DNA of 64,000 bases. It comes from Kribbella sp. ALI-6-A (GTDB lineage Bacteria; Actinomycetota; Actinomycetes; Propionibacteriales; Kribbellaceae). The DNA is taken from NCBI RefSeq assembly GCF_001984195.1, contig NZ_MTQN01000009.1:992001-1056000 (forward strand). The letters are read 5' to 3'. The notes below the pieces were generated by a model that saw only the letters and a list, made by a program, of their open reading frames with translations, was not told where the DNA came from and ran no database searches. Numbering within the stretch: position 1 is the stretch's first letter; the number at the start of each line of letters is the position of its first letter. Below are positions 1 to 64,000 of this stretch, one piece after another. Made by a program: the position numbers and the translations under genes.

Positions 1-231
1 CTGTCCAGCGGCCCAACCACCCGACGCTTGGACCGCCTCACCGAGCGCGAGCACGACGTCCTGGCCCTGATGGCCGAAGGCCTGTCCAACCAGGCGATCG
101 CCAGCCGCCTGTTCCTCAGCGAGAGCGCGATCAGCAAACACACGACCGCCCTGTTCGGCAAACTGGGCCTCACCGACAACGACACCAGCAACCGCCGCGT
201 CCTCGCCGTACTGGCGTATCTGAACAACTAG
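1..231 (+). CDS. LuxR-family response regulator, C-terminal HTH (5' end outside window)
   Basis: Only the last 76 codons lie in the window; the reading frame is open from base 1. The visible part is a GerE/LuxR helix-turn-helix: LTEREHDVLALMAEGLSNQA followed by the recognition helix LSESAISKHTTALFGKLGL. It ends in LNN. In the family this domain binds DNA at the C-terminus of a NarL-type response regulator or a large LuxR activator. The receiver or sensor part is upstream and cannot be judged. The next gene converges on it and overlaps its last bases. Confidence 0.85.
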   Translation: MSSGPTTRRLDRLTEREHDVLALMAEGLSNQAIASRLFLSESAISKHTTALFGKLGLTDNDTSNRRVLAVLAYLNN

Positions 232-1006
232 GGCTGACCGAGCTCCACGAGCAGTCCGTAGTGGTCGCTGGGGGTCAGGTCCGGCTGGTCGAAGATCCGG
301 TCGCAGCTGAGGATCGGCAGCGTCGGGCGGCCTCGCGGGCCGCAGCGGACCAGCACGTGGTCGATGCCTTGGAAGGGCCAGTCGCCGGACTCGAAGTAGG
401 GGTTGTCCTGCACGTAGGTTTCCAGGGCTTCGCCCGGACGGGCCGACTCCCAGGCGCTGCGGTAGCAGACGCTCAGGTCGTCGATCACGTGCCGCCCGGT
501 CCAGAAGCGCAGGCTGTCCGCGGTCAGTTCGGCGTCCAAATCGCCGGCGACAACGACGTCCCCGGGCGACTCGGCCACGAGCTCCTCGAGGCGTTGTGCG
601 GCGAGAACGGTTTGCAGACAACGCTCCCGCTCGTGGTCGACCTGGTAGTCGGGGAAGTGGTTCGCCACCCAGAGCCGGCCCCACGGGGCGAGGATCTCGG
701 TGATCAAACAGGTGCACGCGAAGTCGCTGGTCCGCTCGGTCAGGTGCAGGTCGAGTTCCTCCACCCGGCCGATCGGCCAGCGACTGGCCGTCGTGATGCC
801 CTGCCCATCGGTCTCACGATCCGATGACTGCGCGAGCTGGTACGACGGCCCGAGCATCTCCGCCGCCTGATCGATCTCGTCGGTCAGGATCGTCTCCTGC
901 AACGTGATCACGTCGGCGTCGAGCTGCTCGAATCCCTTGCGCAGCTGGGCTCGCCGGGCCGGCCAGTCGCCGCGGTCCCCCAGGTGTTCAGCGTCGCGAG
1001 TCGCAT
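228..1006 (-). pseudogene. Endonuclease/exonuclease/phosphatase family protein, frameshifted near the N-terminus
   Basis: The C-terminal 250 residues carry EEP-fold motifs: LQET near the N-terminus, VAGDLDAE, and a terminal SDHYGLLVEL (the catalytic Asp-His). A well-placed ATG at 1006 with an upstream GGAG starts MRLATLNTWG, the expected first strand of the fold, but in another frame. The two parts meet at a run of five C on the plus strand (977-981). One extra base there gives a continuous protein of about 259 residues reading NTWGDRGDW. Either the gene is broken or the assembly lost one base. It lies 12 bp after the SDR gene, probably co-transcribed. The family cleaves phosphodiesters; the substrate is unknown. 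Confidence 0.75.
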
Positions 1007-1018
1007 CCCCGTCTCCGG

Positions 1019-1804
1019 TCAGGGGCGGCGCCAGGACGGATCCTGCAGGTGGCTGCCCGCCATCGGGCCCATCTGCAGCATGCCGCCGTCGGCGACGACG
1101 CTGGTGCCGGTCACGTACGACGCCTTCTCCGAGGCCAGGAACGCGATCACCGCGGCGATCTCCCGCGCGTCGCCCGGCCGTCCCAGCGGTACGCCGGGCC
1201 GGTCCTTGCCGTGCGGGTCCTCGTCGGTCTGGCCGGTCATCGGCGTGGCGATCTCCCCGGGCGCGACCGAGTTCGCGGTGATCCCGTGCTCGCCGAGCTC
1301 GATCGCCAGTGTCTTCATCAGCAGCCCGAGCCCGCCCTTGGCCGCGTCGTACGGCGCGGCGCCGACGCGCGGCTGGTGCTCGTGCACGCTGGTCACCGCG
1401 ATCAGCCGGCCGCCCCGGCCCTGCTCGATCATCCGCCGCGCGGCCCGCTGCAGGCACAGGAACGCCCCGTCCAGATCGACGTTGATCACCTTGCGCCACT
1501 CGTCGTACTCGAGATCGACCGCGAGCTTGCTGGTCCCGGTCCCGGAGTTCGCCACCAGCACGTCGACGCCGCCCAGCGACTCGATCAGCTCGTCGATCGC
1601 TCCCACCGCGTCCGGCAGCACCTCCAGGTCGAGTTGCCGCACCTCGGCCCGCCGCCCGGTCTTGCGCACCTCCTCGGCCGTCTCCCCGGCCCCGTCCTGA
1701 TCGCTGTGCCAGGTCACCCCGACGTCGAAGCCGTCCTGGGCCAGCGCCACCGCGGCGGCCCGTCCGATTCCACTGTCCGATCCAGTCACGATTGCTACAG
1801 GCAT
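1019..1804 (-). CDS. SDR-family oxidoreductase
   Basis: A 261-residue classical short-chain dehydrogenase. It has the TGSDSGIGRAA dinucleotide motif at residues 8-18, VANSG in place of NNAG, the catalytic Ser in AVTSVHEH, and YDAAKGG as the YxxxK site. The C-terminus reads YVTGTSVVADGG as in glucose-1-dehydrogenase-like members. The ATG at 1804 puts the nucleotide-binding strand at the N-terminus; the longer open frame upstream is not protein-like. The frameshifted endonuclease-family gene follows directly. NAD(P)H-dependent alcohol/ketone chemistry is expected, substrate unknown. Confidence 0.9.
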   Translation of the reverse strand: MPVAIVTGSDSGIGRAAAVALAQDGFDVGVTWHSDQDGAGETAEEVRKTGRRAEVRQLDLEVLPDAVGAIDELIESLGGVDVLVANSGTGTSKLAVDLEYDEWRKVINVDLDGAFLCLQRAARRMIEQGRGGRLIAVTSVHEHQPRVGAAPYDAAKGGLGLLMKTLAIELGEHGITANSVAPGEIATPMTGQTDEDPHGKDRPGVPLGRPGDAREIAAVIAFLASEKASYVTGTSVVADGGMLQMGPMAGSHLQDPSWRRP

Positions 1805-1857
1805 ACTCGAGCGGTACCCCGCGGCCGCACCCGAAAACCAGTGACGCGGTGGAATGC

Positions 1858-2820
1858 TCAGTCGACGGGCAGCACGCGCCGCCAGCCGTCGAAGGTGAGA
1901 GTGGGCTTCATGCCCACCGACGCGTACAGGTCCATCGCCCGGCTGGGATTGTTGGTGTCGACGAGCAGGATCGTGCCGACCCGCCCGGCCGCCGCGTCGA
2001 TGGCGAACGCGTCGTGCAGCAAGAACTTGGCCAGCCCGCGGCCGCGGTACTGCTCGACGACTCCGAGCCCGGCGATGTGACCGCAGTTCTCGGTCTCCAG
2101 GGACAGGTCGCAGCAGTCCCGGAACGCGACCCCCTGGCCGTCGATCTCCAGCAGACAGAGCTGCGACCAATCGAACACGGCGCTGTGCTCGCGGAACTCG
2201 AGCCACTCCTCGTGCGGGCGAGGAACGAAGCCGAACTGGCCGCGGAAGCAGTCCACGATCGTGTCGTGAGCGGCCTGGCGGGCGGCGTCGCTGTACATAC
2301 CTCGACGGACGACGACACCGGGCGGTGGTGCCGGAGCCGCGACCGGACCGGTGTGGTCGATCCGCATCCGTCGGTACGTCGTACCGGAGACGAAGTCGTG
2401 GTCGGACAGCAACCGGCGCAGCGGTTCGTCGGCCCGGTAGGCGAAGATGTCGATCGTGATCTCGGCATGCCCGCCGCGGCGGCCCATCTCCCGGGCGCGC
2501 GTCATCGACTGCTCGTACAGCCACGCGGCGACCGACGGATCCTGAGCGGTCACCTCGAGCTCGATCAGCTCGCCGGCGGCCTTGCCGAAGGCGGATCCGT
2601 AGCCCACCGGCACACCATCCGCGGCGAGCACCAGCCAGCCGTCGGTCATCCGGTCGAACCCGGGCTCGACCACCCGGTCGGCGATGTCGCCCAGCGTGCA
2701 GTCCGGGAACCCGAGCAAGGCGGTGTGGTGGGCCGAGACAAGCCCGAAGATCGCCTCGACATCGGTCGGTGCAGGTCGCCGGACGGTCAGACCGTACGGC
2801 AGTGAAGCGGTGCTGTTCAT
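1858..2820 (-). CDS. GNAT-family N-acetyltransferase, tandem-domain type
   Basis: 320 residues, twice the length of a single GNAT domain. A degenerate GNAT-like half covers roughly residues 10-150. The second half carries the acetyl-CoA loop VVEQYRGRGLAKFLL and the NPSRAMDLYASVGM signature of the terminal beta-bulge. Actinobacterial proteins of this shape typically use one active and one vestigial domain. The acceptor is not predictable. The gene stands 54 bp upstream of the SDR on the same strand and may share its transcript. Confidence 0.88.
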   Translation of the reverse strand: MNSTASLPYGLTVRRPAPTDVEAIFGLVSAHHTALLGFPDCTLGDIADRVVEPGFDRMTDGWLVLAADGVPVGYGSAFGKAAGELIELEVTAQDPSVAAWLYEQSMTRAREMGRRGGHAEITIDIFAYRADEPLRRLLSDHDFVSGTTYRRMRIDHTGPVAAPAPPPGVVVRRGMYSDAARQAAHDTIVDCFRGQFGFVPRPHEEWLEFREHSAVFDWSQLCLLEIDGQGVAFRDCCDLSLETENCGHIAGLGVVEQYRGRGLAKFLLHDAFAIDAAAGRVGTILLVDTNNPSRAMDLYASVGMKPTLTFDGWRRVLPVD

Positions 2821-2921
2821 GTCTCACAGTGGTCGCTCGGGTCCGGATAGTCCACAGCCGGGCGACGAACAACTTCCGTGCGCCGGGCCGCATCTAAGAG
2901 GTGTCTCTAAGGGGGGACCAA

Positions 2922-3515
2922 GTGAAATCCATACACACCATCCGAAGACCGATCAGAACTGCGGTCGCCGTCCTGGCGATCACCGCCGTGCCGGCGGGCG
3001 CGGTCGCTGTGCCGAGCCTCACCGGCACCACGACCGCGATGTCGTCCACTGCTACCACGTGCCCCACCGGCTGGGGTTCGTTGCCAGAGGCAAACACCTT
3101 CGTGACCACCGGGATCCTTACGACCGTTCGGTCCGGCCGGCACTCCTGTTTCGACCGCGTCGTCTTCGACGTCTCCGGCACCACACCGGGGTACGGCGTG
3201 CGCTACGTGTCGAACGTCTTCCGCCCAGGCGCCGGCCACCTGATGCCCCTGCGCGGTGGCGCGAAGCTGCAGATCGTGCTCGGGGTCAACGAGTTCGACG
3301 ACGCCGGGCACTGGGCCTACCAGCCGTCGAGGTCCGACGAGCTGACGAACGTGACCGGCTACCGGACCTTCCGGCAGATCGCGTACGCCGGCAGCACCGA
3401 AGGCGCCGCCTGGATCGGTATCGGGCTCCGTGCCCGTCTTCCGTTCCGTGTCCACACCCTCGCCGGACCCGGGACCGGCAGCCGAGTCGTCCTCGACGTC
3501 GCGCACACCTGGTGA
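2922..3515 (+). CDS. Secreted AMIN-like domain protein
   Basis: The GTG at 2922 is chosen because a GGGGGG ribosome-binding stretch lies at 2911-2916; an in-frame start at 2901 lacks one. The N-terminus (KSIHTIRRPIRTAVAVLAI) is a positively charged signal peptide followed by a low-complexity Thr/Ser segment. The mature part has FDRVVFDVSG and PGYGVRYV, which match the AMIN-like beta-sandwich of actinobacterial secreted proteins, and one cysteine pair. No enzyme motif is seen; cell-wall or surface binding is inferred. It converges on the radical SAM gene. Confidence 0.75.
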   Translation: MKSIHTIRRPIRTAVAVLAITAVPAGAVAVPSLTGTTTAMSSTATTCPTGWGSLPEANTFVTTGILTTVRSGRHSCFDRVVFDVSGTTPGYGVRYVSNVFRPGAGHLMPLRGGAKLQIVLGVNEFDDAGHWAYQPSRSDELTNVTGYRTFRQIAYAGSTEGAAWIGIGLRARLPFRVHTLAGPGTGSRVVLDVAHTW

Positions 3516-3558
3516 CACCTGGCCGGGCGCTCTCCCCAGCGCTCGGCCTTCCGCTCAC

Positions 3559-4641
3559 TCAGAACGCGTACCGCACCCGGCAGTACGGCGCGTGGTGCTG
3601 CAGCAGTTGCTCGAACTGCGCCAGGTAGTCCTGTTTGTCCCGCCACCGGTAGCGCACGTTGGTCGCGCCGTTCTGCGAACGCTTCGTCTCCTGCAGCTCC
3701 GGGCGCCAGATCAGCTCCTCGGCCTTGGGATGCCAGCCGAGGTTGACCTGGTGCAGCTCTTCGTTGTGGGTCAGGAAGATGACTTCGCAGGCGAGCTGCT
3801 GCTTCGTCGCCGCGCTGGTCGCGGCGTCGAGCTGCTCGAACAGCTCGGCCCAGTCCGCGCGCCAGCCGTCGTACACGACCACGGGTGAGAAGTTGACGTG
3901 CACCTCGTAGCCGGCCTCGACGAAGTCGTTCAGCGCGGCGAGACGCTGCTCGACGGGTGACGTCCGGATGTCGAGCAGTTTCGACGCACGCGCCGGCATC
4001 AGCGAGAACCGGATCCGGGTCCGGCCCTCCGGCCGCAGCTCCAGCAGCTCGCGGTTCACGTACTTCGTCGCGAACGAGGCCTTCGCGTTCGGCAGACGGC
4101 CGAACGCGGCGATCAGCTCGGCCACGTTGTCACTCACCAGCGCGTCCACGCTGCAGTCGTTGTTCTCCCCCAGGTCGTACACCCAGTCGGTGGGATCGCA
4201 CTGGTTCGGTGTCTTCGGTCCCTGCCGGCCGGCGTGCCGGGTGATCGCGCCGATGATCTTGTCCAGGTTGGTGAACACCGTGATCGGGTTGCTGTACCCC
4301 TTGCGGCGCGGGACGTAGCAGTACGCGCACGCCATCGCGCACCCGTTCGCCGACGACGGCGCGATGAAGTCGGCCGACCGCCCGTTGGGCCGCACGCCGA
4401 GCGACTTCTTCTCGCCCAGCACGAGAGCCTCACGCTTGATCCGCACCCAGCGCCGCACGTTGGTCTCGTCACCGTGCAACTCGGGAATCTTCCAGTGGCT
4501 CGCCACCTCGACCACCTCGGCACCAGGCCACCGATCGAGCACCTGGCGCCCACGCTCCGACACCATCGCCGCCGGCTCGGCGTAGATCCGCTGCACGTCC
4601 AGCAGCGGCGGCGTCCCAGCGGAGGCGTTCGACTCGTCCAC
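3559..4641 (-). CDS. Spore photoproduct lyase family radical SAM protein
   Basis: 360 residues. The radical SAM cluster motif CxxxCxxC is at C101, C105 and C108 (NGCAMACAYCYVPRRKGY), flanked by the family's characteristic GYSNPITVF. The family name comes from SplB, which uses SAM radical chemistry to reverse thymine-dimer photoproducts in spores. Many actinobacteria that do not form endospores carry this paralogous branch, whose substrate is not established. No sporulation gene is nearby. The ATG at 4641 follows an acid-rich leader. Repair of a DNA photoproduct is possible but inferred. Confidence 0.85.
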   Translation of the reverse strand: MDESNASAGTPPLLDVQRIYAEPAAMVSERGRQVLDRWPGAEVVEVASHWKIPELHGDETNVRRWVRIKREALVLGEKKSLGVRPNGRSADFIAPSSANGCAMACAYCYVPRRKGYSNPITVFTNLDKIIGAITRHAGRQGPKTPNQCDPTDWVYDLGENNDCSVDALVSDNVAELIAAFGRLPNAKASFATKYVNRELLELRPEGRTRIRFSLMPARASKLLDIRTSPVEQRLAALNDFVEAGYEVHVNFSPVVVYDGWRADWAELFEQLDAATSAATKQQLACEVIFLTHNEELHQVNLGWHPKAEELIWRPELQETKRSQNGATNVRYRWRDKQDYLAQFEQLLQHHAPYCRVRYAF

Positions 4642-4696
4642 GCTTCCACTGTCACAGACGCCTCCGACAGTTTGCGCACTCGCTCACCGATGAGCT

Positions 4697-4846
4697 CTAC
4701 CCGACGATCTCCACCCCGGCCACGGCGACCACGAAGCCGGTCACGATCAGCGTCGTACCGATCACCAGGCGGTACCGCAGCGTGGCCACCAGGCCGCCGA
4801 GCACGGCGGCCAGGCCCACGATCCAGATCAGGACCCCGATGCGCAT
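4697..4846 (-). CDS. Small two-helix membrane protein (49 aa)
   Basis: A short frame reads MRIGVLIWIVGLAAVLGGLV, then a basic turn (TLRYR), then a second hydrophobic helix ending GVEIVG. The pattern is two transmembrane helices with a cytoplasmic-type basic loop, common for small actinobacterial membrane proteins. Third-position GC is high, supporting coding. The ribosome-binding site is weak. No family is recognised and the function is unknown. It lies just upstream of the radical SAM gene on the same strand. Confidence 0.5.
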   Translation of the reverse strand: MRIGVLIWIVGLAAVLGGLVATLRYRLVIGTTLIVTGFVVAVAGVEIVG

Positions 4847-5020
4847 CCCGGCACCCTAACCACCGAAAACCGCGGCTCTGCCCGTCCTCACAAGCCTCTA
4901 ACAAACTCCTGATCGACCAGCAGCAGGATCGGGCAAGAACCGAAGAGGATCGGTCTGTCCGCACACAGTGCCGGCTTGGTTGCCTGGAGGAGTCACATTT
5001 TCACGGCCAGGAGGCACATC

Positions 5021-5779
5021 ATGAAGGTAGCCGTCGTCACCGGCGCCAGTTCGGGCATCGGGCAGAGCGCTGCCATCCAACTCGCCGAGCGCGGAAGCGG
5101 CGTCGTCCTCACGTACAGCTCGAACGAGCAGGGCGCCAAGGAGACTGTCGCACGCATCGAGCAGTCCGGCGGCAGCGCCGTTGCGCTGCACCTCGACATC
5201 AACGACACCGCCGGCTTCCCGGCCTTTCGGGACGCGGTGGCGGTCGCCGTACGCGACACCTGGCAACGCGACACGGTCGACCAACTGGTCAACAACGCGG
5301 GCTTCGCCGGCATGGGGATGATCGAGGACACCAGTGAGGACGAGTTCGACCGGCTGACCCGTGGCCTGTTCAAGGGTCCGTTCTTCCTCACCCAGACGCT
5401 GCTCCCGCTGCTCGCCGACGGTGCCGCCGTCGTCAACGTCACCAGCACCGCGGCGCGGACCCACGTGACCGCACCGGGCTACTCCGTCTACGCGGCGCTG
5501 AAGGGCGCGATGGTGGTGCTCACCCGCTACCAGGCCAAGGAACTCGGTCACCGGCGCATCCGGGTCAACTCGGTCGCTCCCGGCGCCACGCAGACCCGCT
5601 TCGCCGACGACGCGTTCGCGAAGAATCCGGAGATCATCCCGGAGCTGGCCCGGACCTTCGCGCTGGGCCGGATCGGTCAGCCGGACGACATCGGCATGGT
5701 GATCGCGATGCTGGTCAGCGACGAGGGCCGCTGGATCACCGGGCAGGACATCGAGGTGTCCGGCGGCCAGAACCTCTGA
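5021..5779 (+). CDS. SDR-family oxidoreductase
   Basis: 252 residues starting at ATG 5021, which has a clear AGGAGG 10 bases upstream; the longer open frame is rejected. Motifs are TGASSGIGQSAAIQL, LVNNAGFAG, the catalytic Ser in NVTSTAART, and YSVYAALKG. In that last segment Y and K are present in a YxxxxK-like spacing rather than the usual YxxxK, so the alignment there deserves checking. The C-terminus ITGQDIEVSGGQNL is typical. The AraC regulator follows with almost no gap, and the pair is probably functionally linked. Confidence 0.88.
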   Translation: MKVAVVTGASSGIGQSAAIQLAERGSGVVLTYSSNEQGAKETVARIEQSGGSAVALHLDINDTAGFPAFRDAVAVAVRDTWQRDTVDQLVNNAGFAGMGMIEDTSEDEFDRLTRGLFKGPFFLTQTLLPLLADGAAVVNVTSTAARTHVTAPGYSVYAALKGAMVVLTRYQAKELGHRRIRVNSVAPGATQTRFADDAFAKNPEIIPELARTFALGRIGQPDDIGMVIAMLVSDEGRWITGQDIEVSGGQNL

Positions 5780-5832
5780 TGGTCACAGGACGGGGTGGGC
5801 GCCCGAGGCCGCCGACGTGCTCCACTGGGCGT

Positions 5833-6732
5833 ATGCCGGTGGAGGAGATGCGCGCGTTGCTGGACCGGCACGCCCGCCCCGACCTGGGCACGGCCATCGC
5901 CGGCGTACAGGTCTGCAGGTTCGAGCACACCGATCCACCGGTCTCGGGGATGTCCGGGACCGTGCTCGCGGTCATCGCCCAGGGTGGCAAGCGCCTGGCT
6001 TTGGGTGAGCGTCTGTGCGAGTACCGCGCCGGCCAGTACCTGGTCACGTCCGTCGATCTGCCGGGGACAGGACAGGTGATGGACACCGCGCAGCCGACGC
6101 TGGCCTTCGGCATGACGCTGCACCCGGCCGACATCGCGGCGCTCCTGCTCGAAGCCGACCCGGACGACCTCCCGGCCGCACCCCGCACGCCACAGGCCGG
6201 CGTCGCGGTCACCGACGCCCCGCCCGAACTGCTCGACGCGATCGTGCGCCTGCTCCGCCTGCTGGACCGTCCTGCCGACCGCCGGATCCTCGCGCCGATG
6301 ATCAAACGGGAGATTCTCTGGCGACTGCTGTCCGGTCCGCAAGGACCGGCGATCCGGCAGCTCGGGCTGGCCGACAGCAGCCTCACCCACATCACCCGCA
6401 CCGTGCAGTGGATCCGCGAGAACTACGCCAAACCCTTCCGGGTCGAGGAGCTCGCCGACCTGGCCGGCATGAGCGTGTCCGCGTTCCACCGCAACTTCCA
6501 GACCGTCACCGGGATGAGCCCGATCAGGTTCCAGAAGCACATCCGGCTGCAGGAGGCCCGGCTGTTGCTGGCGGGTCGCGGCGCCGACGTCACCGGAGTC
6601 GGCCACGCGGTCGGGTACGACAGCTCGTCGCAGTTCAGCCGCGAGTACCGCCGGATGTTCGGTACGCCGCCCAGCCAGGACGCCGTCCAGCTCCGTGCGC
6701 AGCCCGCCGTACCGGCTGCGGCGCTGCCCTAG
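5833..6732 (+). CDS. AraC-family transcriptional regulator
   Basis: About 299 residues. The N-terminal cupin-like AraC_N domain spans roughly residues 10-170. The C-terminus has two helix-turn-helix units: FRVEELADLAGMSVSAFHRN and VGHAVGYDSSSQFSREYRRM, the strongly conserved AraC signature. An in-frame ATG at 5779 overlaps the SDR stop as ATGA, but the extra 18 residues are Arg/Pro-rich and unlike the family, so 5833 is preferred with moderate certainty. It probably regulates the upstream SDR or its own operon; the ligand is unknown. Confidence 0.85.
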   Translation: MPVEEMRALLDRHARPDLGTAIAGVQVCRFEHTDPPVSGMSGTVLAVIAQGGKRLALGERLCEYRAGQYLVTSVDLPGTGQVMDTAQPTLAFGMTLHPADIAALLLEADPDDLPAAPRTPQAGVAVTDAPPELLDAIVRLLRLLDRPADRRILAPMIKREILWRLLSGPQGPAIRQLGLADSSLTHITRTVQWIRENYAKPFRVEELADLAGMSVSAFHRNFQTVTGMSPIRFQKHIRLQEARLLLAGRGADVTGVGHAVGYDSSSQFSREYRRMFGTPPSQDAVQLRAQPAVPAAALP

Positions 6733-6772
6733 ACTGCTTCGGCAGCGGGGAGCGGGCGAAACTGAGGTGAAC

Positions 6773-7738
6773 GTGAGCGGCCATCACATCGGCATCCTGG
6801 TCTTCGACGGTCTGAAGATGCTGGATCTGTCCGGGCCGGCCGAGGTGTTCAGCGAGGCGAACCTGCACGGCGCCGACTACCGGCTGAGCATCGTGTCGGC
6901 CGACGGTACGGCGGTCCGCTCGTCGATCGGGATGACGGTCCCGGTCGATCTGGCGGCGGACGAGTGCGTTGCCTTCGACACCGTGCTGATCTCCGGCGGC
7001 GACCGGATCCCGCAGCGGCCGGTCGATGAGGACCTGGCGGACGCGGCCCGGACCCTGGCCGCGCGGGCCGGGCGGGTCGCGTCGATCTGCACCGGCGCGT
7101 TCATTCTCGGCGCGGCGGGGCTGCTGGACGGCAAGCGCGCCACCACCCACTGGCGGCACACCACCGAGCTGGCCCGGCGGCATCCGACCACCCAGGTCGA
7201 GCCCGACGCGATCTACGTCAAGGACGGTACGACGTACAGCTCGGCGGGCGTCACGGCCGGGATCGACCTGGCGCTGGCTCTGCTCGAGGAGGACCGCGGG
7301 CCCGACATCACCCGGCTCGTGGCCCAGTCGCTGGTGGTCTACATGCAGCGCGCCGGTGGTCAGTCGCAGTTCTCCGCGTCGCTGCAGGGGCCGGTGCCGC
7401 AGACTCCCGTACTGCGACTGGTGATGAACGCCGTGCAGGCGGATCCAGCCGCGGACCACAGCCTGCCCGCGCTCGCCAACCGGGTCCATGTCAGCGAGCG
7501 GCACCTCACCCGGATGTTCCGCGCCGAGCTGGACACCACCCCGACCAAGTACGTCGAGCTGATCCGCTTCGACCTGGCCAAGGCGCTGCTGGACTCCGGG
7601 CGCAACGCGACCGAGGCCGCCGAGGCTGCCGGATTCCCCAGCTACGAAGCCCTGCGGCGGGCGTTCGCGCGGCATCTCGGGATCTCGCCGACGCGCTACC
7701 AGCAACGGTTCCGGACCAGCCGGGTCGACCAGGCCTGA
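6773..7738 (+). CDS. GlxA-type regulator (DJ-1/PfpI domain plus AraC HTH)
   Basis: 322 residues in two domains. Residues 4-170 form a DJ-1/PfpI fold (HIGILVFDGLKMLDLSGPAE) with the nucleophile-elbow Cys at about C106 in SICTGAFILG. Residues 220-320 carry an AraC HTH (LPALANRVHVSERHLTRMFR, then AAGFPSYEALRRAFARHLGI). GTG 6773 has GAGGTG immediately upstream; GTG 6767 is the alternative. Members act as transcription activators, some sensing small nitrogenous ligands. It follows the AraC gene by 40 bp and precedes an HD-domain gene that it may control. Confidence 0.88.
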   Translation: MSGHHIGILVFDGLKMLDLSGPAEVFSEANLHGADYRLSIVSADGTAVRSSIGMTVPVDLAADECVAFDTVLISGGDRIPQRPVDEDLADAARTLAARAGRVASICTGAFILGAAGLLDGKRATTHWRHTTELARRHPTTQVEPDAIYVKDGTTYSSAGVTAGIDLALALLEEDRGPDITRLVAQSLVVYMQRAGGQSQFSASLQGPVPQTPVLRLVMNAVQADPAADHSLPALANRVHVSERHLTRMFRAELDTTPTKYVELIRFDLAKALLDSGRNATEAAEAAGFPSYEALRRAFARHLGISPTRYQQRFRTSRVDQA

Positions 7739-7821
7739 CGCCGCGCCGGATGGCCGGATTTGAGGGACTGATGGCCGAGCAGTAGCGGCCGAGGAGGTGG
7801 CGCCGCGCACACAGTGGAGCC

Positions 7822-8478
7822 ATGACTCAGACAGCCTCGAACCAGACCACCATCGCCGGCATCACGATCCCCGACAGCCCGCTGGCCGTCGAAGCCACCG
7901 AGCTGATCCGCGAGACCACCAACCCGCTGATCTTCCACCACTCCCGCCGCGTCTTCCTGTTCGGCAGCCTGCAGGCCCGCGCCCTCGGCATCACCCCCGA
8001 TCCCGAGCTCCTGTACGTCGCGGCGCTGTTCCACGACGCCGGCCTGGTCCCGCCGTACCGCAGCGACGACCAGCGCTTCGAGCTCGACGGCGCCGACCAG
8101 GCCCGGGCCTTCCTGCTCGACCACGGCTACTCCGAAGCCGACGCGCAGACCGTGTGGATCGCGATCGCGCTGCACACCACGCCGGAGGTCCCGTACAAGC
8201 TCGCGCCGGAGATCGCGGCCACCACGGCCGGCGTCGAGACCGACGTACTCGGTATGCGCCTGACCAACCTGCACAAGGCCGAGATCGACGCCGTCACCTC
8301 CGCGCACCCCCGCCCGGACTTCAAGCGGCAGATCCTGCAGGCCTTCACCGACGGCTTCAAGCACCGTCCCGACACCACTTTCGGCACCGTCAACGCCGAT
8401 GTCCTGGAGCACTTCGTCCCCGGTTACCGCCACATCGACTTCGTCGACGTCATCCAGAACTCCGCCTGGCCCGAGTAA
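7822..8478 (+). CDS. HD-domain protein, cyanamide-hydratase-like
   Basis: 218 residues. The metal-binding HD pattern is visible: His in IFHHSRRVFLFG (about H39/H40), then the HD pair at H71-D72 in AALFHDAGLV, then a later His in IALHTTPEV. The layout resembles the HD subgroup that includes fungal cyanamide hydratase, which adds water to a nitrile-like substrate. Actual substrate is not predictable. Start ATG 7822 lies 83 bp after the GlxA-type regulator; a 128-residue hypothetical gene follows 11 bp later and is likely co-transcribed. Confidence 0.82.
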   Translation: MTQTASNQTTIAGITIPDSPLAVEATELIRETTNPLIFHHSRRVFLFGSLQARALGITPDPELLYVAALFHDAGLVPPYRSDDQRFELDGADQARAFLLDHGYSEADAQTVWIAIALHTTPEVPYKLAPEIAATTAGVETDVLGMRLTNLHKAEIDAVTSAHPRPDFKRQILQAFTDGFKHRPDTTFGTVNADVLEHFVPGYRHIDFVDVIQNSAWPE

Positions 8479-8489
8479 AGAAAGCACCG

Positions 8490-8876
8490 ATGAACACGGC
8501 AACCATCACGACCCACGACGTCAGCTTCGAGCACCAACTCGTCGACCTGGCCCGCTACGCCCGCAAGGCGGCAACCGATCCCGCTTTGACCGGTCCCGGC
8601 ACCACACTCCCCCTGCGCGACTGGCTCACCTACCTCGCCGACGACCTGCAGCACCACGCCGACACCTTGCGCCTGCCGACCACCGAAACCGGTGATGTCG
8701 CCCCCGCCGAAGAGCACCCGCTCGTCGCGATCAAGCAGGCCCTGGAACAACTCGGCAACACAGCACGCCACCGACTGATCGCAGTCCCCTCGGGATCCAC
8801 CGAGGCCCACCGGCTGGACGAGCTGGTGCAGTCGCTCGACATGCACTGGTGGGTCTGCCACCGCGCCGCCGCCTGA
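8490..8876 (+). CDS. Hypothetical 128-residue protein
   Basis: I do not recognise this family. The protein is mostly helical by composition: HDVSFEHQLVDLARYARKA, then YLADDLQHHADTLRL, then HPLVAIKQALEQLGNTARHR and MHWWVCHRAAA. There is no signal peptide, membrane helix or obvious metal motif apart from scattered His pairs. It starts 11 bp after the HD-domain gene and so is probably translated from the same mRNA. High third-position GC supports it as a real gene. Confidence 0.65.
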   Translation: MNTATITTHDVSFEHQLVDLARYARKAATDPALTGPGTTLPLRDWLTYLADDLQHHADTLRLPTTETGDVAPAEEHPLVAIKQALEQLGNTARHRLIAVPSGSTEAHRLDELVQSLDMHWWVCHRAAA

Positions 8877-9047
8877 CCGCGGCGCGGTGCCCAGGCCGCA
8901 ATGCTCGTGGGCCCGGGCCGGGCACTGGGGACAGCCGACCAGGGGGAATCCCGGGGGCGATCAGCGCCCGGACCGTGGACCGTGGAAGGTGAGCCGGCGG
9001 CAACCAGCCGCCGGCACCCAGCCACCACGGAACGCAAGAGGTGTGTC

Positions 9048-9575
9048 ATGGACAACCTGCAGTCCTGGGAAGAGATCGTCCGGGCCCACTCGGCGCGGGT
9101 CTACCACTTCGCCTACCGCCTCACCGGCAACCGGCACGACGCGGAGGACCTGACCCACGACGTGTTCGTCCGGGTCTTCCGTTACCTGCACACCTACCGG
9201 CCCAACACCTTCGAAGGCTGGCTCTACCGGATCACCACCAACCTGTTCCTCGACCAGATCCGGCACCGCCGGCGCCTCCACATCGACGAGCTCACCAGTG
9301 ACCTGCAGCACCGGCTCCCCGCCCACGACCTCGACCCGGCCGAAGCCTTCGACCACCGCACCCTCGACCCCGACGTCCGGGGTGCACTGGCCGAACTCGA
9401 TCCGCGGCTCCGGGCAGCCGTCGTCCTGCGCGACATCGAAGCCCTGTCGTACAAGCAGATCGCCGCGGTGCTCGGCGTCGAGGTCGGCACTGTCGGCAGC
9501 CGGGTCCACCGCGGCCGGGCCCACCTGCGAACCACCCTCGCCCACCGGGCACCTCGGCCGCGAGCCCTGACCTGA
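9048..9575 (+). CDS. RNA polymerase ECF sigma factor (SigE-like)
   Basis: 175 residues. Region 2 is clear (HDAEDLTHDVFVRVFRYL and FEGWLYRITTNLFLDQIR), and region 4 follows (LSYKQIAAVLGVEVGTVGSR). The pattern is closest to the actinobacterial SigE group of envelope-stress sigma factors. No anti-sigma gene follows; the next gene converges 13 bp downstream. Control may therefore rest at transcription or with an unlinked anti-sigma. ATG 9048 is used because the frame upstream is Arg/Pro-rich and not sigma-like. Confidence 0.9.
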   Translation: MDNLQSWEEIVRAHSARVYHFAYRLTGNRHDAEDLTHDVFVRVFRYLHTYRPNTFEGWLYRITTNLFLDQIRHRRRLHIDELTSDLQHRLPAHDLDPAEAFDHRTLDPDVRGALAELDPRLRAAVVLRDIEALSYKQIAAVLGVEVGTVGSRVHRGRAHLRTTLAHRAPRPRALT

Positions 9576-9588
9576 CTCCCTTGTCCGG

Positions 9589-9861
9589 CTAGTCGTCGTC
9601 GAGCTCGGACCGCTCCCGGCTGTCGCGGGTCAGGTTGCTGCGGTCGTCGGCGGCCGAGAGCCGGTCGACCTTCGAGTCCACCCGATCCATCCCTGCCGAC
9701 AGTCTGGCCTTGTGTCCAGGGCTGTAGTCGCCGTCACCGAGAAAGGCCTCCAGGCTGGCAGCTCTGTCCCGGTCGTCGGCGGCCACGTCGCGCTTGTCGG
9801 CCAGCCTGTCGCGCTCGTCGGCGGCCGCGACGATCGCGCGGTTCTCCTCATCCCGGCTCAC
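9589..9861 (-). CDS. Small highly charged protein with RD-rich repeats
   Basis: 90 residues, about 45% charged. The core is an imperfect heptad-like repeat: AADERDRLADKRDVAADDRD. Such RDRAAD repeats normally form an N-terminal coiled-coil in actinobacterial GAF, ANTAR or diguanylate cyclase proteins, but here no such domain follows and the frame stops after ERSELDDD. The GTG start at 9861 has AGAGAG upstream; the same frame stays open to about 9950 without a better start. It may be a free-standing coiled-coil protein or the remains of a longer signalling gene. Confidence 0.55.
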   Translation of the reverse strand: MSRDEENRAIVAAADERDRLADKRDVAADDRDRAASLEAFLGDGDYSPGHKARLSAGMDRVDSKVDRLSAADDRSNLTRDSRERSELDDD

Positions 9862-10005
9862 CTGCGCGGACTCTCTGGCCGCGGCCTTCTTCTCGCGCGT
9901 GTCCAGCGCGCTACCCGCAGGCCACGAACTCGCTGCTCCTGGTCACCACCAACAGCACACTGCTCTCTGACCCTACGCCCAGAACCGCGTCCAGGCGGTG
10001 GAGCG

Positions 10006-10863
10006 TCAGGACTGCGCCAACACGGCCAGCGGGTCGGTGTGCCGGGGTGACCATCCGAGTTCCCGCTGCGCCTTCGCCGGCGTGAACTGCTGGTCAAGTG
10101 CGAACGCGTCCGCGATGGGCCCCATTTCATCGCGGGCTTGGTCCAGGGTGATCGAGACGGTCTTGCCGTCCAGGCCGGCCGCGTGTGCGATCGCTTCGGC
10201 GACCTCCTTGGCGGTCGGGTTCACCCCACCCACACCGACATAGACCGAACCGGGCGGAGCAGAAAGCGCGGCGACGTAAAGAGAAGAGATGTCGTCGACA
10301 TGCACCAGCGCCCAGTGGTTGGCGCCGTCCCCGATATAGGCCACGGCGCCGTTCGCTCTGCCCGGCTGGGTGAAGAACACGTCGATCAGCCGGTTGTCGC
10401 CGCCGTAGAGCAGCCCTGGCTGAACGATGACCGGGCGCCCACCGTCTGCTGTGCGCGCCAGCACGGCGTCCTCCACGGGTTTGCGCCATGCCACCGCACC
10501 CGGTGGGTTCCACGGCGCAGTCTCGTCCTGCACTCCGTGAGTATCGCCGTACACCCAAGTACCGCCAGTGTGCACGTACGGCCCGCCACCCACACCGTCC
10601 TGCATTGCGGTGGCCGCGGCGAGATCCTCTTCCCCAGTTGTCGCTTGGGCAAGGTGGATCACCGCGTCCGCGCGCGCCGCGGCGCCCTTCAGAACGTCCA
10701 GGTCCGTCAGCTCGCCACGGACCGCGGCCGCACCGGCGGCCACCACGGTTTTCTCGGCGTTCTCACTCCTGGCGAGCGCTTCGACGGTGTGCCCGTGCTC
10801 GATCAGTTCAGCGATCGTGGCGCGGCCGATGTAGCCCGACCCACCGGTCAGGAAGATCCTCAT
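10006..10863 (-). CDS. NAD(P)-dependent epimerase/dehydratase family protein
   Basis: 285 residues of extended-SDR type. The N-terminus MRIFLTGGSGYIGRATIAEL carries the GGxGYIG dinucleotide motif. The active-site Tyr region is altered: the usual YxxxK is not obvious around VYGDTHGVQDETAPW, though WRKPVEDAVL supplies a Lys. YGGDNRLIDVFF and HVDDISSLYVAAL are typical of the family. ATG 10863 fits the fold start. The LysR gene just upstream on the same strand is its likely regulator. Substrate unknown. Confidence 0.85.
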   Translation of the reverse strand: MRIFLTGGSGYIGRATIAELIEHGHTVEALARSENAEKTVVAAGAAAVRGELTDLDVLKGAAARADAVIHLAQATTGEEDLAAATAMQDGVGGGPYVHTGGTWVYGDTHGVQDETAPWNPPGAVAWRKPVEDAVLARTADGGRPVIVQPGLLYGGDNRLIDVFFTQPGRANGAVAYIGDGANHWALVHVDDISSLYVAALSAPPGSVYVGVGGVNPTAKEVAEAIAHAAGLDGKTVSITLDQARDEMGPIADAFALDQQFTPAKAQRELGWSPRHTDPLAVLAQS

Positions 10864-11086
10864 CACAGCTCCTCTGTTCAGGTTCGCCTCCACGATGCGC
10901 CGAAACCAAGGTCGCCGTCCAAGACCTGTTCGGCGCTCTGTGATACCCGAACGGCATGACTCCGCACTGATAGCCGTGCCACCCGTACCCGCCGCAGGTG
11001 ACCGATTCGTCGTTGCCTGCGAATCGGGGAAGGCGCTGCCGGAGATCTGCCACCGGATGCGGTGGCCGACCTCGAACCAGCAAGCG

Positions 11087-11962
11087 CTAGGCCGGGTTCC
11101 CGGTGGCGAGGGTGGCGGCGATGTCCGCGAAGTCATCGATGGCCTGCGACTCGCGGACTGCCATCCAGGCCAGGCACACCCGGTTCGGGGCGATGTTCCG
11201 AACCGGAACATGCACGACGTCGCCGCGGGTGTAGAAACTGGCGGTGGAAGCCGGAACGATCGAAATCCCGGACCCGGCGGCAACGTGTTCGAGTTTCTCC
11301 TCGACGCTGCGAATTCTGGGGACCGGCTCGGCCGTGCCGTCGCGCAACTCCACTGCGATGTCGCGCCATTCGGGAACCGCGTCGGGATCCTGCAGAAGAT
11401 GTTCTGAGGCGAGGTCGGCAATGTCCACCGAGTCCTTGCCGGCGAGGCGGTGATCGGCGCGCAGCACAACCACCCGCGGTTCTTCGAACAGCGGCCGGAC
11501 GGTGAGGCCACGCTGATCGACCGGCAGCCGCACGACGCTGACGTCGGCCCGGCCGTCATGCAGTACCTCGACCTGGTCGTCCCAGGTCGTCCGTACCAGC
11601 CGCACCTTCAGCTCTGGGTGCCGGTCACCGAAGGCGCGCACCAACTCGGTGACGATGATGCCGGGCATGAACGCGAGCGAAAACGTCGAACCGTCCCGTG
11701 CGGCCTCGATCACCCGCCGCTGCAATGCGGCGGCAGCAGCAAGCAGCGGGCGAGCGTCGTCCAGCAACTGACGCCCGGCGACGGTCAGTTCGGTTGTCCG
11801 CCGGTCCCGGCGGAAGACCTGGACGTTCAACTCGCTTTCGAGCGCGCGGATCTGACGTGACAACGCAGGTTGGGCAACGTGCAGCCGCTCCGCCGCCCGG
11901 CCGAAGTGCAGTTCCTCGGCCACCGTGACGAAGTACCGCAGCTTGCGCAGGTCGACGTCCAT
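11087..11962 (-). CDS. LysR-family transcriptional regulator
   Basis: 291 residues. The HTH is at residues 5-64: LRKLRYFVTVAEELHFGRAA and VAQPALSRQIRALESELNV. A full effector-binding domain follows (FSLAFMPGIIVTELVRAF, then ADVSVVRLPVDQRGLTVRPL). Start ATG 11962 puts the HTH at the extreme N-terminus, as is normal. It sits 224 bp upstream of the epimerase gene on the same strand and is divergent from the F420-type reductase gene at 12246. It could control either side. Confidence 0.92.
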   Translation of the reverse strand: MDVDLRKLRYFVTVAEELHFGRAAERLHVAQPALSRQIRALESELNVQVFRRDRRTTELTVAGRQLLDDARPLLAAAAALQRRVIEAARDGSTFSLAFMPGIIVTELVRAFGDRHPELKVRLVRTTWDDQVEVLHDGRADVSVVRLPVDQRGLTVRPLFEEPRVVVLRADHRLAGKDSVDIADLASEHLLQDPDAVPEWRDIAVELRDGTAEPVPRIRSVEEKLEHVAAGSGISIVPASTASFYTRGDVVHVPVRNIAPNRVCLAWMAVRESQAIDDFADIAATLATGNPA

Positions 11963-12245
11963 CCGAATCCCATCGTGGTCATCCCTTGCCAGCAAGATAC
12001 GCGAGTCGCACCTTTCGAGCCCACCAGCCAACGGGCTCGCCAGGCAATGCCGACTCGCCCGGGATGATGTCGACCCAGTGCTCTGGCTTCGGGCATCGTC
12101 CCGGCCGCTTCGACGGGGTGAGGTCGCTGCGCTCCAGAACAGTCTCGGCGAGCAGTGCGCCGTCGGACCAGCACTTCCCGAGCAAGGAGGCACTGATCCC
12201 AGCCTGCAGGATGCGTTCCCGCGCCCCACGAGTATGCTGGATGAC

Positions 12246-12683
12246 ATGTCAACTCAAGGTGAGTACGCCCCTAGCCCGTCGCCGTTCGTCTCCGACATGG
12301 TGGCCACGATCGAACAAGCCGGTACGACCAGCGTGATCGAGCACGGCAACGGCGTCGTACTGCTGACCATGCGCGGCGCGAAGAGCGGCAAGATCCGCAA
12401 GGTGCCGTTGATGCGCGTCGAGCACGACGGCCGGTACGCCGCGGTGGCGTCGCTGGGCGGTGCGCCGAAGCACCCGGTCTGGTACTACAACTTGAAGGCC
12501 GACCCGAAGCTCCAGCTGCAGGACGGCGCAACCACCAGCGAGTTCATCGCCCGCGAGCTCGAGGGCGAGGAGCGTGAGGTGTGGTGGACGCGTGCGGTCG
12601 CGGAGTGGCCGGACTACGCCGAGTACCAGACCAAGACCGACCGCTTGATCCCGGTCTTCCTCCTGGAGCCGGCCGGCAACTGA
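12246..12683 (+). CDS. Deazaflavin (F420)-dependent nitroreductase family protein
   Basis: 145 residues matching the Ddn-like split-barrel family: GEYAPSPSPFVSDMVATIEQ, MRGAKSGKIRKVPLMRVEHD, then the signature GGAPKHPVWYYNLKADPKLQ and TKTDRLIPVFLLEP. In mycobacteria such proteins use reduced F420 to reduce quinones or activate nitroimidazoles. ATG 12246 aligns with family starts; ATG 12234 is possible. A strong hairpin follows directly. It is divergent from the LysR gene. Confidence 0.88.
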   Translation: MSTQGEYAPSPSPFVSDMVATIEQAGTTSVIEHGNGVVLLTMRGAKSGKIRKVPLMRVEHDGRYAAVASLGGAPKHPVWYYNLKADPKLQLQDGATTSEFIARELEGEEREVWWTRAVAEWPDYAEYQTKTDRLIPVFLLEPAGN

Positions 12684-12691
12684 ACCACCCC

Positions 12692-12722
12692 GTGCTGGCT
12701 ATGGGCTGCCCATGGCCAGCAC
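12692..12722. terminator. Long hairpin between convergent genes
   Basis: A 31-base near-perfect inverted repeat: the left arm GTGCTGGCTATGGGC pairs with the right arm over 15 positions, with one G-U wobble and a single-base centre. It starts 9 bases after the nitroreductase stop and lies between two convergent genes. It has no U-tract, as is usual in high-GC actinomycetes, and probably ends transcription from both sides. Confidence 0.6.
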
Positions 12723-12763
12723 CACCAACGCACTCGGTCACCGGTGCAGGTCCCGGGGCCGAG

Positions 12764-13642
12764 CTACGACCTGACCGCACCGGCCGCGCCGTCGCCGATG
12801 TCGATCTGCTCGGCGAAGGCGCGGAGCTTCTCGTGTGAGGCTGAACCGGTGTCGGCGGTGTAGATGATCAGCGACAGCTCGGGCTCTGCGGGGAGCATCA
12901 GTGATTGATAGTTCAAAGTCACCGAGCCGACGGTCTCGTGGCGGAAGCGGTGCGTGCCGTGCGTGTGCCGACATACCCGGTACTCCTCCCACAGCTGTTC
13001 GAATTGCTCGGATCTGGTGGTGAGCTCGTCCACCAGGGTCGCGAGCGAAGCCAACCGAGGCCGGCGACCTGCGGTTGCGCGCAGGACCGCGACAGTTTGC
13101 GCGGCGATCTCGGGCCAGTCGGGGAAGGTACGGCGGGCCTTCGGGTCGAGGAAGATCCAGCGAGCCAGGTTGCGGTCTGCGATCGGCATGGCGTCGAAGT
13201 CATCGAGCAGGACCTTCGCCATCCGGTTGATCGCGACCACCTCGAGAGCGTCGCCGTGCAGCAGTGCGGGGACCGGGTCCAGAGCCTCCACCAGCATGCG
13301 GAGGGCCGGCCGGGGCCGGGTCCGGAGTTTCGGCTCGGTCTCCGGCCACGCATCGGCGGGCCGGGCAAGGTCGAACAGGTGCCGGCGCTCGAATTCGTCA
13401 AGTCGCAACGCGTTCGCGACCGCGTCCAGAACCTGGGTCGACACGTTGGTTGCCCTGCCCTGCTCCAAGCGGGTGTAGTAGTCAGCACTCACCCCGGCCA
13501 GCAACGCCAGTTCTTCGCGCCGCAACCCAGCCAGCCGTCGACCGTTCGGCTGAACAGGTAGACCGAGCTCGACAGGATTCAGTCGGGCACGCCGGGATCG
13601 AAGGAATACTCCGAGTTCCATCTGCCGTGGCTCGGCCATCAT
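12764..13642 (-). CDS. XRE-family regulator with MmyB-like ligand-binding domain
   Basis: 292 residues. An HTH lies at residues 10-85 (LRREELALLAGVSADYYTRL followed by EQGRA). The C-terminal MmyB-like domain covers about 105-270 with HGDALEVVAINRMAKVLL and HRFRHETVGSVTLNYQSL. Family members bind fatty-acid-like ligands in a PAS-like pocket and often control a divergent SDR. Here the next gene upstream is not divergent: the SDR at 13797 lies on the same strand, 155 bp away. Start may be M1 or M2; both fit. Confidence 0.9.
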   Translation of the reverse strand: MMAEPRQMELGVFLRSRRARLNPVELGLPVQPNGRRLAGLRREELALLAGVSADYYTRLEQGRATNVSTQVLDAVANALRLDEFERRHLFDLARPADAWPETEPKLRTRPRPALRMLVEALDPVPALLHGDALEVVAINRMAKVLLDDFDAMPIADRNLARWIFLDPKARRTFPDWPEIAAQTVAVLRATAGRRPRLASLATLVDELTTRSEQFEQLWEEYRVCRHTHGTHRFRHETVGSVTLNYQSLMLPAEPELSLIIYTADTGSASHEKLRAFAEQIDIGDGAAGAVRS

Positions 13643-13796
13643 CTTCTCCGATCACTCCTTGAACGGCTGAGCATCCGCCGGCCACGCGGCTGTGCCCTGC
13701 GCCGGCGGACGACCCCTCCGTGCGCGAGGTAGGAGTCCAACTCGAGGCGACCGCCCAGTCGCTTGCCATCAGCAACCAGGCGGGACGGGAGGCCTG

Positions 13797-14558
13797 TCAT
13801 CTCTGGCCGGCCGGTCTGGCATACAGACTCTTGCCACCGCAGACGTAAAGTACCTGGCCGGTGATCGTGCGAGCATCCGGCTCGGCGAAGAACCGGGCTG
13901 CCCAGGCGACGTCCTCAGGTGCCCCCAGGGTGCCGGTCGGCTGTGCCTGCAGCAGTCGTTCCAGCACCTCGGCGGGTTCGTTGCGAAGCAGCGGGGTGTC
14001 GATCAGCCCGGGTGCCAGACAGTTCACGGTGATGCCGTACTTGGCCAGTTCGATCGCCAGTGATCGGGTAGCAGACACGACGCCACCCTTCGAGGTGGAG
14101 TAGGCCAACTGCCCGAACCATCCGAGCCACGCCCGGGACGCGATGTTGATGATGCGCCCGGTTTTGCGGGGGATCATGCTGGTGGCCGCTGCCTGCGAGC
14201 ACAGGAACACACCGGTCTGGTTGATCCCGATGGTCTTGTGCCACTCGTCGTCGGTGATGCGGCGGACGCCGCGGTCGATGCTGATCCCGGCGTTGTTCAC
14301 CAGGATGTCGACCGGTCCCAGCTCGGCCTCGGTCCGCGCGAAGAGTGCCTCGACCGCCGTTCGGTCGGAGACGTCGACCGGCAGCCCGACCGCGGTACCG
14401 CCGTCGGCCGAGATCCGCGCGGCGGCCGTGACGGCCCGGTCCTCGACGATGTCCGCGACAACAACCCTCGCTCCCGCGGCGGCGAACTCCTGCGCGATGG
14501 CCAGCCCGATACCGCTGGCTCCGCCGGTGATCACGGCTGTTTTTCCGTCCAGGCTCAT
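13797..14558 (-). CDS. SDR dehydrogenase, active subunit of a Bbs-like pair (BbsD-like)
   Basis: 253 residues with a complete SDR active site: TGGASGIGLAIAQEFAAAGA for cofactor, NNAG at 88-91, Ser141, Tyr153 and Lys157 (YSTSKGG). The C-terminus TITGQVLYVCGGKSLY resembles that of the neighbouring pseudo-SDR, suggesting that the two assemble. In the benzylsuccinate pathway an active BbsD pairs with an inactive BbsC to oxidise a 2-(hydroxyalkyl)succinyl-CoA to the ketone. It is the last gene of the eight-gene operon, 31 bp after the pseudo-SDR gene. The Bbs role is inferred. Confidence 0.85.
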   Translation of the reverse strand: MSLDGKTAVITGGASGIGLAIAQEFAAAGARVVVADIVEDRAVTAAARISADGGTAVGLPVDVSDRTAVEALFARTEAELGPVDILVNNAGISIDRGVRRITDDEWHKTIGINQTGVFLCSQAAATSMIPRKTGRIINIASRAWLGWFGQLAYSTSKGGVVSATRSLAIELAKYGITVNCLAPGLIDTPLLRNEPAEVLERLLQAQPTGTLGAPEDVAWAARFFAEPDARTITGQVLYVCGGKSLYARPAGQR

Positions 14559-14589
14559 GGTTTGTCCTTCGTGTGGTGGCAGGTCCGGG

Positions 14590-15204
14590 TCAGACGGACA
14601 GGCTGGACAGCAGGCTCGCGCCGCCGCAGCAATAGAGCACCTGGCCCGTGATGTAGCCGCTGCGGTCGTCCAGGAAGAACGCGACGGTCCGCGCGATGTC
14701 CTCGGCGGTCACGGCGTCCGGCGTCAGCTCGCTGGGTTCGGCCGCGGCGCGCGACGTGCCGGCCTCGGGTGGCACAGCCGCCACCACGTTGACCGTGACG
14801 CCGGCCGGGGCCAACTGGAGCGCGAGGCTGCGAGCGGCCGCGACGAGCGCGCCGGAGGCGGCGGCCGCGTGCGGCCGATCGGCCCAGCCGAGCCCGTCGC
14901 GGCTGCTGACCACGACGATTCTGGCGCCGCCCTCCGAGCTGGTCGGAAGCCGAGGGCGTACCGACTCGACGAGGTCGAAGAGCTGGTCGACGATCTGACC
15001 GGGACGAGCGCCGTCCGCCGAGGCGAGCAGTCCCGGCTCGTAGACCAGCCCGCTGATCGGGGCCTTCGGTACGACGGGGGTCCCCGTTGCGCGCTCGACG
15101 CGCCAGCCGGACGAGCGCAATCGTGACGCGATCGCGGCGGCGACCGGTGAGTCGGCGCCCGTCACGATGGCCGCCGGTTGTTCGGGGTGCTGCAGTGAGG
15201 TCAT
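14590..15204 (-). CDS. SDR-like pseudoenzyme (BbsC-like partner subunit)
   Basis: 204 residues, shorter than an active SDR. The glycine motif is degraded to TGADSPVAAAIA, the NNAG motif is missing, and where YxxxK is expected (about residues 113-120, PHAAAASGAL) both Tyr and Lys are replaced. The fold is still recognisable from ARSLALQLAPAGVTVNVVAA and the C-terminal YITGQVLYCCGGASLL, close to that of the adjacent active SDR. The frame is intact and GC-rich with no stops, so it is a maintained pseudoenzyme and not decay. A structural partner role is inferred. Confidence 0.8.
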   Translation of the reverse strand: MTSLQHPEQPAAIVTGADSPVAAAIASRLRSSGWRVERATGTPVVPKAPISGLVYEPGLLASADGARPGQIVDQLFDLVESVRPRLPTSSEGGARIVVVSSRDGLGWADRPHAAAASGALVAAARSLALQLAPAGVTVNVVAAVPPEAGTSRAAAEPSELTPDAVTAEDIARTVAFFLDDRSGYITGQVLYCCGGASLLSSLSV

Positions 15205-15218
15205 CGGATCGCTCTCGT

Positions 15219-16361
15219 TCAGGTCGTGGTGAGGATGTGGACAGCGCAGGCGCCGTTGTCCACACCGAAGATTCCGCCACCGGTCACGTGGGTGAGCGCC
15301 ACCTCGGCGCCCGGGACCTGGAGTTCCGCGGCCTCGCCGGTGAGTTGCCAGTACGCCTCGCAGATCTGCGTCACGCCGGTCGCGCCGACCGGGTGCCCGC
15401 GCGACAGCAGCCCACCGCTGGGACTGACCGCCACCCGTCCGTCGCGGTCGAAGTCGCCCGCGGCAACCGCTTTGAAAGCCTGGCCGCGGTCGGCGATGCC
15501 CAGTGCCTCGGCGTGCAGCAGCTCCGCCACGCTGAACGCGTCGTGCAGCTCGACCAGGTCCAGGTCAGCCGGGCCGATGCCGGCCACGTCGTACGCTGCT
15601 TGCGCGGTGCGTTCGGTGATGTCTGGCCAGGTCATGTCCCGGAACGAAGTGTGGAACCGGCCGGACCGCACCACGCTGGCCCGCATCCGGACCCGTGCCG
15701 TCGGGAGGTCCTTGGCGAAGTCCTCGGAGCAGAGCAGGACGGCTGCCGCGCCGTCGCTGTTCGGGCAGCAGTGCAGCAAACGCAACGGGTCGGCGATGGG
15801 CCGGGACTGCTCGACGTCATCGGGTGAGACCTCCCGCTGGAAGTGCGCGCGCGGATTGGCCGCACCGTTGCGCCGGTTCTTCACCGACACCCGGGTCAGG
15901 TCGTCGACGGTGGCCCCGAAGTCGTGCAGGTACCGCTGGGCCCGCATGGCGTACGCCGCCGGCATCACCATGCCCTGATCGATCTCGAGGTCGGCCGTGG
16001 TGAGCGGCAGGGTGCCGCCTCCGAAGGCCGACAGATTTTCCGTACCGAACGCGATCACGCAGTCGGCGGTGCCGGCGGCGATTGCCTGCCACCCCAGATG
16101 CACCGCCGAAGCGCCGCTGGCACAGGCGTTCTCGACGGTGAACACCGGCTGACCGGAGACACCGACACGCTGAAGGACGCGCTGCGCGAGCAGCGAGCCA
16201 CCGTACGTCGAACCACCGAAGCCGGTGTCGACCTGCTCGGGTGCAACCCCGGTCCGCGCGATCAGATCCTGCACGGCTCGGTAGCCGAGCTCGGCGGCGG
16301 GCAGATCGGGGTGCTTGCCGAACGGGTGGACGGCGGCGCCCGCCACGAAGACCGGCCTCAT
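15219..16361 (-). CDS. Thiolase family protein (BbsB-like, SCP2-type)
   Basis: 380 residues. The acyl-accepting Cys is C80 in VENACASGASAVHLG. ELHDAFSVAELL and SRGHPVGATGVTQICEAYWQ form the remaining active site, and HVTGGGIFGVDNGA is near the end. It belongs to the SCP2/lipid-transfer thiolase branch that works with a DUF35 partner. Its start overlaps the DUF35 stop as ATGA, so the two are translationally coupled, as in benzoylsuccinyl-CoA thiolase BbsAB. It would split a 3-oxoacyl-CoA using CoA; cytoplasmic. Confidence 0.88.
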   Translation of the reverse strand: MRPVFVAGAAVHPFGKHPDLPAAELGYRAVQDLIARTGVAPEQVDTGFGGSTYGGSLLAQRVLQRVGVSGQPVFTVENACASGASAVHLGWQAIAAGTADCVIAFGTENLSAFGGGTLPLTTADLEIDQGMVMPAAYAMRAQRYLHDFGATVDDLTRVSVKNRRNGAANPRAHFQREVSPDDVEQSRPIADPLRLLHCCPNSDGAAAVLLCSEDFAKDLPTARVRMRASVVRSGRFHTSFRDMTWPDITERTAQAAYDVAGIGPADLDLVELHDAFSVAELLHAEALGIADRGQAFKAVAAGDFDRDGRVAVSPSGGLLSRGHPVGATGVTQICEAYWQLTGEAAELQVPGAEVALTHVTGGGIFGVDNGACAVHILTTT

Positions 16362-16771
16362 CGCGCACCTCCGGCGGTCTCGGCGACGAGGTAGGAGGAG
16401 AACTCGCCGTTCTCGTCGGCGCCGATCGGTCCGACCCGCAGCGTGACCGGCGTACCGGGTGGGAGCGCCTCGAGCGCGTCCACGTGAGCCAGCACCCGTA
16501 CGTCACTGATGTCGACGTAGGCCAGGACGTAGGGCGGGCGAAACGCCGCAGGTCCGATGCGGACGACGGTGGAGGCGTAGGCGATGCCGTGGTCGGCGGT
16601 GGTCGTCTCTTCGGTGTCGGCCGATGCGCAGCTGGAGCACACGTCCCGCGGAGGGAACCAGGTGCTGCCGCAGTTGTGGCACTTGGTGATGGTGAGAGTG
16701 GCATGGTCACCGTCACGGTGGATCCATTCGCCGCCGATCACGCGAGCGTCGGGGATTGCTGGTGTGGTCAT
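16358..16771 (-). CDS. DUF35 OB-fold zinc-ribbon protein (BbsA-like thiolase partner)
   Basis: 137 residues from ATG 16771. A zinc ribbon with C31, C34, C45 and C48 (CHNCGSTWFPPRDVCSSC) is followed by an OB fold (RPPYVLAYVDISDVRVLAHV). DUF35 proteins bind acyl-CoA and form stable complexes with SCP2-type thiolases. The 4-base overlap with the thiolase gene supports a complex. The longer frame to 16822 adds residues without homology character. In the bbs operons the equivalent BbsA also precedes the thiolase gene. Confidence 0.87.
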   Translation of the reverse strand: MTTPAIPDARVIGGEWIHRDGDHATLTITKCHNCGSTWFPPRDVCSSCASADTEETTTADHGIAYASTVVRIGPAAFRPPYVLAYVDISDVRVLAHVDALEALPPGTPVTLRVGPIGADENGEFSSYLVAETAGGAR

Positions 16772-16796
16772 CTTCCGTCCTTGGTTTATTGGGCGA

Positions 16797-17600
16797 TCAG
16801 CGGCCGTGGTAGTCCGGAGCACGTCGCTGGGCGAAGGCGAGCCGGCCCTCGACCCGGTCTTCGGTGTCGCGCAGCAGGCCCCAGAGCAGTTGCTCGAGTT
16901 CGATCGACCCGCTCAGCGGAAGGTCGTCGGTGCGCATGGCCAGGGTTTTCAGGCTCTTGATCGCGAGCGGGCCGTTGGCCGCGATCCGGTCCGCGATCTC
17001 CAGCGCGGTGTCGAGCAGCCGATCCGTGGGTACGACGTCGCTCACGAGGCCGACGCGGTGCGCCTCGGTCGCGTCGATGCGGTCACCGGTCAGGATCATC
17101 TTCATCGCCACCGCCCGCGGTACCGCGCGCAGCAGCTTCGAGACCCCGCCGACCGCCGGCACGCTGGCCCACCGTGGTTCCGGCAGGCCGAAGGTCGCGT
17201 TCTGGCCGGCGATCCGCAGGTCGCAGTCGAGCGCGATCTCGGTTCCCCCACCCAGCGCGTGACCGTTCACCGCCGCGATCAGGGGTTTGTTGATCCGCAG
17301 CTGGCTGATCGTGATGGCCCGGACGTAGAGTCCCTCGTCCACACTGCGTTCGTAGGGGTCGAAGTAGGCGGCAGCGAACGGCGTCTCGGGCGGGGGTGTC
17401 TGCTTGAGGTCCGCGCCCGTGCAGAAGGCGCGGTCCCCCGTGCCGGTGAGGATTCCCACGGCCAGCTCAGGGTCGTCACGGAACTCGCGCAGGGCCTCGT
17501 TGAACGCGCGCATCGAGGCGGGGTCGAGGGCGTTGAGTGCGTCGGGCCGGTTGATCCGGACGACGAAGGTCCGGTCCCGGCGCTCGGTGTCGATCGTCAT
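16797..17600 (-). CDS. Enoyl-CoA hydratase/isomerase family protein (BbsH-like)
   Basis: 267 residues of crotonase fold. Oxyanion-hole segments are AFCTGADLKQ and HALGGGTEIALDCDLRIA. Both catalytic glutamates of hydratases are present (GGGTE and GLPEP), so it should hydrate an enoyl-CoA. An unusual 20-residue loop (PPPETPFAAAYFDPYERSVD) after the first oxyanion segment may shape the pocket. It starts next to the CoA-transferase stop and ends 25 bp before the DUF35 start. Confidence 0.9.
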   Translation of the reverse strand: MTIDTERRDRTFVVRINRPDALNALDPASMRAFNEALREFRDDPELAVGILTGTGDRAFCTGADLKQTPPPETPFAAAYFDPYERSVDEGLYVRAITISQLRINKPLIAAVNGHALGGGTEIALDCDLRIAGQNATFGLPEPRWASVPAVGGVSKLLRAVPRAVAMKMILTGDRIDATEAHRVGLVSDVVPTDRLLDTALEIADRIAANGPLAIKSLKTLAMRTDDLPLSGSIELEQLLWGLLRDTEDRVEGRLAFAQRRAPDYHGR

Positions 17601-17601
17601 G

Positions 17602-18822
17602 TCAGCCCACCACTCCTTCGTGTGCCAGGTCTTCGTACGCCGCGTCGCTCATCCCCAGCAGGTCGACGCAGACGGCACGGCTGTCCGCGCCGAGCAACGG
17701 GGCTGGACTGCGCAGCCGCCCAGGGGTCTCGGAGAGCCGGTAAGGGATACCGTCGTAGACGCTCGGACCCATCACGGGATGATCCAGCCGCACCCAGTGG
17801 TCGCGCGCACGCAACTGCGGATCGTGGTGGAGGACTCCCTCGGCATCTCGTACCGGTGCGGCCGGAACGCCCCGGTCCGCGAGCGCGGCAGCCAGTGTGT
17901 CGGCGTTCCACGCCACGGTCTCGGTCGCGAGCAGCGTGTCCAGCTCCCGGCGGGCGTTCCGCCGTCCATCCGGATTGGCGTACTCCGGACGCCGGGCCAG
18001 CGCCGGTGCCTCCAGCACATCGGTCAATGCCTTCCAGTGCTGGTCGGTGAAGACCCCGATCGCACACCACTCGTCGTCGCCCACACACGGATAGACGCCG
18101 TGCGGGGCGGCGATCGGATCGTCGTTGGCCATCCGCTCGGTGCTGTGTCCCGCCGCGGCGGCGAGCAGGGCAGGGCCGATGGCATTGACAGTGGATTCCA
18201 GCTGAGCCAGCTCGATGTACTCGCCCCGCCCGGTACGACGCCGGTTGCGCAGCGCGGCGAGGACCGCGATCGCGCCGTGCAAGGGATTCGGTACGTGGTC
18301 CGGGTAGTTCGTGCCGGTGCCGACGGGCGGTCGATCGGGATACCCGGACAAGCCGAGCAGTCCACCGGCGGCGGCGATGGTGAGGCCGTAACCGCGAAAG
18401 TCGCGATGTGGCCCGCTGACCCCCTGCATGGGCATTTCGAGATAGATGATCTCCGGAGTCCGCCGGCGGACGGTCTCGTAGCCGAGGCCCAGCCGGTCCA
18501 TCGTCCCGGGGGTGTAGTTGTTGGCGACCACGTCGCTGCGGGCGATCAGCTCCAGGGCGATCCGCCGGCCCTCCGGGTGCTTCAGATCGAGGCAGATCGA
18601 GCGCTTGCTCGAGTTGCGGTTGGCGAAGTAGCCGCTGCGGTCGGGCCCGGGTTCGCCGTCGCGGAACGGTGCCATCCAGCGGATCGGATCGGTCCGGGTC
18701 CGCGACTCGATCTTGATCACGTCGGCACCGTGGTCGGCCAGCGGCTTGGTGAGGAACGGCCCGGCCCCGACCCAGGTGAAGTCGGCCACCCGTACACCGT
18801 CGAGAGGCAGCGCGGTCGTCAT
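17602..18822 (-). CDS. Family III CoA-transferase, subunit lacking the catalytic Asp (BbsE-like)
   Basis: 406 residues, CaiB/BaiF type. The N-terminal Rossmann part (VRVADFTWVGAGPFLTKPLA) and the NNYTPGTMDRLGLGYE motif are intact. At the position of the formyl-CoA transferase nucleophile (PGYDL in active enzymes) it reads RGYGLTIA, Gly at about residue 146, so it should not form the acyl anhydride itself. Its ATG overlaps the stop of the next CoA-transferase gene by 4 bases. The pair is best read as an obligate heteromer that activates a dicarboxylate with CoA. Confidence 0.85.
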   Translation of the reverse strand: MTTALPLDGVRVADFTWVGAGPFLTKPLADHGADVIKIESRTRTDPIRWMAPFRDGEPGPDRSGYFANRNSSKRSICLDLKHPEGRRIALELIARSDVVANNYTPGTMDRLGLGYETVRRRTPEIIYLEMPMQGVSGPHRDFRGYGLTIAAAGGLLGLSGYPDRPPVGTGTNYPDHVPNPLHGAIAVLAALRNRRRTGRGEYIELAQLESTVNAIGPALLAAAAGHSTERMANDDPIAAPHGVYPCVGDDEWCAIGVFTDQHWKALTDVLEAPALARRPEYANPDGRRNARRELDTLLATETVAWNADTLAAALADRGVPAAPVRDAEGVLHHDPQLRARDHWVRLDHPVMGPSVYDGIPYRLSETPGRLRSPAPLLGADSRAVCVDLLGMSDAAYEDLAHEGVVG

Positions 18823-20000
18823 GCTCGTGTCCTTTCGTGCTCCGGTGTCCCTGAGCGTCGTGGTTCGGCGCCGGCGGCGACCGCCGGTTCGCCCGAACGC
18901 GGCCCGACCGGCGCCCCGGCGAACCGATACGGCGGGCCGGGGCAGAGCAGTTGCTCGCCGTCGACCGAGATCGGGACGAAGAACCCCCGCTCGGTCAGTT
19001 GCGGACTCGCGAGCAGATCTGCCGGGGTGGCGACCGGCGCGATGCTCACCCCGCGGCTCTGACCGGCCTCGTAGAGCTCCTGCTTCGTCCCGCTGCGCGC
19101 GGCGCGCTCGAAGATCGAGCGGAAGATGCGGCTGGCCTCGCTGCTGCGTCGCCAGGACCGCTCCTGCCACTGCGGACCGAGCAGCGTCTCCGCCTCGGCG
19201 ATGCCCTGGTCGAGAAGCCAGTTGACGAGAGCCGGCCAAGCGAGCGGGCGACCGCCCAGCCCACCAACCAGGTAGACCCAGCCGTCGGCACAGCGGAAGA
19301 GACCCGTGCCGGCTTCCACTGGGCCGGCACCGGCTCGTCGCCGGACGGAGCCCTCGAGGTCCAGGTACTGCACGGCGTTCTCCAGCGAGTGCGCGACGGC
19401 CTCCTGTGCTGACAGGTCGACCACCTGGCCGCGTCCGGTGGACTCCAGCGACAGGAGGGCGATCAGCGCGGCGGTGGCCGCGTGGGTCCCGGCGATGACC
19501 GCGGTTTGATCACCCCAGGCACGAACCGGCTCGCGATCGGGGTCCCCGGCCAGCGCGAGCAATCCGCCCGCCGCCAGCAGGGTCAGATCGCTCGCCGGCC
19601 GGTCGGCGTACGGGCCGGTCAGCCCGTAGGGGCTGATCGAGACGTGAACGAGGGCGGGGTTGCGCTGGGTGGTGTCGCCCGGGTGCAGTCCGCGAGCCGA
19701 CAGCGCGGCCGGGCCTTCGCTGGTGAGCAGCAGATCGGCGGTACCAATGACGGACGCGACGTCGACGTCGGCTTCGCTGACGATGCGTTTGCCGGCCTCC
19801 ATGAACGCCCAGTTCAGGCTCAGGCCCGACTGGGACAGCGGCGGCCGGTGCCGTTCGGGCCTCTCGGTGACCGGTTCGACCCGGATCACTTCGGCGCCGA
19901 GATCGCTGAGCAGCCGGCCGGTGTAAGCGCCGAGCGAGGTGGTGAGATCGACGACTCGCACATCGTCGAGTGGCCCCCGGCAACGGTTGGGGTCGGTCAT
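18819..20000 (-). CDS. Family III CoA-transferase, subunit with catalytic Asp (BbsF-like)
   Basis: 393 residues from ATG 20000. YADRPASDLTLLAAGGLLAL places an Asp at about residue 138 where the family nucleophile sits. In contrast its VENFRPG-equivalent segment is degraded to LLLTSEGPAALSARG. The neighbouring subunit shows the opposite pattern of losses. The longer frame to 20075 overlaps the transporter gene and is rejected. It starts 3 bases after the transporter stop. Donor is probably succinyl-CoA, by analogy only. Confidence 0.86.
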   Translation of the reverse strand: MTDPNRCRGPLDDVRVVDLTTSLGAYTGRLLSDLGAEVIRVEPVTERPERHRPPLSQSGLSLNWAFMEAGKRIVSEADVDVASVIGTADLLLTSEGPAALSARGLHPGDTTQRNPALVHVSISPYGLTGPYADRPASDLTLLAAGGLLALAGDPDREPVRAWGDQTAVIAGTHAATAALIALLSLESTGRGQVVDLSAQEAVAHSLENAVQYLDLEGSVRRRAGAGPVEAGTGLFRCADGWVYLVGGLGGRPLAWPALVNWLLDQGIAEAETLLGPQWQERSWRRSSEASRIFRSIFERAARSGTKQELYEAGQSRGVSIAPVATPADLLASPQLTERGFFVPISVDGEQLLCPGPPYRFAGAPVGPRSGEPAVAAGAEPRRSGTPEHERTRA

Positions 20001-20002
20001 CG

Positions 20003-21337
20003 TCACCACCAGCCCGTCGACACGAGGAGCGCCCAGGTGAGGAGTGGGGCGACCAGGACCAAGCTGAATCCCCACACCATCAGGCGCCGGTAGACGAGCG
20101 CCTGTTGCTCGGCCGGAGAGTTGGCCACCACCAGCGCCCCGTTCGTCGAGAACGGACTGGAGTCGACCACCGACGCCGAGATCGACAATGCGGTGACCAG
20201 GCCGATCGCGCCGACCTCGCCGGAGGCCAGCAGCGGGACAGCGAGCGGGATCAGGGCACCGAGAATGCCGGTCGTGGAGGCGAAGGCGGACACGACAGCG
20301 GCGATGAAGCAGACGACGAGCGCGGCGAGCACAGGTGCGGAGATGGAGAGGATGCCGTCACCCAAGTAGCGCACCGTGCCGGCCGACTCCAGCAGACCGA
20401 CGTACGTGACGATGCCGCAGATCAGCAGCACCACTCCCCAGCTCACCTGACCGAGTGCGTCCTTCGCACCGGCCGGGGCCAGCAGCGCGACGAGGACGGC
20501 CACCGACAACGCGAGCAGCCCGATGTCGAGATCGAAGACGAGCGATCCCAGCACGAGCCCGGCCAGGCCGAGGGCGGTGATGGTGCGGTCACGGTCGAGG
20601 CTGACGGTGCGGCTCGACGCGGGCGTCCTGGTGGCGAGGCCGCCGGCTGGCCCCCCGGCGGCCGGTGGGCTCGCGGTGGGGTCGGCGTGGGACAGGTCGG
20701 TGGCTGGGTCGTCGTCGCACCGGCGCCGTTCGCGCAGCAGTTTCAAGCCGCCGAAGGCGCAGTAGATGACGACACCGAGCAGGACGTTGAAGATCGCGTT
20801 ACCAAGGAACAGCGCGGTCGGGTTGCCGGGCAGTTGGCTGCGCTCAACGATGCCGTTGGCAATCACGCCGAGCACCCCGAGCGGGGAGAAGTTTCCCGCC
20901 GCGGAGCCGTGCACCACCATGAGGCCCATCAGCAGCGGGCTGATGCCGTACCGCACGCCGAGTGCCATGCCGATCGGCGCGATGATCGCCACCGCGGCGG
21001 GGCTGAGCGCACCGAAGGCCACCAGGACCCCGCTGAGCACGAACATCACCCAGGGGATCGCCGCCACATGGCCGCGCACCGCCCGGACGGCCCAGTGAAC
21101 GAGCCAGTCGATGGTGCCGTTGTTCTTCGCGATCGCGAACAAGTAGGTGACCCCGACGAGGATCACGAACAGACTCGCGGGAAAGCCGTCGAGCACGGCG
21201 GAGGTGTCCTTGCCGAACACCCAGGTCCCGACCAGGAACGTCGCGACGAGCGCGAGGGCGCCGAGGTTGAGCGACCGGACGGTGCCGATCAGGAAGATCA
21301 CCGCAAGAACCAGGATCGAGACGAGATGGGGAGACAT
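20003..21337 (-). CDS. MatC/SLC13-type dicarboxylate carrier
   Basis: 444 residues with about 11-12 hydrophobic helices. The N-terminal half resembles the MatC_N dicarboxylate carrier family (LSILVLA-type first helix, then GALSPAAVAIIAPIGMALGV). The second half repeats it with STTGILGALIPLAVPLLASG and ISASVVDSSPFSTNGALVVA. A charged cytoplasmic loop with RERRRCDDDP separates the halves. ATG 21337 has AAGGAG 6 bases upstream; the frame to 21382 lacks one. It is the first gene of the operon and would import the carboxylate that the enzymes degrade. Confidence 0.85.
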   Translation of the reverse strand: MSPHLVSILVLAVIFLIGTVRSLNLGALALVATFLVGTWVFGKDTSAVLDGFPASLFVILVGVTYLFAIAKNNGTIDWLVHWAVRAVRGHVAAIPWVMFVLSGVLVAFGALSPAAVAIIAPIGMALGVRYGISPLLMGLMVVHGSAAGNFSPLGVLGVIANGIVERSQLPGNPTALFLGNAIFNVLLGVVIYCAFGGLKLLRERRRCDDDPATDLSHADPTASPPAAGGPAGGLATRTPASSRTVSLDRDRTITALGLAGLVLGSLVFDLDIGLLALSVAVLVALLAPAGAKDALGQVSWGVVLLICGIVTYVGLLESAGTVRYLGDGILSISAPVLAALVVCFIAAVVSAFASTTGILGALIPLAVPLLASGEVGAIGLVTALSISASVVDSSPFSTNGALVVANSPAEQQALVYRRLMVWGFSLVLVAPLLTWALLVSTGWW

Positions 21338-21380
21338 GAGAACTCCTTGCTGGGCGCCGGAGAGGCGACGTCGCGAAGCC

Positions 21381-21484
21381 ACTTCGTATTTCCGATGCAG
21401 ACTTCGTGTTCTCGAAGTTAACTGCAGAGCATTGGAAGGTCAAGAGTTCGACTTCGAGTACACGCAGCGAACTTCGAAATCTCG
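21381..21484. promoter_or_regulatory. Phased operator array, putative IclR sites
   Basis: Four copies of ACTTCG-N6-CG begin at 21381, 21401, 21451 and 21471. The spacings of 20, 50 and 20 bases put all copies on about the same face of the helix. The copy at 21401-21418 is a perfect inverted repeat (ACTTCG-TGTTCT-CGAAGT). The array fills the 200-base gap between the divergent transporter operon and the IclR gene, so it most likely binds the IclR protein. Confidence 0.65.
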
Positions 21485-21536
21485 GACCGTTGCGCGCTAA
21501 GATCAGGCCAGACCTGTTCCCTGAAGGCTGCGAGGC

Positions 21537-22358
21537 GTGATGAACTCGGCCCGGTTGGACAGAGCGCTGAAGATCCTGGAATACCTGGGGCATCACCAGG
21601 AGGGAGCGGCGCTCAAGCGCATCTGTGACGATCTGGCGATCCCGATGAGCAGTGCGCACGATCTGCTGCACGCATTGGTGGAGATCGGAGCGGTCCGCCT
21701 GGCCGATCAGCGCACCTACCTGCTCGGGCCGCGCTCACTGGTGCTCGCGCTGTCGATCGTCGACGCGGTCGACCTTCGGCACATCAGCCGGCCGTTTCTG
21801 ATCGAGCTGTGTGAGGAGCTGAACGAGAACACCTACCTCGCGGTGCGCAGTGGCAACACGGTCACCTACGCCGACCGTTACGAGGCCGGCCAGACCCTCT
21901 CGGTCGTGATGAAGCTCGGCGGACCGCGGCCGCTGCACGGGTCGAGCGTCGGCAAGCTGATCGCGGCGTACAACTCCGACCTGGAAACGCGATTGCTGAA
22001 CGCTCCGGCACTCGAGCAGTTCACCCCGTTCACTCACACGAACCGCGCCGAGCTCCGCACCGAACTGGCCAACATCCGGTCCCGGGCGTACAGCGTGAGC
22101 GACGGTGAGAGCGTCGAAGGAATCATCGGGCTGGCCACGCCGATCACCGATGCCGCGGGCGTGGTCGCTGCCGCGGTCCATGTGTCTGCTCCGCGCGGAC
22201 GGCTTGCCTCCGATCGGCTTCCCCAGGTGCTGGCCGCGATGTCGCGGACCGCGGCGCTGATCTCCGCACAGCTCGGAGCTCCGGAGACGGCGGTGCACGC
22301 GAAGGAACTGCCGGAGATCGTCTCTTCCGAGGCGCAACGAGTGGCTGCGACCGGATGA
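21537..22358 (+). CDS. IclR-family transcriptional regulator
   Basis: 273 residues. The winged HTH is at residues 5-65 (LDRALKILEYLGHHQEGAAL and LAIPMSSAHDLLHALVEIGA). The effector domain contains GPRPLHGSSVGKLIAAYNSD and SDGESVEGIIGLATPITDAA as usual. It reads divergently from the Bbs-like operon across the operator array and is the obvious regulator of it, with the CoA ester or free dicarboxylate as a likely inducer. GTG 21537 and ATG 21540 are adjacent alternatives. Confidence 0.92.
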   Translation: MMNSARLDRALKILEYLGHHQEGAALKRICDDLAIPMSSAHDLLHALVEIGAVRLADQRTYLLGPRSLVLALSIVDAVDLRHISRPFLIELCEELNENTYLAVRSGNTVTYADRYEAGQTLSVVMKLGGPRPLHGSSVGKLIAAYNSDLETRLLNAPALEQFTPFTHTNRAELRTELANIRSRAYSVSDGESVEGIIGLATPITDAAGVVAAAVHVSAPRGRLASDRLPQVLAAMSRTAALISAQLGAPETAVHAKELPEIVSSEAQRVAATG

Positions 22359-22446
22359 TCTAGCTGGTGGCGAACAGCATCCGGAACCGCTGGGTCACTT
22401 CGCGGCCGGGGCCCGGATTCCTCCGCAGCCACGCGATGGACGGCGC

Positions 22447-23622
22447 CTACGTCGATCTGTTCCGACCACTCGAATGCGCTTCTGGTCCCTCGTCATGGAT
22501 CGGCCCCGTCAGCTGCGCGAGCGGGGAGGCGGTTGCGCCGGTACGGTGGGCCAGAATTTCGGCGGCGATACTGATGGCGGTCTCCTCGGGAGTGCGAGCG
22601 CCGAGGTCGAGACCAATGGGCGCGGACAGGCGGCTCAGTTCTGCCGTGGTGAGGCCTTCGGCGCGCAGCCGGGCCAAGCGGTCGGCGACGGTACGGCGCG
22701 AACCCATCGCGCCGACGTAGGCCGGTTCCGGCAAGCGCAGGGCCACCTCGAGCAAGGGGATGTCGAACTTCAGGTCGTGGGTGAGCGCACAGAGCACTGT
22801 CCGGGAGTCCAAGCGGCCGCCGTCGGCCTCGGCTCGAAGGTAGCGGTGCGGCCAGTCGACGACCACCTCGTCGGCAGCGGGAAAGCGGGCCGGGGTGGCG
22901 AAGATCGCGCGGGCGTCGCAGACCGTCACCCGGTAGCCGAGGAACGCACCGGCCGTGCTGAGCGCGGCCGCGAAGTCGATGGCGCCGAAGACGAGCATCC
23001 GCGGTGGCGGCGCGAAGGACTCCACAAAGATCTCGAGCCCTTCACCGAGCCGTTGCCCCGAATCGCCGTACCTCAGGGTCGAGTTCTTGCCCAGGGCAAG
23101 CAGGCCGCGCGCGTCGGCGGTGACCACCGCGTCCAGGCAGGGATCGCCGAGTGTGCCGGTCCCCCCGGGTGGTGGCTCGGCCCCTGCAGGGCGCACGACA
23201 AGGTGGCGACCGAGGCGGTCGTGGAGGCGGTCCGCTGTGACCACGGCGACGGCGACGGGCCGGCCGGACGCCACATCGGCGGCGACGCCGGACAGCTCGG
23301 GGAACGACTCGGCGTCGACGCGCCGGACGAAGATGTCGATCAGGCCGCCGCAGGTCAGTCCGACCGAGAACGCCGTCTCGTCGCTGTAGCCGTATTTCTC
23401 CAGTGTCGGGCGGCCTGAGGCGATCACCTCCTGCGCGACGTCGTACACAGCACCCTCGACGCAGCCGCCGGAAACCGAGCCGACGGCCACGCCCTCCGGA
23501 CCCACCAGAAGCGCCGCACCAGGGGAACGCGGCGCGGACGACGACGTGGCCACCACGGTCGCTACCCCGACCGAGTGGCCGGCTTCCCACCAGCCGAGGA
23601 GCTCGTTCAGAACGTCACGCAT
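22447..23622 (-). CDS. XdhC/CoxI-family molybdenum-cofactor chaperone (PaoD-like)
   Basis: 391 residues. The N-terminal XdhC domain holds SSSAPRSPGAALLVGPEGVA, SVSGGCVEGAVYDVAQEVIA and GLTCGG. The C-terminal Rossmann domain has RMLVFGAIDFAAALSTAGAF and YVGAMGSRRTVADRLARLRA. The family sulfurates and inserts Mo cofactor into hydroxylases. ATG 23622 overlaps the end of the MocA-like fragment by 8 bases. The longer frame to 23658 is not preferred. It converges with the IclR gene. Confidence 0.9.
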   Translation of the reverse strand: MRDVLNELLGWWEAGHSVGVATVVATSSSAPRSPGAALLVGPEGVAVGSVSGGCVEGAVYDVAQEVIASGRPTLEKYGYSDETAFSVGLTCGGLIDIFVRRVDAESFPELSGVAADVASGRPVAVAVVTADRLHDRLGRHLVVRPAGAEPPPGGTGTLGDPCLDAVVTADARGLLALGKNSTLRYGDSGQRLGEGLEIFVESFAPPPRMLVFGAIDFAAALSTAGAFLGYRVTVCDARAIFATPARFPAADEVVVDWPHRYLRAEADGGRLDSRTVLCALTHDLKFDIPLLEVALRLPEPAYVGAMGSRRTVADRLARLRAEGLTTAELSRLSAPIGLDLGARTPEETAISIAAEILAHRTGATASPLAQLTGPIHDEGPEAHSSGRNRST

Positions 23623-23803
23623 CGGAGAAGTTCCGATCCAGCCCCGAGGCGCGGTCACAACACTCGACCGGAGCGCACCCTGCGCTACCGAGATAGGTGA
23701 CCGCGCCCCGGTCTCCGCTCGACGCCGAGGCCACGGCTGTCCAATGGTCCCGCTCGAGGAACACCGGATGCCCGGGCCTGCCGCCGTACGATGCGCTGGT
23801 CAT
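23615..23803 (-). pseudogene. C-terminal fragment of a MocA-like cytidylyltransferase
   Basis: 62 residues reading SYGGRPGHPVFLERDHW, then SSGDRGAVTYLG, then APVECCDRASGLDRNFSD. These are the last segments of MobA/MocA nucleotidyltransferases (YGGRRGHPV, GDxGA, and a degraded ...GxDxDTPxD tail). The N-terminal NTP-binding GGxxxRMG part is absent: the preceding gene's stop is 20 bases upstream. An ATG with a GGAAGC upstream is present, so a short protein may still be made, coupled to xdhC. It is probably a remnant of the MocA gene normally paired with XdhC. Confidence 0.65.
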
Positions 23804-23822
23804 GCTGCTTCCGCACCCGGAG

Positions 23823-26030
23823 TCACAGCAGCGTGTCGAGGGTGATCGGCAGCGAACGAATCCGCCGGCCTGTCGCGTGATAGATCGCGTTCGCGATGGC
23901 GGCGGCGACGCCGACCAGGCCGACCTCGCCGACTCCCTTGGTGCCCAACGGAGTCCCGCGATCGGGTGCGCCGACGAACACCACGTCGAGGTCGGGAACG
24001 TCGCCGTTCACCGGGATCAGGTAGTCGCCGAACGTCGCGTTGGCGATGCGGCCCGTGCCCGCATCGGTGACCGTGTCCTCGAACAGGGCCTGGCCGATAC
24101 CGCCCACCGTACCGCCGACGATCTGACTGCCGGCCGTCTTCTCGTTCAGGATCCGTCCACCGTCGATCACCGACACGATTCGCGTGACGCGGACGAGTCC
24201 CAGATCGGCGTCCACTCGGACCTCGACGAACTTCGCGCCGAACGCACCCGCCAAGGCCATCCCCAGATCAGCTGCCTTGCCCGGGTCGCTGGCTCCGTCC
24301 GCTGTCAGTTCGGTGAGGTTGTGCCGCGCGAGAATGTCCGCGTAGGTCTCACCTTCCAGCGGCGCGTCCAGGCGGTGGATCCGGCCGTCCTCGACCGCCA
24401 CATCGGCCCGGGTGCAGCCCCGCAGCGGCGACATCTCGTCCTCGTGTACGAGTGTCAGGAAAGAGTCGAGGAGCTGCCGGCACGCGTCCTGGACGGCGTT
24501 GCCCAGCGCGCTGGTCAGCCCCGAACCACCGGCCTGGGGCGCGATCGGCATGTCGGAGTCGCCGAGGTCGAAGCGAACCCGGTCGAGCGGAAGTCCGAGG
24601 GACTCCGCGGACACCTGTGTCATGACCGTGTAGGTGCCGGTGCCGAGGTCGGCCGCCGCGCTGCGCACGTAGCCGTTGCCGTCGGCGCTGATCGTCGCGC
24701 GGGCCTGGCAGGGCGCCTGGTACCACGGGTAGCTGACGCCCGCCACGCCGTACCCGATCAGCCAGTCGCCATCACGCCTCGACCGCGGCTCCGGACTCCG
24801 CTGGGACCAGCCGAACCGTTCGGCCCCCACCTCGAAGCACTCCCGCAAGGCTTTGCTGCTCCAGGGCAGTTCGGCCTCCGGGTTGATCTCCGCGTAGTTC
24901 CGCAGCCGGATCTCCAGTGGATCGACGCCCACCGCATAGGCGAGCTCATCGATGATCGACTCCAGGGCGAAGTTGCCCTGCGCCTCGGCGGGTCCACGCA
25001 TGGAGGTGGGGTTCGGGATGTTCAGCCGCGCCTGCCGGTCCCTGGTGAGGACGTTCGGGCAGGCGTAGGCCACCGCCGAGCCCGCCGCGAGAGGCTCGTA
25101 GTCGTCGTCCTCCATCGCCACCGCGGACAGGCTGCGGTGCTCCAGCGCAACGAGCTCGCCGGTCGCGGTGGCGCCGACCTTGATGTGCTGGACGCCCTCG
25201 GGCCGGTGGCCGACCGAGGTGAACATCTGCGGGCGGGTGAGGACCAGCTTGACCGGCCGCGCGAGGGTCCGCGCGGCGAGCACGGTGAGGATGACGTGGG
25301 GCCAGGCGCGCAGTCCGTTGCCGAAGCCGCCGCCGATGAAGGGGACGTGCACCCGCACGGAATCCTCAGGCACCTTGAACACCTGCGCCATGGTGGCCCG
25401 CACCATCGAGGGCCACTGCGTCGAATCGTGCAGGGTGAGACGGTCGCCGTCCCAGTGCGCCAGCGTGCAGAAAAGACCGAGGGGATTGTTGGTGTTGTCC
25501 GGCGTGGTGAAGGTGCCTTCCACTACCACCTCCGCCGAAGCCATTGCCACCGCAACGTCACCCCTTTGGGTGTCGAGGCCCCACGGATTGTCGAGGATCT
25601 GTGCCCGGGGGTCGTCGAGGTCCAGCACCGCCTCGTCCGCCTGGTACTCCGCAGTCACCAGGCGGGCGGCGTCTGTCGCCTGCTCGGCGGTCTCCGCGAC
25701 CACGATGGCGATGTGCTGGCCGTGGTGCAAAATGCGGTCGTCCTGAAGGGGCGGTGGCGGGGACGCACCCAGCCCGGTCATCGGCCCTCGGTCCAGCCTG
25801 GGCGCGTTGAGATGTGTGATGACGGTCAGTACGCCGGGCGCGTCCTCGGCAGCACTGGTGTCGATCCTGGTGATCCGCCCCGCTGCGATGGTGCTCTGGA
25901 CCAGGGCGGCGTGCGCCTGGCCGGGCACGTCGAAGTCGGACGGGTAGTGCGCCTGGCCTGAGACCTTGAGCGGGCCGTCGACCCGGTTCAACGCCGCACC
26001 GACCAGCGGCCGGCTCTGGGTGGCGGTCAC
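23823..26030 (-). CDS. paoC: Molybdopterin-binding subunit of aldehyde oxidoreductase (PaoC-like)
   Basis: 735 residues from GTG 26030, which overlaps the stop of the FAD subunit as GTGA. The N-terminal domain starts VGAALNRVDGPLKVSGQAHY. GGGFGNGLRAWPHV and MRGPAEAQGNFALESIIDEL contact the cofactor, and VGEVGLVGVAAAIANAIYHA supplies the catalytic Glu. DGDWLIGYGVAGVSYPWYQA and DLGTGTYTVMTQVSAESLGL place it near YagR/PaoC among xanthine-dehydrogenase-family proteins. It would oxidise an aldehyde or aromatic substrate to the acid, with electrons leaving via the other two subunits. Confidence 0.88.
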   Translation of the reverse strand: MTATQSRPLVGAALNRVDGPLKVSGQAHYPSDFDVPGQAHAALVQSTIAAGRITRIDTSAAEDAPGVLTVITHLNAPRLDRGPMTGLGASPPPPLQDDRILHHGQHIAIVVAETAEQATDAARLVTAEYQADEAVLDLDDPRAQILDNPWGLDTQRGDVAVAMASAEVVVEGTFTTPDNTNNPLGLFCTLAHWDGDRLTLHDSTQWPSMVRATMAQVFKVPEDSVRVHVPFIGGGFGNGLRAWPHVILTVLAARTLARPVKLVLTRPQMFTSVGHRPEGVQHIKVGATATGELVALEHRSLSAVAMEDDDYEPLAAGSAVAYACPNVLTRDRQARLNIPNPTSMRGPAEAQGNFALESIIDELAYAVGVDPLEIRLRNYAEINPEAELPWSSKALRECFEVGAERFGWSQRSPEPRSRRDGDWLIGYGVAGVSYPWYQAPCQARATISADGNGYVRSAAADLGTGTYTVMTQVSAESLGLPLDRVRFDLGDSDMPIAPQAGGSGLTSALGNAVQDACRQLLDSFLTLVHEDEMSPLRGCTRADVAVEDGRIHRLDAPLEGETYADILARHNLTELTADGASDPGKAADLGMALAGAFGAKFVEVRVDADLGLVRVTRIVSVIDGGRILNEKTAGSQIVGGTVGGIGQALFEDTVTDAGTGRIANATFGDYLIPVNGDVPDLDVVFVGAPDRGTPLGTKGVGEVGLVGVAAAIANAIYHATGRRIRSLPITLDTLL

Positions 26031-27016
26031 GATGACACCTCCGTCACGTTCTGCAGGGTTCGTACCAACGTCCGCTGGGCCAGTTCGACCTTGAACGCGG
26101 TCCCCGGGACCGTCCAGGCCCCGGCGAGCGCCGCGGCGGCTGCCGCTCGATACGTTTCGACCGCCGGCGGGGCACCGATCAGCACCTCTTCGGCCGACCT
26201 GGCCCGCCACGGCTTCGATCCGACCCCACCCAGACCGATCCGGGCGTCCTGGATCACGCCGTCCTCGATGACGAGCGCGACCCCGGCCGACACCAGCGCG
26301 AACTCGTAGGAGACCCGGTCACGGACCTTGAGGTATCCCGACCTCGCGCCTTCAGGGAGCAGCGGGATCTCGATGCCGGTGATCAGTTCGCCGTGGGCCA
26401 GCATGTTCTCAGCCACCGGGTCCTCGGCCGACTCCAGATAGAACTCCGTCAACGGAACGCTGCGCCGACCCTGGTCGCCTTGGATGCGGACGACGGCGTT
26501 CAACGCCACCAGCGCGACCGCGACGTCGGAAGCGTGCAGCGCGATACACCGGTCGCTCACACCGAGAATGGCGTGCATCCTGGCAGCGCCGGTGACAGCG
26601 GCACAGCCTGAGCCGGGTGACCGCTTGTTGCAGGCCGGCACGGACGGGTCACGGAAGTAGCGGCAACGCGTTCGCTGCAGCAGATTCCCACCGATCGTGG
26701 CCATGTTGCGGAGCTGGGTCGAGGCTCCGAGCAACAGCGCCTCACGCACGATCGGAAGCCGGGCGACGACCGTGGGGTCGGCCGCCAGTTCCTCCATCGT
26801 GGTCAGGGCGCCGACATGGATCGTGTCCGGGCCGTGCTCGATACCGTGCAGCGGAAGACGGGTGATGTCGACCAGCCGCTCCGGAGCCAGCACACCGTCC
26901 TTCATCAGGTCGACCTGAGTCGTGCCGCCTGCCAGGTAGGAAGCGAACGGGTCGTCGGTCACCGTTGCCACAGCGGCATCGACGTCTGCCGCGCGGACGT
27001 ACTCAAAGGCGCGCAT
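26027..27016 (-). CDS. paoB: FAD and [4Fe-4S] subunit of aldehyde oxidoreductase (PaoB-like)
   Basis: 329 residues from ATG 27016 with GGGAGG upstream. FAD-binding motifs are LAGGTTQVDLMKDGVL and STQLRNMATIGGNLLQRTRC. An inserted cysteine segment (C118, C129, C138 and C157; CRYFRDPSVPACNKRSPGSG) corresponds to the extra [4Fe-4S] site known in E. coli PaoB and absent from ordinary xanthine dehydrogenases. The gene overlaps the Fe-S subunit gene by 14 bases and the Mo subunit by 4, so the complex is co-translated. Confidence 0.88.
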   Translation of the reverse strand: MRAFEYVRAADVDAAVATVTDDPFASYLAGGTTQVDLMKDGVLAPERLVDITRLPLHGIEHGPDTIHVGALTTMEELAADPTVVARLPIVREALLLGASTQLRNMATIGGNLLQRTRCRYFRDPSVPACNKRSPGSGCAAVTGAARMHAILGVSDRCIALHASDVAVALVALNAVVRIQGDQGRRSVPLTEFYLESAEDPVAENMLAHGELITGIEIPLLPEGARSGYLKVRDRVSYEFALVSAGVALVIEDGVIQDARIGLGGVGSKPWRARSAEEVLIGAPPAVETYRAAAAAALAGAWTVPGTAFKVELAQRTLVRTLQNVTEVSS

Positions 27017-27539
27017 CGGAACCTCCCTCGGACGCAACCTGCCGGATCGCCGCGACGATGTTCGGATAGGCGCCGCAGCGGCACAGGTTGCCGCTCATGA
27101 ACTCGCGGATCTCAACGTCCGTTCTCGTCCGGCCCTCCTCGAGCAGTGCGACCGCCGACATGATCTGGCCAGGAGTGCAGTAGCCGCACTGGAAACCGTC
27201 GTGGTCGACGAACGCCTTCTGCAGCGGGTGCGGTTCGCCGTCACGGCCCAGGCCGTCGATCGTCGCCACCTCTCGTCCCTCGCATTGGGCGGCCAGGGTC
27301 AAGCAGGCCAGAACCCGTTTGCCGTCCACGTGCACCGTGCACGCCCCGCAGGCGCCCTGGTCGCACCCCTTCTTGGTGCCGGTGAGACCCAGCCGGTCTC
27401 GTAACGCGTCCAGCAGGGTCACGCGGGGATCTGCCGACACGGTGCGCTGCTCCCCGTTGACCGTCAGCGTTGTGGTGACTTCGGAGACGGTCCGCGGCGC
27501 ACCCGCACCCGTCGTCTGTACATCAGGTACATGGGTCAT
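27003..27539 (-). CDS. paoA: [2Fe-2S] subunit of aldehyde oxidoreductase (PaoA-like)
   Basis: 178 residues. The plant-type cluster uses C59, C64, C67 and C79 (KGCDQGACGACTVHVDG); the second cluster has FQCGYCTPGQIM and GNLCRCGAYPN. E. coli PaoA carries a Tat signal; here the N-terminus (MTHVPDVQTTGAGAPR) has no twin-arginine, so the enzyme should be cytoplasmic. ATG 27539 is the first gene of the paoABC-mocA'-xdhC operon. The longer frame to 27851 is not protein-like. Confidence 0.9.
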   Translation of the reverse strand: MTHVPDVQTTGAGAPRTVSEVTTTLTVNGEQRTVSADPRVTLLDALRDRLGLTGTKKGCDQGACGACTVHVDGKRVLACLTLAAQCEGREVATIDGLGRDGEPHPLQKAFVDHDGFQCGYCTPGQIMSAVALLEEGRTRTDVEIREFMSGNLCRCGAYPNIVAAIRQVASEGGSDARL

Positions 27540-27849
27540 CGTGCCTCGATTCGCTACAGCACCGTGACGGCGCGGATCTGCTCGGCTTGCTGGACTCGTT
27601 GCAGAGAATGCGGTGCGGCGCCGTCGCGATCCCAGGCGACCGGCCCCGGTGGGAGGATGCTCCAGTCTCCAACGTCTTCGATGCCGGTGGCAGCGGATAG
27701 ATGGCTCTGATGCAACCAGGATTGGCAGACCTATGGTCAGCTGGCCTAGGACCAGATCTCCGCCCTCAAGCCGTTCGGGCGCTCCTGACATGGCAAACCT
27801 TGCATCGTTTCCCAGGCTGGTCACGAGCCTGGCCATCAGCTTGAGGCCC

Positions 27850-28133
27850 ACGGATGGTCTGTAGTGCCAGCGCGGTCCAGACCGCCCAGGCGAGCCCGAT
27901 GAACAGGTTGCCCGCGCTGCTGATCGCCAAGCCGATCACCAAAGCACCGGCATGCTGAACCTCGAGCCCCAGCGGGTCAGCAGTGCGTACCCGACCACGA
28001 GACCGATCCCGACGCCGGCGTACAGAGTGGCGGCAGCGAAGGCGGTTGGGCTCGGCACCCGCTGTCGCCTGGCAAGGCGAAACCCCCGGGCCGAGAACAA
28101 CAGCCCGAGGTGACCGCGCACCACCTCCGTCAC
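27850..28133 (-). pseudogene. Frameshifted MFS-like transporter remnant
   Basis: Two hydrophobic segments in different frames join into a plausible MFS helix pair. Frame one gives YAGVGIGLVVGYALLTRWG, ending at a stop near 27936. Frame two continues with GALVIGLAISSAGNLFIGLA and WAVWTALAL. The switch lies between about 27940 and 27990. No start or full-length context exists. The rest of the gap from 27540 to 27850 holds nothing I recognise beyond promoter space for paoA. Confidence 0.35.
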
Positions 28134-28160
28134 TGTTACGGCCGTGCCCTCAGCCGGCGG

Positions 28161-29009
28161 TCACGGCGTACGGAGGAAGGTGAGAAACGTCTGCCGGAAA
28201 GCGGACGGCTTCTGGCCTGTGGTGTCGTAGAGAACCGCCTGAGCATGGCCCGACCCGGCGGGCAGCAGGACGAAGCGCGATCCCTTGGTCGCAGCGCTCA
28301 GAGACTTCATCTCCGCTACCGACGAGGCCGGGTCATCCTGCGCCAGAACGTAAAGGACCGGCTGCCGAATGCCCCGCGCGACCGACATCGCGGTGACGTC
28401 CGGTGCGTCTGCCGTACCGATCGGCGTTGTCACGTCGGCCGGGGACAGCGCGACCACAGCAGAGATCCCGGAGTTCGGCCTGGCCGCGGCGACGAGCGGC
28501 ATCGAACCGCCCGCCGATGCGCCGACCACCACGACCTCAGTGGCTCCACGTCGACGCAGATCGGCCACAACCGCGAGCAGGTCATCGACCGGCCGGACGT
28601 CGTTGGCGCAGGTACTCGCACCGACGCAGCTCTGGTCGTAGCCGACGACATTCAGCCCGGCCTTCGCCAGCCAGCCGATCTCACCGGCCCAGTTGCACAC
28701 GCCCCGAGATCCCGAGCCGTGCACCAGCACAACTCCCAGGCGCCCGCTGCCGGCTCCGACCTCGTACAACCGGACGTCGCCACTCCCCTTCACCAGGCGG
28801 GCGGTCGTTACGTCGTGCTGAGCTGTCTGACCGCACCGCTCGACCAGCGACTGGAGCTGGACCGATGGTGTCGGTGATGGCGACGACTCGATGGTGCGCG
28901 GCGTCGTAGCCCCTTCCGAGGCCGCTGTACCGGGCGTTCCGTCCGAGCACCCGGACACCAGCAGACCGGCGAAGGCCAAGGTGGTCACGATGGTCTTGAG
29001 TAGGCGCAC
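28161..29009 (-). CDS. Alpha/beta-hydrolase lipoprotein
   Basis: 282 residues from GTG 29009 with GAGAGG upstream. The N-terminus is a lipoprotein signal (TLAFAGLLVSGCSDG; lipobox LVSGC), then a Ser/Thr/Pro linker. The hydrolase core has VVLVHGSGSRGVCNW (oxyanion loop), VVVGASAGGSMPLVAA (nucleophile Ser) and LLPAGSGHAQAVLYD (catalytic His). It should be anchored outside the membrane. The substrate is unknown; the domain resembles dienelactone-hydrolase or peptidase-type alpha/beta hydrolases. A longer upstream frame lacks signal-peptide character. Confidence 0.85.
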   Translation of the reverse strand: MRLLKTIVTTLAFAGLLVSGCSDGTPGTAASEGATTPRTIESSPSPTPSVQLQSLVERCGQTAQHDVTTARLVKGSGDVRLYEVGAGSGRLGVVLVHGSGSRGVCNWAGEIGWLAKAGLNVVGYDQSCVGASTCANDVRPVDDLLAVVADLRRRGATEVVVVGASAGGSMPLVAAARPNSGISAVVALSPADVTTPIGTADAPDVTAMSVARGIRQPVLYVLAQDDPASSVAEMKSLSAATKGSRFVLLPAGSGHAQAVLYDTTGQKPSAFRQTFLTFLRTP

Positions 29010-29300
29010 GGTGACAGATCCTCTCGGTCGGCTGTCGGACCAGATCGTACGCACGGGCGGTATCACCCTCGCCCAGAACCGGATCGCAAAGCGGACGCCG
29101 CCGTCCTGCGGAACGTTCCCGAGTTCGTCGTACCAAGCAATGGTGAACCGCACGATACCGAATCTTGAACACGTCCACTATTAGATCGTCATCACACGGA
29201 GATCGGTATTTCAGCGGCGTTCATCCCGCGGTTTCCCGCGAACCTGCGGATGTCGCCAACAATCGAAGCTCCTCTGTTGGTCGAACAGATTGGGAGCGAA

Positions 29301-29540
29301 ATGAAGAAGCTGTTCATGGCGGTCGCGGCCGCTGCGGTGGTCGTCGGTGGAGGCGTCGTCACGGCACCCGTCGCGTCGGCGTCGCCGCTGCGTTACTACA
29401 CCACCTTCTACACCGGTGACACGTATTCCCAGTGCGTTCAGCGCGGCAACCAGGGAATCAGCAACGGCGAGTGGTGGGACTACCAGTGCAGGCTGGAAAG
29501 CTACGGGTCGGATCTCTACATCCAGATCAGCCCGAACTGA
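29301..29540 (+). CDS. Small secreted protein (79 aa)
   Basis: ATG 29301 has GGGAGCG just upstream. Residues 1-27 form a classical signal peptide (MKKLFMAVAAAAVVVGGGVV, cleavage after ASA). The mature 52 residues contain two Cys (YSQCVQRGNQ and YQCRLES), likely one disulfide, and are rich in Tyr, Trp and Gly. The pattern resembles short secreted actinobacterial proteins of unknown function. A 10-bp hairpin follows the stop. Confidence 0.78.
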   Translation: MKKLFMAVAAAAVVVGGGVVTAPVASASPLRYYTTFYTGDTYSQCVQRGNQGISNGEWWDYQCRLESYGSDLYIQISPN

Positions 29541-29553
29541 CCGATCCACTGCC

Positions 29554-29583
29554 CGGCCGCCACGCCCCGACGGGTGGCGGCCG
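29554..29583 (+). terminator. Hairpin after the small secreted protein gene
   Basis: CGGCCGCCAC and GTGGCGGCCG form a 10-bp GC stem around a 10-base loop, starting 13 bases past the stop. A U-rich tail is missing, as is normal in this kind of genome. Confidence 0.6.
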
Positions 29584-29957
29584 TACCCGATACCAACGCC
29601 ACACCACTGCTGGCGCCTGTCACTGCAAGCACTCACCGACGCCGCGTCAAGGTGCCCTCGACAATCACCGGAGTTGCTCCGCGGCCCAATTGCCGATGCT
29701 GCTCCGTGTGCATCGACCAATTTCTACGGACCGTGAATTGAATTCCGACGGTCCTGGATTTCGATTGACCTCGCAACATACATGCACCCAAGCGCAGATC
29801 ACGTACGACGGGGCAGACGTGGCGGCGGGTTGCGCATCTGGTCAGCGGCTTCCACGACTACCAAACTGCCGCCCGTCGATATCGCGTGAGGGGCATCGAG
29901 GTGCCGCGAAGGACGGGCGCAGCGTTCCAAAAGGTGAGGCTGACCCGTTTCGGCCGA
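29584..29957. other. Intergenic stretch with no supported gene
   Basis: About 370 bases, visibly richer in A/T than the surroundings. Open frames here lack start sites and protein character. I see no RNA gene or repeat. Confidence 0.5.
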
Positions 29958-30275
29958 TCATGGCCGCAAATCAGTGGGCCCTCCCAGGGGCATACCTGAC
30001 TCCTTGTCAGCGCCTGATCGACAGGCTCGGATCTCTTCGATCAGCAAGGGGAGATAGGTCCGAGCAGCGGCGATCAAGTCCAGAAACGAGTCGTCGGCGG
30101 GGCCGCTGTCTCGCGTCACATAGATGTCCTCGCCGCGGTCCCGATCCTCGCCGACCTGGATGAAACTGTCTCCGGACTCGTGATCCCGTCCCTCAACCAT
30201 CGCCTTCCAGGGTGGCGGGTCGCAGCGCTGAGACAGGTCGGCCAATCGGTCCAGCAGTTCGTCCGACAACTCCAT
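29958..30275 (-). CDS. Hypothetical 105-residue acidic protein
   Basis: Not recognised. The sequence is acidic and helical at the ends (MELSDELLDRLADLSQRC and DLIAAARTYLPLLIEEIRAC), with a central beta-like part (SFIQVGEDRDRGEDIYVTRD). CDPPPWKAMVEGRDH suggests a domain seen in small phage- or plasmid-style actinobacterial proteins, but I cannot name it. It lies 55 bp downstream of the MarR gene on the same strand. Confidence 0.6.
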   Translation of the reverse strand: MELSDELLDRLADLSQRCDPPPWKAMVEGRDHESGDSFIQVGEDRDRGEDIYVTRDSGPADDSFLDLIAAARTYLPLLIEEIRACRSGADKESGMPLGGPTDLRP

Positions 30276-30330
30276 GTGAACTCCTTCCGTTCAGGCGGAT
30301 TCACTTCCACGGATTCTTGACGGCCGGCCG

Positions 30331-30837
30331 TCACGCGAAGTCGTCGGGGACGATGTGCAGTTTCTGTGCGATCCGGGCGAGGGCCTTCTGGTCCGTCGGG
30401 TTGAGCGAGTCGAGAACGATCCGGCGTACGGAGCGCAGGTGGGTCGGCGCTGCCTGATGCACGGTGCCGAAGCCGGCCTCGGTGAGTTCGGCGAGGGTGT
30501 AGCGACCGTCGGCCGGGTCCGGGGTTCGCACCACCCAGCCGCGCTGCTCGCAGCGTTTGACGACGTTCGAGAGGCGGGAGAGCGACCCGCTGGCGAGGAA
30601 GGCGAGCTCTCCCATCCGCAGCTTGCGCCCAGGCGCCTCGGACAGGTGGCTGAGCACGAGGTACTCGAACAGGGTGAGGTTGTGCTCCTGCCGCAGCGGC
30701 GACTCCAATTTGCCGGGCAGTAGCAGGACAAGGGAGATCAGCCCCGTCCACGCCGACTTCTCCTGTTCGTCGAGCCAGCGCAACTGCTCGTCCTCGTGTT
30801 CGCCCGTACCGCTGCTGGACTCTTTCGTGCTGCTCAT
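30331..30837 (-). CDS. MarR-family transcriptional regulator
   Basis: 168 residues from ATG 30837. The winged HTH runs from about residue 55 (NLTLFEYLVLSHLSEAPGRK, GELAFLASGSLSRLSNVVKR, and the wing WVVRTPDPADGRYTLAELTE). It reads divergently from a RidA-family gene across 123 bases that contain two palindromes, so mutual regulation is likely. The longer frame to 31512 overlaps the RidA gene and is rejected. Confidence 0.92.
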   Translation of the reverse strand: MSSTKESSSGTGEHEDEQLRWLDEQEKSAWTGLISLVLLLPGKLESPLRQEHNLTLFEYLVLSHLSEAPGRKLRMGELAFLASGSLSRLSNVVKRCEQRGWVVRTPDPADGRYTLAELTEAGFGTVHQAAPTHLRSVRRIVLDSLNPTDQKALARIAQKLHIVPDDFA

Positions 30838-30868
30838 GGACCTCTCCACTCTCCCACCACGCGCTATC

Positions 30869-30917
30869 ACTTTGAGCTTGAAGTCATCGCCTGCTAACGT
30901 CACTTTACGCGTGAACT
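30869..30917. promoter_or_regulatory. Paired palindromes, putative MarR operators
   Basis: Two 16-base palindromes, ACTTTGAGCTTGAAGT (30869-30884) and ACTTTACGCGTGAACT (30902-30917), share the frame ACTTT-N6-TGAAsT. Their starts are 33 bases apart, about three helical turns. They lie in the divergent MarR/RidA gap, the normal place for MarR dimers to bind. Confidence 0.6.
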
Positions 30918-30960
30918 CATCCAGAGCGAACGCGCCCCTACCGAACGGACGTGGAACACC

Positions 30961-31386
30961 ATGAGCACAGTCACCTTCGGCATCACTCCGGGCTACGGCC
31001 AGAAGTTGCACGATGCGCTCGGTTACAGCAGCGCCGTCCGCATCGGCGACCGGGTCGAGATCTCCGGCCAGGCCGGAGTCGACGACGACCTGACCGTTCC
31101 CGACTCGCTGGAAGAGGAGATCGTCCGGGCCTTCGACAACGTGGAGCGCACGCTCGCCACGGTCGGCGCGACCTGGAAGGACGTCGTCCACGTCAACTCC
31201 TACCACAAGGTCGAACCGGGCGACGACGTCATCGGCGACGACCACAACCGGGTCATGGCCGAGCAGTTCCGCCGGCGCCTCGGCGGCCGCGCGCCGATCT
31301 GGACCGAGACCGGCGTCACGGTCCTCGGCCTGGCCGCCATGCGCGTGGAGATCCGGGTCACCGCGATCGTCGACTCCGGCAACTGA
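30961..31386 (+). CDS. RidA-family (YjgF/YER057c) protein
   Basis: 141 residues. The Rid core is clear: ALGYSSAVRIGDRVEISGQA, IVRAFDNVERTLATVGATWK, and the C-terminal LGLAAMRVEIRVTAIVDS. The Arg used by RidA for imine binding is in MRVEIRVTA, so imine/enamine deaminase activity is possible. The divergent MarR gene is the likely regulator. The protein is cytoplasmic. Confidence 0.88.
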   Translation: MSTVTFGITPGYGQKLHDALGYSSAVRIGDRVEISGQAGVDDDLTVPDSLEEEIVRAFDNVERTLATVGATWKDVVHVNSYHKVEPGDDVIGDDHNRVMAEQFRRRLGGRAPIWTETGVTVLGLAAMRVEIRVTAIVDSGN

Positions 31387-31507
31387 TCGACTGCGACCGG
31401 CGCAGGACGGCCGGAGCGGCGAGGCAACGAGTGAAGCCAACGACCCGCCAAGCGACGGTCCCGCTCTGCTCTGAAGCTCCGCCTGCCAGGCTTCAATCCC
31501 CCTACAC

Positions 31508-31606
31508 CACAAGCTATTTCAGCTCGGCGGACGTCTTCCCCAGCAGCCTGCGGGCAACGATCAACTGCTGGATCTGCTGGGTGCTCTCGAAGATGTCCAA
31601 AATCTT
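31508..31606. repeat. Left copy of fadE 3' end (putative attL of a genomic island)
   Basis: This stretch repeats the last 31 codons of the acyl-CoA dehydrogenase gene whose intact copy ends at 38788. The first 41 bases match with 2 differences (18 identical at each end of that block); the next 58 match with about 10. The encoded tail, ending in RRLLGKTSAELK, differs by one residue only. Upstream of it the reading frame is unrelated. It marks the left edge of the island. Confidence 0.75.
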
Positions 31607-31802
31607 GCTGGTGCAGGCGGAGCGGAACCGGCGACGCTGATCGACGCTTGTCGACGTCTCACGGAGCAGTGACGGAGCAGAACCGACGGGACGCCTGCCA
31701 ATCACTGGATTGCCGAACCTGAACGGAGTCCTTGACTGAGTGCCGCTGTACAGCGGAAGGGCAACAGCTGATCAGCGATGAGGTCCATGCTCAGACCGTG
31801 AC

Positions 31803-32103
31803 TCAATGGCGGCCGAGTCGAAGTCGATGCCACACCCACCCTCGACGCCCAGGTCCACGCAGCAACCGAACCCGCCGACGCAGACCGTCTCGCTCGGACC
31901 ACCTCTCACATCTTCCGCAAGACCACCGCCAGCATCCTCGACAACGACGGCCAAACCGCCCGCCAGATCGCCGACCAACTCGGCCACGCCGCGTCTCCAT
32001 GACCCAAGACGCCTACTTCGGCCGCAGGACAGGCGATGCGACAGCAGCCGAGGCGCTCCAGCGAGCCTTCGACCGCACCATCAGGCCCGACTCAGCTTTG
32101 TGA
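31803..32103 (+). pseudogene. Tyrosine recombinase (integrase) C-terminal remnant, frameshifted
   Basis: One frame reads ARTTSHIFRKTTASILDNDG then QTARQIADQLGHA, with the HxxR and LGH catalytic boxes. After a one-base loss it continues in the next frame as VSMTQDAYFGRRTGDATAAE, with the catalytic Tyr in DAYFGR. Together they match the end of actinobacterial phage-type integrases. The catalytic domain's first Arg and the N-terminal half are missing. It lies about 200 bp inside the left fadE repeat. Confidence 0.7.
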
Positions 32104-32240
32104 TGTTGCCTTCTCAGAGGCATTGCTTTACTACCTGACCCACCATACTGAAGAGCTAACCACCGCTTAGGTGTGGCGAAGCCGGGCGTCGGTGACGTTG
32201 CCAACGCCCCGTCCAAGCACGCCGATTCGGACGCGAGCGG

Positions 32241-32822
32241 TCAGCGCGGAGCGAGACCGCGCAGGAAGTTGGCTATCTGACGTTGGGTCAGTTCTGGCCA
32301 CATCGGTTCGGCTGTAGGGAAAGGCTGGGCGATCATGGCCCCGAACACGATGACGTCCAGAGCCGTCACGCCGGGACGGATCGACCCATCCAGGATTCCC
32401 TTCTTGATCATCTCTGCCACGCGATCATGCAGCTCGCTCTCCAGCCGCAGCGTCTCTGGGTCCCGCGTCGGAGGGGCCCCATGCCAAGTCATGACCAGCT
32501 GCGAGCCGTGCTCGACAGTTCGCGTGAGGAACATCCGGACGCATTCCTGCCCGTCGCAGTCTGCAGCCCCGACTTCGCGCAGCATGTCCACGACCATCTG
32601 GTACGAACGACGTTGTAGGTCCTCGAGCAGGTGTTCGCGCGACGGATACCGCCGATAGAGTGTGCCAACACCCACACCCGCTTCCTCGGCGATCTTGGCC
32701 ATGGATACGCCATGGCCATCCCGCAAGAGAGCTGTCACAGCAGCCGCGAGCAGTCGCTCGCGGTTGCGTTGTGCATCGCGCCTGAGCGGGCGGTCGGCTT
32801 TCTTGGGTGAGGCGGACGCCAT
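32241..32822 (-). CDS. TetR-family transcriptional regulator
   Basis: 193 residues. The HTH is at residues 14-65 (RDAQRNRERLLAAAVTALLR, MAKIAEEAGVGVGTLYRRYP). The C-terminal ligand domain resembles the SbtR-like group (VIVFGAMIAQPFPTAEPMWP). It lies 100 bp downstream of the hydrolase gene on the same strand and probably represses that unit through the palindrome at 33929. Confidence 0.9.
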   Translation of the reverse strand: MASASPKKADRPLRRDAQRNRERLLAAAVTALLRDGHGVSMAKIAEEAGVGVGTLYRRYPSREHLLEDLQRRSYQMVVDMLREVGAADCDGQECVRMFLTRTVEHGSQLVMTWHGAPPTRDPETLRLESELHDRVAEMIKKGILDGSIRPGVTALDVIVFGAMIAQPFPTAEPMWPELTQRQIANFLRGLAPR

Positions 32823-32922
32823 CGCTTCAGCCTAATCGACTCACACGCAGACAGGCGGCGGCTCGCTGAGATCGGAACCTCGCTCGCCGACGTGCCTCGG
32901 CTCCGCAAGCTCGTCATAGAAG

Positions 32923-33795
32923 TCATTGCGTGACGGTGAAGAAGTCGAGCAGGATCTGGGTAAGTTCTTCCGGGTTTTCGTCGCTGACCCAGTGGCCGGC
33001 ATGGGACACGACGGCGCTGCGCGGTGACTCAGCCACCTGCGACATCGCCTTGCCGGCCATCTCGCCCAGGTTGTGGCTCCCCCCGATGCCGAGCGCCGGC
33101 ATGGTGAGCTTTCGCTGCATGCTCGCCTCGTTGGCGGCGAGGTCTTGCCACGCGGCGGCGTAGTACTCGATGCCGGCACGCAGTGCTCCCGGTCGCGAAA
33201 CGTTCCGCACGTACTCGTCCAGGTGTTCGGGACTCACCGCCGAACCGTCGCACGAGCCGTGCCAGAAGAACCAGTTCAGCAGTTCACGCTCGCGACCACG
33301 GAATGCGAATTCGGCGACGTCCGGGACGGTGAAGAACGCCAGCTGCCAGTTGCTGCCCGTGTGCCAATCCGGCGTGGGTTGCATCGCGCGCTCGTAGCCG
33401 CACCCCGGCAGTACGTACTCGATGAACGCCAGCTGCGTCACAGAGTCGGGGTCTGCGCTGGCGTAGTTGTAGGCGACGCCGGCCCCGTGGTCGTACCCGA
33501 CGAGGCGGATCGGCCCCAACTCCAGGTCGTCAACGAGCTGACGGACGGAGCGCGCGATCGACTGCTTGTCGAAACCCGATCGCGGGATCGAGGACGAACC
33601 GCACCCCGGCAGATCGGGTACGAGGACCCGGTACTGCTCGGCAAGTCGCGGTGCCACCGAATGCCACTGCAGCGAGTGCTGCGGCCACCCGTGGAGGAGA
33701 ACGACGGGATCGCCCTCGCCTCCGATCTGGTAGCGCAGAGAAGTCCCCTGGGCCTGGTATCGGCCGTGTTCGAAACCCGCGATGCCGGAACTCAT
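32923..33795 (-). CDS. Epoxide hydrolase/haloalkane dehalogenase-like alpha/beta hydrolase
   Basis: 290 residues from ATG 33795 with AGAGAGG upstream. The oxyanion loop is LLHGWPQHSLQWH (HGWP as in epoxide hydrolases). The nucleophile is Asp102 in GYDHGAGVAYNYA, and the catalytic His is in SHAGHWVSDENPEEL. The Asp nucleophile excludes a Ser esterase; epoxide hydrolysis or dehalogenation is expected. It probably forms an operon with the downstream TetR gene inside the island. Confidence 0.87.
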   Translation of the reverse strand: MSSGIAGFEHGRYQAQGTSLRYQIGGEGDPVVLLHGWPQHSLQWHSVAPRLAEQYRVLVPDLPGCGSSSIPRSGFDKQSIARSVRQLVDDLELGPIRLVGYDHGAGVAYNYASADPDSVTQLAFIEYVLPGCGYERAMQPTPDWHTGSNWQLAFFTVPDVAEFAFRGRERELLNWFFWHGSCDGSAVSPEHLDEYVRNVSRPGALRAGIEYYAAAWQDLAANEASMQRKLTMPALGIGGSHNLGEMAGKAMSQVAESPRSAVVSHAGHWVSDENPEELTQILLDFFTVTQ

Positions 33796-33928
33796 GTTCG
33801 TGCCTCTCTGGTGTGAGTGCGCCTCTGCGTGGATCTGGGAGACGCGGTCGTCACGAGTCAATGTCGTCGCTCGCCGGTCGCGGGCGGGCCACTCACCCAC
33901 CCGCTCACGGATCGTAGACACCTAGGGG

Positions 33929-33956
33929 GATAAATGGAATGATTCATCCGTTTATC
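33929..33956. promoter_or_regulatory. Palindrome upstream of the hydrolase-tetR unit
   Basis: GATAAATGGAATGA faces TTCATCCGTTTATC: 10 of 14 positions pair, with the outer six (GATAAA/TTTATC) perfect. It lies about 135 bases upstream of the hydrolase start. The position and size fit a TetR operator. Confidence 0.45.
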
Positions 33957-34039
33957 GGATCGGCTGAGCGCCAGCGCCTCAGGCGAAGCGCCAGCCGGCG
34001 CCTGCTCGATCACGGGTCGCCGGTTGCAGTTCCCAGCGA

Positions 34040-34171
34040 AAGGCGCGCGCTCTCAAGCGTGACCAGCACGCCGAGGACCTCGTCGGGCCCGTGTTCTTCC
34101 TCGCGTCCCCCGACGCGGACTTCGTCACTGGCCAGACCCTCAACGTCGACGGCGGCATGTACATGAACTGA
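34040..34171 (+). pseudogene. C-terminal fragment of an SDR gene
   Basis: The frame reads RALKRDQHAEDLVGPVFFLA, then SPDADFVTGQTLNVDGGMYM and a stop at 34169-34171. This is the last 40 residues of a classical SDR (xxExLVGxxxFLASxxAxFxTGQTxxVDGG). Upstream the frame has no SDR motifs and no start. The rest of the gene has been lost. The isochorismatase gene begins 62 bases later. Confidence 0.7.
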
Positions 34172-34233
34172 CCACCGACATCGACACCGCGCACACCGAA
34201 GAACGGCAACCAGAACAAAGGAAGGGAAACCTC

Positions 34234-34818
34234 ATGACCTCGAACCTCTTCACCCCCGAGGACACCGCGATCCTGCTGATCGACCACCAGGTAGGAACCA
34301 TGAGCTGGGTCAGGTCCGGCGACCGCGACGAGATGAAGGCAAACGCGTTGGCGCTGGCGAAGGCCGCCAAGGCCCTCGGGATGCCCCTCGTCCTCACCTC
34401 ATCACTGGAAGACCATCAGCAAGGTCCCCTCGCAGAAGAACTGAAGGACATCGCACCCGAGGAGTACGCGAACCGTATCCAGCGCGTCGGAGTAGTGAAC
34501 GCATTGGAAGACGAGAACTTCGCAGCAGCGGTTCGCGGCACGGGTCGCAAGAACCTCGTCGTCGCCGGCGTCACCAACGACGTGTGCACCGTCTACCCGA
34601 CGCTCACCGCACTACAGGACGGCTATCGCGTACAGGTGGTGGCCGACGCCGGCGGCTCGATGAGCAAGCTCGCCGACGACGTCGCCCTCAGGCGCATGGA
34701 GAACGCCGGTGCAGGAATCACGTCGACCAACATGATTCTGACCGAGTTGGCGCGCAACTGGGCGTCCGCGGCCGGTGAGGCCCTCATCCCGATCGTGGGT
34801 GCCCTCATCCCGCAGTGA
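34234..34818 (+). CDS. Isochorismatase-family cysteine hydrolase
   Basis: 194 residues, with AAGGAAGGGAAA upstream of ATG 34234. Active-site residues are Asp17 (LLIDHQVGTM) and Cys118 (AGVTNDVCTVYPTL). The position of the usual catalytic Lys (IxKxxxNAF) reads IQRVGVVNAL, so Lys appears replaced by Arg, as in the YcaC-like branch that lacks a known substrate. It is followed by NmrA and cupin genes on the same strand. Confidence 0.87.
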   Translation: MTSNLFTPEDTAILLIDHQVGTMSWVRSGDRDEMKANALALAKAAKALGMPLVLTSSLEDHQQGPLAEELKDIAPEEYANRIQRVGVVNALEDENFAAAVRGTGRKNLVVAGVTNDVCTVYPTLTALQDGYRVQVVADAGGSMSKLADDVALRRMENAGAGITSTNMILTELARNWASAAGEALIPIVGALIPQ

Positions 34819-34958
34819 TCGGACGTGCGTCCGAGACCCCCCGGGCGGACCTGTTGAGGTGGCTCAACCACCTCCGGAGTCCGCCCGGTGAAGGCGATCG
34901 AGATCGACAGGCGTTGACCAGGAATTATGCGGAATATATCGTCCACTTAGGAGGATGG

Positions 34959-35801
34959 ATGACTACGTCAGACGATCGAGTGCTCGTGGTCGGAGCGGCC
35001 GGCCCCAACGCGGGACTGGTTGTTCCCGAACTGGTTCGACGCGGCGCACTCGTACGAGGGCTTGTGCGCCACGAAAACCAAACGGAAGCGGTACGGTCAC
35101 GCGGCGCCCACGAAGTCGTCGTCGGTGACCTGACCGACCGAGACAGTGTGCGTGAGGCTCTCGACGGAGTCAGCCGTGCGTTCTATATCGCGCCCGCGTT
35201 CATCCCCGACGAAGCAGAGATCGGCCGAGCGTTCGTGACGGACGCCGTCGAATCCGGCGTGAGACGAATTGTCTTCTCCTCCGTCATACACCCCGTGCTT
35301 GCCGACCTCGTGAACCACGCAGCAAAGGCGCCGGTCGAAGAGGCGATCCTGAACACCGGCATCGAATTCACGTTCCTGCATCCCGTCCTGTTCTTCCAGA
35401 TGCTCGAAGGCAGCATTCCCGCCGCCGCGGAGTCCGGAACACTGGCGGAGCCATGGTCGGCCGAGACGCGCTTCTCGCGTGTCGACTATCGCGACGTCGC
35501 AGAAGTAGCAGCCCACGCCCTCCTCGAGGACGACCTGCTGTGGGGCACGCTCGACCTGGCCGCGCCGGGGCAACTCAACCGACACGAAGTCGCCTCACTC
35601 ATCGCCGACGCTTCCGGCCGCGACGTGAAGGCCACGCGAATCGACCCAGATCGACTCGACGTACCCGCGCCAATGCGGGCGATGTTCGACCACTACGACC
35701 ACACGGGACTGGTGGCCAGCCCGCTCACGCTCCGCGCCGCCCTGGGCCGAGAACCGCGATCCCTACTCGACTACATCGACGAAACACTCGACCAGCATTG
35801 A
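34959..35801 (+). CDS. NmrA-like NAD(P)-binding protein
   Basis: 280 residues from ATG 34959, which has TTAGGAGG just upstream; the frame from 34815 is not used. The N-terminus VLVVGAAGPNAGLVVPELVR is a GxxGxxG variant. Later motifs are GDLTDRDSVREALDGVSRAF, RRIVFSSVIHP, and VDYRDVAEVAAHALLEDDLL, typical of NmrA/quinone-sensing proteins. It may be a redox-sensing or reductase protein. The upstream 5' region is distinctly AT-richer than the core genome, consistent with transfer. Confidence 0.85.
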   Translation: MTTSDDRVLVVGAAGPNAGLVVPELVRRGALVRGLVRHENQTEAVRSRGAHEVVVGDLTDRDSVREALDGVSRAFYIAPAFIPDEAEIGRAFVTDAVESGVRRIVFSSVIHPVLADLVNHAAKAPVEEAILNTGIEFTFLHPVLFFQMLEGSIPAAAESGTLAEPWSAETRFSRVDYRDVAEVAAHALLEDDLLWGTLDLAAPGQLNRHEVASLIADASGRDVKATRIDPDRLDVPAPMRAMFDHYDHTGLVASPLTLRAALGREPRSLLDYIDETLDQH

Positions 35802-35826
35802 CCGCATCCCACAGAAAGTAGACGAG

Positions 35827-36357
35827 ATGACAGCCACCGAGAACACCACCGCGGGCATCCCCGACGACGACCCTTCCCGCTCCCTGACGGTCGTCAAGCC
35901 CGACGACCCGGACACTACCTATCTCGCCCTCGCCGGCGACAACTACGCCATGCTGATCGGCGGTGACCAGACCGACGGACGCTATTGCCTGATCGACATG
36001 CGGGTGCCGGACGGCGGAGGCCCGCCGCCCCACCGTCACAACTTCGAAGAAATGTTCACCATCCTCGAAGGCGAGATCACCTTCACCTTCCGCGGGCAGG
36101 AGCACACAGTCCCGGCCGGGTCGACGGTGAACATCCCCGCGAACGCGCCACACTTCTTCCGCAACAAGTCGGGTGCGCCGGCACGAATGCTCTGCATGTG
36201 TACCCCTGCCGGTCAGGAGGAGTACTTCCTCCGAGTAGGTCACGTCGTCGACGGGCCCGAGTCGGCACCTCCGGAGCTCTCCCCCGAGGAGGAGGCCGCG
36301 GGTCGACAGCTCGCAGTCGAGCTGGCCGGGCAGTATCAGACCGAAATGCTCATCTGA
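35827..36357 (+). CDS. Cupin-domain protein
   Basis: 176 residues. The single cupin has metal ligands in PPPHRHNFEEMFTILEGEIT (HxH...E) and a second motif VPAGSTVNIPANAPHFFRNK with His. The length and the C-terminal PPELSPEEEAAGRQLAVELA resemble quercetin 2,3-dioxygenase-like single cupins. It starts 25 bases after the NmrA stop and is probably in one operon with it. Substrate unknown. Confidence 0.87.
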   Translation: MTATENTTAGIPDDDPSRSLTVVKPDDPDTTYLALAGDNYAMLIGGDQTDGRYCLIDMRVPDGGGPPPHRHNFEEMFTILEGEITFTFRGQEHTVPAGSTVNIPANAPHFFRNKSGAPARMLCMCTPAGQEEYFLRVGHVVDGPESAPPELSPEEEAAGRQLAVELAGQYQTEMLI

Positions 36358-36386
36358 GCGCGGACCGCCGGAGAGGATGGTGGCAG

Positions 36387-36820
36387 GTGCCGAGTTTCAA
36401 CGACGAGATCATCGCCGAATTTCGGACCACCAAGGGACACGTCGGACGAGGGTTCGGTAGCAGCCTGGTGCTGATCCACACGGTCGGGCGCAGTAGCGGG
36501 AAACGACGGGTCAACCCCGCGATGTCTCTGCACGACGGCGATGACTGGCTCGTGGTGGGCTCCGCGGCGGGGGCGCAGTCAGACCCGGCGTGGGTGAAAA
36601 ACCTTCGAGCGCATCCCCGGACCACCATCGAGGTCCCGCGCCGCAGGTCGGCGGGCGGGACGTCGAGCACGTCGAGATCACCGCCGAAGAACTCCAAGGA
36701 GCCGAACGTGACCAGGCATTCGCCCGCTTCACGGCGAAATCAGATTCGTTCCGCAAGTATCAAGCACGAGCGGGCCGAATGCTCCCGGTCATCCGACTGC
36801 GTCGATCATCCGTTGGATGA
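36387..36820 (+). pseudogene. F420-dependent nitroreductase family gene, frameshifted
   Basis: The first part from GTG 36387 reads FNDEIIAEFRTTKGHVGRGF, LVLIHTVGRSSGKRRVNPAM and DPAWVKNLRAHPRTTIEVP, a Ddn-like fold. The expected end, EHVEITAEELQGAERDQAFA followed by FRKYQARAGRMLPVIRL, is in another frame. One extra C in the CCC at 36635-36637 restores a single protein of about 144 residues. It is either decayed or a sequencing slip. It follows the cupin gene by 29 bases. Confidence 0.7.
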
Positions 36821-36982
36821 ATTGCTGCGCCGAGCGGAGCAACAAACCTGATCAAGCATACATATTCCGAGTTCTAACCTCTGGTTCAATGCCGGCGAAA
36901 CGCCAATAGTCCTTGGACCGTGGCTGGTGCACGGGGCTTGGTTGTCCATGCAACACCCCAACAGAAGTGAGAGTCAGATCCC

Positions 36983-37495
36983 ATGTCCACGACCCCCCTC
37001 ATACGAGACGGTGACCCAAGCGTCCCGGCCGTCGTCCAAAGAAGGTCCGTACTCAACCCCGAGCGAGCCTTTGCCATCATCGCCCCCATCGATCTCTCCC
37101 TCGTGTTCCGAGGATGGGGGCCGTTCCCTGGAGTGCGCGGGGTATCCAACCAGTCCGGCTCGTGGGATGCGGTCGGGGATCACCGGAACCCGGATCTCAC
37201 CGACGGTTCAACGGCGAATGAACGCTTGACCGAGTACGTCGCACCACACTCGTTCGCCTACGAACTGACCGACTTCACGAACCTCCTGCGACACTTCGTT
37301 GCCGGGGTCCGAGGAGAATGGACCTTCGCTCCCGACGGAGGCGGTACGCTCATCCGCTGGACATATGAATTCAAACCTCTTCCCTGGCGAAGGGCAATTG
37401 TTGGTGGAGCATTGGCGCCGCTGTGGCGAAGGTATATGGAACAGGCATTGCGCGACGCCGTATCAGCCGCCGAGCGGATAGCGAACTCGGAGTAG
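36983..37495 (+). CDS. SRPBCC-family (polyketide cyclase/START-like) protein
   Basis: 170 residues. NPERAFAIIAPIDLSLVFRG is the first helix of the fold. HSFAYELTDFTNLLRHFVAG and GEWTFAPDGGGTLIRWTYEF form the sheet, with a long C-terminal helix MEQALRDAVSAAERIANSE. Such proteins bind hydrophobic ligands; no catalytic residue can be assigned. Its codon use is less GC-biased than the core genes around it. It is the last intact gene of the island. Confidence 0.8.
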   Translation: MSTTPLIRDGDPSVPAVVQRRSVLNPERAFAIIAPIDLSLVFRGWGPFPGVRGVSNQSGSWDAVGDHRNPDLTDGSTANERLTEYVAPHSFAYELTDFTNLLRHFVAGVRGEWTFAPDGGGTLIRWTYEFKPLPWRRAIVGGALAPLWRRYMEQALRDAVSAAERIANSE

Positions 37496-37814
37496 CTCCC
37501 CGGGAGAGACGAAGTCGGCAGCGGCGACCGCGCATGGGAGCAGTGGCAATGACGAACCCGAGCAACTTCGAGGAGATCGGGGGAGCGAGATCGGGCGACG
37601 CGCCGCGGGGAGGAGACGGCCACCCGGCCACGACCCGATCCGAGGTGGCCTCCGGTTCATGCCGGAACTTCTGTGTCTGGTCGTCTGCATGACCGAGCAG
37701 GAACGCTGGCGGTCGCTGACCAGCGAGAGGAGATAGCTCGACCGGGATCAGCGCGCGCCGCGACGTGAACGGCGTACGGAACGACGGCTTCTCGCGTGAC
37801 CGTCTCGGCAGTGC

Positions 37815-38060
37815 CACGGACCTATCCCGAGGTGGCTGTCGAGCGTGTCCGGCTGATTCAGCAGCTCTTCACCGCCGGCCTGCCCAGCGGGACCATCGTG
37901 CAGTGCAATTCGTACCCTGCATCGAGACCGGCCGCGCTTCACACGCGGCCTTCGAGCTGATGGCAGCCGAACGCAACCGCATCACCACTGCGATGACCCA
38001 ACTTGCGGGCGCGCGAGACGCACTCGACCGCATGATCCATATCGCCAACCGCCCCACCCC
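37815..38060 (+). pseudogene. MerR-family regulator remnant
   Basis: YPEVAVERVRLIQQLFTAGL (dimerisation-proximal helix) sits in one frame, and VPCIETGRASHAAFELMAAE followed by RITTAMTQLAGARDALDRMI continues in the next frame after about 37900. This is the middle and end of a MerR regulator. The N-terminal HTH is missing and the frame is shifted. It stands next to an aldo/keto reductase remnant, a pairing common in intact genomes. Confidence 0.6.
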
Positions 38061-38194
38061 GAACACTGCCCCGCCCTCCGGGAGCCGGCCTGGGCTCCGT
38101 ACGATGCCACGAGCTCGGATGCGGCCGACCCGGAAGCGGCCGTCGCCGTCTGACCGCAGGAGAAACCGGTCCTTGCTCGAGGGTGAGTCGATGC

Positions 38195-38300
38195 TTCGGG
38201 CAACGCCCTGGGACACGATCGCGTCGTGCGCGAGGATCCAGGCCAGACAGATCGCCGCGGGCGCGACGCGTTGCCGCGTCGCGATTTCCCGGACGACGGG
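38195..38300 (-). pseudogene. Aldo/keto reductase C-terminal remnant
   Basis: The minus strand reads REIATRQRVAPAAICLAWIL followed by AHDAIVSQGVARSID, corresponding to the aldo/keto reductase segment (EIAxxxGVTPAQxALAWxLA). Nothing upstream or downstream in frame completes the barrel. It is divergent from the MerR remnant. Confidence 0.5.
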
Positions 38301-38469
38301 TCGTCCGGGGGATGGGATGCCTGCAGTGCACCATCACAGACAAGACCGGCGGCACGTGGCCCACGGCTCGGTGTCGATGCCGAGCATCCGGAATGGGCCA
38401 TGATGCTCACGGAGGTTGGATGGTCACTCGCTGCCTGCAAAGGACATCCGAGGCCGGCGTCGGTACAAG

Positions 38470-38720
38470 CCGACAACACGACCGGCATGCATGCTCTGCG
38501 GCACTACTACGCGAGCGTGACTCCGTCGGACGCGATCAACATCAAGGAACTCTCGGAGTACCTTGGACATCACGATCCGGGTTCACGCTGCAGATGTACA
38601 CCCACATGCTGCCCTCGTCGCACGAACGCGCTCGCCAGGCGGTGGATCGCCGGCTCGCGCGACTCGATCTGCGGCTCCCGGAGCAGCGACGGAGCAGGCT
38701 CCCATCGGGCCTGAGTACGA
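38470..38720 (+). pseudogene. Second tyrosine recombinase C-terminal remnant, frameshifted
   Basis: One frame reads TTGMHALRHYYASV, then NIKELSEYLGHHDPG (the HxxR and LGH boxes). The next frame continues FTLQMYTHMLPSSHERARQA with the catalytic Tyr, then VDRRLARLDLRL. It matches the end of actinobacterial integrases but is a different subfamily from the first remnant. It ends about 60 bases before the right fadE repeat, the usual place for an integrase beside its att site. Confidence 0.7.
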
Positions 38721-38781
38721 ACCCCCAGACAACGATCCCAGCCTGCTCTGAGAGGCGCCCACAAAGGCGAGGTTCTCTATT

Positions 38782-38880
38782 CACAAGCTATTTCAGCTCA
38801 GCCGACGTCTTCCCCAGCAGCCGCCGCGCCACGATCAGCTGCTGGATCTGTTGGGTCCCCTCGAAGATGTCCAGGATCTT
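38782..38880. repeat. Right copy of fadE 3' end (putative attR)
   Basis: Direct repeat of 31508-31606, in the same orientation and 7274 bases away. It contains the stop codon (38788-38790, minus strand) and last codons of the intact acyl-CoA dehydrogenase gene. The longest identical tracts are 18 bases each (starting CACAAGCTATTTCAGCTC and ACGTCTTCCCCAGCAGCC). Confidence 0.75.
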
Positions 38881-40002
38881 CGAATCCCGAGCCCACTTCT
38901 CCAGCAGCTCGTGTTCGGAGTAGCCGAGGGAGCCGGCCAGTTCCACGCAGCGCAGGGTGATGTCGTTGGCGGCGCGGCCGGCCTTGGCCTTGGCCATGGA
39001 GGCCTGCAGGGAGTTGGGCCGCGCGTTGTCCGCCATCCACGCGGCCTGCAGCGTCAGCAGGTACGCCGCCTCCCAGTCGGCCTCGAGTTCCACGAACGTC
39101 GCGGCCGCGGCCGGCTGCAGATGGGTCGGGCGGTCGTAGTCGATCTCGACTCCGGCCTCCGCCAGCAGCTCACGAGTGAGCTCCAACGAAGCCCGCGCGC
39201 AGCCGACAGCCATGGCGGCGACCAGGGGCCGGGTGTTGTCGAAGGTCTGCATGACGCCCGCAAAGCCCTTGTCGGGATCGACTTCGGGAGAGCCCAGCAG
39301 GTTCTCGGCGGGCACGCGGCAGTTGGTGAGGCGAATGGTCGCGGTGTCGGACGACCGGATGCCGAGCTTGTGCTCGACCCGCTCGACCGTCAGCCCTGGC
39401 GTCTCCTTCGGTACGACGAACGGCTTGATCGCCGCCCGGCCCAGCGACTTGTCGACCGTGGCCCAGACGACCACCGCGTCGCAGCGGGCGCCGGCGGTGA
39501 CGAAGATCTTCTCGCCGTCGAGCACGTAGTGGTCGCCGTCGCGGCGGGCCGTGGTCTGGATGTTCGCCGAGTCCGAACCGCAGCCGGGCTCGGTGATCGC
39601 CATCGCGGCCCATACCCCGTCGAAGCGGCGCAACTGCTCGTCGGAGGCGACCGACGCGATCGCCGAGTTGCCCAAGCCCTGCCGCGGCATCGACAGCAGC
39701 AGGCCGACGTCGCCCCAGCACATCTCCATGATCGACAGCACCGACGACAGGTTGGAGCCGTTCTTCACTCGGCCACTGTCGTCGTCAGCGTCAGTACGCC
39801 GTACGCCGCTCGCTCCCGCCCCCGACCCCGTCCCGCTCGCGCCCAGGCCGTCGACGAGAGCGGCCAGCAGGTCGAGCTCCTTCGGATACTCGTGCTCGGC
39901 CAAGTCGTAGCGCCGCGAGTTCGGCCGCAACATCTCGGCCGCGACCTGGTGCGCCTGGTTGACGAAGGTACGGAACTTCCGGGGAACTTCCAGGTTGATC
40001 AT
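38788..40002 (-). CDS. fadE: Acyl-CoA dehydrogenase (FadE-type), island integration target
   Basis: 404 residues from ATG 40002, which overlaps the upstream gene's stop as ATGA. Motifs: MAITEPGCGSDSANIQTTAR (flavin/substrate signature), GEKIFVTAGARCDAVVVWAT, and the C-terminal SKILDIFEGTQQIQQLIVAR with the catalytic-type Glu. A Gly/Ser/Ala-rich loop (GASGTGSGAGASGV) separates early helices. It would oxidise acyl-CoA to enoyl-CoA with FAD. Its last 31 codons form the right island repeat. Confidence 0.9.
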   Translation of the reverse strand: MINLEVPRKFRTFVNQAHQVAAEMLRPNSRRYDLAEHEYPKELDLLAALVDGLGASGTGSGAGASGVRRTDADDDSGRVKNGSNLSSVLSIMEMCWGDVGLLLSMPRQGLGNSAIASVASDEQLRRFDGVWAAMAITEPGCGSDSANIQTTARRDGDHYVLDGEKIFVTAGARCDAVVVWATVDKSLGRAAIKPFVVPKETPGLTVERVEHKLGIRSSDTATIRLTNCRVPAENLLGSPEVDPDKGFAGVMQTFDNTRPLVAAMAVGCARASLELTRELLAEAGVEIDYDRPTHLQPAAAATFVELEADWEAAYLLTLQAAWMADNARPNSLQASMAKAKAGRAANDITLRCVELAGSLGYSEHELLEKWARDSKILDIFEGTQQIQQLIVARRLLGKTSAELK

Positions 40003-41321
40003 CAGACCAGCACCGCACCTTCCATCACGCCGACGGCCCGCAGGTCGCGGTACCACCGCTCGACCGGATGCTCCTTGACGAACCCGTGCCCGCCGAGCAA
40101 CTGGACGCCGTCCGTCCCGATCCGCATCCCCTTGTCCGTGCACAGCCGCCGCGCCAGCGCGACCTCTCGCGCGTACGAAAGCCCTTGCTCCGCACGCGAT
40201 CCGGCCCGGTAAGTGACCAGCCGCATCCCCTCGAGCTCGATCGCGATGTTCGCCACCATGAACGCGACCGACTGCCGATGGCTGATCGGCTCCCCGAACG
40301 CCGTCCGCTCGTTCACGTACGGCGTGACGTAGTCGAGCACCGCCTTCGCCGTCCCGAGACTCAACGCGCACCAGCCGAGCCGCGACAAGCGCACACAGTC
40401 GGCGTAGTCCGCCAACGTCCCGAGCTGCACCGCCGGCACGTCCTCGAGCACCACCCGGCTGAGCGACGCCGCCCGCAGCCCCATCGACGGCTCGGCTTCG
40501 ATGGTCACGCCCGGATGGTCGGACTCGACCAGGAACAACGCCGGCCCCTGATCCTCCAACTGGGCCGCGATCACGAACACCTCGGCCTCGGCGCCCCGCG
40601 GGACCAGCGACTTCACGCCGTTCAGCAGGTGGCCGGTGCGCTGCCGGGTCGCGCGGGTCTTCAGTGCGAACGGATCGAACAACGGCCGCGGCTCGACGAT
40701 CGCCAGCGCGGCCGCGGGCACGTTCTCACCCGTGAAGGCCGGCAGGTACGTCGCTTGCTGGGTCTCGTCGCCCCACAGCGAGATCGCCGTACTGACCGCG
40801 GCCGGCGCGAGGCAGGCGACCGCCTGGCCCATGTCGCCGTGCGCCATCGCCTCGGCCACCAGGACGCCGGTCATCGCCGACCGCTCGGTGACGATCCCGC
40901 CGAGTTCCTCCGGCACCTCGATCAGGCTCAGCCCCAGCTCGGCGGACTGCTCCAGCACCTTCGGGTCGGTCGCGCACGCGGTGTCGGCGTCCGCGGCACC
41001 CGGCCGCAGCACCTCCGCCGCGAACTCGGTCACCACGCCGACGACCATCTGCTGGTCCTCGGTCGGCGTCAGGTCGAACCGCCCGGTCCCCCGCGCCGAC
41101 GGCAGCCGGGCCGGCCTGGCCAGCTTCGTCGCGGCCGAGAAACTCCTGGTCAGCGCGCCGGCCGTGCGGAATCCCGTCCGGGTCGCCTCGAACACCACCC
41201 GCTCGGTCTGCTTACGCAGTCCGAGCCGGTCGATCGCCCGCGACCTGGCCAGCTTGTTGAGCAACGCGACGCCGTACCCGATCGCGTCCCGCCCGGTGCG
41301 TACCGCTTGGTCACTCGCCAT
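40002..41321 (-). CDS. Acyl-CoA dehydrogenase-like protein, partner of the downstream FadE
   Basis: 439 residues. An unusual 65-residue N-terminal extension (LLNKLARSRAIDRLGLRKQT) precedes the helical domain. The middle domain (ALAIVEPRPLFDPFALKTRA) lacks the typical ITEPxxGSD. The protein ends abruptly at RAVGVMEGAVLV, without the long EGTxxIxxxxIAR helix seen in the downstream protein. The genes overlap by one base, so a heteromeric enzyme like mycobacterial FadE pairs is likely, with this the less active subunit. Confidence 0.85.
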   Translation of the reverse strand: MASDQAVRTGRDAIGYGVALLNKLARSRAIDRLGLRKQTERVVFEATRTGFRTAGALTRSFSAATKLARPARLPSARGTGRFDLTPTEDQQMVVGVVTEFAAEVLRPGAADADTACATDPKVLEQSAELGLSLIEVPEELGGIVTERSAMTGVLVAEAMAHGDMGQAVACLAPAAVSTAISLWGDETQQATYLPAFTGENVPAAALAIVEPRPLFDPFALKTRATRQRTGHLLNGVKSLVPRGAEAEVFVIAAQLEDQGPALFLVESDHPGVTIEAEPSMGLRAASLSRVVLEDVPAVQLGTLADYADCVRLSRLGWCALSLGTAKAVLDYVTPYVNERTAFGEPISHRQSVAFMVANIAIELEGMRLVTYRAGSRAEQGLSYAREVALARRLCTDKGMRIGTDGVQLLGGHGFVKEHPVERWYRDLRAVGVMEGAVLV

Positions 41322-41380
41322 GCGGTCACTGTAAACCGAAGTTACAACTCAAGTCACGCCCGCCACCGGCGCCGACGCGC

Positions 41381-42601
41381 TCAGACGGTCTTGCTGACCT
41401 GCCCGGGCCCGAGCAGCCGCTCGGTGAACTCCCCCACCTTGGCCATCGCCTGCTGCGCCTCGGGCAGGAACGACCAGAACAGCTGGAAGATGTGTGTCTC
41501 CACGGCGTACAGCTCCATCGTCACGTCGACGCCCTGCTGCTCCGCCCGCTCGGCCAACTGCCGCGCTCCCACCGCGACCGGATCACCGGTGGCGAGCTGG
41601 ATCAGCAGCGGCGGAAGCCCGGTCAGGTCGGCGTTCATCGGGTCGAGCAGCGGATCGTCGGTCGGCTGCCCGGCGACGTACCACTCGACGCACTGCGCCA
41701 GCATGCCGAAGTTCTCGTGCTCGGCCAGCGGCGACGTTCCTTCGATGATCTCGGTCATGTCCACGCCGGGACACAGCAGCACGGCGCCTGCCGGCGTCGG
41801 ATGGCCGCGGTCACGCAGAGCCAGCAGGAGCGACAACGCCAGAGCTCCTCCCCCGGAGTCGCCGGAGACGATCAGCTGGTCGGCCGGCACCTGCTCCAGC
41901 ATCCACAGGTAGGCGCTCACCGCGTCGTCGACCGCCGCCGGGTAAGGATGCTCCGGAGCCAGCCGGTAGTCCGGAACCAGTACGCCGCTCCCGATGCTTG
42001 TCGCCAGCGCTCCGGAGAACCCGCGATACCCGTACGCCGAGCCCATCACAAAGCCTCCTCCGTGCAGGTGCAGCACGTTCGGCGGCCTGGACGCGTCAGC
42101 AGCGACCTGCAGAGCCGGTACGCCGCCGCACGTCAGCGGCAGCACCACAACGTCAGGCGGCACCGGCGCCTGCGCCAGCATCTGCTCGTACGCCGCACGC
42201 AAGCTCGTCAGGCTCTCCTGCCCCCGGTCCGAGCGACCGGTCGCCACCGGCGCCCACATGCGATTCGCCCGTCCGACCAGCTCTCCCCCGACCGATCGCG
42301 CAGTCACCAGCGCGCTGTCCAGGTCGGCCAGCAGCGTCCGGGTGCGATCCAGCAGCGCCTCGCCGGCCAGCGTGAGCTCTACCCGGTGGGTCGAGCGCCG
42401 GAGCAGGTCACACCCCAGCAGCCGTTCCAATGCACGGATTTGGCGGCTCAGCGCGGGCTGCGACAGGTAGAGCCGGCTCGCGGCGCGGCCGAAGTTCAGC
42501 TCCTCCGCGACAGCTACGAACGCCCGCAGGTGCCGCAACTCGATCGCGTCCGGCGTGTTGGACAGCGCCAGGACGTCCGCAGACTCGTTGCTCTCGCTCA
42601 T
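41381..42601 (-). CDS. LysR-type DNA-binding domain fused to an HSL-family esterase
   Basis: 406 residues from ATG 42601; ATG 42649 is possible. Residues 20-80 are a standard LysR HTH (LRHLRAFVAVAEELNFGRAA, YLSQPALSRQIRALERLLGC) with its linker helix. Instead of the periplasmic-binding-like effector domain, residues 105-400 are a hormone-sensitive-lipase-type alpha/beta hydrolase. It has LHLHGGGFVMGS, the nucleophile in VSGDSGGGALALS, Asp in ATGDPVAVGA and His in AVETHIFQLFWSFLPEA, so the triad looks complete. It is divergent from 42722. A regulator that hydrolyses its own ester inducer is my inference. Confidence 0.88.
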   Translation of the reverse strand: MSESNESADVLALSNTPDAIELRHLRAFVAVAEELNFGRAASRLYLSQPALSRQIRALERLLGCDLLRRSTHRVELTLAGEALLDRTRTLLADLDSALVTARSVGGELVGRANRMWAPVATGRSDRGQESLTSLRAAYEQMLAQAPVPPDVVVLPLTCGGVPALQVAADASRPPNVLHLHGGGFVMGSAYGYRGFSGALATSIGSGVLVPDYRLAPEHPYPAAVDDAVSAYLWMLEQVPADQLIVSGDSGGGALALSLLLALRDRGHPTPAGAVLLCPGVDMTEIIEGTSPLAEHENFGMLAQCVEWYVAGQPTDDPLLDPMNADLTGLPPLLIQLATGDPVAVGARQLAERAEQQGVDVTMELYAVETHIFQLFWSFLPEAQQAMAKVGEFTERLLGPGQVSKTV

Positions 42602-42721
42602 GCCGACATTCTGACCCCGAAGCGGGCTGCCGGTCCGTCGTTCGGTCATGCCGTTGCCGCACGACCGCCATGCACAATCGGCCTTTCCCTTGGACCGGTG
42701 CGCACTGCGACGGTTTTCGGC

Positions 42722-43165
42722 ATGACCTCCTCACCACCACTGACCCGTCGTGCAGCGGTCCAGCTGCGCGGCACCACCGGCCCGATCTGGGCCCGCATCT
42801 ACTGGCCGCCCGGCAGCGGTCCGGGCCGGCCACCGCCTCCCCTGCTGATCTATTTCGCCGGGTCGGAAGCCAACGATGCCGACCCGGAGTGCCGGCAGCT
42901 CTGCCTGCGCGGCGGACTGGTCATCCTGGCCGGCCCCTCCACCACGCCGTACGACGTGGCGCTGGCCGACGCACAGGCGATCGTCGGCTGGGCCGCCGAC
43001 CACGCGACCGAGCTGGAAGCCGATCCGGCCCGGCTCTTGATCTCCGGCCGCGGCGACGGCCTCGTACTGGCGACCGAGGTGAGTCGGATCGCCGGACAGG
43101 AGGGCTGGCCGGAGCTCCTCCTACTGACCGACCTGGCCACCACCTTGGAAAGGACGAACCGATGA
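42722..43165 (+). CDS. Alpha/beta-hydrolase-like protein lacking catalytic residues
   Basis: 147 residues. The layout follows the first half of an HSL-type hydrolase: ARIYWPPGSGPGRPPPPLLI, a strand ending YFAGSEANDAD where HGGG is expected, and LLISGRGDGLVLATEVSRIA where GDSAGG is expected. The nucleophile Ser is replaced by Gly and the acid/His half is absent. The frame is intact with good codon use. It overlaps the MFS gene by 4 bases and is divergent from the LysR-esterase fusion. A ligand-binding or regulatory role is possible. Confidence 0.7.
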   Translation: MTSSPPLTRRAAVQLRGTTGPIWARIYWPPGSGPGRPPPPLLIYFAGSEANDADPECRQLCLRGGLVILAGPSTTPYDVALADAQAIVGWAADHATELEADPARLLISGRGDGLVLATEVSRIAGQEGWPELLLLTDLATTLERTNR

Positions 43166-44721
43166 GTGAGACATCTCCGCGCGCGACCCGGCGGGAGTGG
43201 ATCGGACTGGCCGTACTGGCCCTGCCGACGCTGCTGCTGTCGCTCGACGTCAGTGTGCTCTACCTGGCGCTGCCGAAGCTGAGCGCCGACCTGGGCGCGG
43301 ATAGCACCCAGCAACTCTGGATCCTGGACATCTACTCGTTCCTGCTGGCCGGCTTCCTGGTCACCATGGGCACGCTCGGCGACCGGATCGGCCGGCGCAA
43401 GCTGCTGCTGATCGGTGCGGGCGCGTTCGGCGTGGCCTCGGTGCTCGCGGCCTGGTCCAGCAGCCCGGAGATGCTGATCGGCACCCGGGCGCTGCTCGGC
43501 ATCGCCGGGGCGACTCTGATGCCGTCGACGATGGCCCTGATCCGCAACATGTTCCACGACCCGCAGCAAATGGGACAGGCGCTCGGACTGTGGTTCAGCT
43601 GCTTCATGGGCGGCATGCTGCTCGGCCCGGTGGTCGGTGGGGTGATGCTGGAGCACTTCTGGTGGGGCTCGGCGTTCCTGCTCGGCGTACCGGTGATGGT
43701 GCTGCTGATGATCCTCGGTCCGGTGCTGCTGCCGGAGTACCGCGACCCGAACGCGGGCCGGATCGACCTGGCCAGCGTGGCGTTGTCGCTCGCGACGATC
43801 CTGCCGGTGATCTGGGGACTCAAGGAGCTGGCCCGATCCGGTTGGGCTGTCAGGCCCGCGGTGGCCATCGTGGTCGGCGTCCTGCTCGGTGTTGTCTTCG
43901 TACGGCGGCAGCAGCGGCTCGAACACCCGCTGCTGGACCTCGGACTGTTCCGGCTGCCCCGGTTCACTCCGGCGCTGGCCGTGATGCTCGCCAGTGGGGT
44001 GGTGATGGCCGGGATCGCCTTCCAGGCGGCACTGTTCCTGCAGGTGGTCGAGGGGCTGTCGCCGCTGGACGCCGGGCTCTGGCTGATCCCGTCGAACGTC
44101 GCGATGATCGCCGGGATGAGCCTGGCGCCCCGGATCGCTCAGCGCCGGCAGACCTCGACGGTGGTCGCGGCCGGGCTGCTGGTCTGTGCCGCGGGGCTGC
44201 TGATCGTGACGCTGGCGGACAGCAGCGGCGGACTCGGCGTACTGGTGACCGGTCTGGTCGTGACGTCGTTCGGGATGGGCCTGCCGATGACGCTGACGAT
44301 GAACCTGATCATGGCGGCGACTCCGCCGGAGCGGGCGGGTTCGGCGGCGTCGCTGAACGAGACCAGCGGGGAAGGCGGGATCGCGCTGGGCGTCGCGATG
44401 CTGGGCAGCCTGGGCACGTTCGCCTACCAGCGGAGTCTCGAGGTGCCCGCCGGCCTGCCGTACGGCGTTGCGGAGCAGGCGCGGCAGAGCGTGACCGCCG
44501 CGGTTGCGGCGGCAGGTGAGTTGCCTGGTCAGCTGGGTGAGGATCTGGCGTCGGCGGCCAAAGCGGCGTTCACGACCGGGCTCGACGCGGTCGCGATGGT
44601 CGGTGCGGTGGTTTTCCTGGGCTGTGCGGTGATGGCCGCGATCCGGCTGCGGACCACGGCCACGCCGGAGCAGGCTACGGCTTCGGAGCCGGTCTCGGAT
44701 CGCGCCGCCGAACCGGTCTGA
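43162..44721 (+). CDS. DHA2-family MFS drug/metabolite exporter (14 TM)
   Basis: 519 residues, about 14 hydrophobic helices. Motif D1 is LDVSVLYLALPKLSADLG, motif A TLGDRIGRRKLLLIGAGAFG, motif C MGGMLLGPVVGGVML. The C-terminus SLNETSGEGGIALGVAMLGS is typical of actinobacterial antibiotic exporters (EmrB/QacA type). It is translationally coupled to the dead hydrolase-like gene and divergent from the LysR-esterase gene, which is its probable regulator. It should sit in the cytoplasmic membrane and use proton antiport. Confidence 0.92.
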   Translation: MSETSPRATRREWIGLAVLALPTLLLSLDVSVLYLALPKLSADLGADSTQQLWILDIYSFLLAGFLVTMGTLGDRIGRRKLLLIGAGAFGVASVLAAWSSSPEMLIGTRALLGIAGATLMPSTMALIRNMFHDPQQMGQALGLWFSCFMGGMLLGPVVGGVMLEHFWWGSAFLLGVPVMVLLMILGPVLLPEYRDPNAGRIDLASVALSLATILPVIWGLKELARSGWAVRPAVAIVVGVLLGVVFVRRQQRLEHPLLDLGLFRLPRFTPALAVMLASGVVMAGIAFQAALFLQVVEGLSPLDAGLWLIPSNVAMIAGMSLAPRIAQRRQTSTVVAAGLLVCAAGLLIVTLADSSGGLGVLVTGLVVTSFGMGLPMTLTMNLIMAATPPERAGSAASLNETSGEGGIALGVAMLGSLGTFAYQRSLEVPAGLPYGVAEQARQSVTAAVAAAGELPGQLGEDLASAAKAAFTTGLDAVAMVGAVVFLGCAVMAAIRLRTTATPEQATASEPVSDRAAEPV

Positions 44722-44743
44722 GTGCGTTGAATCCGGCCGGGCG

Positions 44744-46006
44744 TCAGCCGTCGGCGATCTCGGTGGAGATCCCGGCGGCTTTCGCCGTGAGGTAGCGCTG
44801 CTCCGGCAGGCTCGTCGTACGGCGGGCCGCTGCGAGAAAATGTTCCCGGGCCGCGGCGAGCTCGCCGGCTCGCTCGAGCAGATGGGCCCGGACGGCGTCG
44901 AGCCGGTGGTTGTCGGCCAGGTGCTTGTCGTCGTCGAGCGTCGCGAGCAGGTCCAGCCCGGCCCGGGGCCCTTCGACCTGGGCGAGCGCGATCGCGCGGT
45001 TGAGCGTGACCATCGGGTTCGGCGCGAGCTTCTCCAGCAGCCGGTAGAGCGCGAGGATCTGCGGCCAGTCGGTCTCTTCGGCCGTCGGCGCCTCGGCGTG
45101 CACGGCGGCGATCGCGGCCTGCAGCTGGTACGGGCCGGCTTCTCCCTTGGCCAGCGTCTCCAGCGTCAGCGCCGCGCCCTCCTCGATGGACTCGCGGTTC
45201 CACAGTGAGCGGTCCTGCTCGTCGATCGGGATCAGCCCGCCGTCCTCGGTCGTCCGCGCCGCCCGGCGGGCATCCGTGAGCAGCATCAGCGCGAGCAGAC
45301 CGGCGACCTCGCCCTCGTCCGGCAGCGACTCGCGCAGCATCCTGGTCAGCCGGATCGCCTCCGCGGTCAGCTCGACCCGCTGCAACTGCTCGCCGGAGCT
45401 GGCGGTGTAGCCCTCGTTGAAGATCAGGTAGAGCACCTGCAGGACGACGCGCAGCCGGTCGGCCCGCTCTTCCTCGGGCGGCAGCACGAACCGGCTCCCG
45501 GCCGCCTTGATGCTCTTCTTCGCCCGGCTGATCCGCGGCGCCATCGTTGCCTCAGGCACCATGAACGCGCGCGCGATCTCCGCCGTACCGAGACCGCCCA
45601 CCGCGCGCAACGTCAACGCGACCTGCGAAGCAGGTGTCACCGCCGGGTGGCAGCACAGGAACAACAAGGTCAGCGTATCGTCGCCCTCAGCCGGCTGGTC
45701 CTGGTCGGCGCCCGGCGCGACCAGTTCGTCCGGACCCGCCATCGCCGCGACCGAGTCCTCGCGCTTGCGGCGCGCACTCTCGCTGCGGAACTGGTCGGTC
45801 AGCCGCCGGGTCGCGACGGTGATCAACCAGCCCCGCGGATTCGCCGGTACGCCGTCGGTCGGCCACTGCGTCGCCGCCGCCAGCAGGGCCTCCTGGACGG
45901 CGTCCTCGCAGAGGTCGAACTGCCCGTACCGCCTGGTCAGGAAGCCGAGCACCTGCGGGGTCAGCTCGCGCAGCGACTGCTCGATCCGCCCATCGCTTCC
46001 ACTCAT
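44744..46006 (-). CDS. ECF42-type RNA polymerase sigma factor with C-terminal extension
   Basis: 420 residues. Sigma regions 2 and 4 occupy residues 5-175 (FDLCEDAVQEALLAAATQWP, GWLITVATRRLTDQFRSESA, LGTAEIARAFMVPEATMAPR). A roughly 240-residue TPR-like extension follows (YLIFNEGYTASSGEQLQRVE, APNPMVTLNRAIALAQVEGP), typical of the ECF42 group. Those factors usually lie beside DGPF/YCII-domain genes; none is visible here. It converges with the MFS gene. Confidence 0.9.
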   Translation of the reverse strand: MSGSDGRIEQSLRELTPQVLGFLTRRYGQFDLCEDAVQEALLAAATQWPTDGVPANPRGWLITVATRRLTDQFRSESARRKREDSVAAMAGPDELVAPGADQDQPAEGDDTLTLLFLCCHPAVTPASQVALTLRAVGGLGTAEIARAFMVPEATMAPRISRAKKSIKAAGSRFVLPPEEERADRLRVVLQVLYLIFNEGYTASSGEQLQRVELTAEAIRLTRMLRESLPDEGEVAGLLALMLLTDARRAARTTEDGGLIPIDEQDRSLWNRESIEEGAALTLETLAKGEAGPYQLQAAIAAVHAEAPTAEETDWPQILALYRLLEKLAPNPMVTLNRAIALAQVEGPRAGLDLLATLDDDKHLADNHRLDAVRAHLLERAGELAAAREHFLAAARRTTSLPEQRYLTAKAAGISTEIADG

Positions 46007-46088
46007 GACCCCACCCTGCCTCTCCCCCGGCTCACACACCAACCTCCTCCGCCTGGAACTGAGCTGCGGGCGGGTCGTGGATGTCGCT

Positions 46089-47675
46089 TCAGCGCTGGAG
46101 GTGGCGGAGGGCAGTCGTGGGAATCGCCCGGGTGAGCGGGCCGAGGACGGAGGCGTCCCGGAGGGCGGTGCGGGCGGCCAGGTGACCGCAGGCGCCGTGG
46201 ACACCAGGACCGGGATGGATCGCCGAGCTGCCGAGGTAGAGACCCGTGACGAACGTGCGCGGACTGCCGAGACCAACCGTCGGCCGGAAGATGAGTTGCT
46301 GATGAAGCTGCGCGGTACCGCCGCCGAGCGCGCCGAGGCCGAGCGACGCGTTCTGGCCGACGAAGTCGCTGGGCCGTTGCAGGTCGCGGTCGATCACGAC
46401 TTCGGAGAAGCCGGGGGCATAGCGCTCGATGTGCCGGTCCATCAGGTCGCCGAGCTTCTCGGCGGAGGCGTCGTCGTCGATGCCGCGCGGGAGATGTGAG
46501 TACGCCCAGACCGCCTCGGTCCCCTCCGGCGACCGGCTCGGGTCGGCCTTCGTGGTCTGACCGATCAGCATGAACGGTTCCACCGGCAACCGCCCGGTCT
46601 CCAGATCCGCGGACAGGTGAACGAGATCGTCGGCGGTCCCGCCGAGGTGAACCACTCCGGCCACGCGCGCGTCGTCGGAGTTCCACGGTATCGGCCCGCT
46701 CAGCCGGTAGTTGACCTTCACCGTCGGGTAGTCCCACTCGAACCGCTCGAGATCCCGCCGCAGCCCACCCGGGACACTTGCCTCAGGCAACAGTACGTCG
46801 TACAGCGTGCTCGCGGAGACGTCGCCGATCACCGCCCGGCTCACCGCGATGCGTTCACCCGAGGCGGTACGGACGGCGCTCGCGCGGCCGGCGGTCAGCT
46901 CGATGCCCGTGACCGGCGTACCGGCGACGAACAGTGCACCGGCGCGTTCGGCGCGGCGGCGCAACGCGTTCGACAGCGCACTCGAACCGCCTTCCGCGAC
47001 CGGATAACCGACGTCCTGAGCCAGCATCGCGAGCAACCAACCCATCGTGCCGCTGACCGAGCCACTGAGCGGGGCGTCAGCGTGGAACGAGTTCCCGGCG
47101 AGCAGCGCACGACCGCCCGGCCCTTCGAACAACTCCTGCGCCATCCGATGCATCGGCATCGCCATGAACCGCGCGAACCGGACCAGCTCCCCCGCCGATC
47201 CCAGCCGCCGAGCCAGCCGCGCCGCGGGCAGCACCGGCGGCCACCTGGTCAACAGGGATTGCAGGAACGGCTCGCGGATTCCCACGTACTTGGAGTACAG
47301 GTCCAGCCACGCGTCGCCATCGGCCGGATGGTGGCGCGCGACGGAGGCGGCGGTGTCGTTGGGGTCCGGGTGAATCGCGACAGAGTTGTCCGGGTCGAGC
47401 AGGTGCGCGAGCGCCAGCGGAGCATGCGCCCACTTCAGCCCGAACTGCTCCAACTCCAGCGCCCGAAACACCGGCGACGCCACGCCCAGCGGGTAGTTCG
47501 AGCTGAACCGATCACTCACCCAGCCGTCCTCGACGGTCGACCGCACCGCACCGCCGAAGGTGTCGGCCGCCTCGAGCACCAGTACGTCCCACCCGGCATC
47601 AGCCAACTCAACCGCACTGACCAACCCGTTCGGACCCGACCCGATGACGACGGCATCCACCCTGCGAGGAAGCAT
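46089..47675 (-). CDS. Phytoene dehydrogenase-like FAD oxidoreductase
   Basis: 528 residues from ATG 47675. The N-terminal FAD motif is VIGSGPNGLVSAVELADAGW followed by DVLVLEAADTFGGAVRS. The end is GLYLGSSAIHPGPGVHGACG, the family's conserved terminal flavin contact. The branch is the actinobacterial NAD(P)/FAD-dependent desaturase-like group and not a true carotenoid desaturase; no carotenoid genes are nearby. Substrate unknown. Confidence 0.88.
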   Translation of the reverse strand: MLPRRVDAVVIGSGPNGLVSAVELADAGWDVLVLEAADTFGGAVRSTVEDGWVSDRFSSNYPLGVASPVFRALELEQFGLKWAHAPLALAHLLDPDNSVAIHPDPNDTAASVARHHPADGDAWLDLYSKYVGIREPFLQSLLTRWPPVLPAARLARRLGSAGELVRFARFMAMPMHRMAQELFEGPGGRALLAGNSFHADAPLSGSVSGTMGWLLAMLAQDVGYPVAEGGSSALSNALRRRAERAGALFVAGTPVTGIELTAGRASAVRTASGERIAVSRAVIGDVSASTLYDVLLPEASVPGGLRRDLERFEWDYPTVKVNYRLSGPIPWNSDDARVAGVVHLGGTADDLVHLSADLETGRLPVEPFMLIGQTTKADPSRSPEGTEAVWAYSHLPRGIDDDASAEKLGDLMDRHIERYAPGFSEVVIDRDLQRPSDFVGQNASLGLGALGGGTAQLHQQLIFRPTVGLGSPRTFVTGLYLGSSAIHPGPGVHGACGHLAARTALRDASVLGPLTRAIPTTALRHLQR

Positions 47676-47862
47676 GCTTCCGACCCTAAGCCATCTCGGT
47701 TGCCGCACACGGCAGCGCGCTCGCGATCTGCAGCACACTCCGCTGCCGCGCGACCACCTGACTGGCCGGTGCTCCAGGCGAGCCTGGGGCGGGGCAAGCA
47801 TCCCGCCGGCGCAGAAAACCGGTCCAGGCAGCCCGCCGGCCCCGGCAGACCGCCTGGCGTGT

Positions 47863-48690
47863 TCAGCTCTGGCGGGACTCGATGTGTTGCATCAGCGTCG
47901 TGAGTTCCCGGGCTCGCGCCAGCATCGCCGGGTCGACCATGCGGCCGTCGGGGAGGACGATGACTCCGCCCTCGGCAACCCCGGCCTTCTCCACCGCCGC
48001 CAAGAGGTTGGCTGCATCGGCTAGTTGGGTCGCGGTGGGAGTGAAGGACTCGACGATCGGCGTGAGCTGGCGTGGATGGATCGCCGTGCGGCCGACGAAG
48101 CCGAGTTTGCGGCCTTCGAGGCTGGTACGACGGAGGCCTTCCTCGTCGTTGACGTACGGATAGACCGACATCATCGGGGCGCCGAGTCCGGCGGCGCGGG
48201 AGGCGGACACGAGTCGGCCGCGGGCCCACGCGAGGCCTTCGGGGCCGTCGACGCCAAGGGCACCGGAGAGGTCGGCTTCGCCGAGGGCGACTGCGACGAC
48301 GCGGGGGTCGGCCGAGGCGATCTCGAAGGCTCGTTCGAGGCCGAGGGGTGACTCGATCAGGGCCGTGATTCTTGCCGAGGGCACCTGATCGAGGACGGCG
48401 CGCACGTCCGCCGCGCTTTCGACCTTCGGGAGTCGCACCCGCACGTCCGGAACCGCCGCGAGCGCGGCCAGGTCGTCCTCGATCCACGGCGTGCCGGGCG
48501 CGTTCACCCGTATCTCGAACGCCGCCGACGCGCGCGCCGCGATCCACGCCACGGCCCAGCCTCGCGCATCCGCCTTGTCGTCCACCGGTACGGCGTCCTC
48601 GAGGTCGAAGACCACCACATCGGGGCCTGCGGCAACGGCCTTCGCGAAGCGGTCCGGACGGTTGGCCGGCACGTACAGAGCGGTCAGCAC
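47863..48690 (-). CDS. HpcH/HpaI aldolase family CoA ester lyase (CitE-like)
   Basis: 275 residues. LYVPANRPDRFAKAVAAGPD and VVFDLEDAVPVDDKADARGW are the CitE start. VRVNAPGTPW-type loop is seen as IRVNAPGTPWIEDDLAAL, and ALIESPLGLERAFEIA carries the metal-binding Glu. It should cleave a malyl- or citramalyl-CoA-like ester to acetyl- or propionyl-CoA and a keto acid. The CoA-transferase gene ends one base before it starts, and the two could act in sequence on the same acid. Confidence 0.9.
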   Translation of the reverse strand: MLTALYVPANRPDRFAKAVAAGPDVVVFDLEDAVPVDDKADARGWAVAWIAARASAAFEIRVNAPGTPWIEDDLAALAAVPDVRVRLPKVESAADVRAVLDQVPSARITALIESPLGLERAFEIASADPRVVAVALGEADLSGALGVDGPEGLAWARGRLVSASRAAGLGAPMMSVYPYVNDEEGLRRTSLEGRKLGFVGRTAIHPRQLTPIVESFTPTATQLADAANLLAAVEKAGVAEGGVIVLPDGRMVDPAMLARARELTTLMQHIESRQS

Positions 48691-49893
48691 TCAGACCACA
48701 CCCGACTCACGCAGCGCCGCGAGTTGCTCCGGCGTGATGCCGATCTCGGCCAGCACCGCATCGGTGTCGGCGCCGTGCGGACGGCCGGCCCAACGGATCT
48801 GGCCAGGGGTGTCCGACAGCCGGAACAGCACGTTCTGCATCGCGACCGGGCCGCCGAGCTCCTCGTCGTCGACCTCGACGATCGTGCCGAGTGCGGCGTA
48901 CTGCGGGTCCTCGACGATGCCGCGGATGTCGTGGACCGGGCCGACGGCCGCCTCGGCCTTCTCGAAGGCGAACATGACCTCGTCCAGAGAGCGCTCCCCG
49001 ATCCAGGAACCGACCGCCTCGTCCAGCTCGTCGGCGTGCTGGGCGCGTTCGCGACCGGTGCCGAACCACGGTTGCGCGACCAGGTCCGGGCGACCGACCA
49101 GCGTGACCACGCGTTCGGCGATGCTCTGGGAGCTGGTCGAGACGGCGACCCAGCGGCCGTCGGCGGTCTGATAGACGTTGCGCGGAGCGTTGTTCGACGA
49201 GCGGTTGCCGAGCCGCGGCTGGACGTACCCGGTCTGCTGGTACGCCGTGATCTGCCCGCCGAGCATCATCAGGATCGGCTCGATGATCGCCATGTCGATC
49301 ACCTGTCCCTGCCCCGACCGGTCCCGTTCGCGCAGTGCGACCAGTACGGCGTACGCGGTGGCGAGCGCGGTGATCCCGTCGGCCAGGCCGAACGGCGGCA
49401 GGGTCGGTGGGCCGTCGGGCTCACCGGTCACCGCGGCGAAACCGCTCATCGCTTCGGCCAGCGAGCCGAAACCCGGCCGGCTCGACCACGGGCCGACCTG
49501 GCCGAACGCGGTGATGCGGGCGATGACCAGGCGCGGATTCGCCTCGAGCAGGACGTCGGGACCGAGGCCCCAGCGCTCGAGCGTGCCCGGGCGGAAGTTC
49601 TCCACCAGGACGTCCTGTTCGCGGATCAGCTCGAGAAACACGTCGCGGCCGCGGGACAGGTCGAGGGTGGCGAGTCGCTTGTTCCGACCCAGGGTCTTGA
49701 ACCACAACCCCACGCCGTCTTTCGAAGCACCGTGCCCGCGGGCCGCGTCCGGGCGCGCGGGGTGCTCGATCTTGGTGACGTCGGCCCCGAAGTCGCCGAG
49801 GAACGTCGCGGCGAGCGGACCGGCGAACAGCGTCGCCGCCTCCACCACCCTGACTCCCGCCAGCGGTGCCGCCCGACGAGCGGACACGCTCAC
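48691..49893 (-). CDS. CaiB/BaiF family III CoA-transferase
   Basis: 400 residues from GTG 49893 (GTG 49887 is also possible). Motifs: RVVEAATLFAGPLAATFLGD, LVENFRPGTLERWGLGPDVL, and SSRPGFGSLAEAMSGFAAVT, where the usual nucleophile position (PGYDL) reads PGFGS, Gly in place of Asp, so activity needs testing. The upstream open frame (Ala/Gly/Ser-rich, to 50003) has no good start. It ends one base before the CitE-like start. It may activate a carboxylate for the lyase. Confidence 0.87.
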   Translation of the reverse strand: MSVSARRAAPLAGVRVVEAATLFAGPLAATFLGDFGADVTKIEHPARPDAARGHGASKDGVGLWFKTLGRNKRLATLDLSRGRDVFLELIREQDVLVENFRPGTLERWGLGPDVLLEANPRLVIARITAFGQVGPWSSRPGFGSLAEAMSGFAAVTGEPDGPPTLPPFGLADGITALATAYAVLVALRERDRSGQGQVIDMAIIEPILMMLGGQITAYQQTGYVQPRLGNRSSNNAPRNVYQTADGRWVAVSTSSQSIAERVVTLVGRPDLVAQPWFGTGRERAQHADELDEAVGSWIGERSLDEVMFAFEKAEAAVGPVHDIRGIVEDPQYAALGTIVEVDDEELGGPVAMQNVLFRLSDTPGQIRWAGRPHGADTDAVLAEIGITPEQLAALRESGVV

Positions 49894-50003
49894 GCCGGGC
49901 GCCGATTCAGTTGCCCCCAGCACCCCCGCATCGCCCGCACCCGCAGGCACGCTCGCGCCCGGCACCGCGGCTGAGGTGTTCCCGGAAGCGAAGTCGCCCG
50001 CGC

Positions 50004-51995
50004 TCACCGCGCGCACCGGAAGCCGATGGTTTCCGAGCGGTCGAGCCCACCGCCGGTGAGGACCAGCTTGAAGCTGACCTCCGGCTCCTGCGGACCACCG
50101 TCGGCGTACCAGTCGGAGCCCTCGGCGACGTACCACGAGCCGCCCTTGAGGATGCAGAAGCGGCTCCGGCCGTCGCGGTGCTCGCTCTCCGTCCAGTTCC
50201 AGACCTGCGGCTCCAAACGCGTGAACCCGTCCAGGGACGCCGCGACCTGCCACTCGTCCTCGGTCGGCAGCCGACCGCCGGCCCACTGGGCATACGCCCG
50301 CGCGTCCGCCAGATCCACATACGTCACCGGCTGGTCCTCGGTCCCCGGCGCCGGAGCGCCGTCGACCCAGTGCGCGAGGAAGCGGTTGGCCACCAGCGGC
50401 TGGTACCCGCTCGCGGCGAGGAACGCCGCGTACTCCGCGTTCGTCACCTCGCGGACCGCGACCGACACCTCCTCCAGCGACACGTCCCGCTGGAGCGTCT
50501 GCTGGTCGTGCAGGCGCGGAGGCAGCGGCTTCCACTCCTCCACGTACGGCGCTTCGTCGTACAGGCCGGTCTCGCGGCGCCGGTGCCGGACCACCAGAGA
50601 GCGCTCCTCGGCGGGCGCGACCACGACCGGGCCGAACGCCGGCTCGCCCACCGGCGTCGGCGGCGGGATGCGCCGCCCGGGCGCGGCCGGGAACGTCGTG
50701 TCCTTCAGATGCGGGCGCGGCATCGTGCCGAGCCGCCGCGCGGTGGCCCGGCAGGTCGCGCCGGCCGTCGCCCCGACGCGCACGATCCCGGCCACTCCAC
50801 GACCCGGTACGACCAGGCGCACGCCGTCGTCGTCGGCCGTGATCGGTACGCCGGACGTCACGTCGTACCAGTCGCCGACCTGGTCCTCCGAGCGCAGCAC
50901 GACGCCCTCGAAGTCCTCCTCGTCACGGTTGATCAGCGTCCAGAACGTGACGTCGGCCAGCTCGAAGCGCGAGCCGAACACCCCGTGCGAGCGGGCCTTG
51001 TCCGGGATCTCCGGCGTCAGCGGGATCCAGTCGCCGTTGATCAGCACCGGAGAGAACGCTCTCTGCGCCGCGACCATCCGGCGCAGCGTGGCCCGGTCGC
51101 GCGCGTTCCAGCCGACCCAGGCCGAGAACACGCTCTCCCAGACCAGGATGCCGACACCGTTCACCCAGGCCGACTGCAGCTCGTCGCTGTGATCGCGGTT
51201 CCAGCGGCGGGTGTGGTGCATCATGTGCCGGCGCTCGAACAGGTGCGCCCGCAGTACGCCGGGCGCCCGGGTGTCGGCGAACCACTGCGCCCAGGACAGC
51301 GCGTGGTCCGAGATCCTTGCCAACGGCAACCGTGACTCACCCTCGAAGGCGATCGCCGGGTTGACCTTGTGCAGCGCCCGGGTGAACGCCGGGTCGCCTT
51401 CCTTCAGCGTGTCCAGGAAGGCGCCGTCGGCACCGAAGTCGGCGACCAGCGCGGCGAACTCGTCGGCGTCCGGACCGTCCGCGCGGCGGGTGCCGACGTC
51501 CCACGGGTTGTAGTCGAAGAACACCTTCAGCCCGAGCCGGTGCAGGTCGTCGACCAGTTGCTTGAGGCCCGGGACGTCGCGGTAGAAGTCGAACTGGTTG
51601 CGCGAGTCGATCCCGATCACCGGGTAGGCGTGCCACAGCACCACCGCGTCGTACCCGCCGAAGTCCTCGACGCCGTGCTGGACGAACTCCTCCGGCGTGA
51701 ACTTGCCGGTGGCCACGTCGTACAGCTGGTCGTCCCACAACCAGACCAGCGCCACCGAGTACGCCGTCTGGGTCCACTCCCGGCCCGGCTGCTCGTAGTG
51801 CGAGCCGCCGTCGTACGCCGTCCGGTCGTAGGCGCCCATCAGCCACTCGGCCAGCTTGCCCCGCCAGCGCGGCAGGTCGGCCGGGTCGTCCGGCGCGCCG
51901 ATGATTTTGGCGTCGTCGAGAAGACTCAGGTCGGCACGCAAACCGAGCTCGACCTTCGCGGGGAGGTCGATCGGCCTCGGTTCCAGCGGGTTCAC
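50004..51995 (-). CDS. Glycosidase-like TIM barrel fused to an FGE-fold (SUMF1) domain
   Basis: 663 residues. Residues 1-300 look like a glycoside-hydrolase barrel (YDAVVLWHAYPVIGIDSRNQ, LKVFFDYNPWDVG, ADGAFLDTLKEGD, NPAIAFEGES supplying acid residues), followed by a beta-sandwich region. Residues 503-663 are an FGE-sulfatase fold: VAVREVTNAEYAAFLAASGY, ADARAYAQWAGGRLPTEDEW, CILKGGSWYV and IGFRCAR. The paired cysteines of true formylglycine-generating enzymes and the His-triad of EgtB are not seen. The start overlaps the ribokinase stop. Sugar recognition by the C-domain is inferred. Confidence 0.82.
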   Translation of the reverse strand: MNPLEPRPIDLPAKVELGLRADLSLLDDAKIIGAPDDPADLPRWRGKLAEWLMGAYDRTAYDGGSHYEQPGREWTQTAYSVALVWLWDDQLYDVATGKFTPEEFVQHGVEDFGGYDAVVLWHAYPVIGIDSRNQFDFYRDVPGLKQLVDDLHRLGLKVFFDYNPWDVGTRRADGPDADEFAALVADFGADGAFLDTLKEGDPAFTRALHKVNPAIAFEGESRLPLARISDHALSWAQWFADTRAPGVLRAHLFERRHMMHHTRRWNRDHSDELQSAWVNGVGILVWESVFSAWVGWNARDRATLRRMVAAQRAFSPVLINGDWIPLTPEIPDKARSHGVFGSRFELADVTFWTLINRDEEDFEGVVLRSEDQVGDWYDVTSGVPITADDDGVRLVVPGRGVAGIVRVGATAGATCRATARRLGTMPRPHLKDTTFPAAPGRRIPPPTPVGEPAFGPVVVAPAEERSLVVRHRRRETGLYDEAPYVEEWKPLPPRLHDQQTLQRDVSLEEVSVAVREVTNAEYAAFLAASGYQPLVANRFLAHWVDGAPAPGTEDQPVTYVDLADARAYAQWAGGRLPTEDEWQVAASLDGFTRLEPQVWNWTESEHRDGRSRFCILKGGSWYVAEGSDWYADGGPQEPEVSFKLVLTGGGLDRSETIGFRCAR

Positions 51996-52870
51996 AGGTA
52001 CACCTCCGCACAGCGCGCGTCGATAACGTCCCCGTGAGGCACCGAGGGGATGGCCCCCGCGGTCTGAACACTCAATGAAGCTGCAACGGTAGCGCGTCGG
52101 ACCGCATTCGTCAGGTCGCTCGCTGTAGTTGATGTCGCAGCAAGTGTCGCGGCGAGCACTCCGCAGAAGGTGTCACCCGCGGCGGTGGTGTCGACCACCT
52201 CGACCCGGACCGCCGGGACCCGCACCTCGTCCGCCGAACGGGTCAGGATCACCGCGCCCTCGGCGCCCAGCGTCACCACCGCGGCGGGTACCCGGTCCAG
52301 CAGGGCGGACAGCTTCGCACCAGCCACCGCTTCGGCCTCCGTCTCGTTCACGACCAGCAGGTCGACATGCCCCAGCAACTCGTCGGACAGCTCGGCGGCC
52401 GGCGCGGCGTTCAGGATGAAGTACCGGCTCGCCTCGGCCGCCGCCTGCACCGTACCGAACGGAATCTCGAGTTGGGAAAGGACTATTTTCGCCTCCCCCA
52501 GCGCCGCGCGCGCCTCCGGTGTGAGGCGGAGTGTCGCGTTCGCGGACGGCGCGACGGTGATCGCGTTCTCGCCGTCGGCGTCGACGGTGATGATCGCGGT
52601 GCCGGTCGGCTGGTCGACGGTCTGCACCAGCGAGAGGTCGACACCGTCCAGGGCCTCGCGCAACAGCGCTCCCCCGTCGTCGGCACCGAGCGCGGCGACG
52701 AAGGCGGTGGACGCACCGGCACGGGCCGAGGCGACCGCCTGGTTCGCGCCCTTGCCGCCGGGGCCGCGGGTCAGACCGGAGGCGAGCACGGTCTCGCCGG
52801 GGCGCGGGATCCGCTGGACCGGCAGCACCAGGTCCACGTTCGCGCTGCCCACGACCACGACGTCAGCCAC
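51992..52870 (-). CDS. Ribokinase-like PfkB-family sugar kinase
   Basis: 292 residues. GSANVDLVLPVQRIPRPGET, PGGKGANQAVASARAGASTA (substrate site) and VEVVDTTAAGDTFCGVLAAT (ATP/anion hole with catalytic Asp) follow ribokinase. Residues VNETEAEAVAG are the PfkB NxxE motif. It overlaps the ADP-ribosylglycohydrolase gene by 8 bases, so ribose released by that enzyme is the natural candidate substrate. Cytoplasmic. Confidence 0.93.
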   Translation of the reverse strand: MADVVVVGSANVDLVLPVQRIPRPGETVLASGLTRGPGGKGANQAVASARAGASTAFVAALGADDGGALLREALDGVDLSLVQTVDQPTGTAIITVDADGENAITVAPSANATLRLTPEARAALGEAKIVLSQLEIPFGTVQAAAEASRYFILNAAPAAELSDELLGHVDLLVVNETEAEAVAGAKLSALLDRVPAAVVTLGAEGAVILTRSADEVRVPAVRVEVVDTTAAGDTFCGVLAATLAATSTTASDLTNAVRRATVAASLSVQTAGAIPSVPHGDVIDARCAEVYL

Positions 52871-54467
52871 GCCGGTCCCCCTTCCCGTCCGCCACGGCCA
52901 CGGTTCGCGCGGCCAGTTCGTCGAAAGCGACCTGGTTCATGCCGGGCAGGCTCGTGGCCAGCCGGTTGTCCAGTGGTTCGGTCCACTCTGCCGGAACGCC
53001 GCGCACCGCGCCAAGCACGGCGCCGACCGTCGCGCCGACCGAGTCGGTGTCCCAGCCGCCCATCACCGCGCGGCCGACTCCGGTGGCGAAGTCCGGGGCG
53101 GTCAGCGCGTACGCCGTGAGCGCGCTGTTGTTGACGGCATGGACCCAGTGCAGATGCCCGTACTCCGCGTGCAGTACGTCGAGCGCGTCGTCCAGCGGCT
53201 TGTCGGCCAGGGACAGGCCGAGGTGGACCGCGCGAGCGATCTCGCTGTCGGGGGCAACGGCTTCGAGCCCCGCCAGCGCGGCTTGGCGCGGGTCGTCGAG
53301 CACGAGCGCGGCGGCGGACATCGCGGCGACCCAGATCGCGCCGTCGACGCCGGCGCCGGTGTGGGTGAGCCGGGCGTCGGTCAGCGCGAGCCGGGCGGCC
53401 GCCGTACGGTCGCCGGGGTGGACCCAGCCGTAGACGTCGGTCCGGATCTGCGCGCCGATCCACCAGCGGAACGGGTTACGCACCAGCGCCGCGCGCTCGG
53501 GGGCGACGCCGTCGAGCAGGTTGCGGTAGGCGACTCGCTCGGCGGTGAACACGCGTCCCGCCGGAAGATCACTCAGCCAGGCTTGAGCCACGTCCTCGGT
53601 GGTCAACTCGTCGCCGTGCCGCTCGACCAGCTGCAGCGCCAGGATCGCGAAGTTGAGATCGTCGTCCTCCGGCATCCCGTCGATGACTTCCCGCAAACTC
53701 GTCGGCTTCGACCGCCGGTTCCACGGCCACCGCGCCTGCACGTCCTCAGGGACTCCCACCGCTGTCACGTACCGCGTCAAAGGCCACTGCCCAGAACTGA
53801 CCAAGATCTCCCGGATCCCCTCCCGGGGAATCTTCTCCACCGGCTTCCCGAGCAGATTGCCCGCCGCCCGACCCAACCAACCATCCAGAATCCGCTGTTC
53901 CACAGCACGGAACGCGCCGCCCGCGCTCCGCGCGGACGACGCGGAAAAGGCGGAGTGATCGGAGGGTCCCGCCTCCCCCGTCCCCCCGCTGCGCGCCTCC
54001 GGCGCGGACGCTTCGCCCGACGCAGCAAGCCCTCCGGCGTCCAAGCCGCTCGCCTCCGGCGTGGGTCCTCCGCTCGACGCAAACCCCGTAGCGTCCACGA
54101 ACCCGCCGCGCGCATCCGGCGCGCTCGCCCCGCCGGCCGGCGCCGCAGGCGCCGAGGCGTCCGGGTGCCCATGCCGGAGCGTCTCCCCGCCTTGACCGCT
54201 GGAGCCGGCGGCGAGCAGCGGCAGCTCCGGGATCGCTGGTGAAGACCACGTGGGTGTCCTCTTGTCCAGCTCGTCGAGCAACTCGCGGGCCAAGGCTCGG
54301 AGTTCCGGCGTGGCCGGCACGGCCGAAGCCCCGGACACCGGCGCCTCAGCAGAACCTCCAGCCGAAACCCAGCGCGTGGTGATGTCCGTGACGTCGGCGC
54401 CTTCGGCCGAGGACTGGACCAGTTGGTGCGGCAGCAGGTCTTCCGGCTGCACCCAGGTCAGTCTCAT
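52863..54467 (-). CDS. ADP-ribosylglycohydrolase (DraG) family protein with long linker
   Basis: 534 residues from ATG 54467. Residues 1-85 form a small extra N-terminal region, 85-185 an Ala/Gly/Ser/Pro-rich linker with about 20-residue repeats (VDATGFASSGGPTPEASG, LDAGGLAASGEASAPEARSG), and 188-530 the catalytic domain. Metal-binding acids are in GMPEDDDLNFAILALQL and GRAVMGGWDTDSVGATVG. The family removes ADP-ribose from proteins or cleaves related N-glycosides. It is divergent from phoD by 77 bases. Confidence 0.87.
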   Translation of the reverse strand: MRLTWVQPEDLLPHQLVQSSAEGADVTDITTRWVSAGGSAEAPVSGASAVPATPELRALARELLDELDKRTPTWSSPAIPELPLLAAGSSGQGGETLRHGHPDASAPAAPAGGASAPDARGGFVDATGFASSGGPTPEASGLDAGGLAASGEASAPEARSGGTGEAGPSDHSAFSASSARSAGGAFRAVEQRILDGWLGRAAGNLLGKPVEKIPREGIREILVSSGQWPLTRYVTAVGVPEDVQARWPWNRRSKPTSLREVIDGMPEDDDLNFAILALQLVERHGDELTTEDVAQAWLSDLPAGRVFTAERVAYRNLLDGVAPERAALVRNPFRWWIGAQIRTDVYGWVHPGDRTAAARLALTDARLTHTGAGVDGAIWVAAMSAAALVLDDPRQAALAGLEAVAPDSEIARAVHLGLSLADKPLDDALDVLHAEYGHLHWVHAVNNSALTAYALTAPDFATGVGRAVMGGWDTDSVGATVGAVLGAVRGVPAEWTEPLDNRLATSLPGMNQVAFDELAARTVAVADGKGDRRG

Positions 54468-54544
54468 CTGCGTTCTTCCTCCTGTTGCGCCAGGTGAAAC
54501 AGGCACCTGGTTCGTCTCGTCGTCACGGCCGGATACTCCGTGCC

Positions 54545-56137
54545 ATGCTCTCCGCCGCCCGCGGTCTCGCCGCCGCCACCGCGACCCGTCGTAGCTTTCT
54601 CAGCGCCACCGGTGCGGCCGCGGCGCTCGCGCTCACCGGCACCCTGCCGGGGCTCGTCCCGACCGGCGCGCCCACACCGACGAACCGCCCGCTGTTCACG
54701 CTCGGCGTCGCCTCGGGCGATCCACTGCCGGACGCCGTGGTGATCTGGACCCGCCTCGCCCCCGGCCCGCTCGAACCGTTCGGCGGTCTCGACGACCGCC
54801 CGATCGACGTCGACTGGGAAGTCGCCGAGGACGAGTCCTTCGGTCGCGTCGTACGCCGCGGCAAGGCGACGGCGCGACCGGAGTACGCACACTCCGTGCA
54901 CGTCGACGTCCGCGGCCTCAGGTCGTGGCGGCACTACTTCTACCGCTTCCGCGCCCGAGGCCAGATCAGCCCGACCGGCCGCACCCGCACGGCGCCCGCG
55001 CCGCACGACCTGCCCGCGATGACACTGGCGGTGGCGTCCTGCCAGGCCTTCTACGACGGCTTCTACACGGCGTACCAGGATGTCGCCCGGCGCGACCACG
55101 ACGTGGTGCTGTTCCTCGGCGACTACATCTACGAGGTCGGCGTCGGCCCGACCGCCGGAATCCGCAACCAGCCCGTCCCGATCGACTTCGCCGGCGAGAT
55201 CTTCACACTCGACGAGTACCGCGCCCGGTACGCCCTGCACAAGACCGATCCCGACCTCCAGGCCGCCCACGCCGCGTCGGCCTGGGTGGTCACGCTCGAC
55301 GACCACGAGGTCGAGGGCAACTGGTCCGGCGACATCTCCGAGGACGGCCTGCCCGAGCCCGAGTTCCTGGTACGCCGGGCGAACGGCTTCCGCGCGTACT
55401 GGGAGCACATGCCGCTGCGCCTCGACCAGTCCGCCGACGGCCCGTCGATCCGCCTGCACCGCCATCTGCGCTTCGGCCGGACCGCCGACCTGAGCGTGCT
55501 CGACACCCGGCAGTTCCGCGACGACCAGCCCGGCGACGGCGGCTGGCTCCCGCCCGACCAGGTCTCCCAGGACCCGGCCCGCACGATCACCGGAGCGGAG
55601 CAGGAACACTGGCTGCTCGACACCCTGCGCCGCTCCCCCAGCCGCTGGAACGTCGTCGCCCAGCAGGTCGCGATGGCCCAGCTCGACCGCAAGACCGGCC
55701 CGGACCTGGAGCTCCCGATGGACACCTGGAACGGGTACGCCGCCTCGCGCGATCGCGTGCTGCACGGCGTCCGTGATCGTGGCGTCGACAACTTCGTCGT
55801 ACTGACCGGAGACCTGCACCGCAGCGTCGCTGCCGACCTCAGGCTCGACTTCTCCGACCCGTCCGCGCCGGTCGTCGGCAGTGAGTTCGTCACCACGTCG
55901 ATCTCGTCCGGCAAGGACGGTGTGGACGTCGACGCCACCGGCCGCGCGCTGCTCGCCGAAAACCCGCACGTCAAGTACCAGAACGTCCAGCGCGGCTACC
56001 TCAGCTGCCGCCTCGACGCGGACCGCTGGACGTCGCAGTTCCGCGTGGTCGACAAGGTCACCACGCGCGGCGGTACGCCGAGCACCCGCGCCAGCCTGGT
56101 CGTCGAGAACGGCCGCCCCGGAATTCACCAGGTCTGA
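54545..56137 (+). CDS. phoD: PhoD-like secreted phosphatase
   Basis: 530 residues with a Tat signal (ATATRRSFLSATGAAAALAL; RRSFL). The N-terminal PhoD_N domain (FTLGVASGDPLPDAVVIWTR) precedes the metallophosphatase (LAVASCQAFYDGFYTAYQDV, VLFLGDYIYEVG, VTLDDHEVEGNWSG, VVLTGDLHRSVAADL). It should be exported folded and act as a Ca/Fe-dependent alkaline phosphatase or phosphodiesterase. The discoidin-domain gene follows 12 bp later. Near DraG genes it could act on phosphodiester-linked or nucleotide compounds (inference). Confidence 0.92.
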   Translation: MLSAARGLAAATATRRSFLSATGAAAALALTGTLPGLVPTGAPTPTNRPLFTLGVASGDPLPDAVVIWTRLAPGPLEPFGGLDDRPIDVDWEVAEDESFGRVVRRGKATARPEYAHSVHVDVRGLRSWRHYFYRFRARGQISPTGRTRTAPAPHDLPAMTLAVASCQAFYDGFYTAYQDVARRDHDVVLFLGDYIYEVGVGPTAGIRNQPVPIDFAGEIFTLDEYRARYALHKTDPDLQAAHAASAWVVTLDDHEVEGNWSGDISEDGLPEPEFLVRRANGFRAYWEHMPLRLDQSADGPSIRLHRHLRFGRTADLSVLDTRQFRDDQPGDGGWLPPDQVSQDPARTITGAEQEHWLLDTLRRSPSRWNVVAQQVAMAQLDRKTGPDLELPMDTWNGYAASRDRVLHGVRDRGVDNFVVLTGDLHRSVAADLRLDFSDPSAPVVGSEFVTTSISSGKDGVDVDATGRALLAENPHVKYQNVQRGYLSCRLDADRWTSQFRVVDKVTTRGGTPSTRASLVVENGRPGIHQV

Positions 56138-56149
56138 GGGGATCCCGCC

Positions 56150-56983
56150 ATGAAACGCGTCATCGCCCTGCTCGGAGCCGTCCCGCTGCTCGTCGTACCA
56201 GCCGTTGCTCACAGCAACGTCAAGCACCACGACATCGAACTCAGCGCGACTCCTCAGCCCGTCGAGGTCGTTCCGCTGCCCTGCTTCCCGTCCGGCCGGC
56301 TCACCCTCGGCATGACCAACGCCGGCCGCAAACCTGTCGTCGCCGACATGCGCGTCAGCGGCGAGGACCCACTCGTCCTGTCCCGCCGTCAGTTGTCCAG
56401 CTACCTTCCGGTCGAGCAACTCGTCACAGCGCCGCTCGACGTCACCGTCCCGCGCGGCACCGCGCCCGGCAGCTTCACCGTCGACCTCGCCGTCGGCCGC
56501 GAGACCCACAAAGCGTCCGTGGTCGTGAAACCCGTCCCCCCGAAGGGCCCCGGCGACAACCTGCTGCTCGGCGAGCAGGCCGTCGCCTCGTCCACCCACG
56601 GCAACATGAAGCTCTGCGGCGGCGTCGACGGCAACACCGACTCCGAGCAGTGGGGAGCCAGCGGCTGGCACGACGCCACCAAGGGCGTCTTCCCCGACAC
56701 GTACGGCGTCGACTTCACCGCCCCCGCCACGGTCGGACGGATCACGCTGCAGACCCTCGACTCGGCCCGCTACCCGGCGGCCGCGATGGGAGTCCGCGAC
56801 GTGGACGTCCGGGTTCGGACCGGTGACACCTGGACGACCGTCGGCCAGATCCGGGGCAACGTGCAGGGCCTCCGCGAGGTCACCTTCGCCCCGGTCGCGG
56901 CCGACTCCGTCCAAGTGGTCGTCCTCGACTCCAACGATCACGGCTACTCCCGGATCATCGAGCTCGAGGCCTTCAGCAACTGA
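56150..56983 (+). CDS. Secreted F5/8 type C (discoidin)-like domain protein
   Basis: 277 residues. MKRVIALLGAVPLLVVPAVA is a signal peptide. Residues 25-130 are a beta-sandwich (VPLPCFPSGRLTLGMTNAGR). Residues 135-277 resemble a discoidin domain: VASSTHGNMKLCGGVDGNTD, YGVDFTAPATVGRITLQTLD, RDVDVRVRTGDTWTTVGQIR and RIIELEAFSN. Such domains bind sugars outside the cell. It is co-transcribed with phoD and converges with the second DraG gene. Confidence 0.82.
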   Translation: MKRVIALLGAVPLLVVPAVAHSNVKHHDIELSATPQPVEVVPLPCFPSGRLTLGMTNAGRKPVVADMRVSGEDPLVLSRRQLSSYLPVEQLVTAPLDVTVPRGTAPGSFTVDLAVGRETHKASVVVKPVPPKGPGDNLLLGEQAVASSTHGNMKLCGGVDGNTDSEQWGASGWHDATKGVFPDTYGVDFTAPATVGRITLQTLDSARYPAAAMGVRDVDVRVRTGDTWTTVGQIRGNVQGLREVTFAPVAADSVQVVVLDSNDHGYSRIIELEAFSN

Positions 56984-56989
56984 CATCGC

Positions 56990-58138
56990 TCAGGCCAGCG
57001 CATCCAGCGCCGCGGTACGCCGGGCCCAGCGCTCGGCGTCCGCGGCCCGCAGGTCCTTGGCCACCGACGCCATCACCCGGCCGGGCGCGATCAGATCGGT
57101 CTTGCTCGCCTCAGCGATCCTCCCCGCCCACTCCTCCGGTACGCCGGCCTGCCCGCTCAGCGCGCCGGTGACCGCGCCGGCCATCGACGCGATCGAGTCG
57201 GCGTCGCGACCGTAGTTCGTGCCGCCGAGCACCGCCTGCCGCACGTCGCCACCGGAGACCAGGACGAATCCCAGCGCGACCGGCAGCTCTTCGATGGCCT
57301 TGGTCCGGCTCGGACGCCGGGCGTCGAGCGACTGGTCGCGATAGTCCGGCCCGACCGTGTCGAACGGCTCGATCGCCTTGCGCAACTGGGGAATCGCGGC
57401 CTGCCAGTCGTCCAGTCCTTCGGCCACCTCGGCAACGGCCGCGACCGCAGCGCGAGTCCCGTCCTTGGCCAGCTCCAGCGCCGCCTCGACCGCCGACGAA
57501 GCCGTAGCCCCGGGCACCATCGCCGCGGCGACGGCGGCCGCGAACACCCCGGCCGCCTCCCGTCCGTAGCTCGACTGGTGTGCGCCGGCCAGGTCGATCG
57601 CCTCGGCGTACGCTCCCGCCGGGTCGCCCGCGTTGGCGATCCCGACCGGAGCGGCGTACATCGCCGCGCCGCAGTTCACGATGTTGCCGACACCGGCCTC
57701 GCGCGGGTCGATGTGCCCGTAGTGCAACCGGGCCACCAGCCACTTCTCGGCCAGGAAGACCCGCTGCAGCAGCAACGCGTCCGCCTCGAGCTCCGGCACC
57801 CAGCGCTTGCCGGCCAGCATCTTCGGCACCAGCCGCTCGGCGATCGCGTACGCGTCCAGGTGCGCCCGCGTCTCGTCGTACACCTCGACCAGCGCGTGCG
57901 TCATCAACGTGTCGTCGGTGATGTGCCCGTCGCCCTTGTGGTACGGCGCGATCGGGCGCGCGTTGCGCCAGTCGTCGTACCAGGGGCCGACGATGCCGGT
58001 CACCCAGCCGCCGTGCCGTTCCCGGATCGCCTCCGGGGTCCAGCCCTCGACCGCGCCGCCGATCGCGTCCCCGACGGCGGAGCCCAGCAGGGCCCCGACC
58101 GACCTGTCCTCCAGCGCGTTCTTCGTCTGCTCGGGCAT
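56990..58138 (-). CDS. ADP-ribosylglycohydrolase (DraG) family protein
   Basis: 382 residues from ATG 58138, overlapping the binding-protein stop as ATGA. Metal ligands: GHITDDTLMTHALVEVYDE and NYGRDADSIASMAGAVTGAL. GALLGSAVGDAIGGAVEGWT is the family N-terminus. It is a compact single-domain member, unlike the 534-residue paralogue at 52863. Being in the transporter operon, it most likely hydrolyses the imported compound. Confidence 0.9.
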   Translation of the reverse strand: MPEQTKNALEDRSVGALLGSAVGDAIGGAVEGWTPEAIRERHGGWVTGIVGPWYDDWRNARPIAPYHKGDGHITDDTLMTHALVEVYDETRAHLDAYAIAERLVPKMLAGKRWVPELEADALLLQRVFLAEKWLVARLHYGHIDPREAGVGNIVNCGAAMYAAPVGIANAGDPAGAYAEAIDLAGAHQSSYGREAAGVFAAAVAAAMVPGATASSAVEAALELAKDGTRAAVAAVAEVAEGLDDWQAAIPQLRKAIEPFDTVGPDYRDQSLDARRPSRTKAIEELPVALGFVLVSGGDVRQAVLGGTNYGRDADSIASMAGAVTGALSGQAGVPEEWAGRIAEASKTDLIAPGRVMASVAKDLRAADAERWARRTAALDALA

Positions 58139-59421
58139 CAGCTGTTGACCTGGCCCCACCCGTCGTTCAGCTTCCGGCCGAGCGTCGCGAGATCGATCTT
58201 GTTCGCCAGGAACTCCTGCAGCGCCGGAGTGGCGATCTGGTCCTTCCACTTCGGGTAGTTCTCCACGCTCTGGAACGGCGCCTTGGTCATCTCCGCGCCA
58301 CTGGCCAGCGTCTGCTGCCAGCCGTTCTTGCCGCCGGTCGCCTTCTGGATCGCGTCCCGGGCCGGCTGCGTGGTCGGGATCAGCCAGTCGCCCTGACCGA
58401 CCGCGGCCAGGTTCTCGGCCTTCATGAAGTAGTCGATGAACTCGGCCGCCTGCTTGATGTGCTTGCCCTCGGCCGGAACCGACAGGGTCTGCGGGTTCGC
58501 GGCCTGCTTCTCCGAGGTGCCCTTCAGCGGCGGCAGCACCTCCCACTGGAAGCCCTTCGGCGCCTGCTCGACCATCTGCTGGGCGGTGTAGTTGCCCGCG
58601 ACCACCATCGCGTACTTGCCGCCGAAGAAGCCCGGCAGCACGTCCGAGCCGCTCTGGGTCAGCGAGGTCGGGTCGATCGACTTGTCGGTGTAGGCCATCG
58701 CGTGGATGCGCTTGGGCACCTCGAGCTCCGCGTCGCCGATCTTGGCCTTGGCGTCGCGGCCGGTGCCCTCGAAGAACGCGGCGTCGAAGTTCATGCCGAG
58801 GTTCAGCACGGTCGCGGTCGGGCTCTTCAGGCCCCAGCCGAGGCCGAATTTGCCGCCGGTGGTGAGCTTCTTCGCGTCCGCCTGCAGCTGGTCCCAGCTG
58901 AGCGAGTCCCCGGTGGTGGAGATCCCCGCCTGCTTGAGCAGCGCGGAGTTGCCGAACACGACGTACGACTGCAGCAGCGTCGGCGCGGCGATGATCTTGC
59001 CGTCACCGGACTTCACCGTGTCCCAGACCCCCGCCGGTACGGCGTCCTTCGTCTCCTGGCTCAGGTACGGCGTGAGGTCGGCCAGGTAGCCCTGGTTCGC
59101 GAAGCCGGTGATGTCGGCGGACTCGTCGTGAATGATGTCCGGCGCGGTCCCGCCCTGGAACTGGGTGACCAGCTGGTCGTGCACGGAGTCCCAGCTGCCC
59201 TGCACGTACTCGACCTGGATGTCGGGGTGCGCGGCGTTCCAGTCGGCGACGATCTTCTTGGTCGCCGCGACGGTGGTCTTCTGGAAGGCCAGGCTCTGGA
59301 ACTTCAGCGTGACCTTCTCGCCCGGCGCGGGGTCGCCCGAGCTGTTGTCGTTCCCGCTGCCGCAGGCCGCGAGCGCCACCAGGGCGCCCGCCGCCATCAG
59401 GGCGGTCAGTGCTTTTTTCAT
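58138..59421 (-). CDS. ABC transporter extracellular sugar-binding lipoprotein
   Basis: 427 residues. The lipobox is GALVALAACGSGN. The mature protein is a family 1 solute-binding protein (VTLKFQSLAFQKTTVAATKK, IVADWNAAHPDIQVEYVQGS, PDIIHDESADITGFANQGYL). It has GGAG 5 bases before ATG 59421. The 56-base gap to the permease gene holds an AAAAGC repeat. It captures the substrate outside the membrane and delivers it to the two permeases. No ATPase gene is in the window; a shared MsiK-type ATPase is likely. Confidence 0.93.
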   Translation of the reverse strand: MKKALTALMAAGALVALAACGSGNDNSSGDPAPGEKVTLKFQSLAFQKTTVAATKKIVADWNAAHPDIQVEYVQGSWDSVHDQLVTQFQGGTAPDIIHDESADITGFANQGYLADLTPYLSQETKDAVPAGVWDTVKSGDGKIIAAPTLLQSYVVFGNSALLKQAGISTTGDSLSWDQLQADAKKLTTGGKFGLGWGLKSPTATVLNLGMNFDAAFFEGTGRDAKAKIGDAELEVPKRIHAMAYTDKSIDPTSLTQSGSDVLPGFFGGKYAMVVAGNYTAQQMVEQAPKGFQWEVLPPLKGTSEKQAANPQTLSVPAEGKHIKQAAEFIDYFMKAENLAAVGQGDWLIPTTQPARDAIQKATGGKNGWQQTLASGAEMTKAPFQSVENYPKWKDQIATPALQEFLANKIDLATLGRKLNDGWGQVNS

Positions 59422-59477
59422 GGTTTCTCCTCGTACTTCACGTACCGCTTTTGCTTTTGCTTTTGTTCTTTGGTCTT
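59422..59477 (-). repeat. AAAAGC tandem repeat before the binding-protein gene
   Basis: On the minus strand the gap reads AAAGAACAAAAGCAAAAGCA, continuing AAAGC: about three AAAAGC units in a GC-rich operon. It is followed by GTACGTGAAGTAC (4-bp arms around 5 bases), then the ribosome-binding site. Confidence 0.55.
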
Positions 59478-60311
59478 TCAGCCCTTGACCGCGCCGCTGA
59501 GCAGTCCACTGGTCAGTCGGCGTTGCAGGAAGGCGAAGAACACGAGACTCGGCACGGTGGCCAGGACGGACGCGGCCGCGAGCGGGCCGAACTGGACCTG
59601 GCCCTCCGCCCCGACGAAGCGGGCCAGCACCAGCGGCAGCGTCTTGAGTTGCGGATCCTGCAGCAGGACCAGGGCGAAGAAGAACTCGTTCCAGGCCGAG
59701 ATGAAGGTGAACATCGCGGTCGCGATCAGGCCGGGCCGCAGCAACGGCATCACGATCGACACGATCGTGCGCAGCCGGCTCGCGCCGTCCACGGAGGCCG
59801 CCTCCTCCAGCTCGCGCGGCACCGCCGCGACGTAGCCCTGCAGCATCCACAGGGCGAACGGCATCGACCAGACCATGTAGACGATCACCACGCCGGGGAT
59901 CGTGTTGGTCAGGTGCAGCGGGCGCAGAATCAGGAACAGCGGGATCACGATCAGGATCACCGGGAAGACCTGGCTGACCAGGATCCAGCCGTTGGTGATC
60001 GGCCGCAGCCGGCTGCGGAACCGCGCCAGCGCGTACGCGACCGGGAGCGAGACGATCAGTACGAGGATGGTGGTGGCGACGGAGATCTGCAGCGAGTTCA
60101 GCATCGAGCGGACCAGGCCCTGCTCCTCGAGCGCGGCGGTGAAGTTCGCCAGCGTCGGGGCCTTGGGCAGGAAGGTCGGGTCGATGGTGGCGAACTCGCG
60201 GGGCGACTTGAGCGAGCTGGAGATCAGCCACACCAGGGGAAAGCCCAGGAAGATCAGGTACGCCACGACCGCGACGTACTGCGCCGCGCGGGTGGCCGGA
60301 CGCGTTCTCAT
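59478..60311 (-). CDS. ABC sugar transporter permease (MalG/ThuG type)
   Basis: 277 residues, six helices. FATIDPTFLPKAPTLANFTA is the typical periplasmic segment. The EAA loop is ELEEAASVDGASRLRTIVSI followed by VMPLLRPG, where the ATPase docks. The start overlaps the partner permease by 4 bases. It ends 56 bases before the binding-protein gene. Confidence 0.93.
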   Translation of the reverse strand: MRTRPATRAAQYVAVVAYLIFLGFPLVWLISSSLKSPREFATIDPTFLPKAPTLANFTAALEEQGLVRSMLNSLQISVATTILVLIVSLPVAYALARFRSRLRPITNGWILVSQVFPVILIVIPLFLILRPLHLTNTIPGVVIVYMVWSMPFALWMLQGYVAAVPRELEEAASVDGASRLRTIVSIVMPLLRPGLIATAMFTFISAWNEFFFALVLLQDPQLKTLPLVLARFVGAEGQVQFGPLAAASVLATVPSLVFFAFLQRRLTSGLLSGAVKG

Positions 60312-61246
60312 GCCTCGCTCCTCAACCGGTTGCGCAGGTAGAAGGCCAGGAACACGATGATGATCACGACCATCACGTCGCCCATCGCGGCGGCCATGCC
60401 GAAGTTGCCGTACCGGAACGCCTCGTTGTAGGCGAACAGCATCGGCAGCATCGTCTTGCCGCCCGGGCCGCCCGCGGTCAGCACGTAGACCAGGCCGAAC
60501 GAGTTGAAGTTCCAGATCATGTCCAGGCTGGTGATCGCGACGATCACCGTCTTCAGCTGCGGCAGCGTGACGTGCCGGAACTGGGCCCAGGCACCGGCGC
60601 CGTCGACCGCGGCCGCCTCGTACAGGGATCGGTCGATACTCTGCAGACCGGCCAGCAGCGTGACCGTCGTCATCGGCATGCCGACCCAGATGCCGACCAC
60701 GATGACGGCCGGCAGCGCGGTGCCGAAGTCGCCGAGGAAGTTGATCGGGTGGTCGGTCAGGTGCGCGCCCTGGAGGATGTCGTTGACCGGGCCGTTGGTC
60801 GGGTGCAGCAGCAGGCGCCACATGATCGCGACCACCACCGGCGGCATCGCCCACGGGATCAGCGCGAGGGTGCGCGCGATGCCGCGGAACTTGATGTCGG
60901 TGTTCAGCAGCAGGGCCAGGCCGAGTGCGGCGACGAACTGCAGCACGGTGACCGAGACGGTCCAGATCAGGCCGATCCGGAAGGAGTCCCAGAACAGGTC
61001 GTTGTGCAGCAGCTTGGCGAAGTTGCCGAAGCCGATGAAGTTGGTGTCGACGTTCAGGCCCGCGCGGGCGTCGGTGAAGCCGAGCGCGATGCCGCGCACC
61101 AGCGGGTAGACGCTGAGCAGCAGCACCGGCAGCAACGCGGGCAGGAACAGGAAGATCGCTTCCCGGTTCTGCTTCGGGCGGCCGGTGCCGCGGCCCGGTG
61201 GTTTGCGGGCCGCGGTGTCCGGCGCGGCGACGGCTTGGGTGGTCAC
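60308..61246 (-). CDS. ABC sugar transporter permease (MalF/ThuF type)
   Basis: 312 residues from GTG 61246, which overlaps the LacI stop as GTGA. The N-terminus is cytoplasmic and basic (TAARKPPGRGTGRPKQNREA). Six helices follow. The EAA loop is SLYEAAAVDGAGAWAQFRHV followed by TLPQLKTV. It forms the channel with the MalG-type partner. Confidence 0.93.
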   Translation of the reverse strand: MTTQAVAAPDTAARKPPGRGTGRPKQNREAIFLFLPALLPVLLLSVYPLVRGIALGFTDARAGLNVDTNFIGFGNFAKLLHNDLFWDSFRIGLIWTVSVTVLQFVAALGLALLLNTDIKFRGIARTLALIPWAMPPVVVAIMWRLLLHPTNGPVNDILQGAHLTDHPINFLGDFGTALPAVIVVGIWVGMPMTTVTLLAGLQSIDRSLYEAAAVDGAGAWAQFRHVTLPQLKTVIVAITSLDMIWNFNSFGLVYVLTAGGPGGKTMLPMLFAYNEAFRYGNFGMAAAMGDVMVVIIIVFLAFYLRNRLRSEA

Positions 61247-62232
61247 GATGATCTCCGCACACTCAGGGACGGCTGCACCACGATCCGGCGCGGGGTCCGG
61301 CTGTCGTCCTCGATCCTTGCCAGCAGCAACTCGGCGGCGCGCCGCCCTCGCTCGGCCGAGCCCAGGTTCACGCTCGTCAACGGCGGGAAGGACTGCTCGG
61401 CCAGCGCGCTGTCGTCCATGCCGATCACCGCGACGTCGTCCGGGACGCGCAGTCCGCGGGCGGCCAGCTCGTGCATCACGCCCACCGCGAGCAGGTCGTT
61501 GGCGGCGATCACGGCGTCGATTCCAGGGGTGTCCTCCAGCAGTTCACGACCGGCGGCGCGGCCGGCGGCGAAGGTGAAGTCCTCGGCGGCGACCTCGGCC
61601 ACCGGCGTCAGCTTGTTCGCCTTCATCGCGTCGGTGAACCCCTTGGCCCGGGCGGATCCGGGCACCGTGTCGACCGGGCCGTTGACGAAGGCAACCTTGT
61701 GCCGCTTGGTGGTGAGCAGGTGCTCGACCGCGAGCAGCATGCCCTTCGGCGAGTTCGCGCGAACGGTGTCGACGCCGGCCCGGGCCGGGACGTTACCGGC
61801 GACGACGACCGGCACGTCGCACTCCTGGATCGACTTGATCAGGTCGTCGTCGACCCGCAGCGGGCTGATCACCAGACCGTCGGCGTACCCGCGCGCCATA
61901 CCGCGGACCAGCGCGACCTCGTCGGCGACGTCCGGGCCGGTGGTGGTGACCACGAGCCGGTACCCCGCCGCCGAGACGACCTCCTCGACGGCGCGCATCA
62001 TCGTCACGTAGACGGGGTTACCGACGTCGGCGACCGCCAGGGTCAGCTGGAACGTCCGCCCGACCTTCAGCGACCGCGCCCGCGAGTCCGGCACGTAGCC
62101 GAGCTCGGCGACCGCGCGCCGCACCCGCTCGGCCATCTCCGCGGTGGCCGGCAGACCGTTCAGCACCCGCGACACCGAGGCCACCGAAACGCCCGCGGCC
62201 CGGGCCACGGCGGCGATCGTCGGACGGCTCAC
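61243..62232 (-). CDS. LacI-family transcriptional regulator
   Basis: 329 residues. The HTH is TIAAVARAAGVSVASVSRVL followed by the hinge helix NGLPATAEMAERVRRA. The periplasmic-binding-like effector domain runs to the end (DAVIAANDLLAVGVMHELAA, VIGMDDSALAEQSFPPLTSV). It is the first gene of the transporter operon and is translationally coupled to it. Two copies of TGTAATCGTT lie just upstream, so autoregulation of the whole operon is likely. Confidence 0.94.
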   Translation of the reverse strand: MSRPTIAAVARAAGVSVASVSRVLNGLPATAEMAERVRRAVAELGYVPDSRARSLKVGRTFQLTLAVADVGNPVYVTMMRAVEEVVSAAGYRLVVTTTGPDVADEVALVRGMARGYADGLVISPLRVDDDLIKSIQECDVPVVVAGNVPARAGVDTVRANSPKGMLLAVEHLLTTKRHKVAFVNGPVDTVPGSARAKGFTDAMKANKLTPVAEVAAEDFTFAAGRAAGRELLEDTPGIDAVIAANDLLAVGVMHELAARGLRVPDDVAVIGMDDSALAEQSFPPLTSVNLGSAERGRRAAELLLARIEDDSRTPRRIVVQPSLSVRRSS

Positions 62233-62242
62233 GCGCTGCTCC

Positions 62243-62268
62243 TGTAATCGTTCTTGTAATCGTTTACA
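62243..62268. promoter_or_regulatory. LacI operator upstream of lacI and the ABC operon
   Basis: TGTAATCGTTTACA (62255-62268) is a near-perfect palindrome with the central CG typical of LacI-family sites. The half TGTAATCGTT is repeated 12 bases earlier at 62243. It lies 11-36 bases upstream of the lacI start. Confidence 0.7.
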
Positions 62269-62420
62269 GATCAGACCTTAAGACGCCGCCCATCCGGCGT
62301 CAAGAACGGACCACTCCGTCACCTGGTCCGCACTTTCCGCGATCGCGACGCCGCCCGGGCGACGGAATATCGGCTCAACGACCCCAGTACGGGGAGTGTC
62401 TCGGCCGGAGCCGAGGTGGG

Positions 62421-63494
62421 TTACTCGTCCTCGTCGTCGGCGCCCGGGCGCTCGGCCCAGGGGGTTTCCTTGGCGGGGCGGACGACGATGAGCTTGTCGC
62501 CGGCGGCCAGGACCGAGACGTTGGAGTCGTAGTACCGGTAGACCTTGCCGTCGCGCACCACGGAGACGACGCGGTCGGGCACCGACGACGGGGACTTGCC
62601 GACCTCGCGGCCCAGGATGGCGCGTTCGGCGACCTCGAGGCCCTCGCCGTAGGTGAGCAGGTCCTCCATCACCTCGCCCAGATTCGGGCTGACCGCGGAC
62701 AGGCCGAGCAGGCGTCCGACCGCCTCGGACGACGTGACGACGGCGTCCGCGCCGCTCTGCCGCAGCAGCGGGACGTTGTCCTCCTCGCGGACGGCGACGA
62801 CGATGTGGGCGTTGGGGTTGAGCTGCCGCACGGCCAGCGTCACCAGCACGGCGGAGTCGTCGCGGTCGGTGGTGACGATCACCTCGCGGGCTGTCATCAC
62901 CTCGGCCCGGCGCAGCACCGTCCGGTTCGTGGCGTCGCCGTGGAAGGCGGCCATCTGGTCGTTGCCGGCGTCTCCGATCGCCTGGGCCCGCGGGTCGATC
63001 ACGACGATCTGCTCGCGCTTCACCCCGTTGCTCAGCAGCGTGTGCACGGCCGAACGGCCCTTGGTGCCGTAGCCGACGACAACAGTGTGGTCCTTCATGC
63101 GCTTCCTCCACCGAGAGTCGCGCATGATGCGCCGACCTTCGTTCGCCAGGACTTCCAGGGTCGTGCCGACCAGGACCACCAGGAACGAGATGCGCAACGG
63201 CGTGACGACGAACGCGTTCACCAGCCGGGCGGTCGGCGTCACCGGAGTGATGTCGCCGTACCCGGTCGTGGTGAGCGTCACCGTCGCGTAGTAGATGCTG
63301 TCGATCAGGTCGACGCGGCCGTCGTAGGTGTCCTTGTAGCCGTCACGGTCGACCACCACGATCAGCACCATCACGGTCAGCAGGCCCACCGCGATCAGGA
63401 GCCGACGGAACAGCTCCAGGACCGGCGAGCGCGTGCTCGCGGGGAGATTGACCAGTAGACCGTGTGGGTTGCGGCCGGAGGGCAGGGATGGCAC
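62421..63494 (-). CDS. Potassium channel with TrkA-N (RCK) domains
   Basis: 357 residues. TM1 is at about 30-48, and the pore loop carries the selectivity filter TTTGYGDITPVT at 76-81. TM2 (VVTPLRISFLVVLVGTTLEV) is followed by the RCK N domain (DHTVVVGYGTKGRSAVHTLL) and TrkA_C (DSNVSVLAAGDKLIVVRPAK). It forms a tetrameric inner-membrane K+ channel gated by a ligand or nucleotide. The start at 63494 overlaps the GNAT frame by about 150 bases; a later start near residue 25 is possible. Confidence 0.9.
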   Translation of the reverse strand: MPSLPSGRNPHGLLVNLPASTRSPVLELFRRLLIAVGLLTVMVLIVVVDRDGYKDTYDGRVDLIDSIYYATVTLTTTGYGDITPVTPTARLVNAFVVTPLRISFLVVLVGTTLEVLANEGRRIMRDSRWRKRMKDHTVVVGYGTKGRSAVHTLLSNGVKREQIVVIDPRAQAIGDAGNDQMAAFHGDATNRTVLRRAEVMTAREVIVTTDRDDSAVLVTLAVRQLNPNAHIVVAVREEDNVPLLRQSGADAVVTSSEAVGRLLGLSAVSPNLGEVMEDLLTYGEGLEVAERAILGREVGKSPSSVPDRVVSVVRDGKVYRYYDSNVSVLAAGDKLIVVRPAKETPWAERPGADDEDE

Positions 63495-64000
63495 GGGTCC
63501 GACGATAGGGCACCGGGCCCCGATCCACGGAATGCGACAGGCTCTGGTCGGACAGCGCGATGGCCACCATCAGGTTGTCGCCGTCCGGGACGACGCGGGT
63601 TCGCATCCGCAGACCCTCGACCGTGCGGAGCATCGCGGCGTTGTCCGGCTGGACCATGCAGACCGCCCGGTCGGCGCCGAGCAGCCGTGCCTCGCGGATC
63701 ACCTGGCGCAGCAGTTGCGACCCCAGGCCCTGCCCTTGCCACCCGTCCTCGACCAGCACGGCGATCTCCATCGCGTGGCCGCCGAGCTCCTCCCAGGGCG
63801 CGGCCGTCGCCATCCCGACCACGGCGTCGTCGACCGTCGCGACGATCGACACCCCACCGGCCGGAGCGGACAGGTGCCGCGCGGTCCGGGCCGTCAGCCG
63901 CGGAATCGGCACGTGGTACCGCCGGGTGCGGCTCTCGTACGAGCACCGCTCGTGCATGGCGACGACAGCCTCGGCGTCCTCGACCGTCGCCCGCCGCAGC
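63343..64000 (-). CDS. GNAT-family N-acetyltransferase (5' end outside window)
   Basis: The frame is open through the right edge (LRRATVEDAEAVVAMHERCS). The acetyl-CoA motif is EDGWQGQGLGSQLLRQVIRE, and the fold ends near DGDNLMVAIALSDQSL. The following 70 residues to the stop at 63343 are Arg/Pro-rich and overlap the start of the channel gene in another frame. They are probably not a domain, so a lost stop or a frameshift near 63530 should be considered. Confidence 0.75.
   Translation of the reverse strand, partial: LRRATVEDAEAVVAMHERCSYESRTRRYHVPIPRLTARTARHLSAPAGGVSIVATVDDAVVGMATAAPWEELGGHAMEIAVLVEDGWQGQGLGSQLLRQVIREARLLGADRAVCMVQPDNAAMLRTVEGLRMRTRVVPDGDNLMVAIALSDQSLSHSVDRGPVPYRRTRAIPALRPQPTRSTGQSPREHALAGPGAVPSAPDRGGPADRDGADRGGRP

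Follow-up and report, generated by a model that had tools for sequence, protein, structure and literature searches.

Organization of the operon

The window, a 64,000-nucleotide stretch of the Kribbella sp. ALI-6-A genome, contains an operon of eight minus-strand open reading frames in the order T-E-F-H-A-B-C-D, spanning positions 13797-21337 (Table 1). The coordinates bear out the close packing described in the first-pass annotation (gaps of -4 to 31 bp), with intergenic distances of 31 bp for D/C, 14 bp for C/B, -4 bp for B/A, 25 bp for A/H, 1 bp for H/F, -4 bp for F/E, and 2 bp for E/T. Composition is ordinary, with a G+C content of 69.9% in the operon and 68.8% in the window. The Pfam matches of T agree with the transporter gene that the same annotation had placed in the operon. 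Molybdenum aldehyde-oxidoreductase genes lie beyond the divergent regulator gene R; their place in the pathway is uncertain, and the operator described below was not found at these genes (22447..27539).

Table 1. Features of the operon and its surroundings in the window
Feature	Position	Strand	Basis
D: active-type SDR, BbsD-like 3-hydroxyacyl-CoA dehydrogenase subunit, 253 aa	13797..14558	-	PDB match, SRAWLG, Y-x-x-x-K
C: pseudo-SDR, BbsC-like partner, 204 aa	14590..15204	-	Pfam, PDB match, motifs, AlphaFold/Foldseek
B: thiolase, BbsB-like	15219..16361	-	PDB match; Cys, HDAF, GHP catalytic residues
A: DUF35 zinc-ribbon/OB protein, BbsA-like thiolase partner	16358..16771	-	Pfam, PDB match; four Cys (CxxC...CxxC)
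H: enoyl-CoA hydratase	16797..17600	-	Pfam ECH_1; both crotonase glutamates present
F: catalytic-type class III CoA-transferase subunit, BbsF-like	17602..18822	-	PDB match, YPDH Asp
E: BbsE-like CoA-transferase partner	18819..20000	-	PDB match; Asp position variable
T: MatC/CitMHS-type dicarboxylate carrier	20003..21337	-	Pfam MatC_N and CitMHS
Bipartite operator 1, presumed IclR site	21381..21418	.	two RYTTCG-N6-CGAARY palindromes 20 bp apart
Bipartite operator 2, weaker	21451..21488	.	3 mismatches
R: IclR-family regulator, divergent from T	21537..22358	+	domain match
Molybdenum aldehyde-oxidoreductase genes (XdhC-like, PaoC-, FAD-, PaoA-like)	22447..27539	-	convergent with R

The operon encodes relatives of the Bbs proteins

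The top PDB sequence matches were BbsD for D (1.1e-67), BbsB for B (3e-82), BbsF for F (3.1e-98), and BbsE for E (7.2e-62), whereas BbsC came second for C (8.7e-13, after BbsD at 1.1e-14) and BbsA second for A (1.4e-7, after the DUF35 protein of 6esq at 7.8e-9). Identity to the Bbs subunits was about 40-47%. Pfam assigned a full SDR domain to D and only its C-terminal half to C, thiolase to B, ECH_1 to H, CoA_transf_3 to E and F, and, above its cut-off, a ChsH2-type zinc ribbon to A, whose OB fold scored 25.1 bits, below the cut-off of 27.1. The curated NCBI models for BbsA and BbsB matched A and B at 52.4 bits (cut-off 250) and 312.3 bits (cut-off 750), respectively, scores so far under the cut-offs that the two proteins count by that standard as relatives and not as orthologues. 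The order A-B-C-D is the same as in the Aromatoleum bbs loci L081 and L091, as had been noted for the toluene pathway.

Sequence motifs further delineated the SDR pair. The SRAWLG motif was present in 9/9 D proteins of the clade and in 15/15 canonical BbsD proteins and absent from the 10 nearest other SDRs of the window's genome (0/10), and the xCGG tail was found in 9/9 clade D, 9/9 clade C, and 30/30 canonical C and D proteins, again with 0/10 among those nearest SDRs. A further background set, of SDRs from the loci, comprised only 2 proteins and was given no weight. D keeps the Y-x-x-x-K motif; C has lost the catalytic Tyr and Lys and is about 40 residues short in its Rossmann half, suggesting that an SDR and an inactive partner of the BbsD and BbsC type are present. 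In a Foldseek search with the AlphaFold model of C (pLDDT 80.4), FabG took ranks 1 and 2 and BbsC rank 3, so the predicted fold indicates an SDR and nothing finer. A careful C/D tree, from which the rows of 12 loci were omitted, favoured a shared origin of the pseudo-SDRs (94/86) but did not reject a C+D clade (p-AU 0.41), and the D proteins of the window's clade were not joined to BbsD.

The remaining catalytic residues are consistent with these assignments. The YPDH Asp of F is conserved in 80/80 family rows. The equivalent position in E is D, N, or E among relatives, so E is probably non-catalytic, and E and F together would form a heteromeric-type CoA-transferase with BbsE- and BbsF-like subunits and the catalytic Asp in F. 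H retains both crotonase glutamates, to which we assign the usual catalytic roles. Thiolase catalytic residues are intact in 29/29 rows having a BbsCD-type SDR pair. The thiolase tree, read against a background of eight Amycolatopsis thiolase rows with long branches, gave good support to the window's clade and did not join it specifically to BbsB.

Steroid degradation, of the side chain or of the rings, by a DUF35/Ltp2-type enzyme also involves DUF35 and SCP2-type thiolase folds, but B carries the Cys, HDAF (LHDAFS), and GHP residues, has no Ltp2/Sal Tyr motif, and is the sole SCP2-type thiolase of the genome at E<=1e-15. The Ltp2/Sal steroid aldolases likewise combine a thiolase fold with a DUF35 partner; according to PMC12329534, they are retro-aldol enzymes with a Tyr motif (YDHF/YDCY) in contrast to the thiolase residues of B. 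We rejected a steroid pathway, which is scarcely credible on this evidence; the steroid-type affiliation that the first-pass annotation had named as contrary to its reading was not encountered in this search of the genome. PDB matches, SDR motifs, thiolase residues, and the conservation described below instead converge on the Bbs-like gene set that it had proposed.

Conservation and a shared operator in other actinobacteria

The gene set was found at at least nine further loci in eight actinobacterial genomes, in keeping with the suggestion that other actinomycetes be searched for it. The window and these nine loci provided 10 rows of an F tree (built without L061 and L088, which gave short matches), and all 10 formed one clade with an SH-aLRT of 100. 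The same IclR gene accompanies the operon at 8/9 further loci, the ninth being a 3.8-kb contig. The locus scan kept 80 of 229 relatives, so further members may exist. In a search of 147 relatives at E<=1e-90, the window's genome was joined by a single other genome, from the same order, and among 396 genomes of the phylum at E<=1e-145 no genome but the window's matched. An operon of this kind was not found in the openly accessible literature on actinomycetes, a search that left subscription journals mostly outside and implies no absence from print.

Genome-wide, the bipartite operator occurred at 14 sites in 8 genomes, 11 of them at these loci, with 0 sites for a reversed-pattern control; the pattern itself came from the intergenic regions of these loci. 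Within the window's genome, the operator was confined to the interval between R and T, and we presume it to be the site of R. In Amycolatopsis and Prauserella, one operator copy is flanked by the operon on one side and, on the other, by a divergent operon for a 2-hydroxyacid dehydrogenase, an aldehyde dehydrogenase, and a TcuA-like flavoprotein. The last two genes adjoin the operon in L018 and L086, and in L011 they adjoin an EF pair that is more distantly related. They also occur at the ends of contigs in both Arthrobacter genomes, including the start of contig C35 (L101); an Arthrobacter operator copy lies at the end of contig C28 (L160). Relatives of the TcuA-like protein at E<=1e-100 occurred in 5/396 actinobacterial genomes (49-55% identity), and no match was found in the window's genome at E<=1e-40. 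The L018 flavoprotein resembles the tricarballylate dehydrogenase TcuA, scoring 350.5 bits with NF006130, but falls under the NCBI cut-off of 369.

A proposed Bbs-type pathway entering after the BbsG step

The first enzyme of the anaerobic toluene pathway is oxygen-sensitive, and we take the host genera of the Bbs-like loci to be aerobes. As anticipated from the window alone, benzylsuccinate synthase is missing: the window's genome has no PFL-type glycyl-radical enzyme (PF02901, 0/1). The operon also lacks bbsG, again as had been observed, and neither bbsG nor another acyl-CoA dehydrogenase was found at any of the ten loci, of which L017 is too short to tell. A Bbs-like set without the first enzyme and without one dehydrogenase probably acts on another, already unsaturated dicarboxylic acid. 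We therefore favour, at a probability of about 0.52, a catabolic operon of the Bbs type that enters after the BbsG step and converts an alpha-alkylidene or alpha-arylidene succinate to succinyl-CoA and an acyl-CoA.

From the gene content we infer the reactions, their order, the substrate class, and the sense of regulation as follows. T would import the acid, R-CH=C(COO-)-CH2-COO-, and E/F would transfer CoA onto it from succinyl-CoA. H would then hydrate the double bond, C/D would oxidize the alcohol to a 3-oxoacyl-CoA, and A/B would cleave this with CoA to R-CO-SCoA and succinyl-CoA, the latter priming the next round. A BbsG-type acyl-CoA dehydrogenase would be dispensable. Acting at the bipartite operator, R would either repress or activate the operon. 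In several relatives, the free unsaturated acid would probably derive from a saturated or aldehyde precursor through the aldehyde dehydrogenase and TcuA-like flavoprotein under the same operator, and some lineages may desaturate the free acid by a flavoprotein.

Lack of bbsG alone is no proof of an unsaturated substrate, since another acyl-CoA dehydrogenase may serve. The first-pass annotation had pictured a saturated alkyl- or aryl-succinate, imported and activated, with a general acyl-CoA dehydrogenase from elsewhere performing the BbsG step. Dehydrogenases of general beta-oxidation can be shared. One acyl-CoA dehydrogenase of the window's genome, encoded away from the operon, shows 40% identity to BbsG, and two unrelated-looking ones lie at 38788-41321 in the window. 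However, a BbsG relative at E<=1e-50 is absent from 4/9 genomes, the loci of the clade carry no acyl-CoA dehydrogenase whereas 32/81 related loci have a BbsG match of at least 40%, and no operator was found at any other place in the window's genome, which together make a saturated substrate unlikely. The aryl option is weakened as well, together with benzoyl-CoA as product: the benzoyl-CoA epoxidase BoxB, the one benzoyl-CoA route included, was found in 2/9 genomes and not in the window's.

The versatility of class III CoA-transferases, hydratases, and thiolases, the modest identity to the Bbs subunits, and the BbsA and BbsB scores below cut-off would also accommodate the same beta-oxidation on a 2-substituted, 2,3-unsaturated, or 3-hydroxy acid other than a succinate, with succinyl-CoA only the CoA donor or playing no part. 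We consider this quite improbable, as the Bbs-specific partners (DUF35, pseudo-SDR, E, and F) all recur together, a MatC-type dicarboxylate carrier lies within the operon, and related loci encode MmgE/PrpD, PrpF, and TcuA-like proteins, whose families have a known link to branched di- and tricarboxylates (PMC12290011). A biosynthetic direction, in which an acyl-CoA is condensed with succinyl-CoA, has a precedent in E. coli, where the bbs set can be operated in reverse to yield benzylsuccinate (PMC10818641), but genes for an importer and an IclR regulator stand at the head of the operon and dehydrogenases for upstream oxidation share its operator in two genera, leaving this reading very little room.

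Relation to known pathways

Compared with the Bbs pathway of anaerobic toluene degradation, the operon shares the predicted heteromeric class III CoA-transferase, the hydratase, the SDR with its pseudo-SDR, the DUF35 protein with its thiolase, the A-B-C-D order, the BbsCD motifs, and the catalytic residues. It differs in forming its own clade and in having a pseudo-SDR about 40 residues shorter. Judged by its genes, it appears to be a relative of the Bbs pathway without BssABC and BbsG and with an added carrier and IclR regulator. If the favoured pathway is right, chemistry known from anaerobic hydrocarbon degradation would also serve actinomycetes of usually aerobic genera on natural or man-made dicarboxylic acids, and the pseudoenzyme SDR pair and DUF35 thiolase would have persisted through the loss or replacement of one dehydrogenase step. 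The operon, regulator, and operator offer a direct handle for finding the substrate.

More tentatively, as an idea that we hold possible rather than probable, the BbsEF family could lie at the centre of a widely distributed, mostly aerobic cleavage of branched dicarboxylic acids, with toluene degradation as one special branch. Two forms would exist, a thiolase form having C and D and an aldolase form that lacks both and has a Tyr-type Ltp2-like enzyme. The window's clade would belong to the thiolase form and would either accept unsaturated acids as such or rely, in place of BbsG, on a fumarate-reductase-like flavoprotein to desaturate the free acid.

The itaconate degradation cluster (PMC12290011) is similar in that a substituted succinate or itaconate is degraded aerobically from a CoA-transferase step onward, whereas the operon has neither a citramalyl-CoA lyase among its eight genes nor MmgE/PrpD and ends in SDR oxidation and thiolysis. 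Separately, a RipC/CitE-like gene is located at 47863-48690, 26 kb from the operon.

Relation of the operon to the Bbs system

Judged by sequence comparison, the operon is a real, conserved and, as predicted from its operators, specifically regulated variant of the Bbs (toluene/benzylsuccinate pathway) system. The first-pass annotation had described eight minus-strand genes in a Bbs-like layout, and it was accurate in gene calls, spacing (-4 to 31 bp between genes) and domain families; its assignment to the Bbs family was likewise borne out by closest solved relatives, residues and motifs. By sequence, the closest solved relatives of D, B, F and E are BbsD, BbsB, BbsF and BbsE, respectively, and among solved structures C matched BbsD first and BbsC second, and A a methanogen DUF35 protein first and BbsA second. 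The curated BbsA and BbsB models matched A and B, yet far under the model cut-offs, so that by this standard the two proteins are relatives and not orthologues.

Features of the operon, its surroundings and related loci (positions are those of the window unless a locus is named)
Feature	Location	Strand	Description
T	within 13797-21337	-	MatC/CitMHS carrier
E and F	within 13797-21337	-	two class III CoA-transferases
H	within 13797-21337	-	enoyl-CoA hydratase
A	within 13797-21337	-	DUF35 protein
B	within 13797-21337	-	thiolase
C	within 13797-21337	-	short SDR
D	within 13797-21337	-	full SDR
R	starts 21537	divergent from operon	IclR-family gene
Molybdenum enzyme genes	22447-27539		PaoABC/XdhC-like aldehyde oxidoreductase
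Lyase and CoA-transferase genes	47863-49848		RipC/CitE-like; class III
Paired operator	R-T gap		two sites
Paired operator	L012, L013, L014, L015, L016, L019		one site each
Paired operator	L018		two sites: E/R gap; gap between hydroxyacid-dehydrogenase operon and F
Paired operator	L086		one site: gap between hydroxyacid-dehydrogenase operon and F
YDNF-type, SDR-less thiolase-like protein	L020, L023, L027-L029, L031, L036, L038, L040-L042, L044, L051, L054		

One scan of the genome collection gave 229 relatives of F, of which 80 were kept. A rapidly built F tree with 87 rows (80 family rows plus seven paralogues from the window's own genome; loci L061 and L088 were left out as short matches) placed the window and nine other loci, L012-L019 and L086, in a single clade (SH-aLRT 100), separate from the 15 canonical Bbs rows. 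The same gene set is present in other actinomycetes, where the earlier description had proposed to look for it: the nine loci lie in eight genomes, from Arthrobacter, Nocardioides, Amycolatopsis, Streptomyces, Prauserella and two metagenome bins. E, F, H, A and B occur at all nine, C, D and R at the 8/8 that are sufficiently long (L017, a 3.8-kb contig, is too short to judge C, D, R or bbsG), and T at five; at L018 and L086, E is separated from the rest on the opposite strand, adjoining R. Few genomes carry this gene set: F was found at E<=1e-145 in 1/396 genomes of the phylum, namely the window's own, and at E<=1e-90 in 2/147 relatives, the window's own counted. The B proteins of the clade likewise formed one clade in a thiolase tree, not joined specifically to BbsB. 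When C and D proteins were placed together in a careful tree, the C proteins of the clade grouped with BbsC (support 94/86), and topology tests rejected neither C with its own D (p-AU 0.41) nor clade D with BbsD (p-AU 0.213).

The residue patterns of D, C, B, F, E and H agree with their predicted functions. Tyr and Lys are present in D; C has lost both, and its Rossmann half is short of about 40 residues. B has its Cys, HDAF and GHP residues, H both crotonase glutamates, and F an Asp conserved in 80/80 family rows, whose equivalent position in E is variable. The SRAWLG motif occurs in 9/9 clade D, 15/15 canonical BbsD and 12/13 Bacillota SDRs, and the xCGG tail in 9/9 clade D, 9/9 clade C, 30/30 canonical C and D and 12/13 Bacillota SDRs; neither was found in the ten most similar further SDRs that the window's genome encodes (0/10 each). 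In six Bacillota bbs-like operons (L048, L052, L056, L057, L065 and L077), Tyr and Lys are kept in both SDRs, and these pairs look active, in contrast to the BbsC pseudoenzyme.

A predicted paired operator

The R-T gap carries palindromes of the form ACTTCG-N6-CGAAGT. We scanned eight genomes (G545 was left out) for two palindromes 20 bp apart with up to three mismatches and found 14 sites, against none for the reversed pattern. Eleven fall at clade loci; the remaining three are all in Arthrobacter ISL-28. One of these three, within L014:3387-4919 and 2.5 kb from the L014 operon copy, has two small genes downstream, one that by eye looks like DUF336/GlcG and an SDR. Another, at L160:7972-8009, stands at a contig end: the contig stops right after the operator, and L101 starts, at position 1, within an aldehyde dehydrogenase gene; these contigs may be adjacent in the genome. 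Only the paired form is informative, since the single palindrome was no more frequent than the control in most genomes; one perfect single copy, in Streptomyces, stands upstream of a transporter and an aldehyde dehydrogenase. The pattern scan of the window's genome placed no gene besides the R-T locus under a paired operator.

The missing BbsG step and the candidate substrate

The first-pass annotation took the entry point to be a saturated substituted succinate, with the dehydrogenase supplied from elsewhere. BbsG relatives at E<=1e-50 do occur in 5/9 operon-bearing genomes, the window's having one, 40% identical and distant from the operon; the other four, drafts being among the nine, gave none. 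A bbsG match was found at none of the nine clade loci (L017 being too short to judge), and a match of at least 40% at 32/81 related loci, including 14/15 canonical ones (the contig of the fifteenth ends first). The lack of bbsG is therefore a trait of the clade, and a saturated entry point is probably wrong. On the simplest reading, given that the second step is absent throughout the clade, the acid would enter already unsaturated, making an alpha-alkylidene or arylidene succinate the candidate substrate. BoxB was not found in 7/9 operon-bearing genomes, which argues mildly against a benzoyl product. The window's RipC/CitE-like lyase gene, beside a further class III CoA-transferase, recalls itaconate degradation.

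In some lineages another enzyme may replace BbsG. At L018 and L086, F is adjoined by a divergent operon with genes for a D-2-hydroxyacid dehydrogenase, an aldehyde dehydrogenase and a flavoprotein, the last being a candidate for that role. The model that fits the flavoprotein best is that of the tricarballylate dehydrogenase TcuA (350.5 bits, below the cut-off of 369), and among solved structures it is closest to fumarate reductases and ketosteroid dehydrogenases. The aldehyde dehydrogenase/flavoprotein pair recurs at contig ends in both Arthrobacter genomes (66-77% identity), in one of them with a hydroxyacid dehydrogenase tail upstream; L011 also has a related pair, its flavoprotein at 46%, next to an EF pair that is more distant. 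The flavoprotein is present at >=61% identity in 4/9 operon-bearing genomes, against relatives at E<=1e-100 in 5/396 actinobacterial genomes (49-55% identity). The window's genome has no TcuA-like flavoprotein at E<=1e-40, and its operon is adjoined by the molybdenum aldehyde-oxidoreductase genes, next to R; an aldehyde dehydrogenase lies near other clade loci. A D-2-hydroxyacid dehydrogenase 35-42% identical to that of L018 stands beside EF in eight proteobacterial loci (L027, L028, L029, L034, L040, L044, L045 and L046).

Thiolase and possible aldolase forms among EF loci

We compared 50 thiolase-like proteins from related loci. The catalytic Cys is kept in 29/29 from loci with a BbsCD-type SDR pair. 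Among the 21 without the pair, 14 have no Cys, HDAF or GHP and a YDNF-type motif instead, six (Paraburkholderia/Trinickia) keep the Cys and have HDAS, and that of L045 was not aligned at these positions. This distribution supports thiolysis in the window's operon. The YDNF-type motif resembles those of Ltp2/Sal aldolases (PMC12329534) and suggests that the SDR-less EF relatives cleave by a retro-aldol reaction. Some EF loci also encode confirmed MmgE/PrpD (L034 and L088) or PrpF (L027) proteins.
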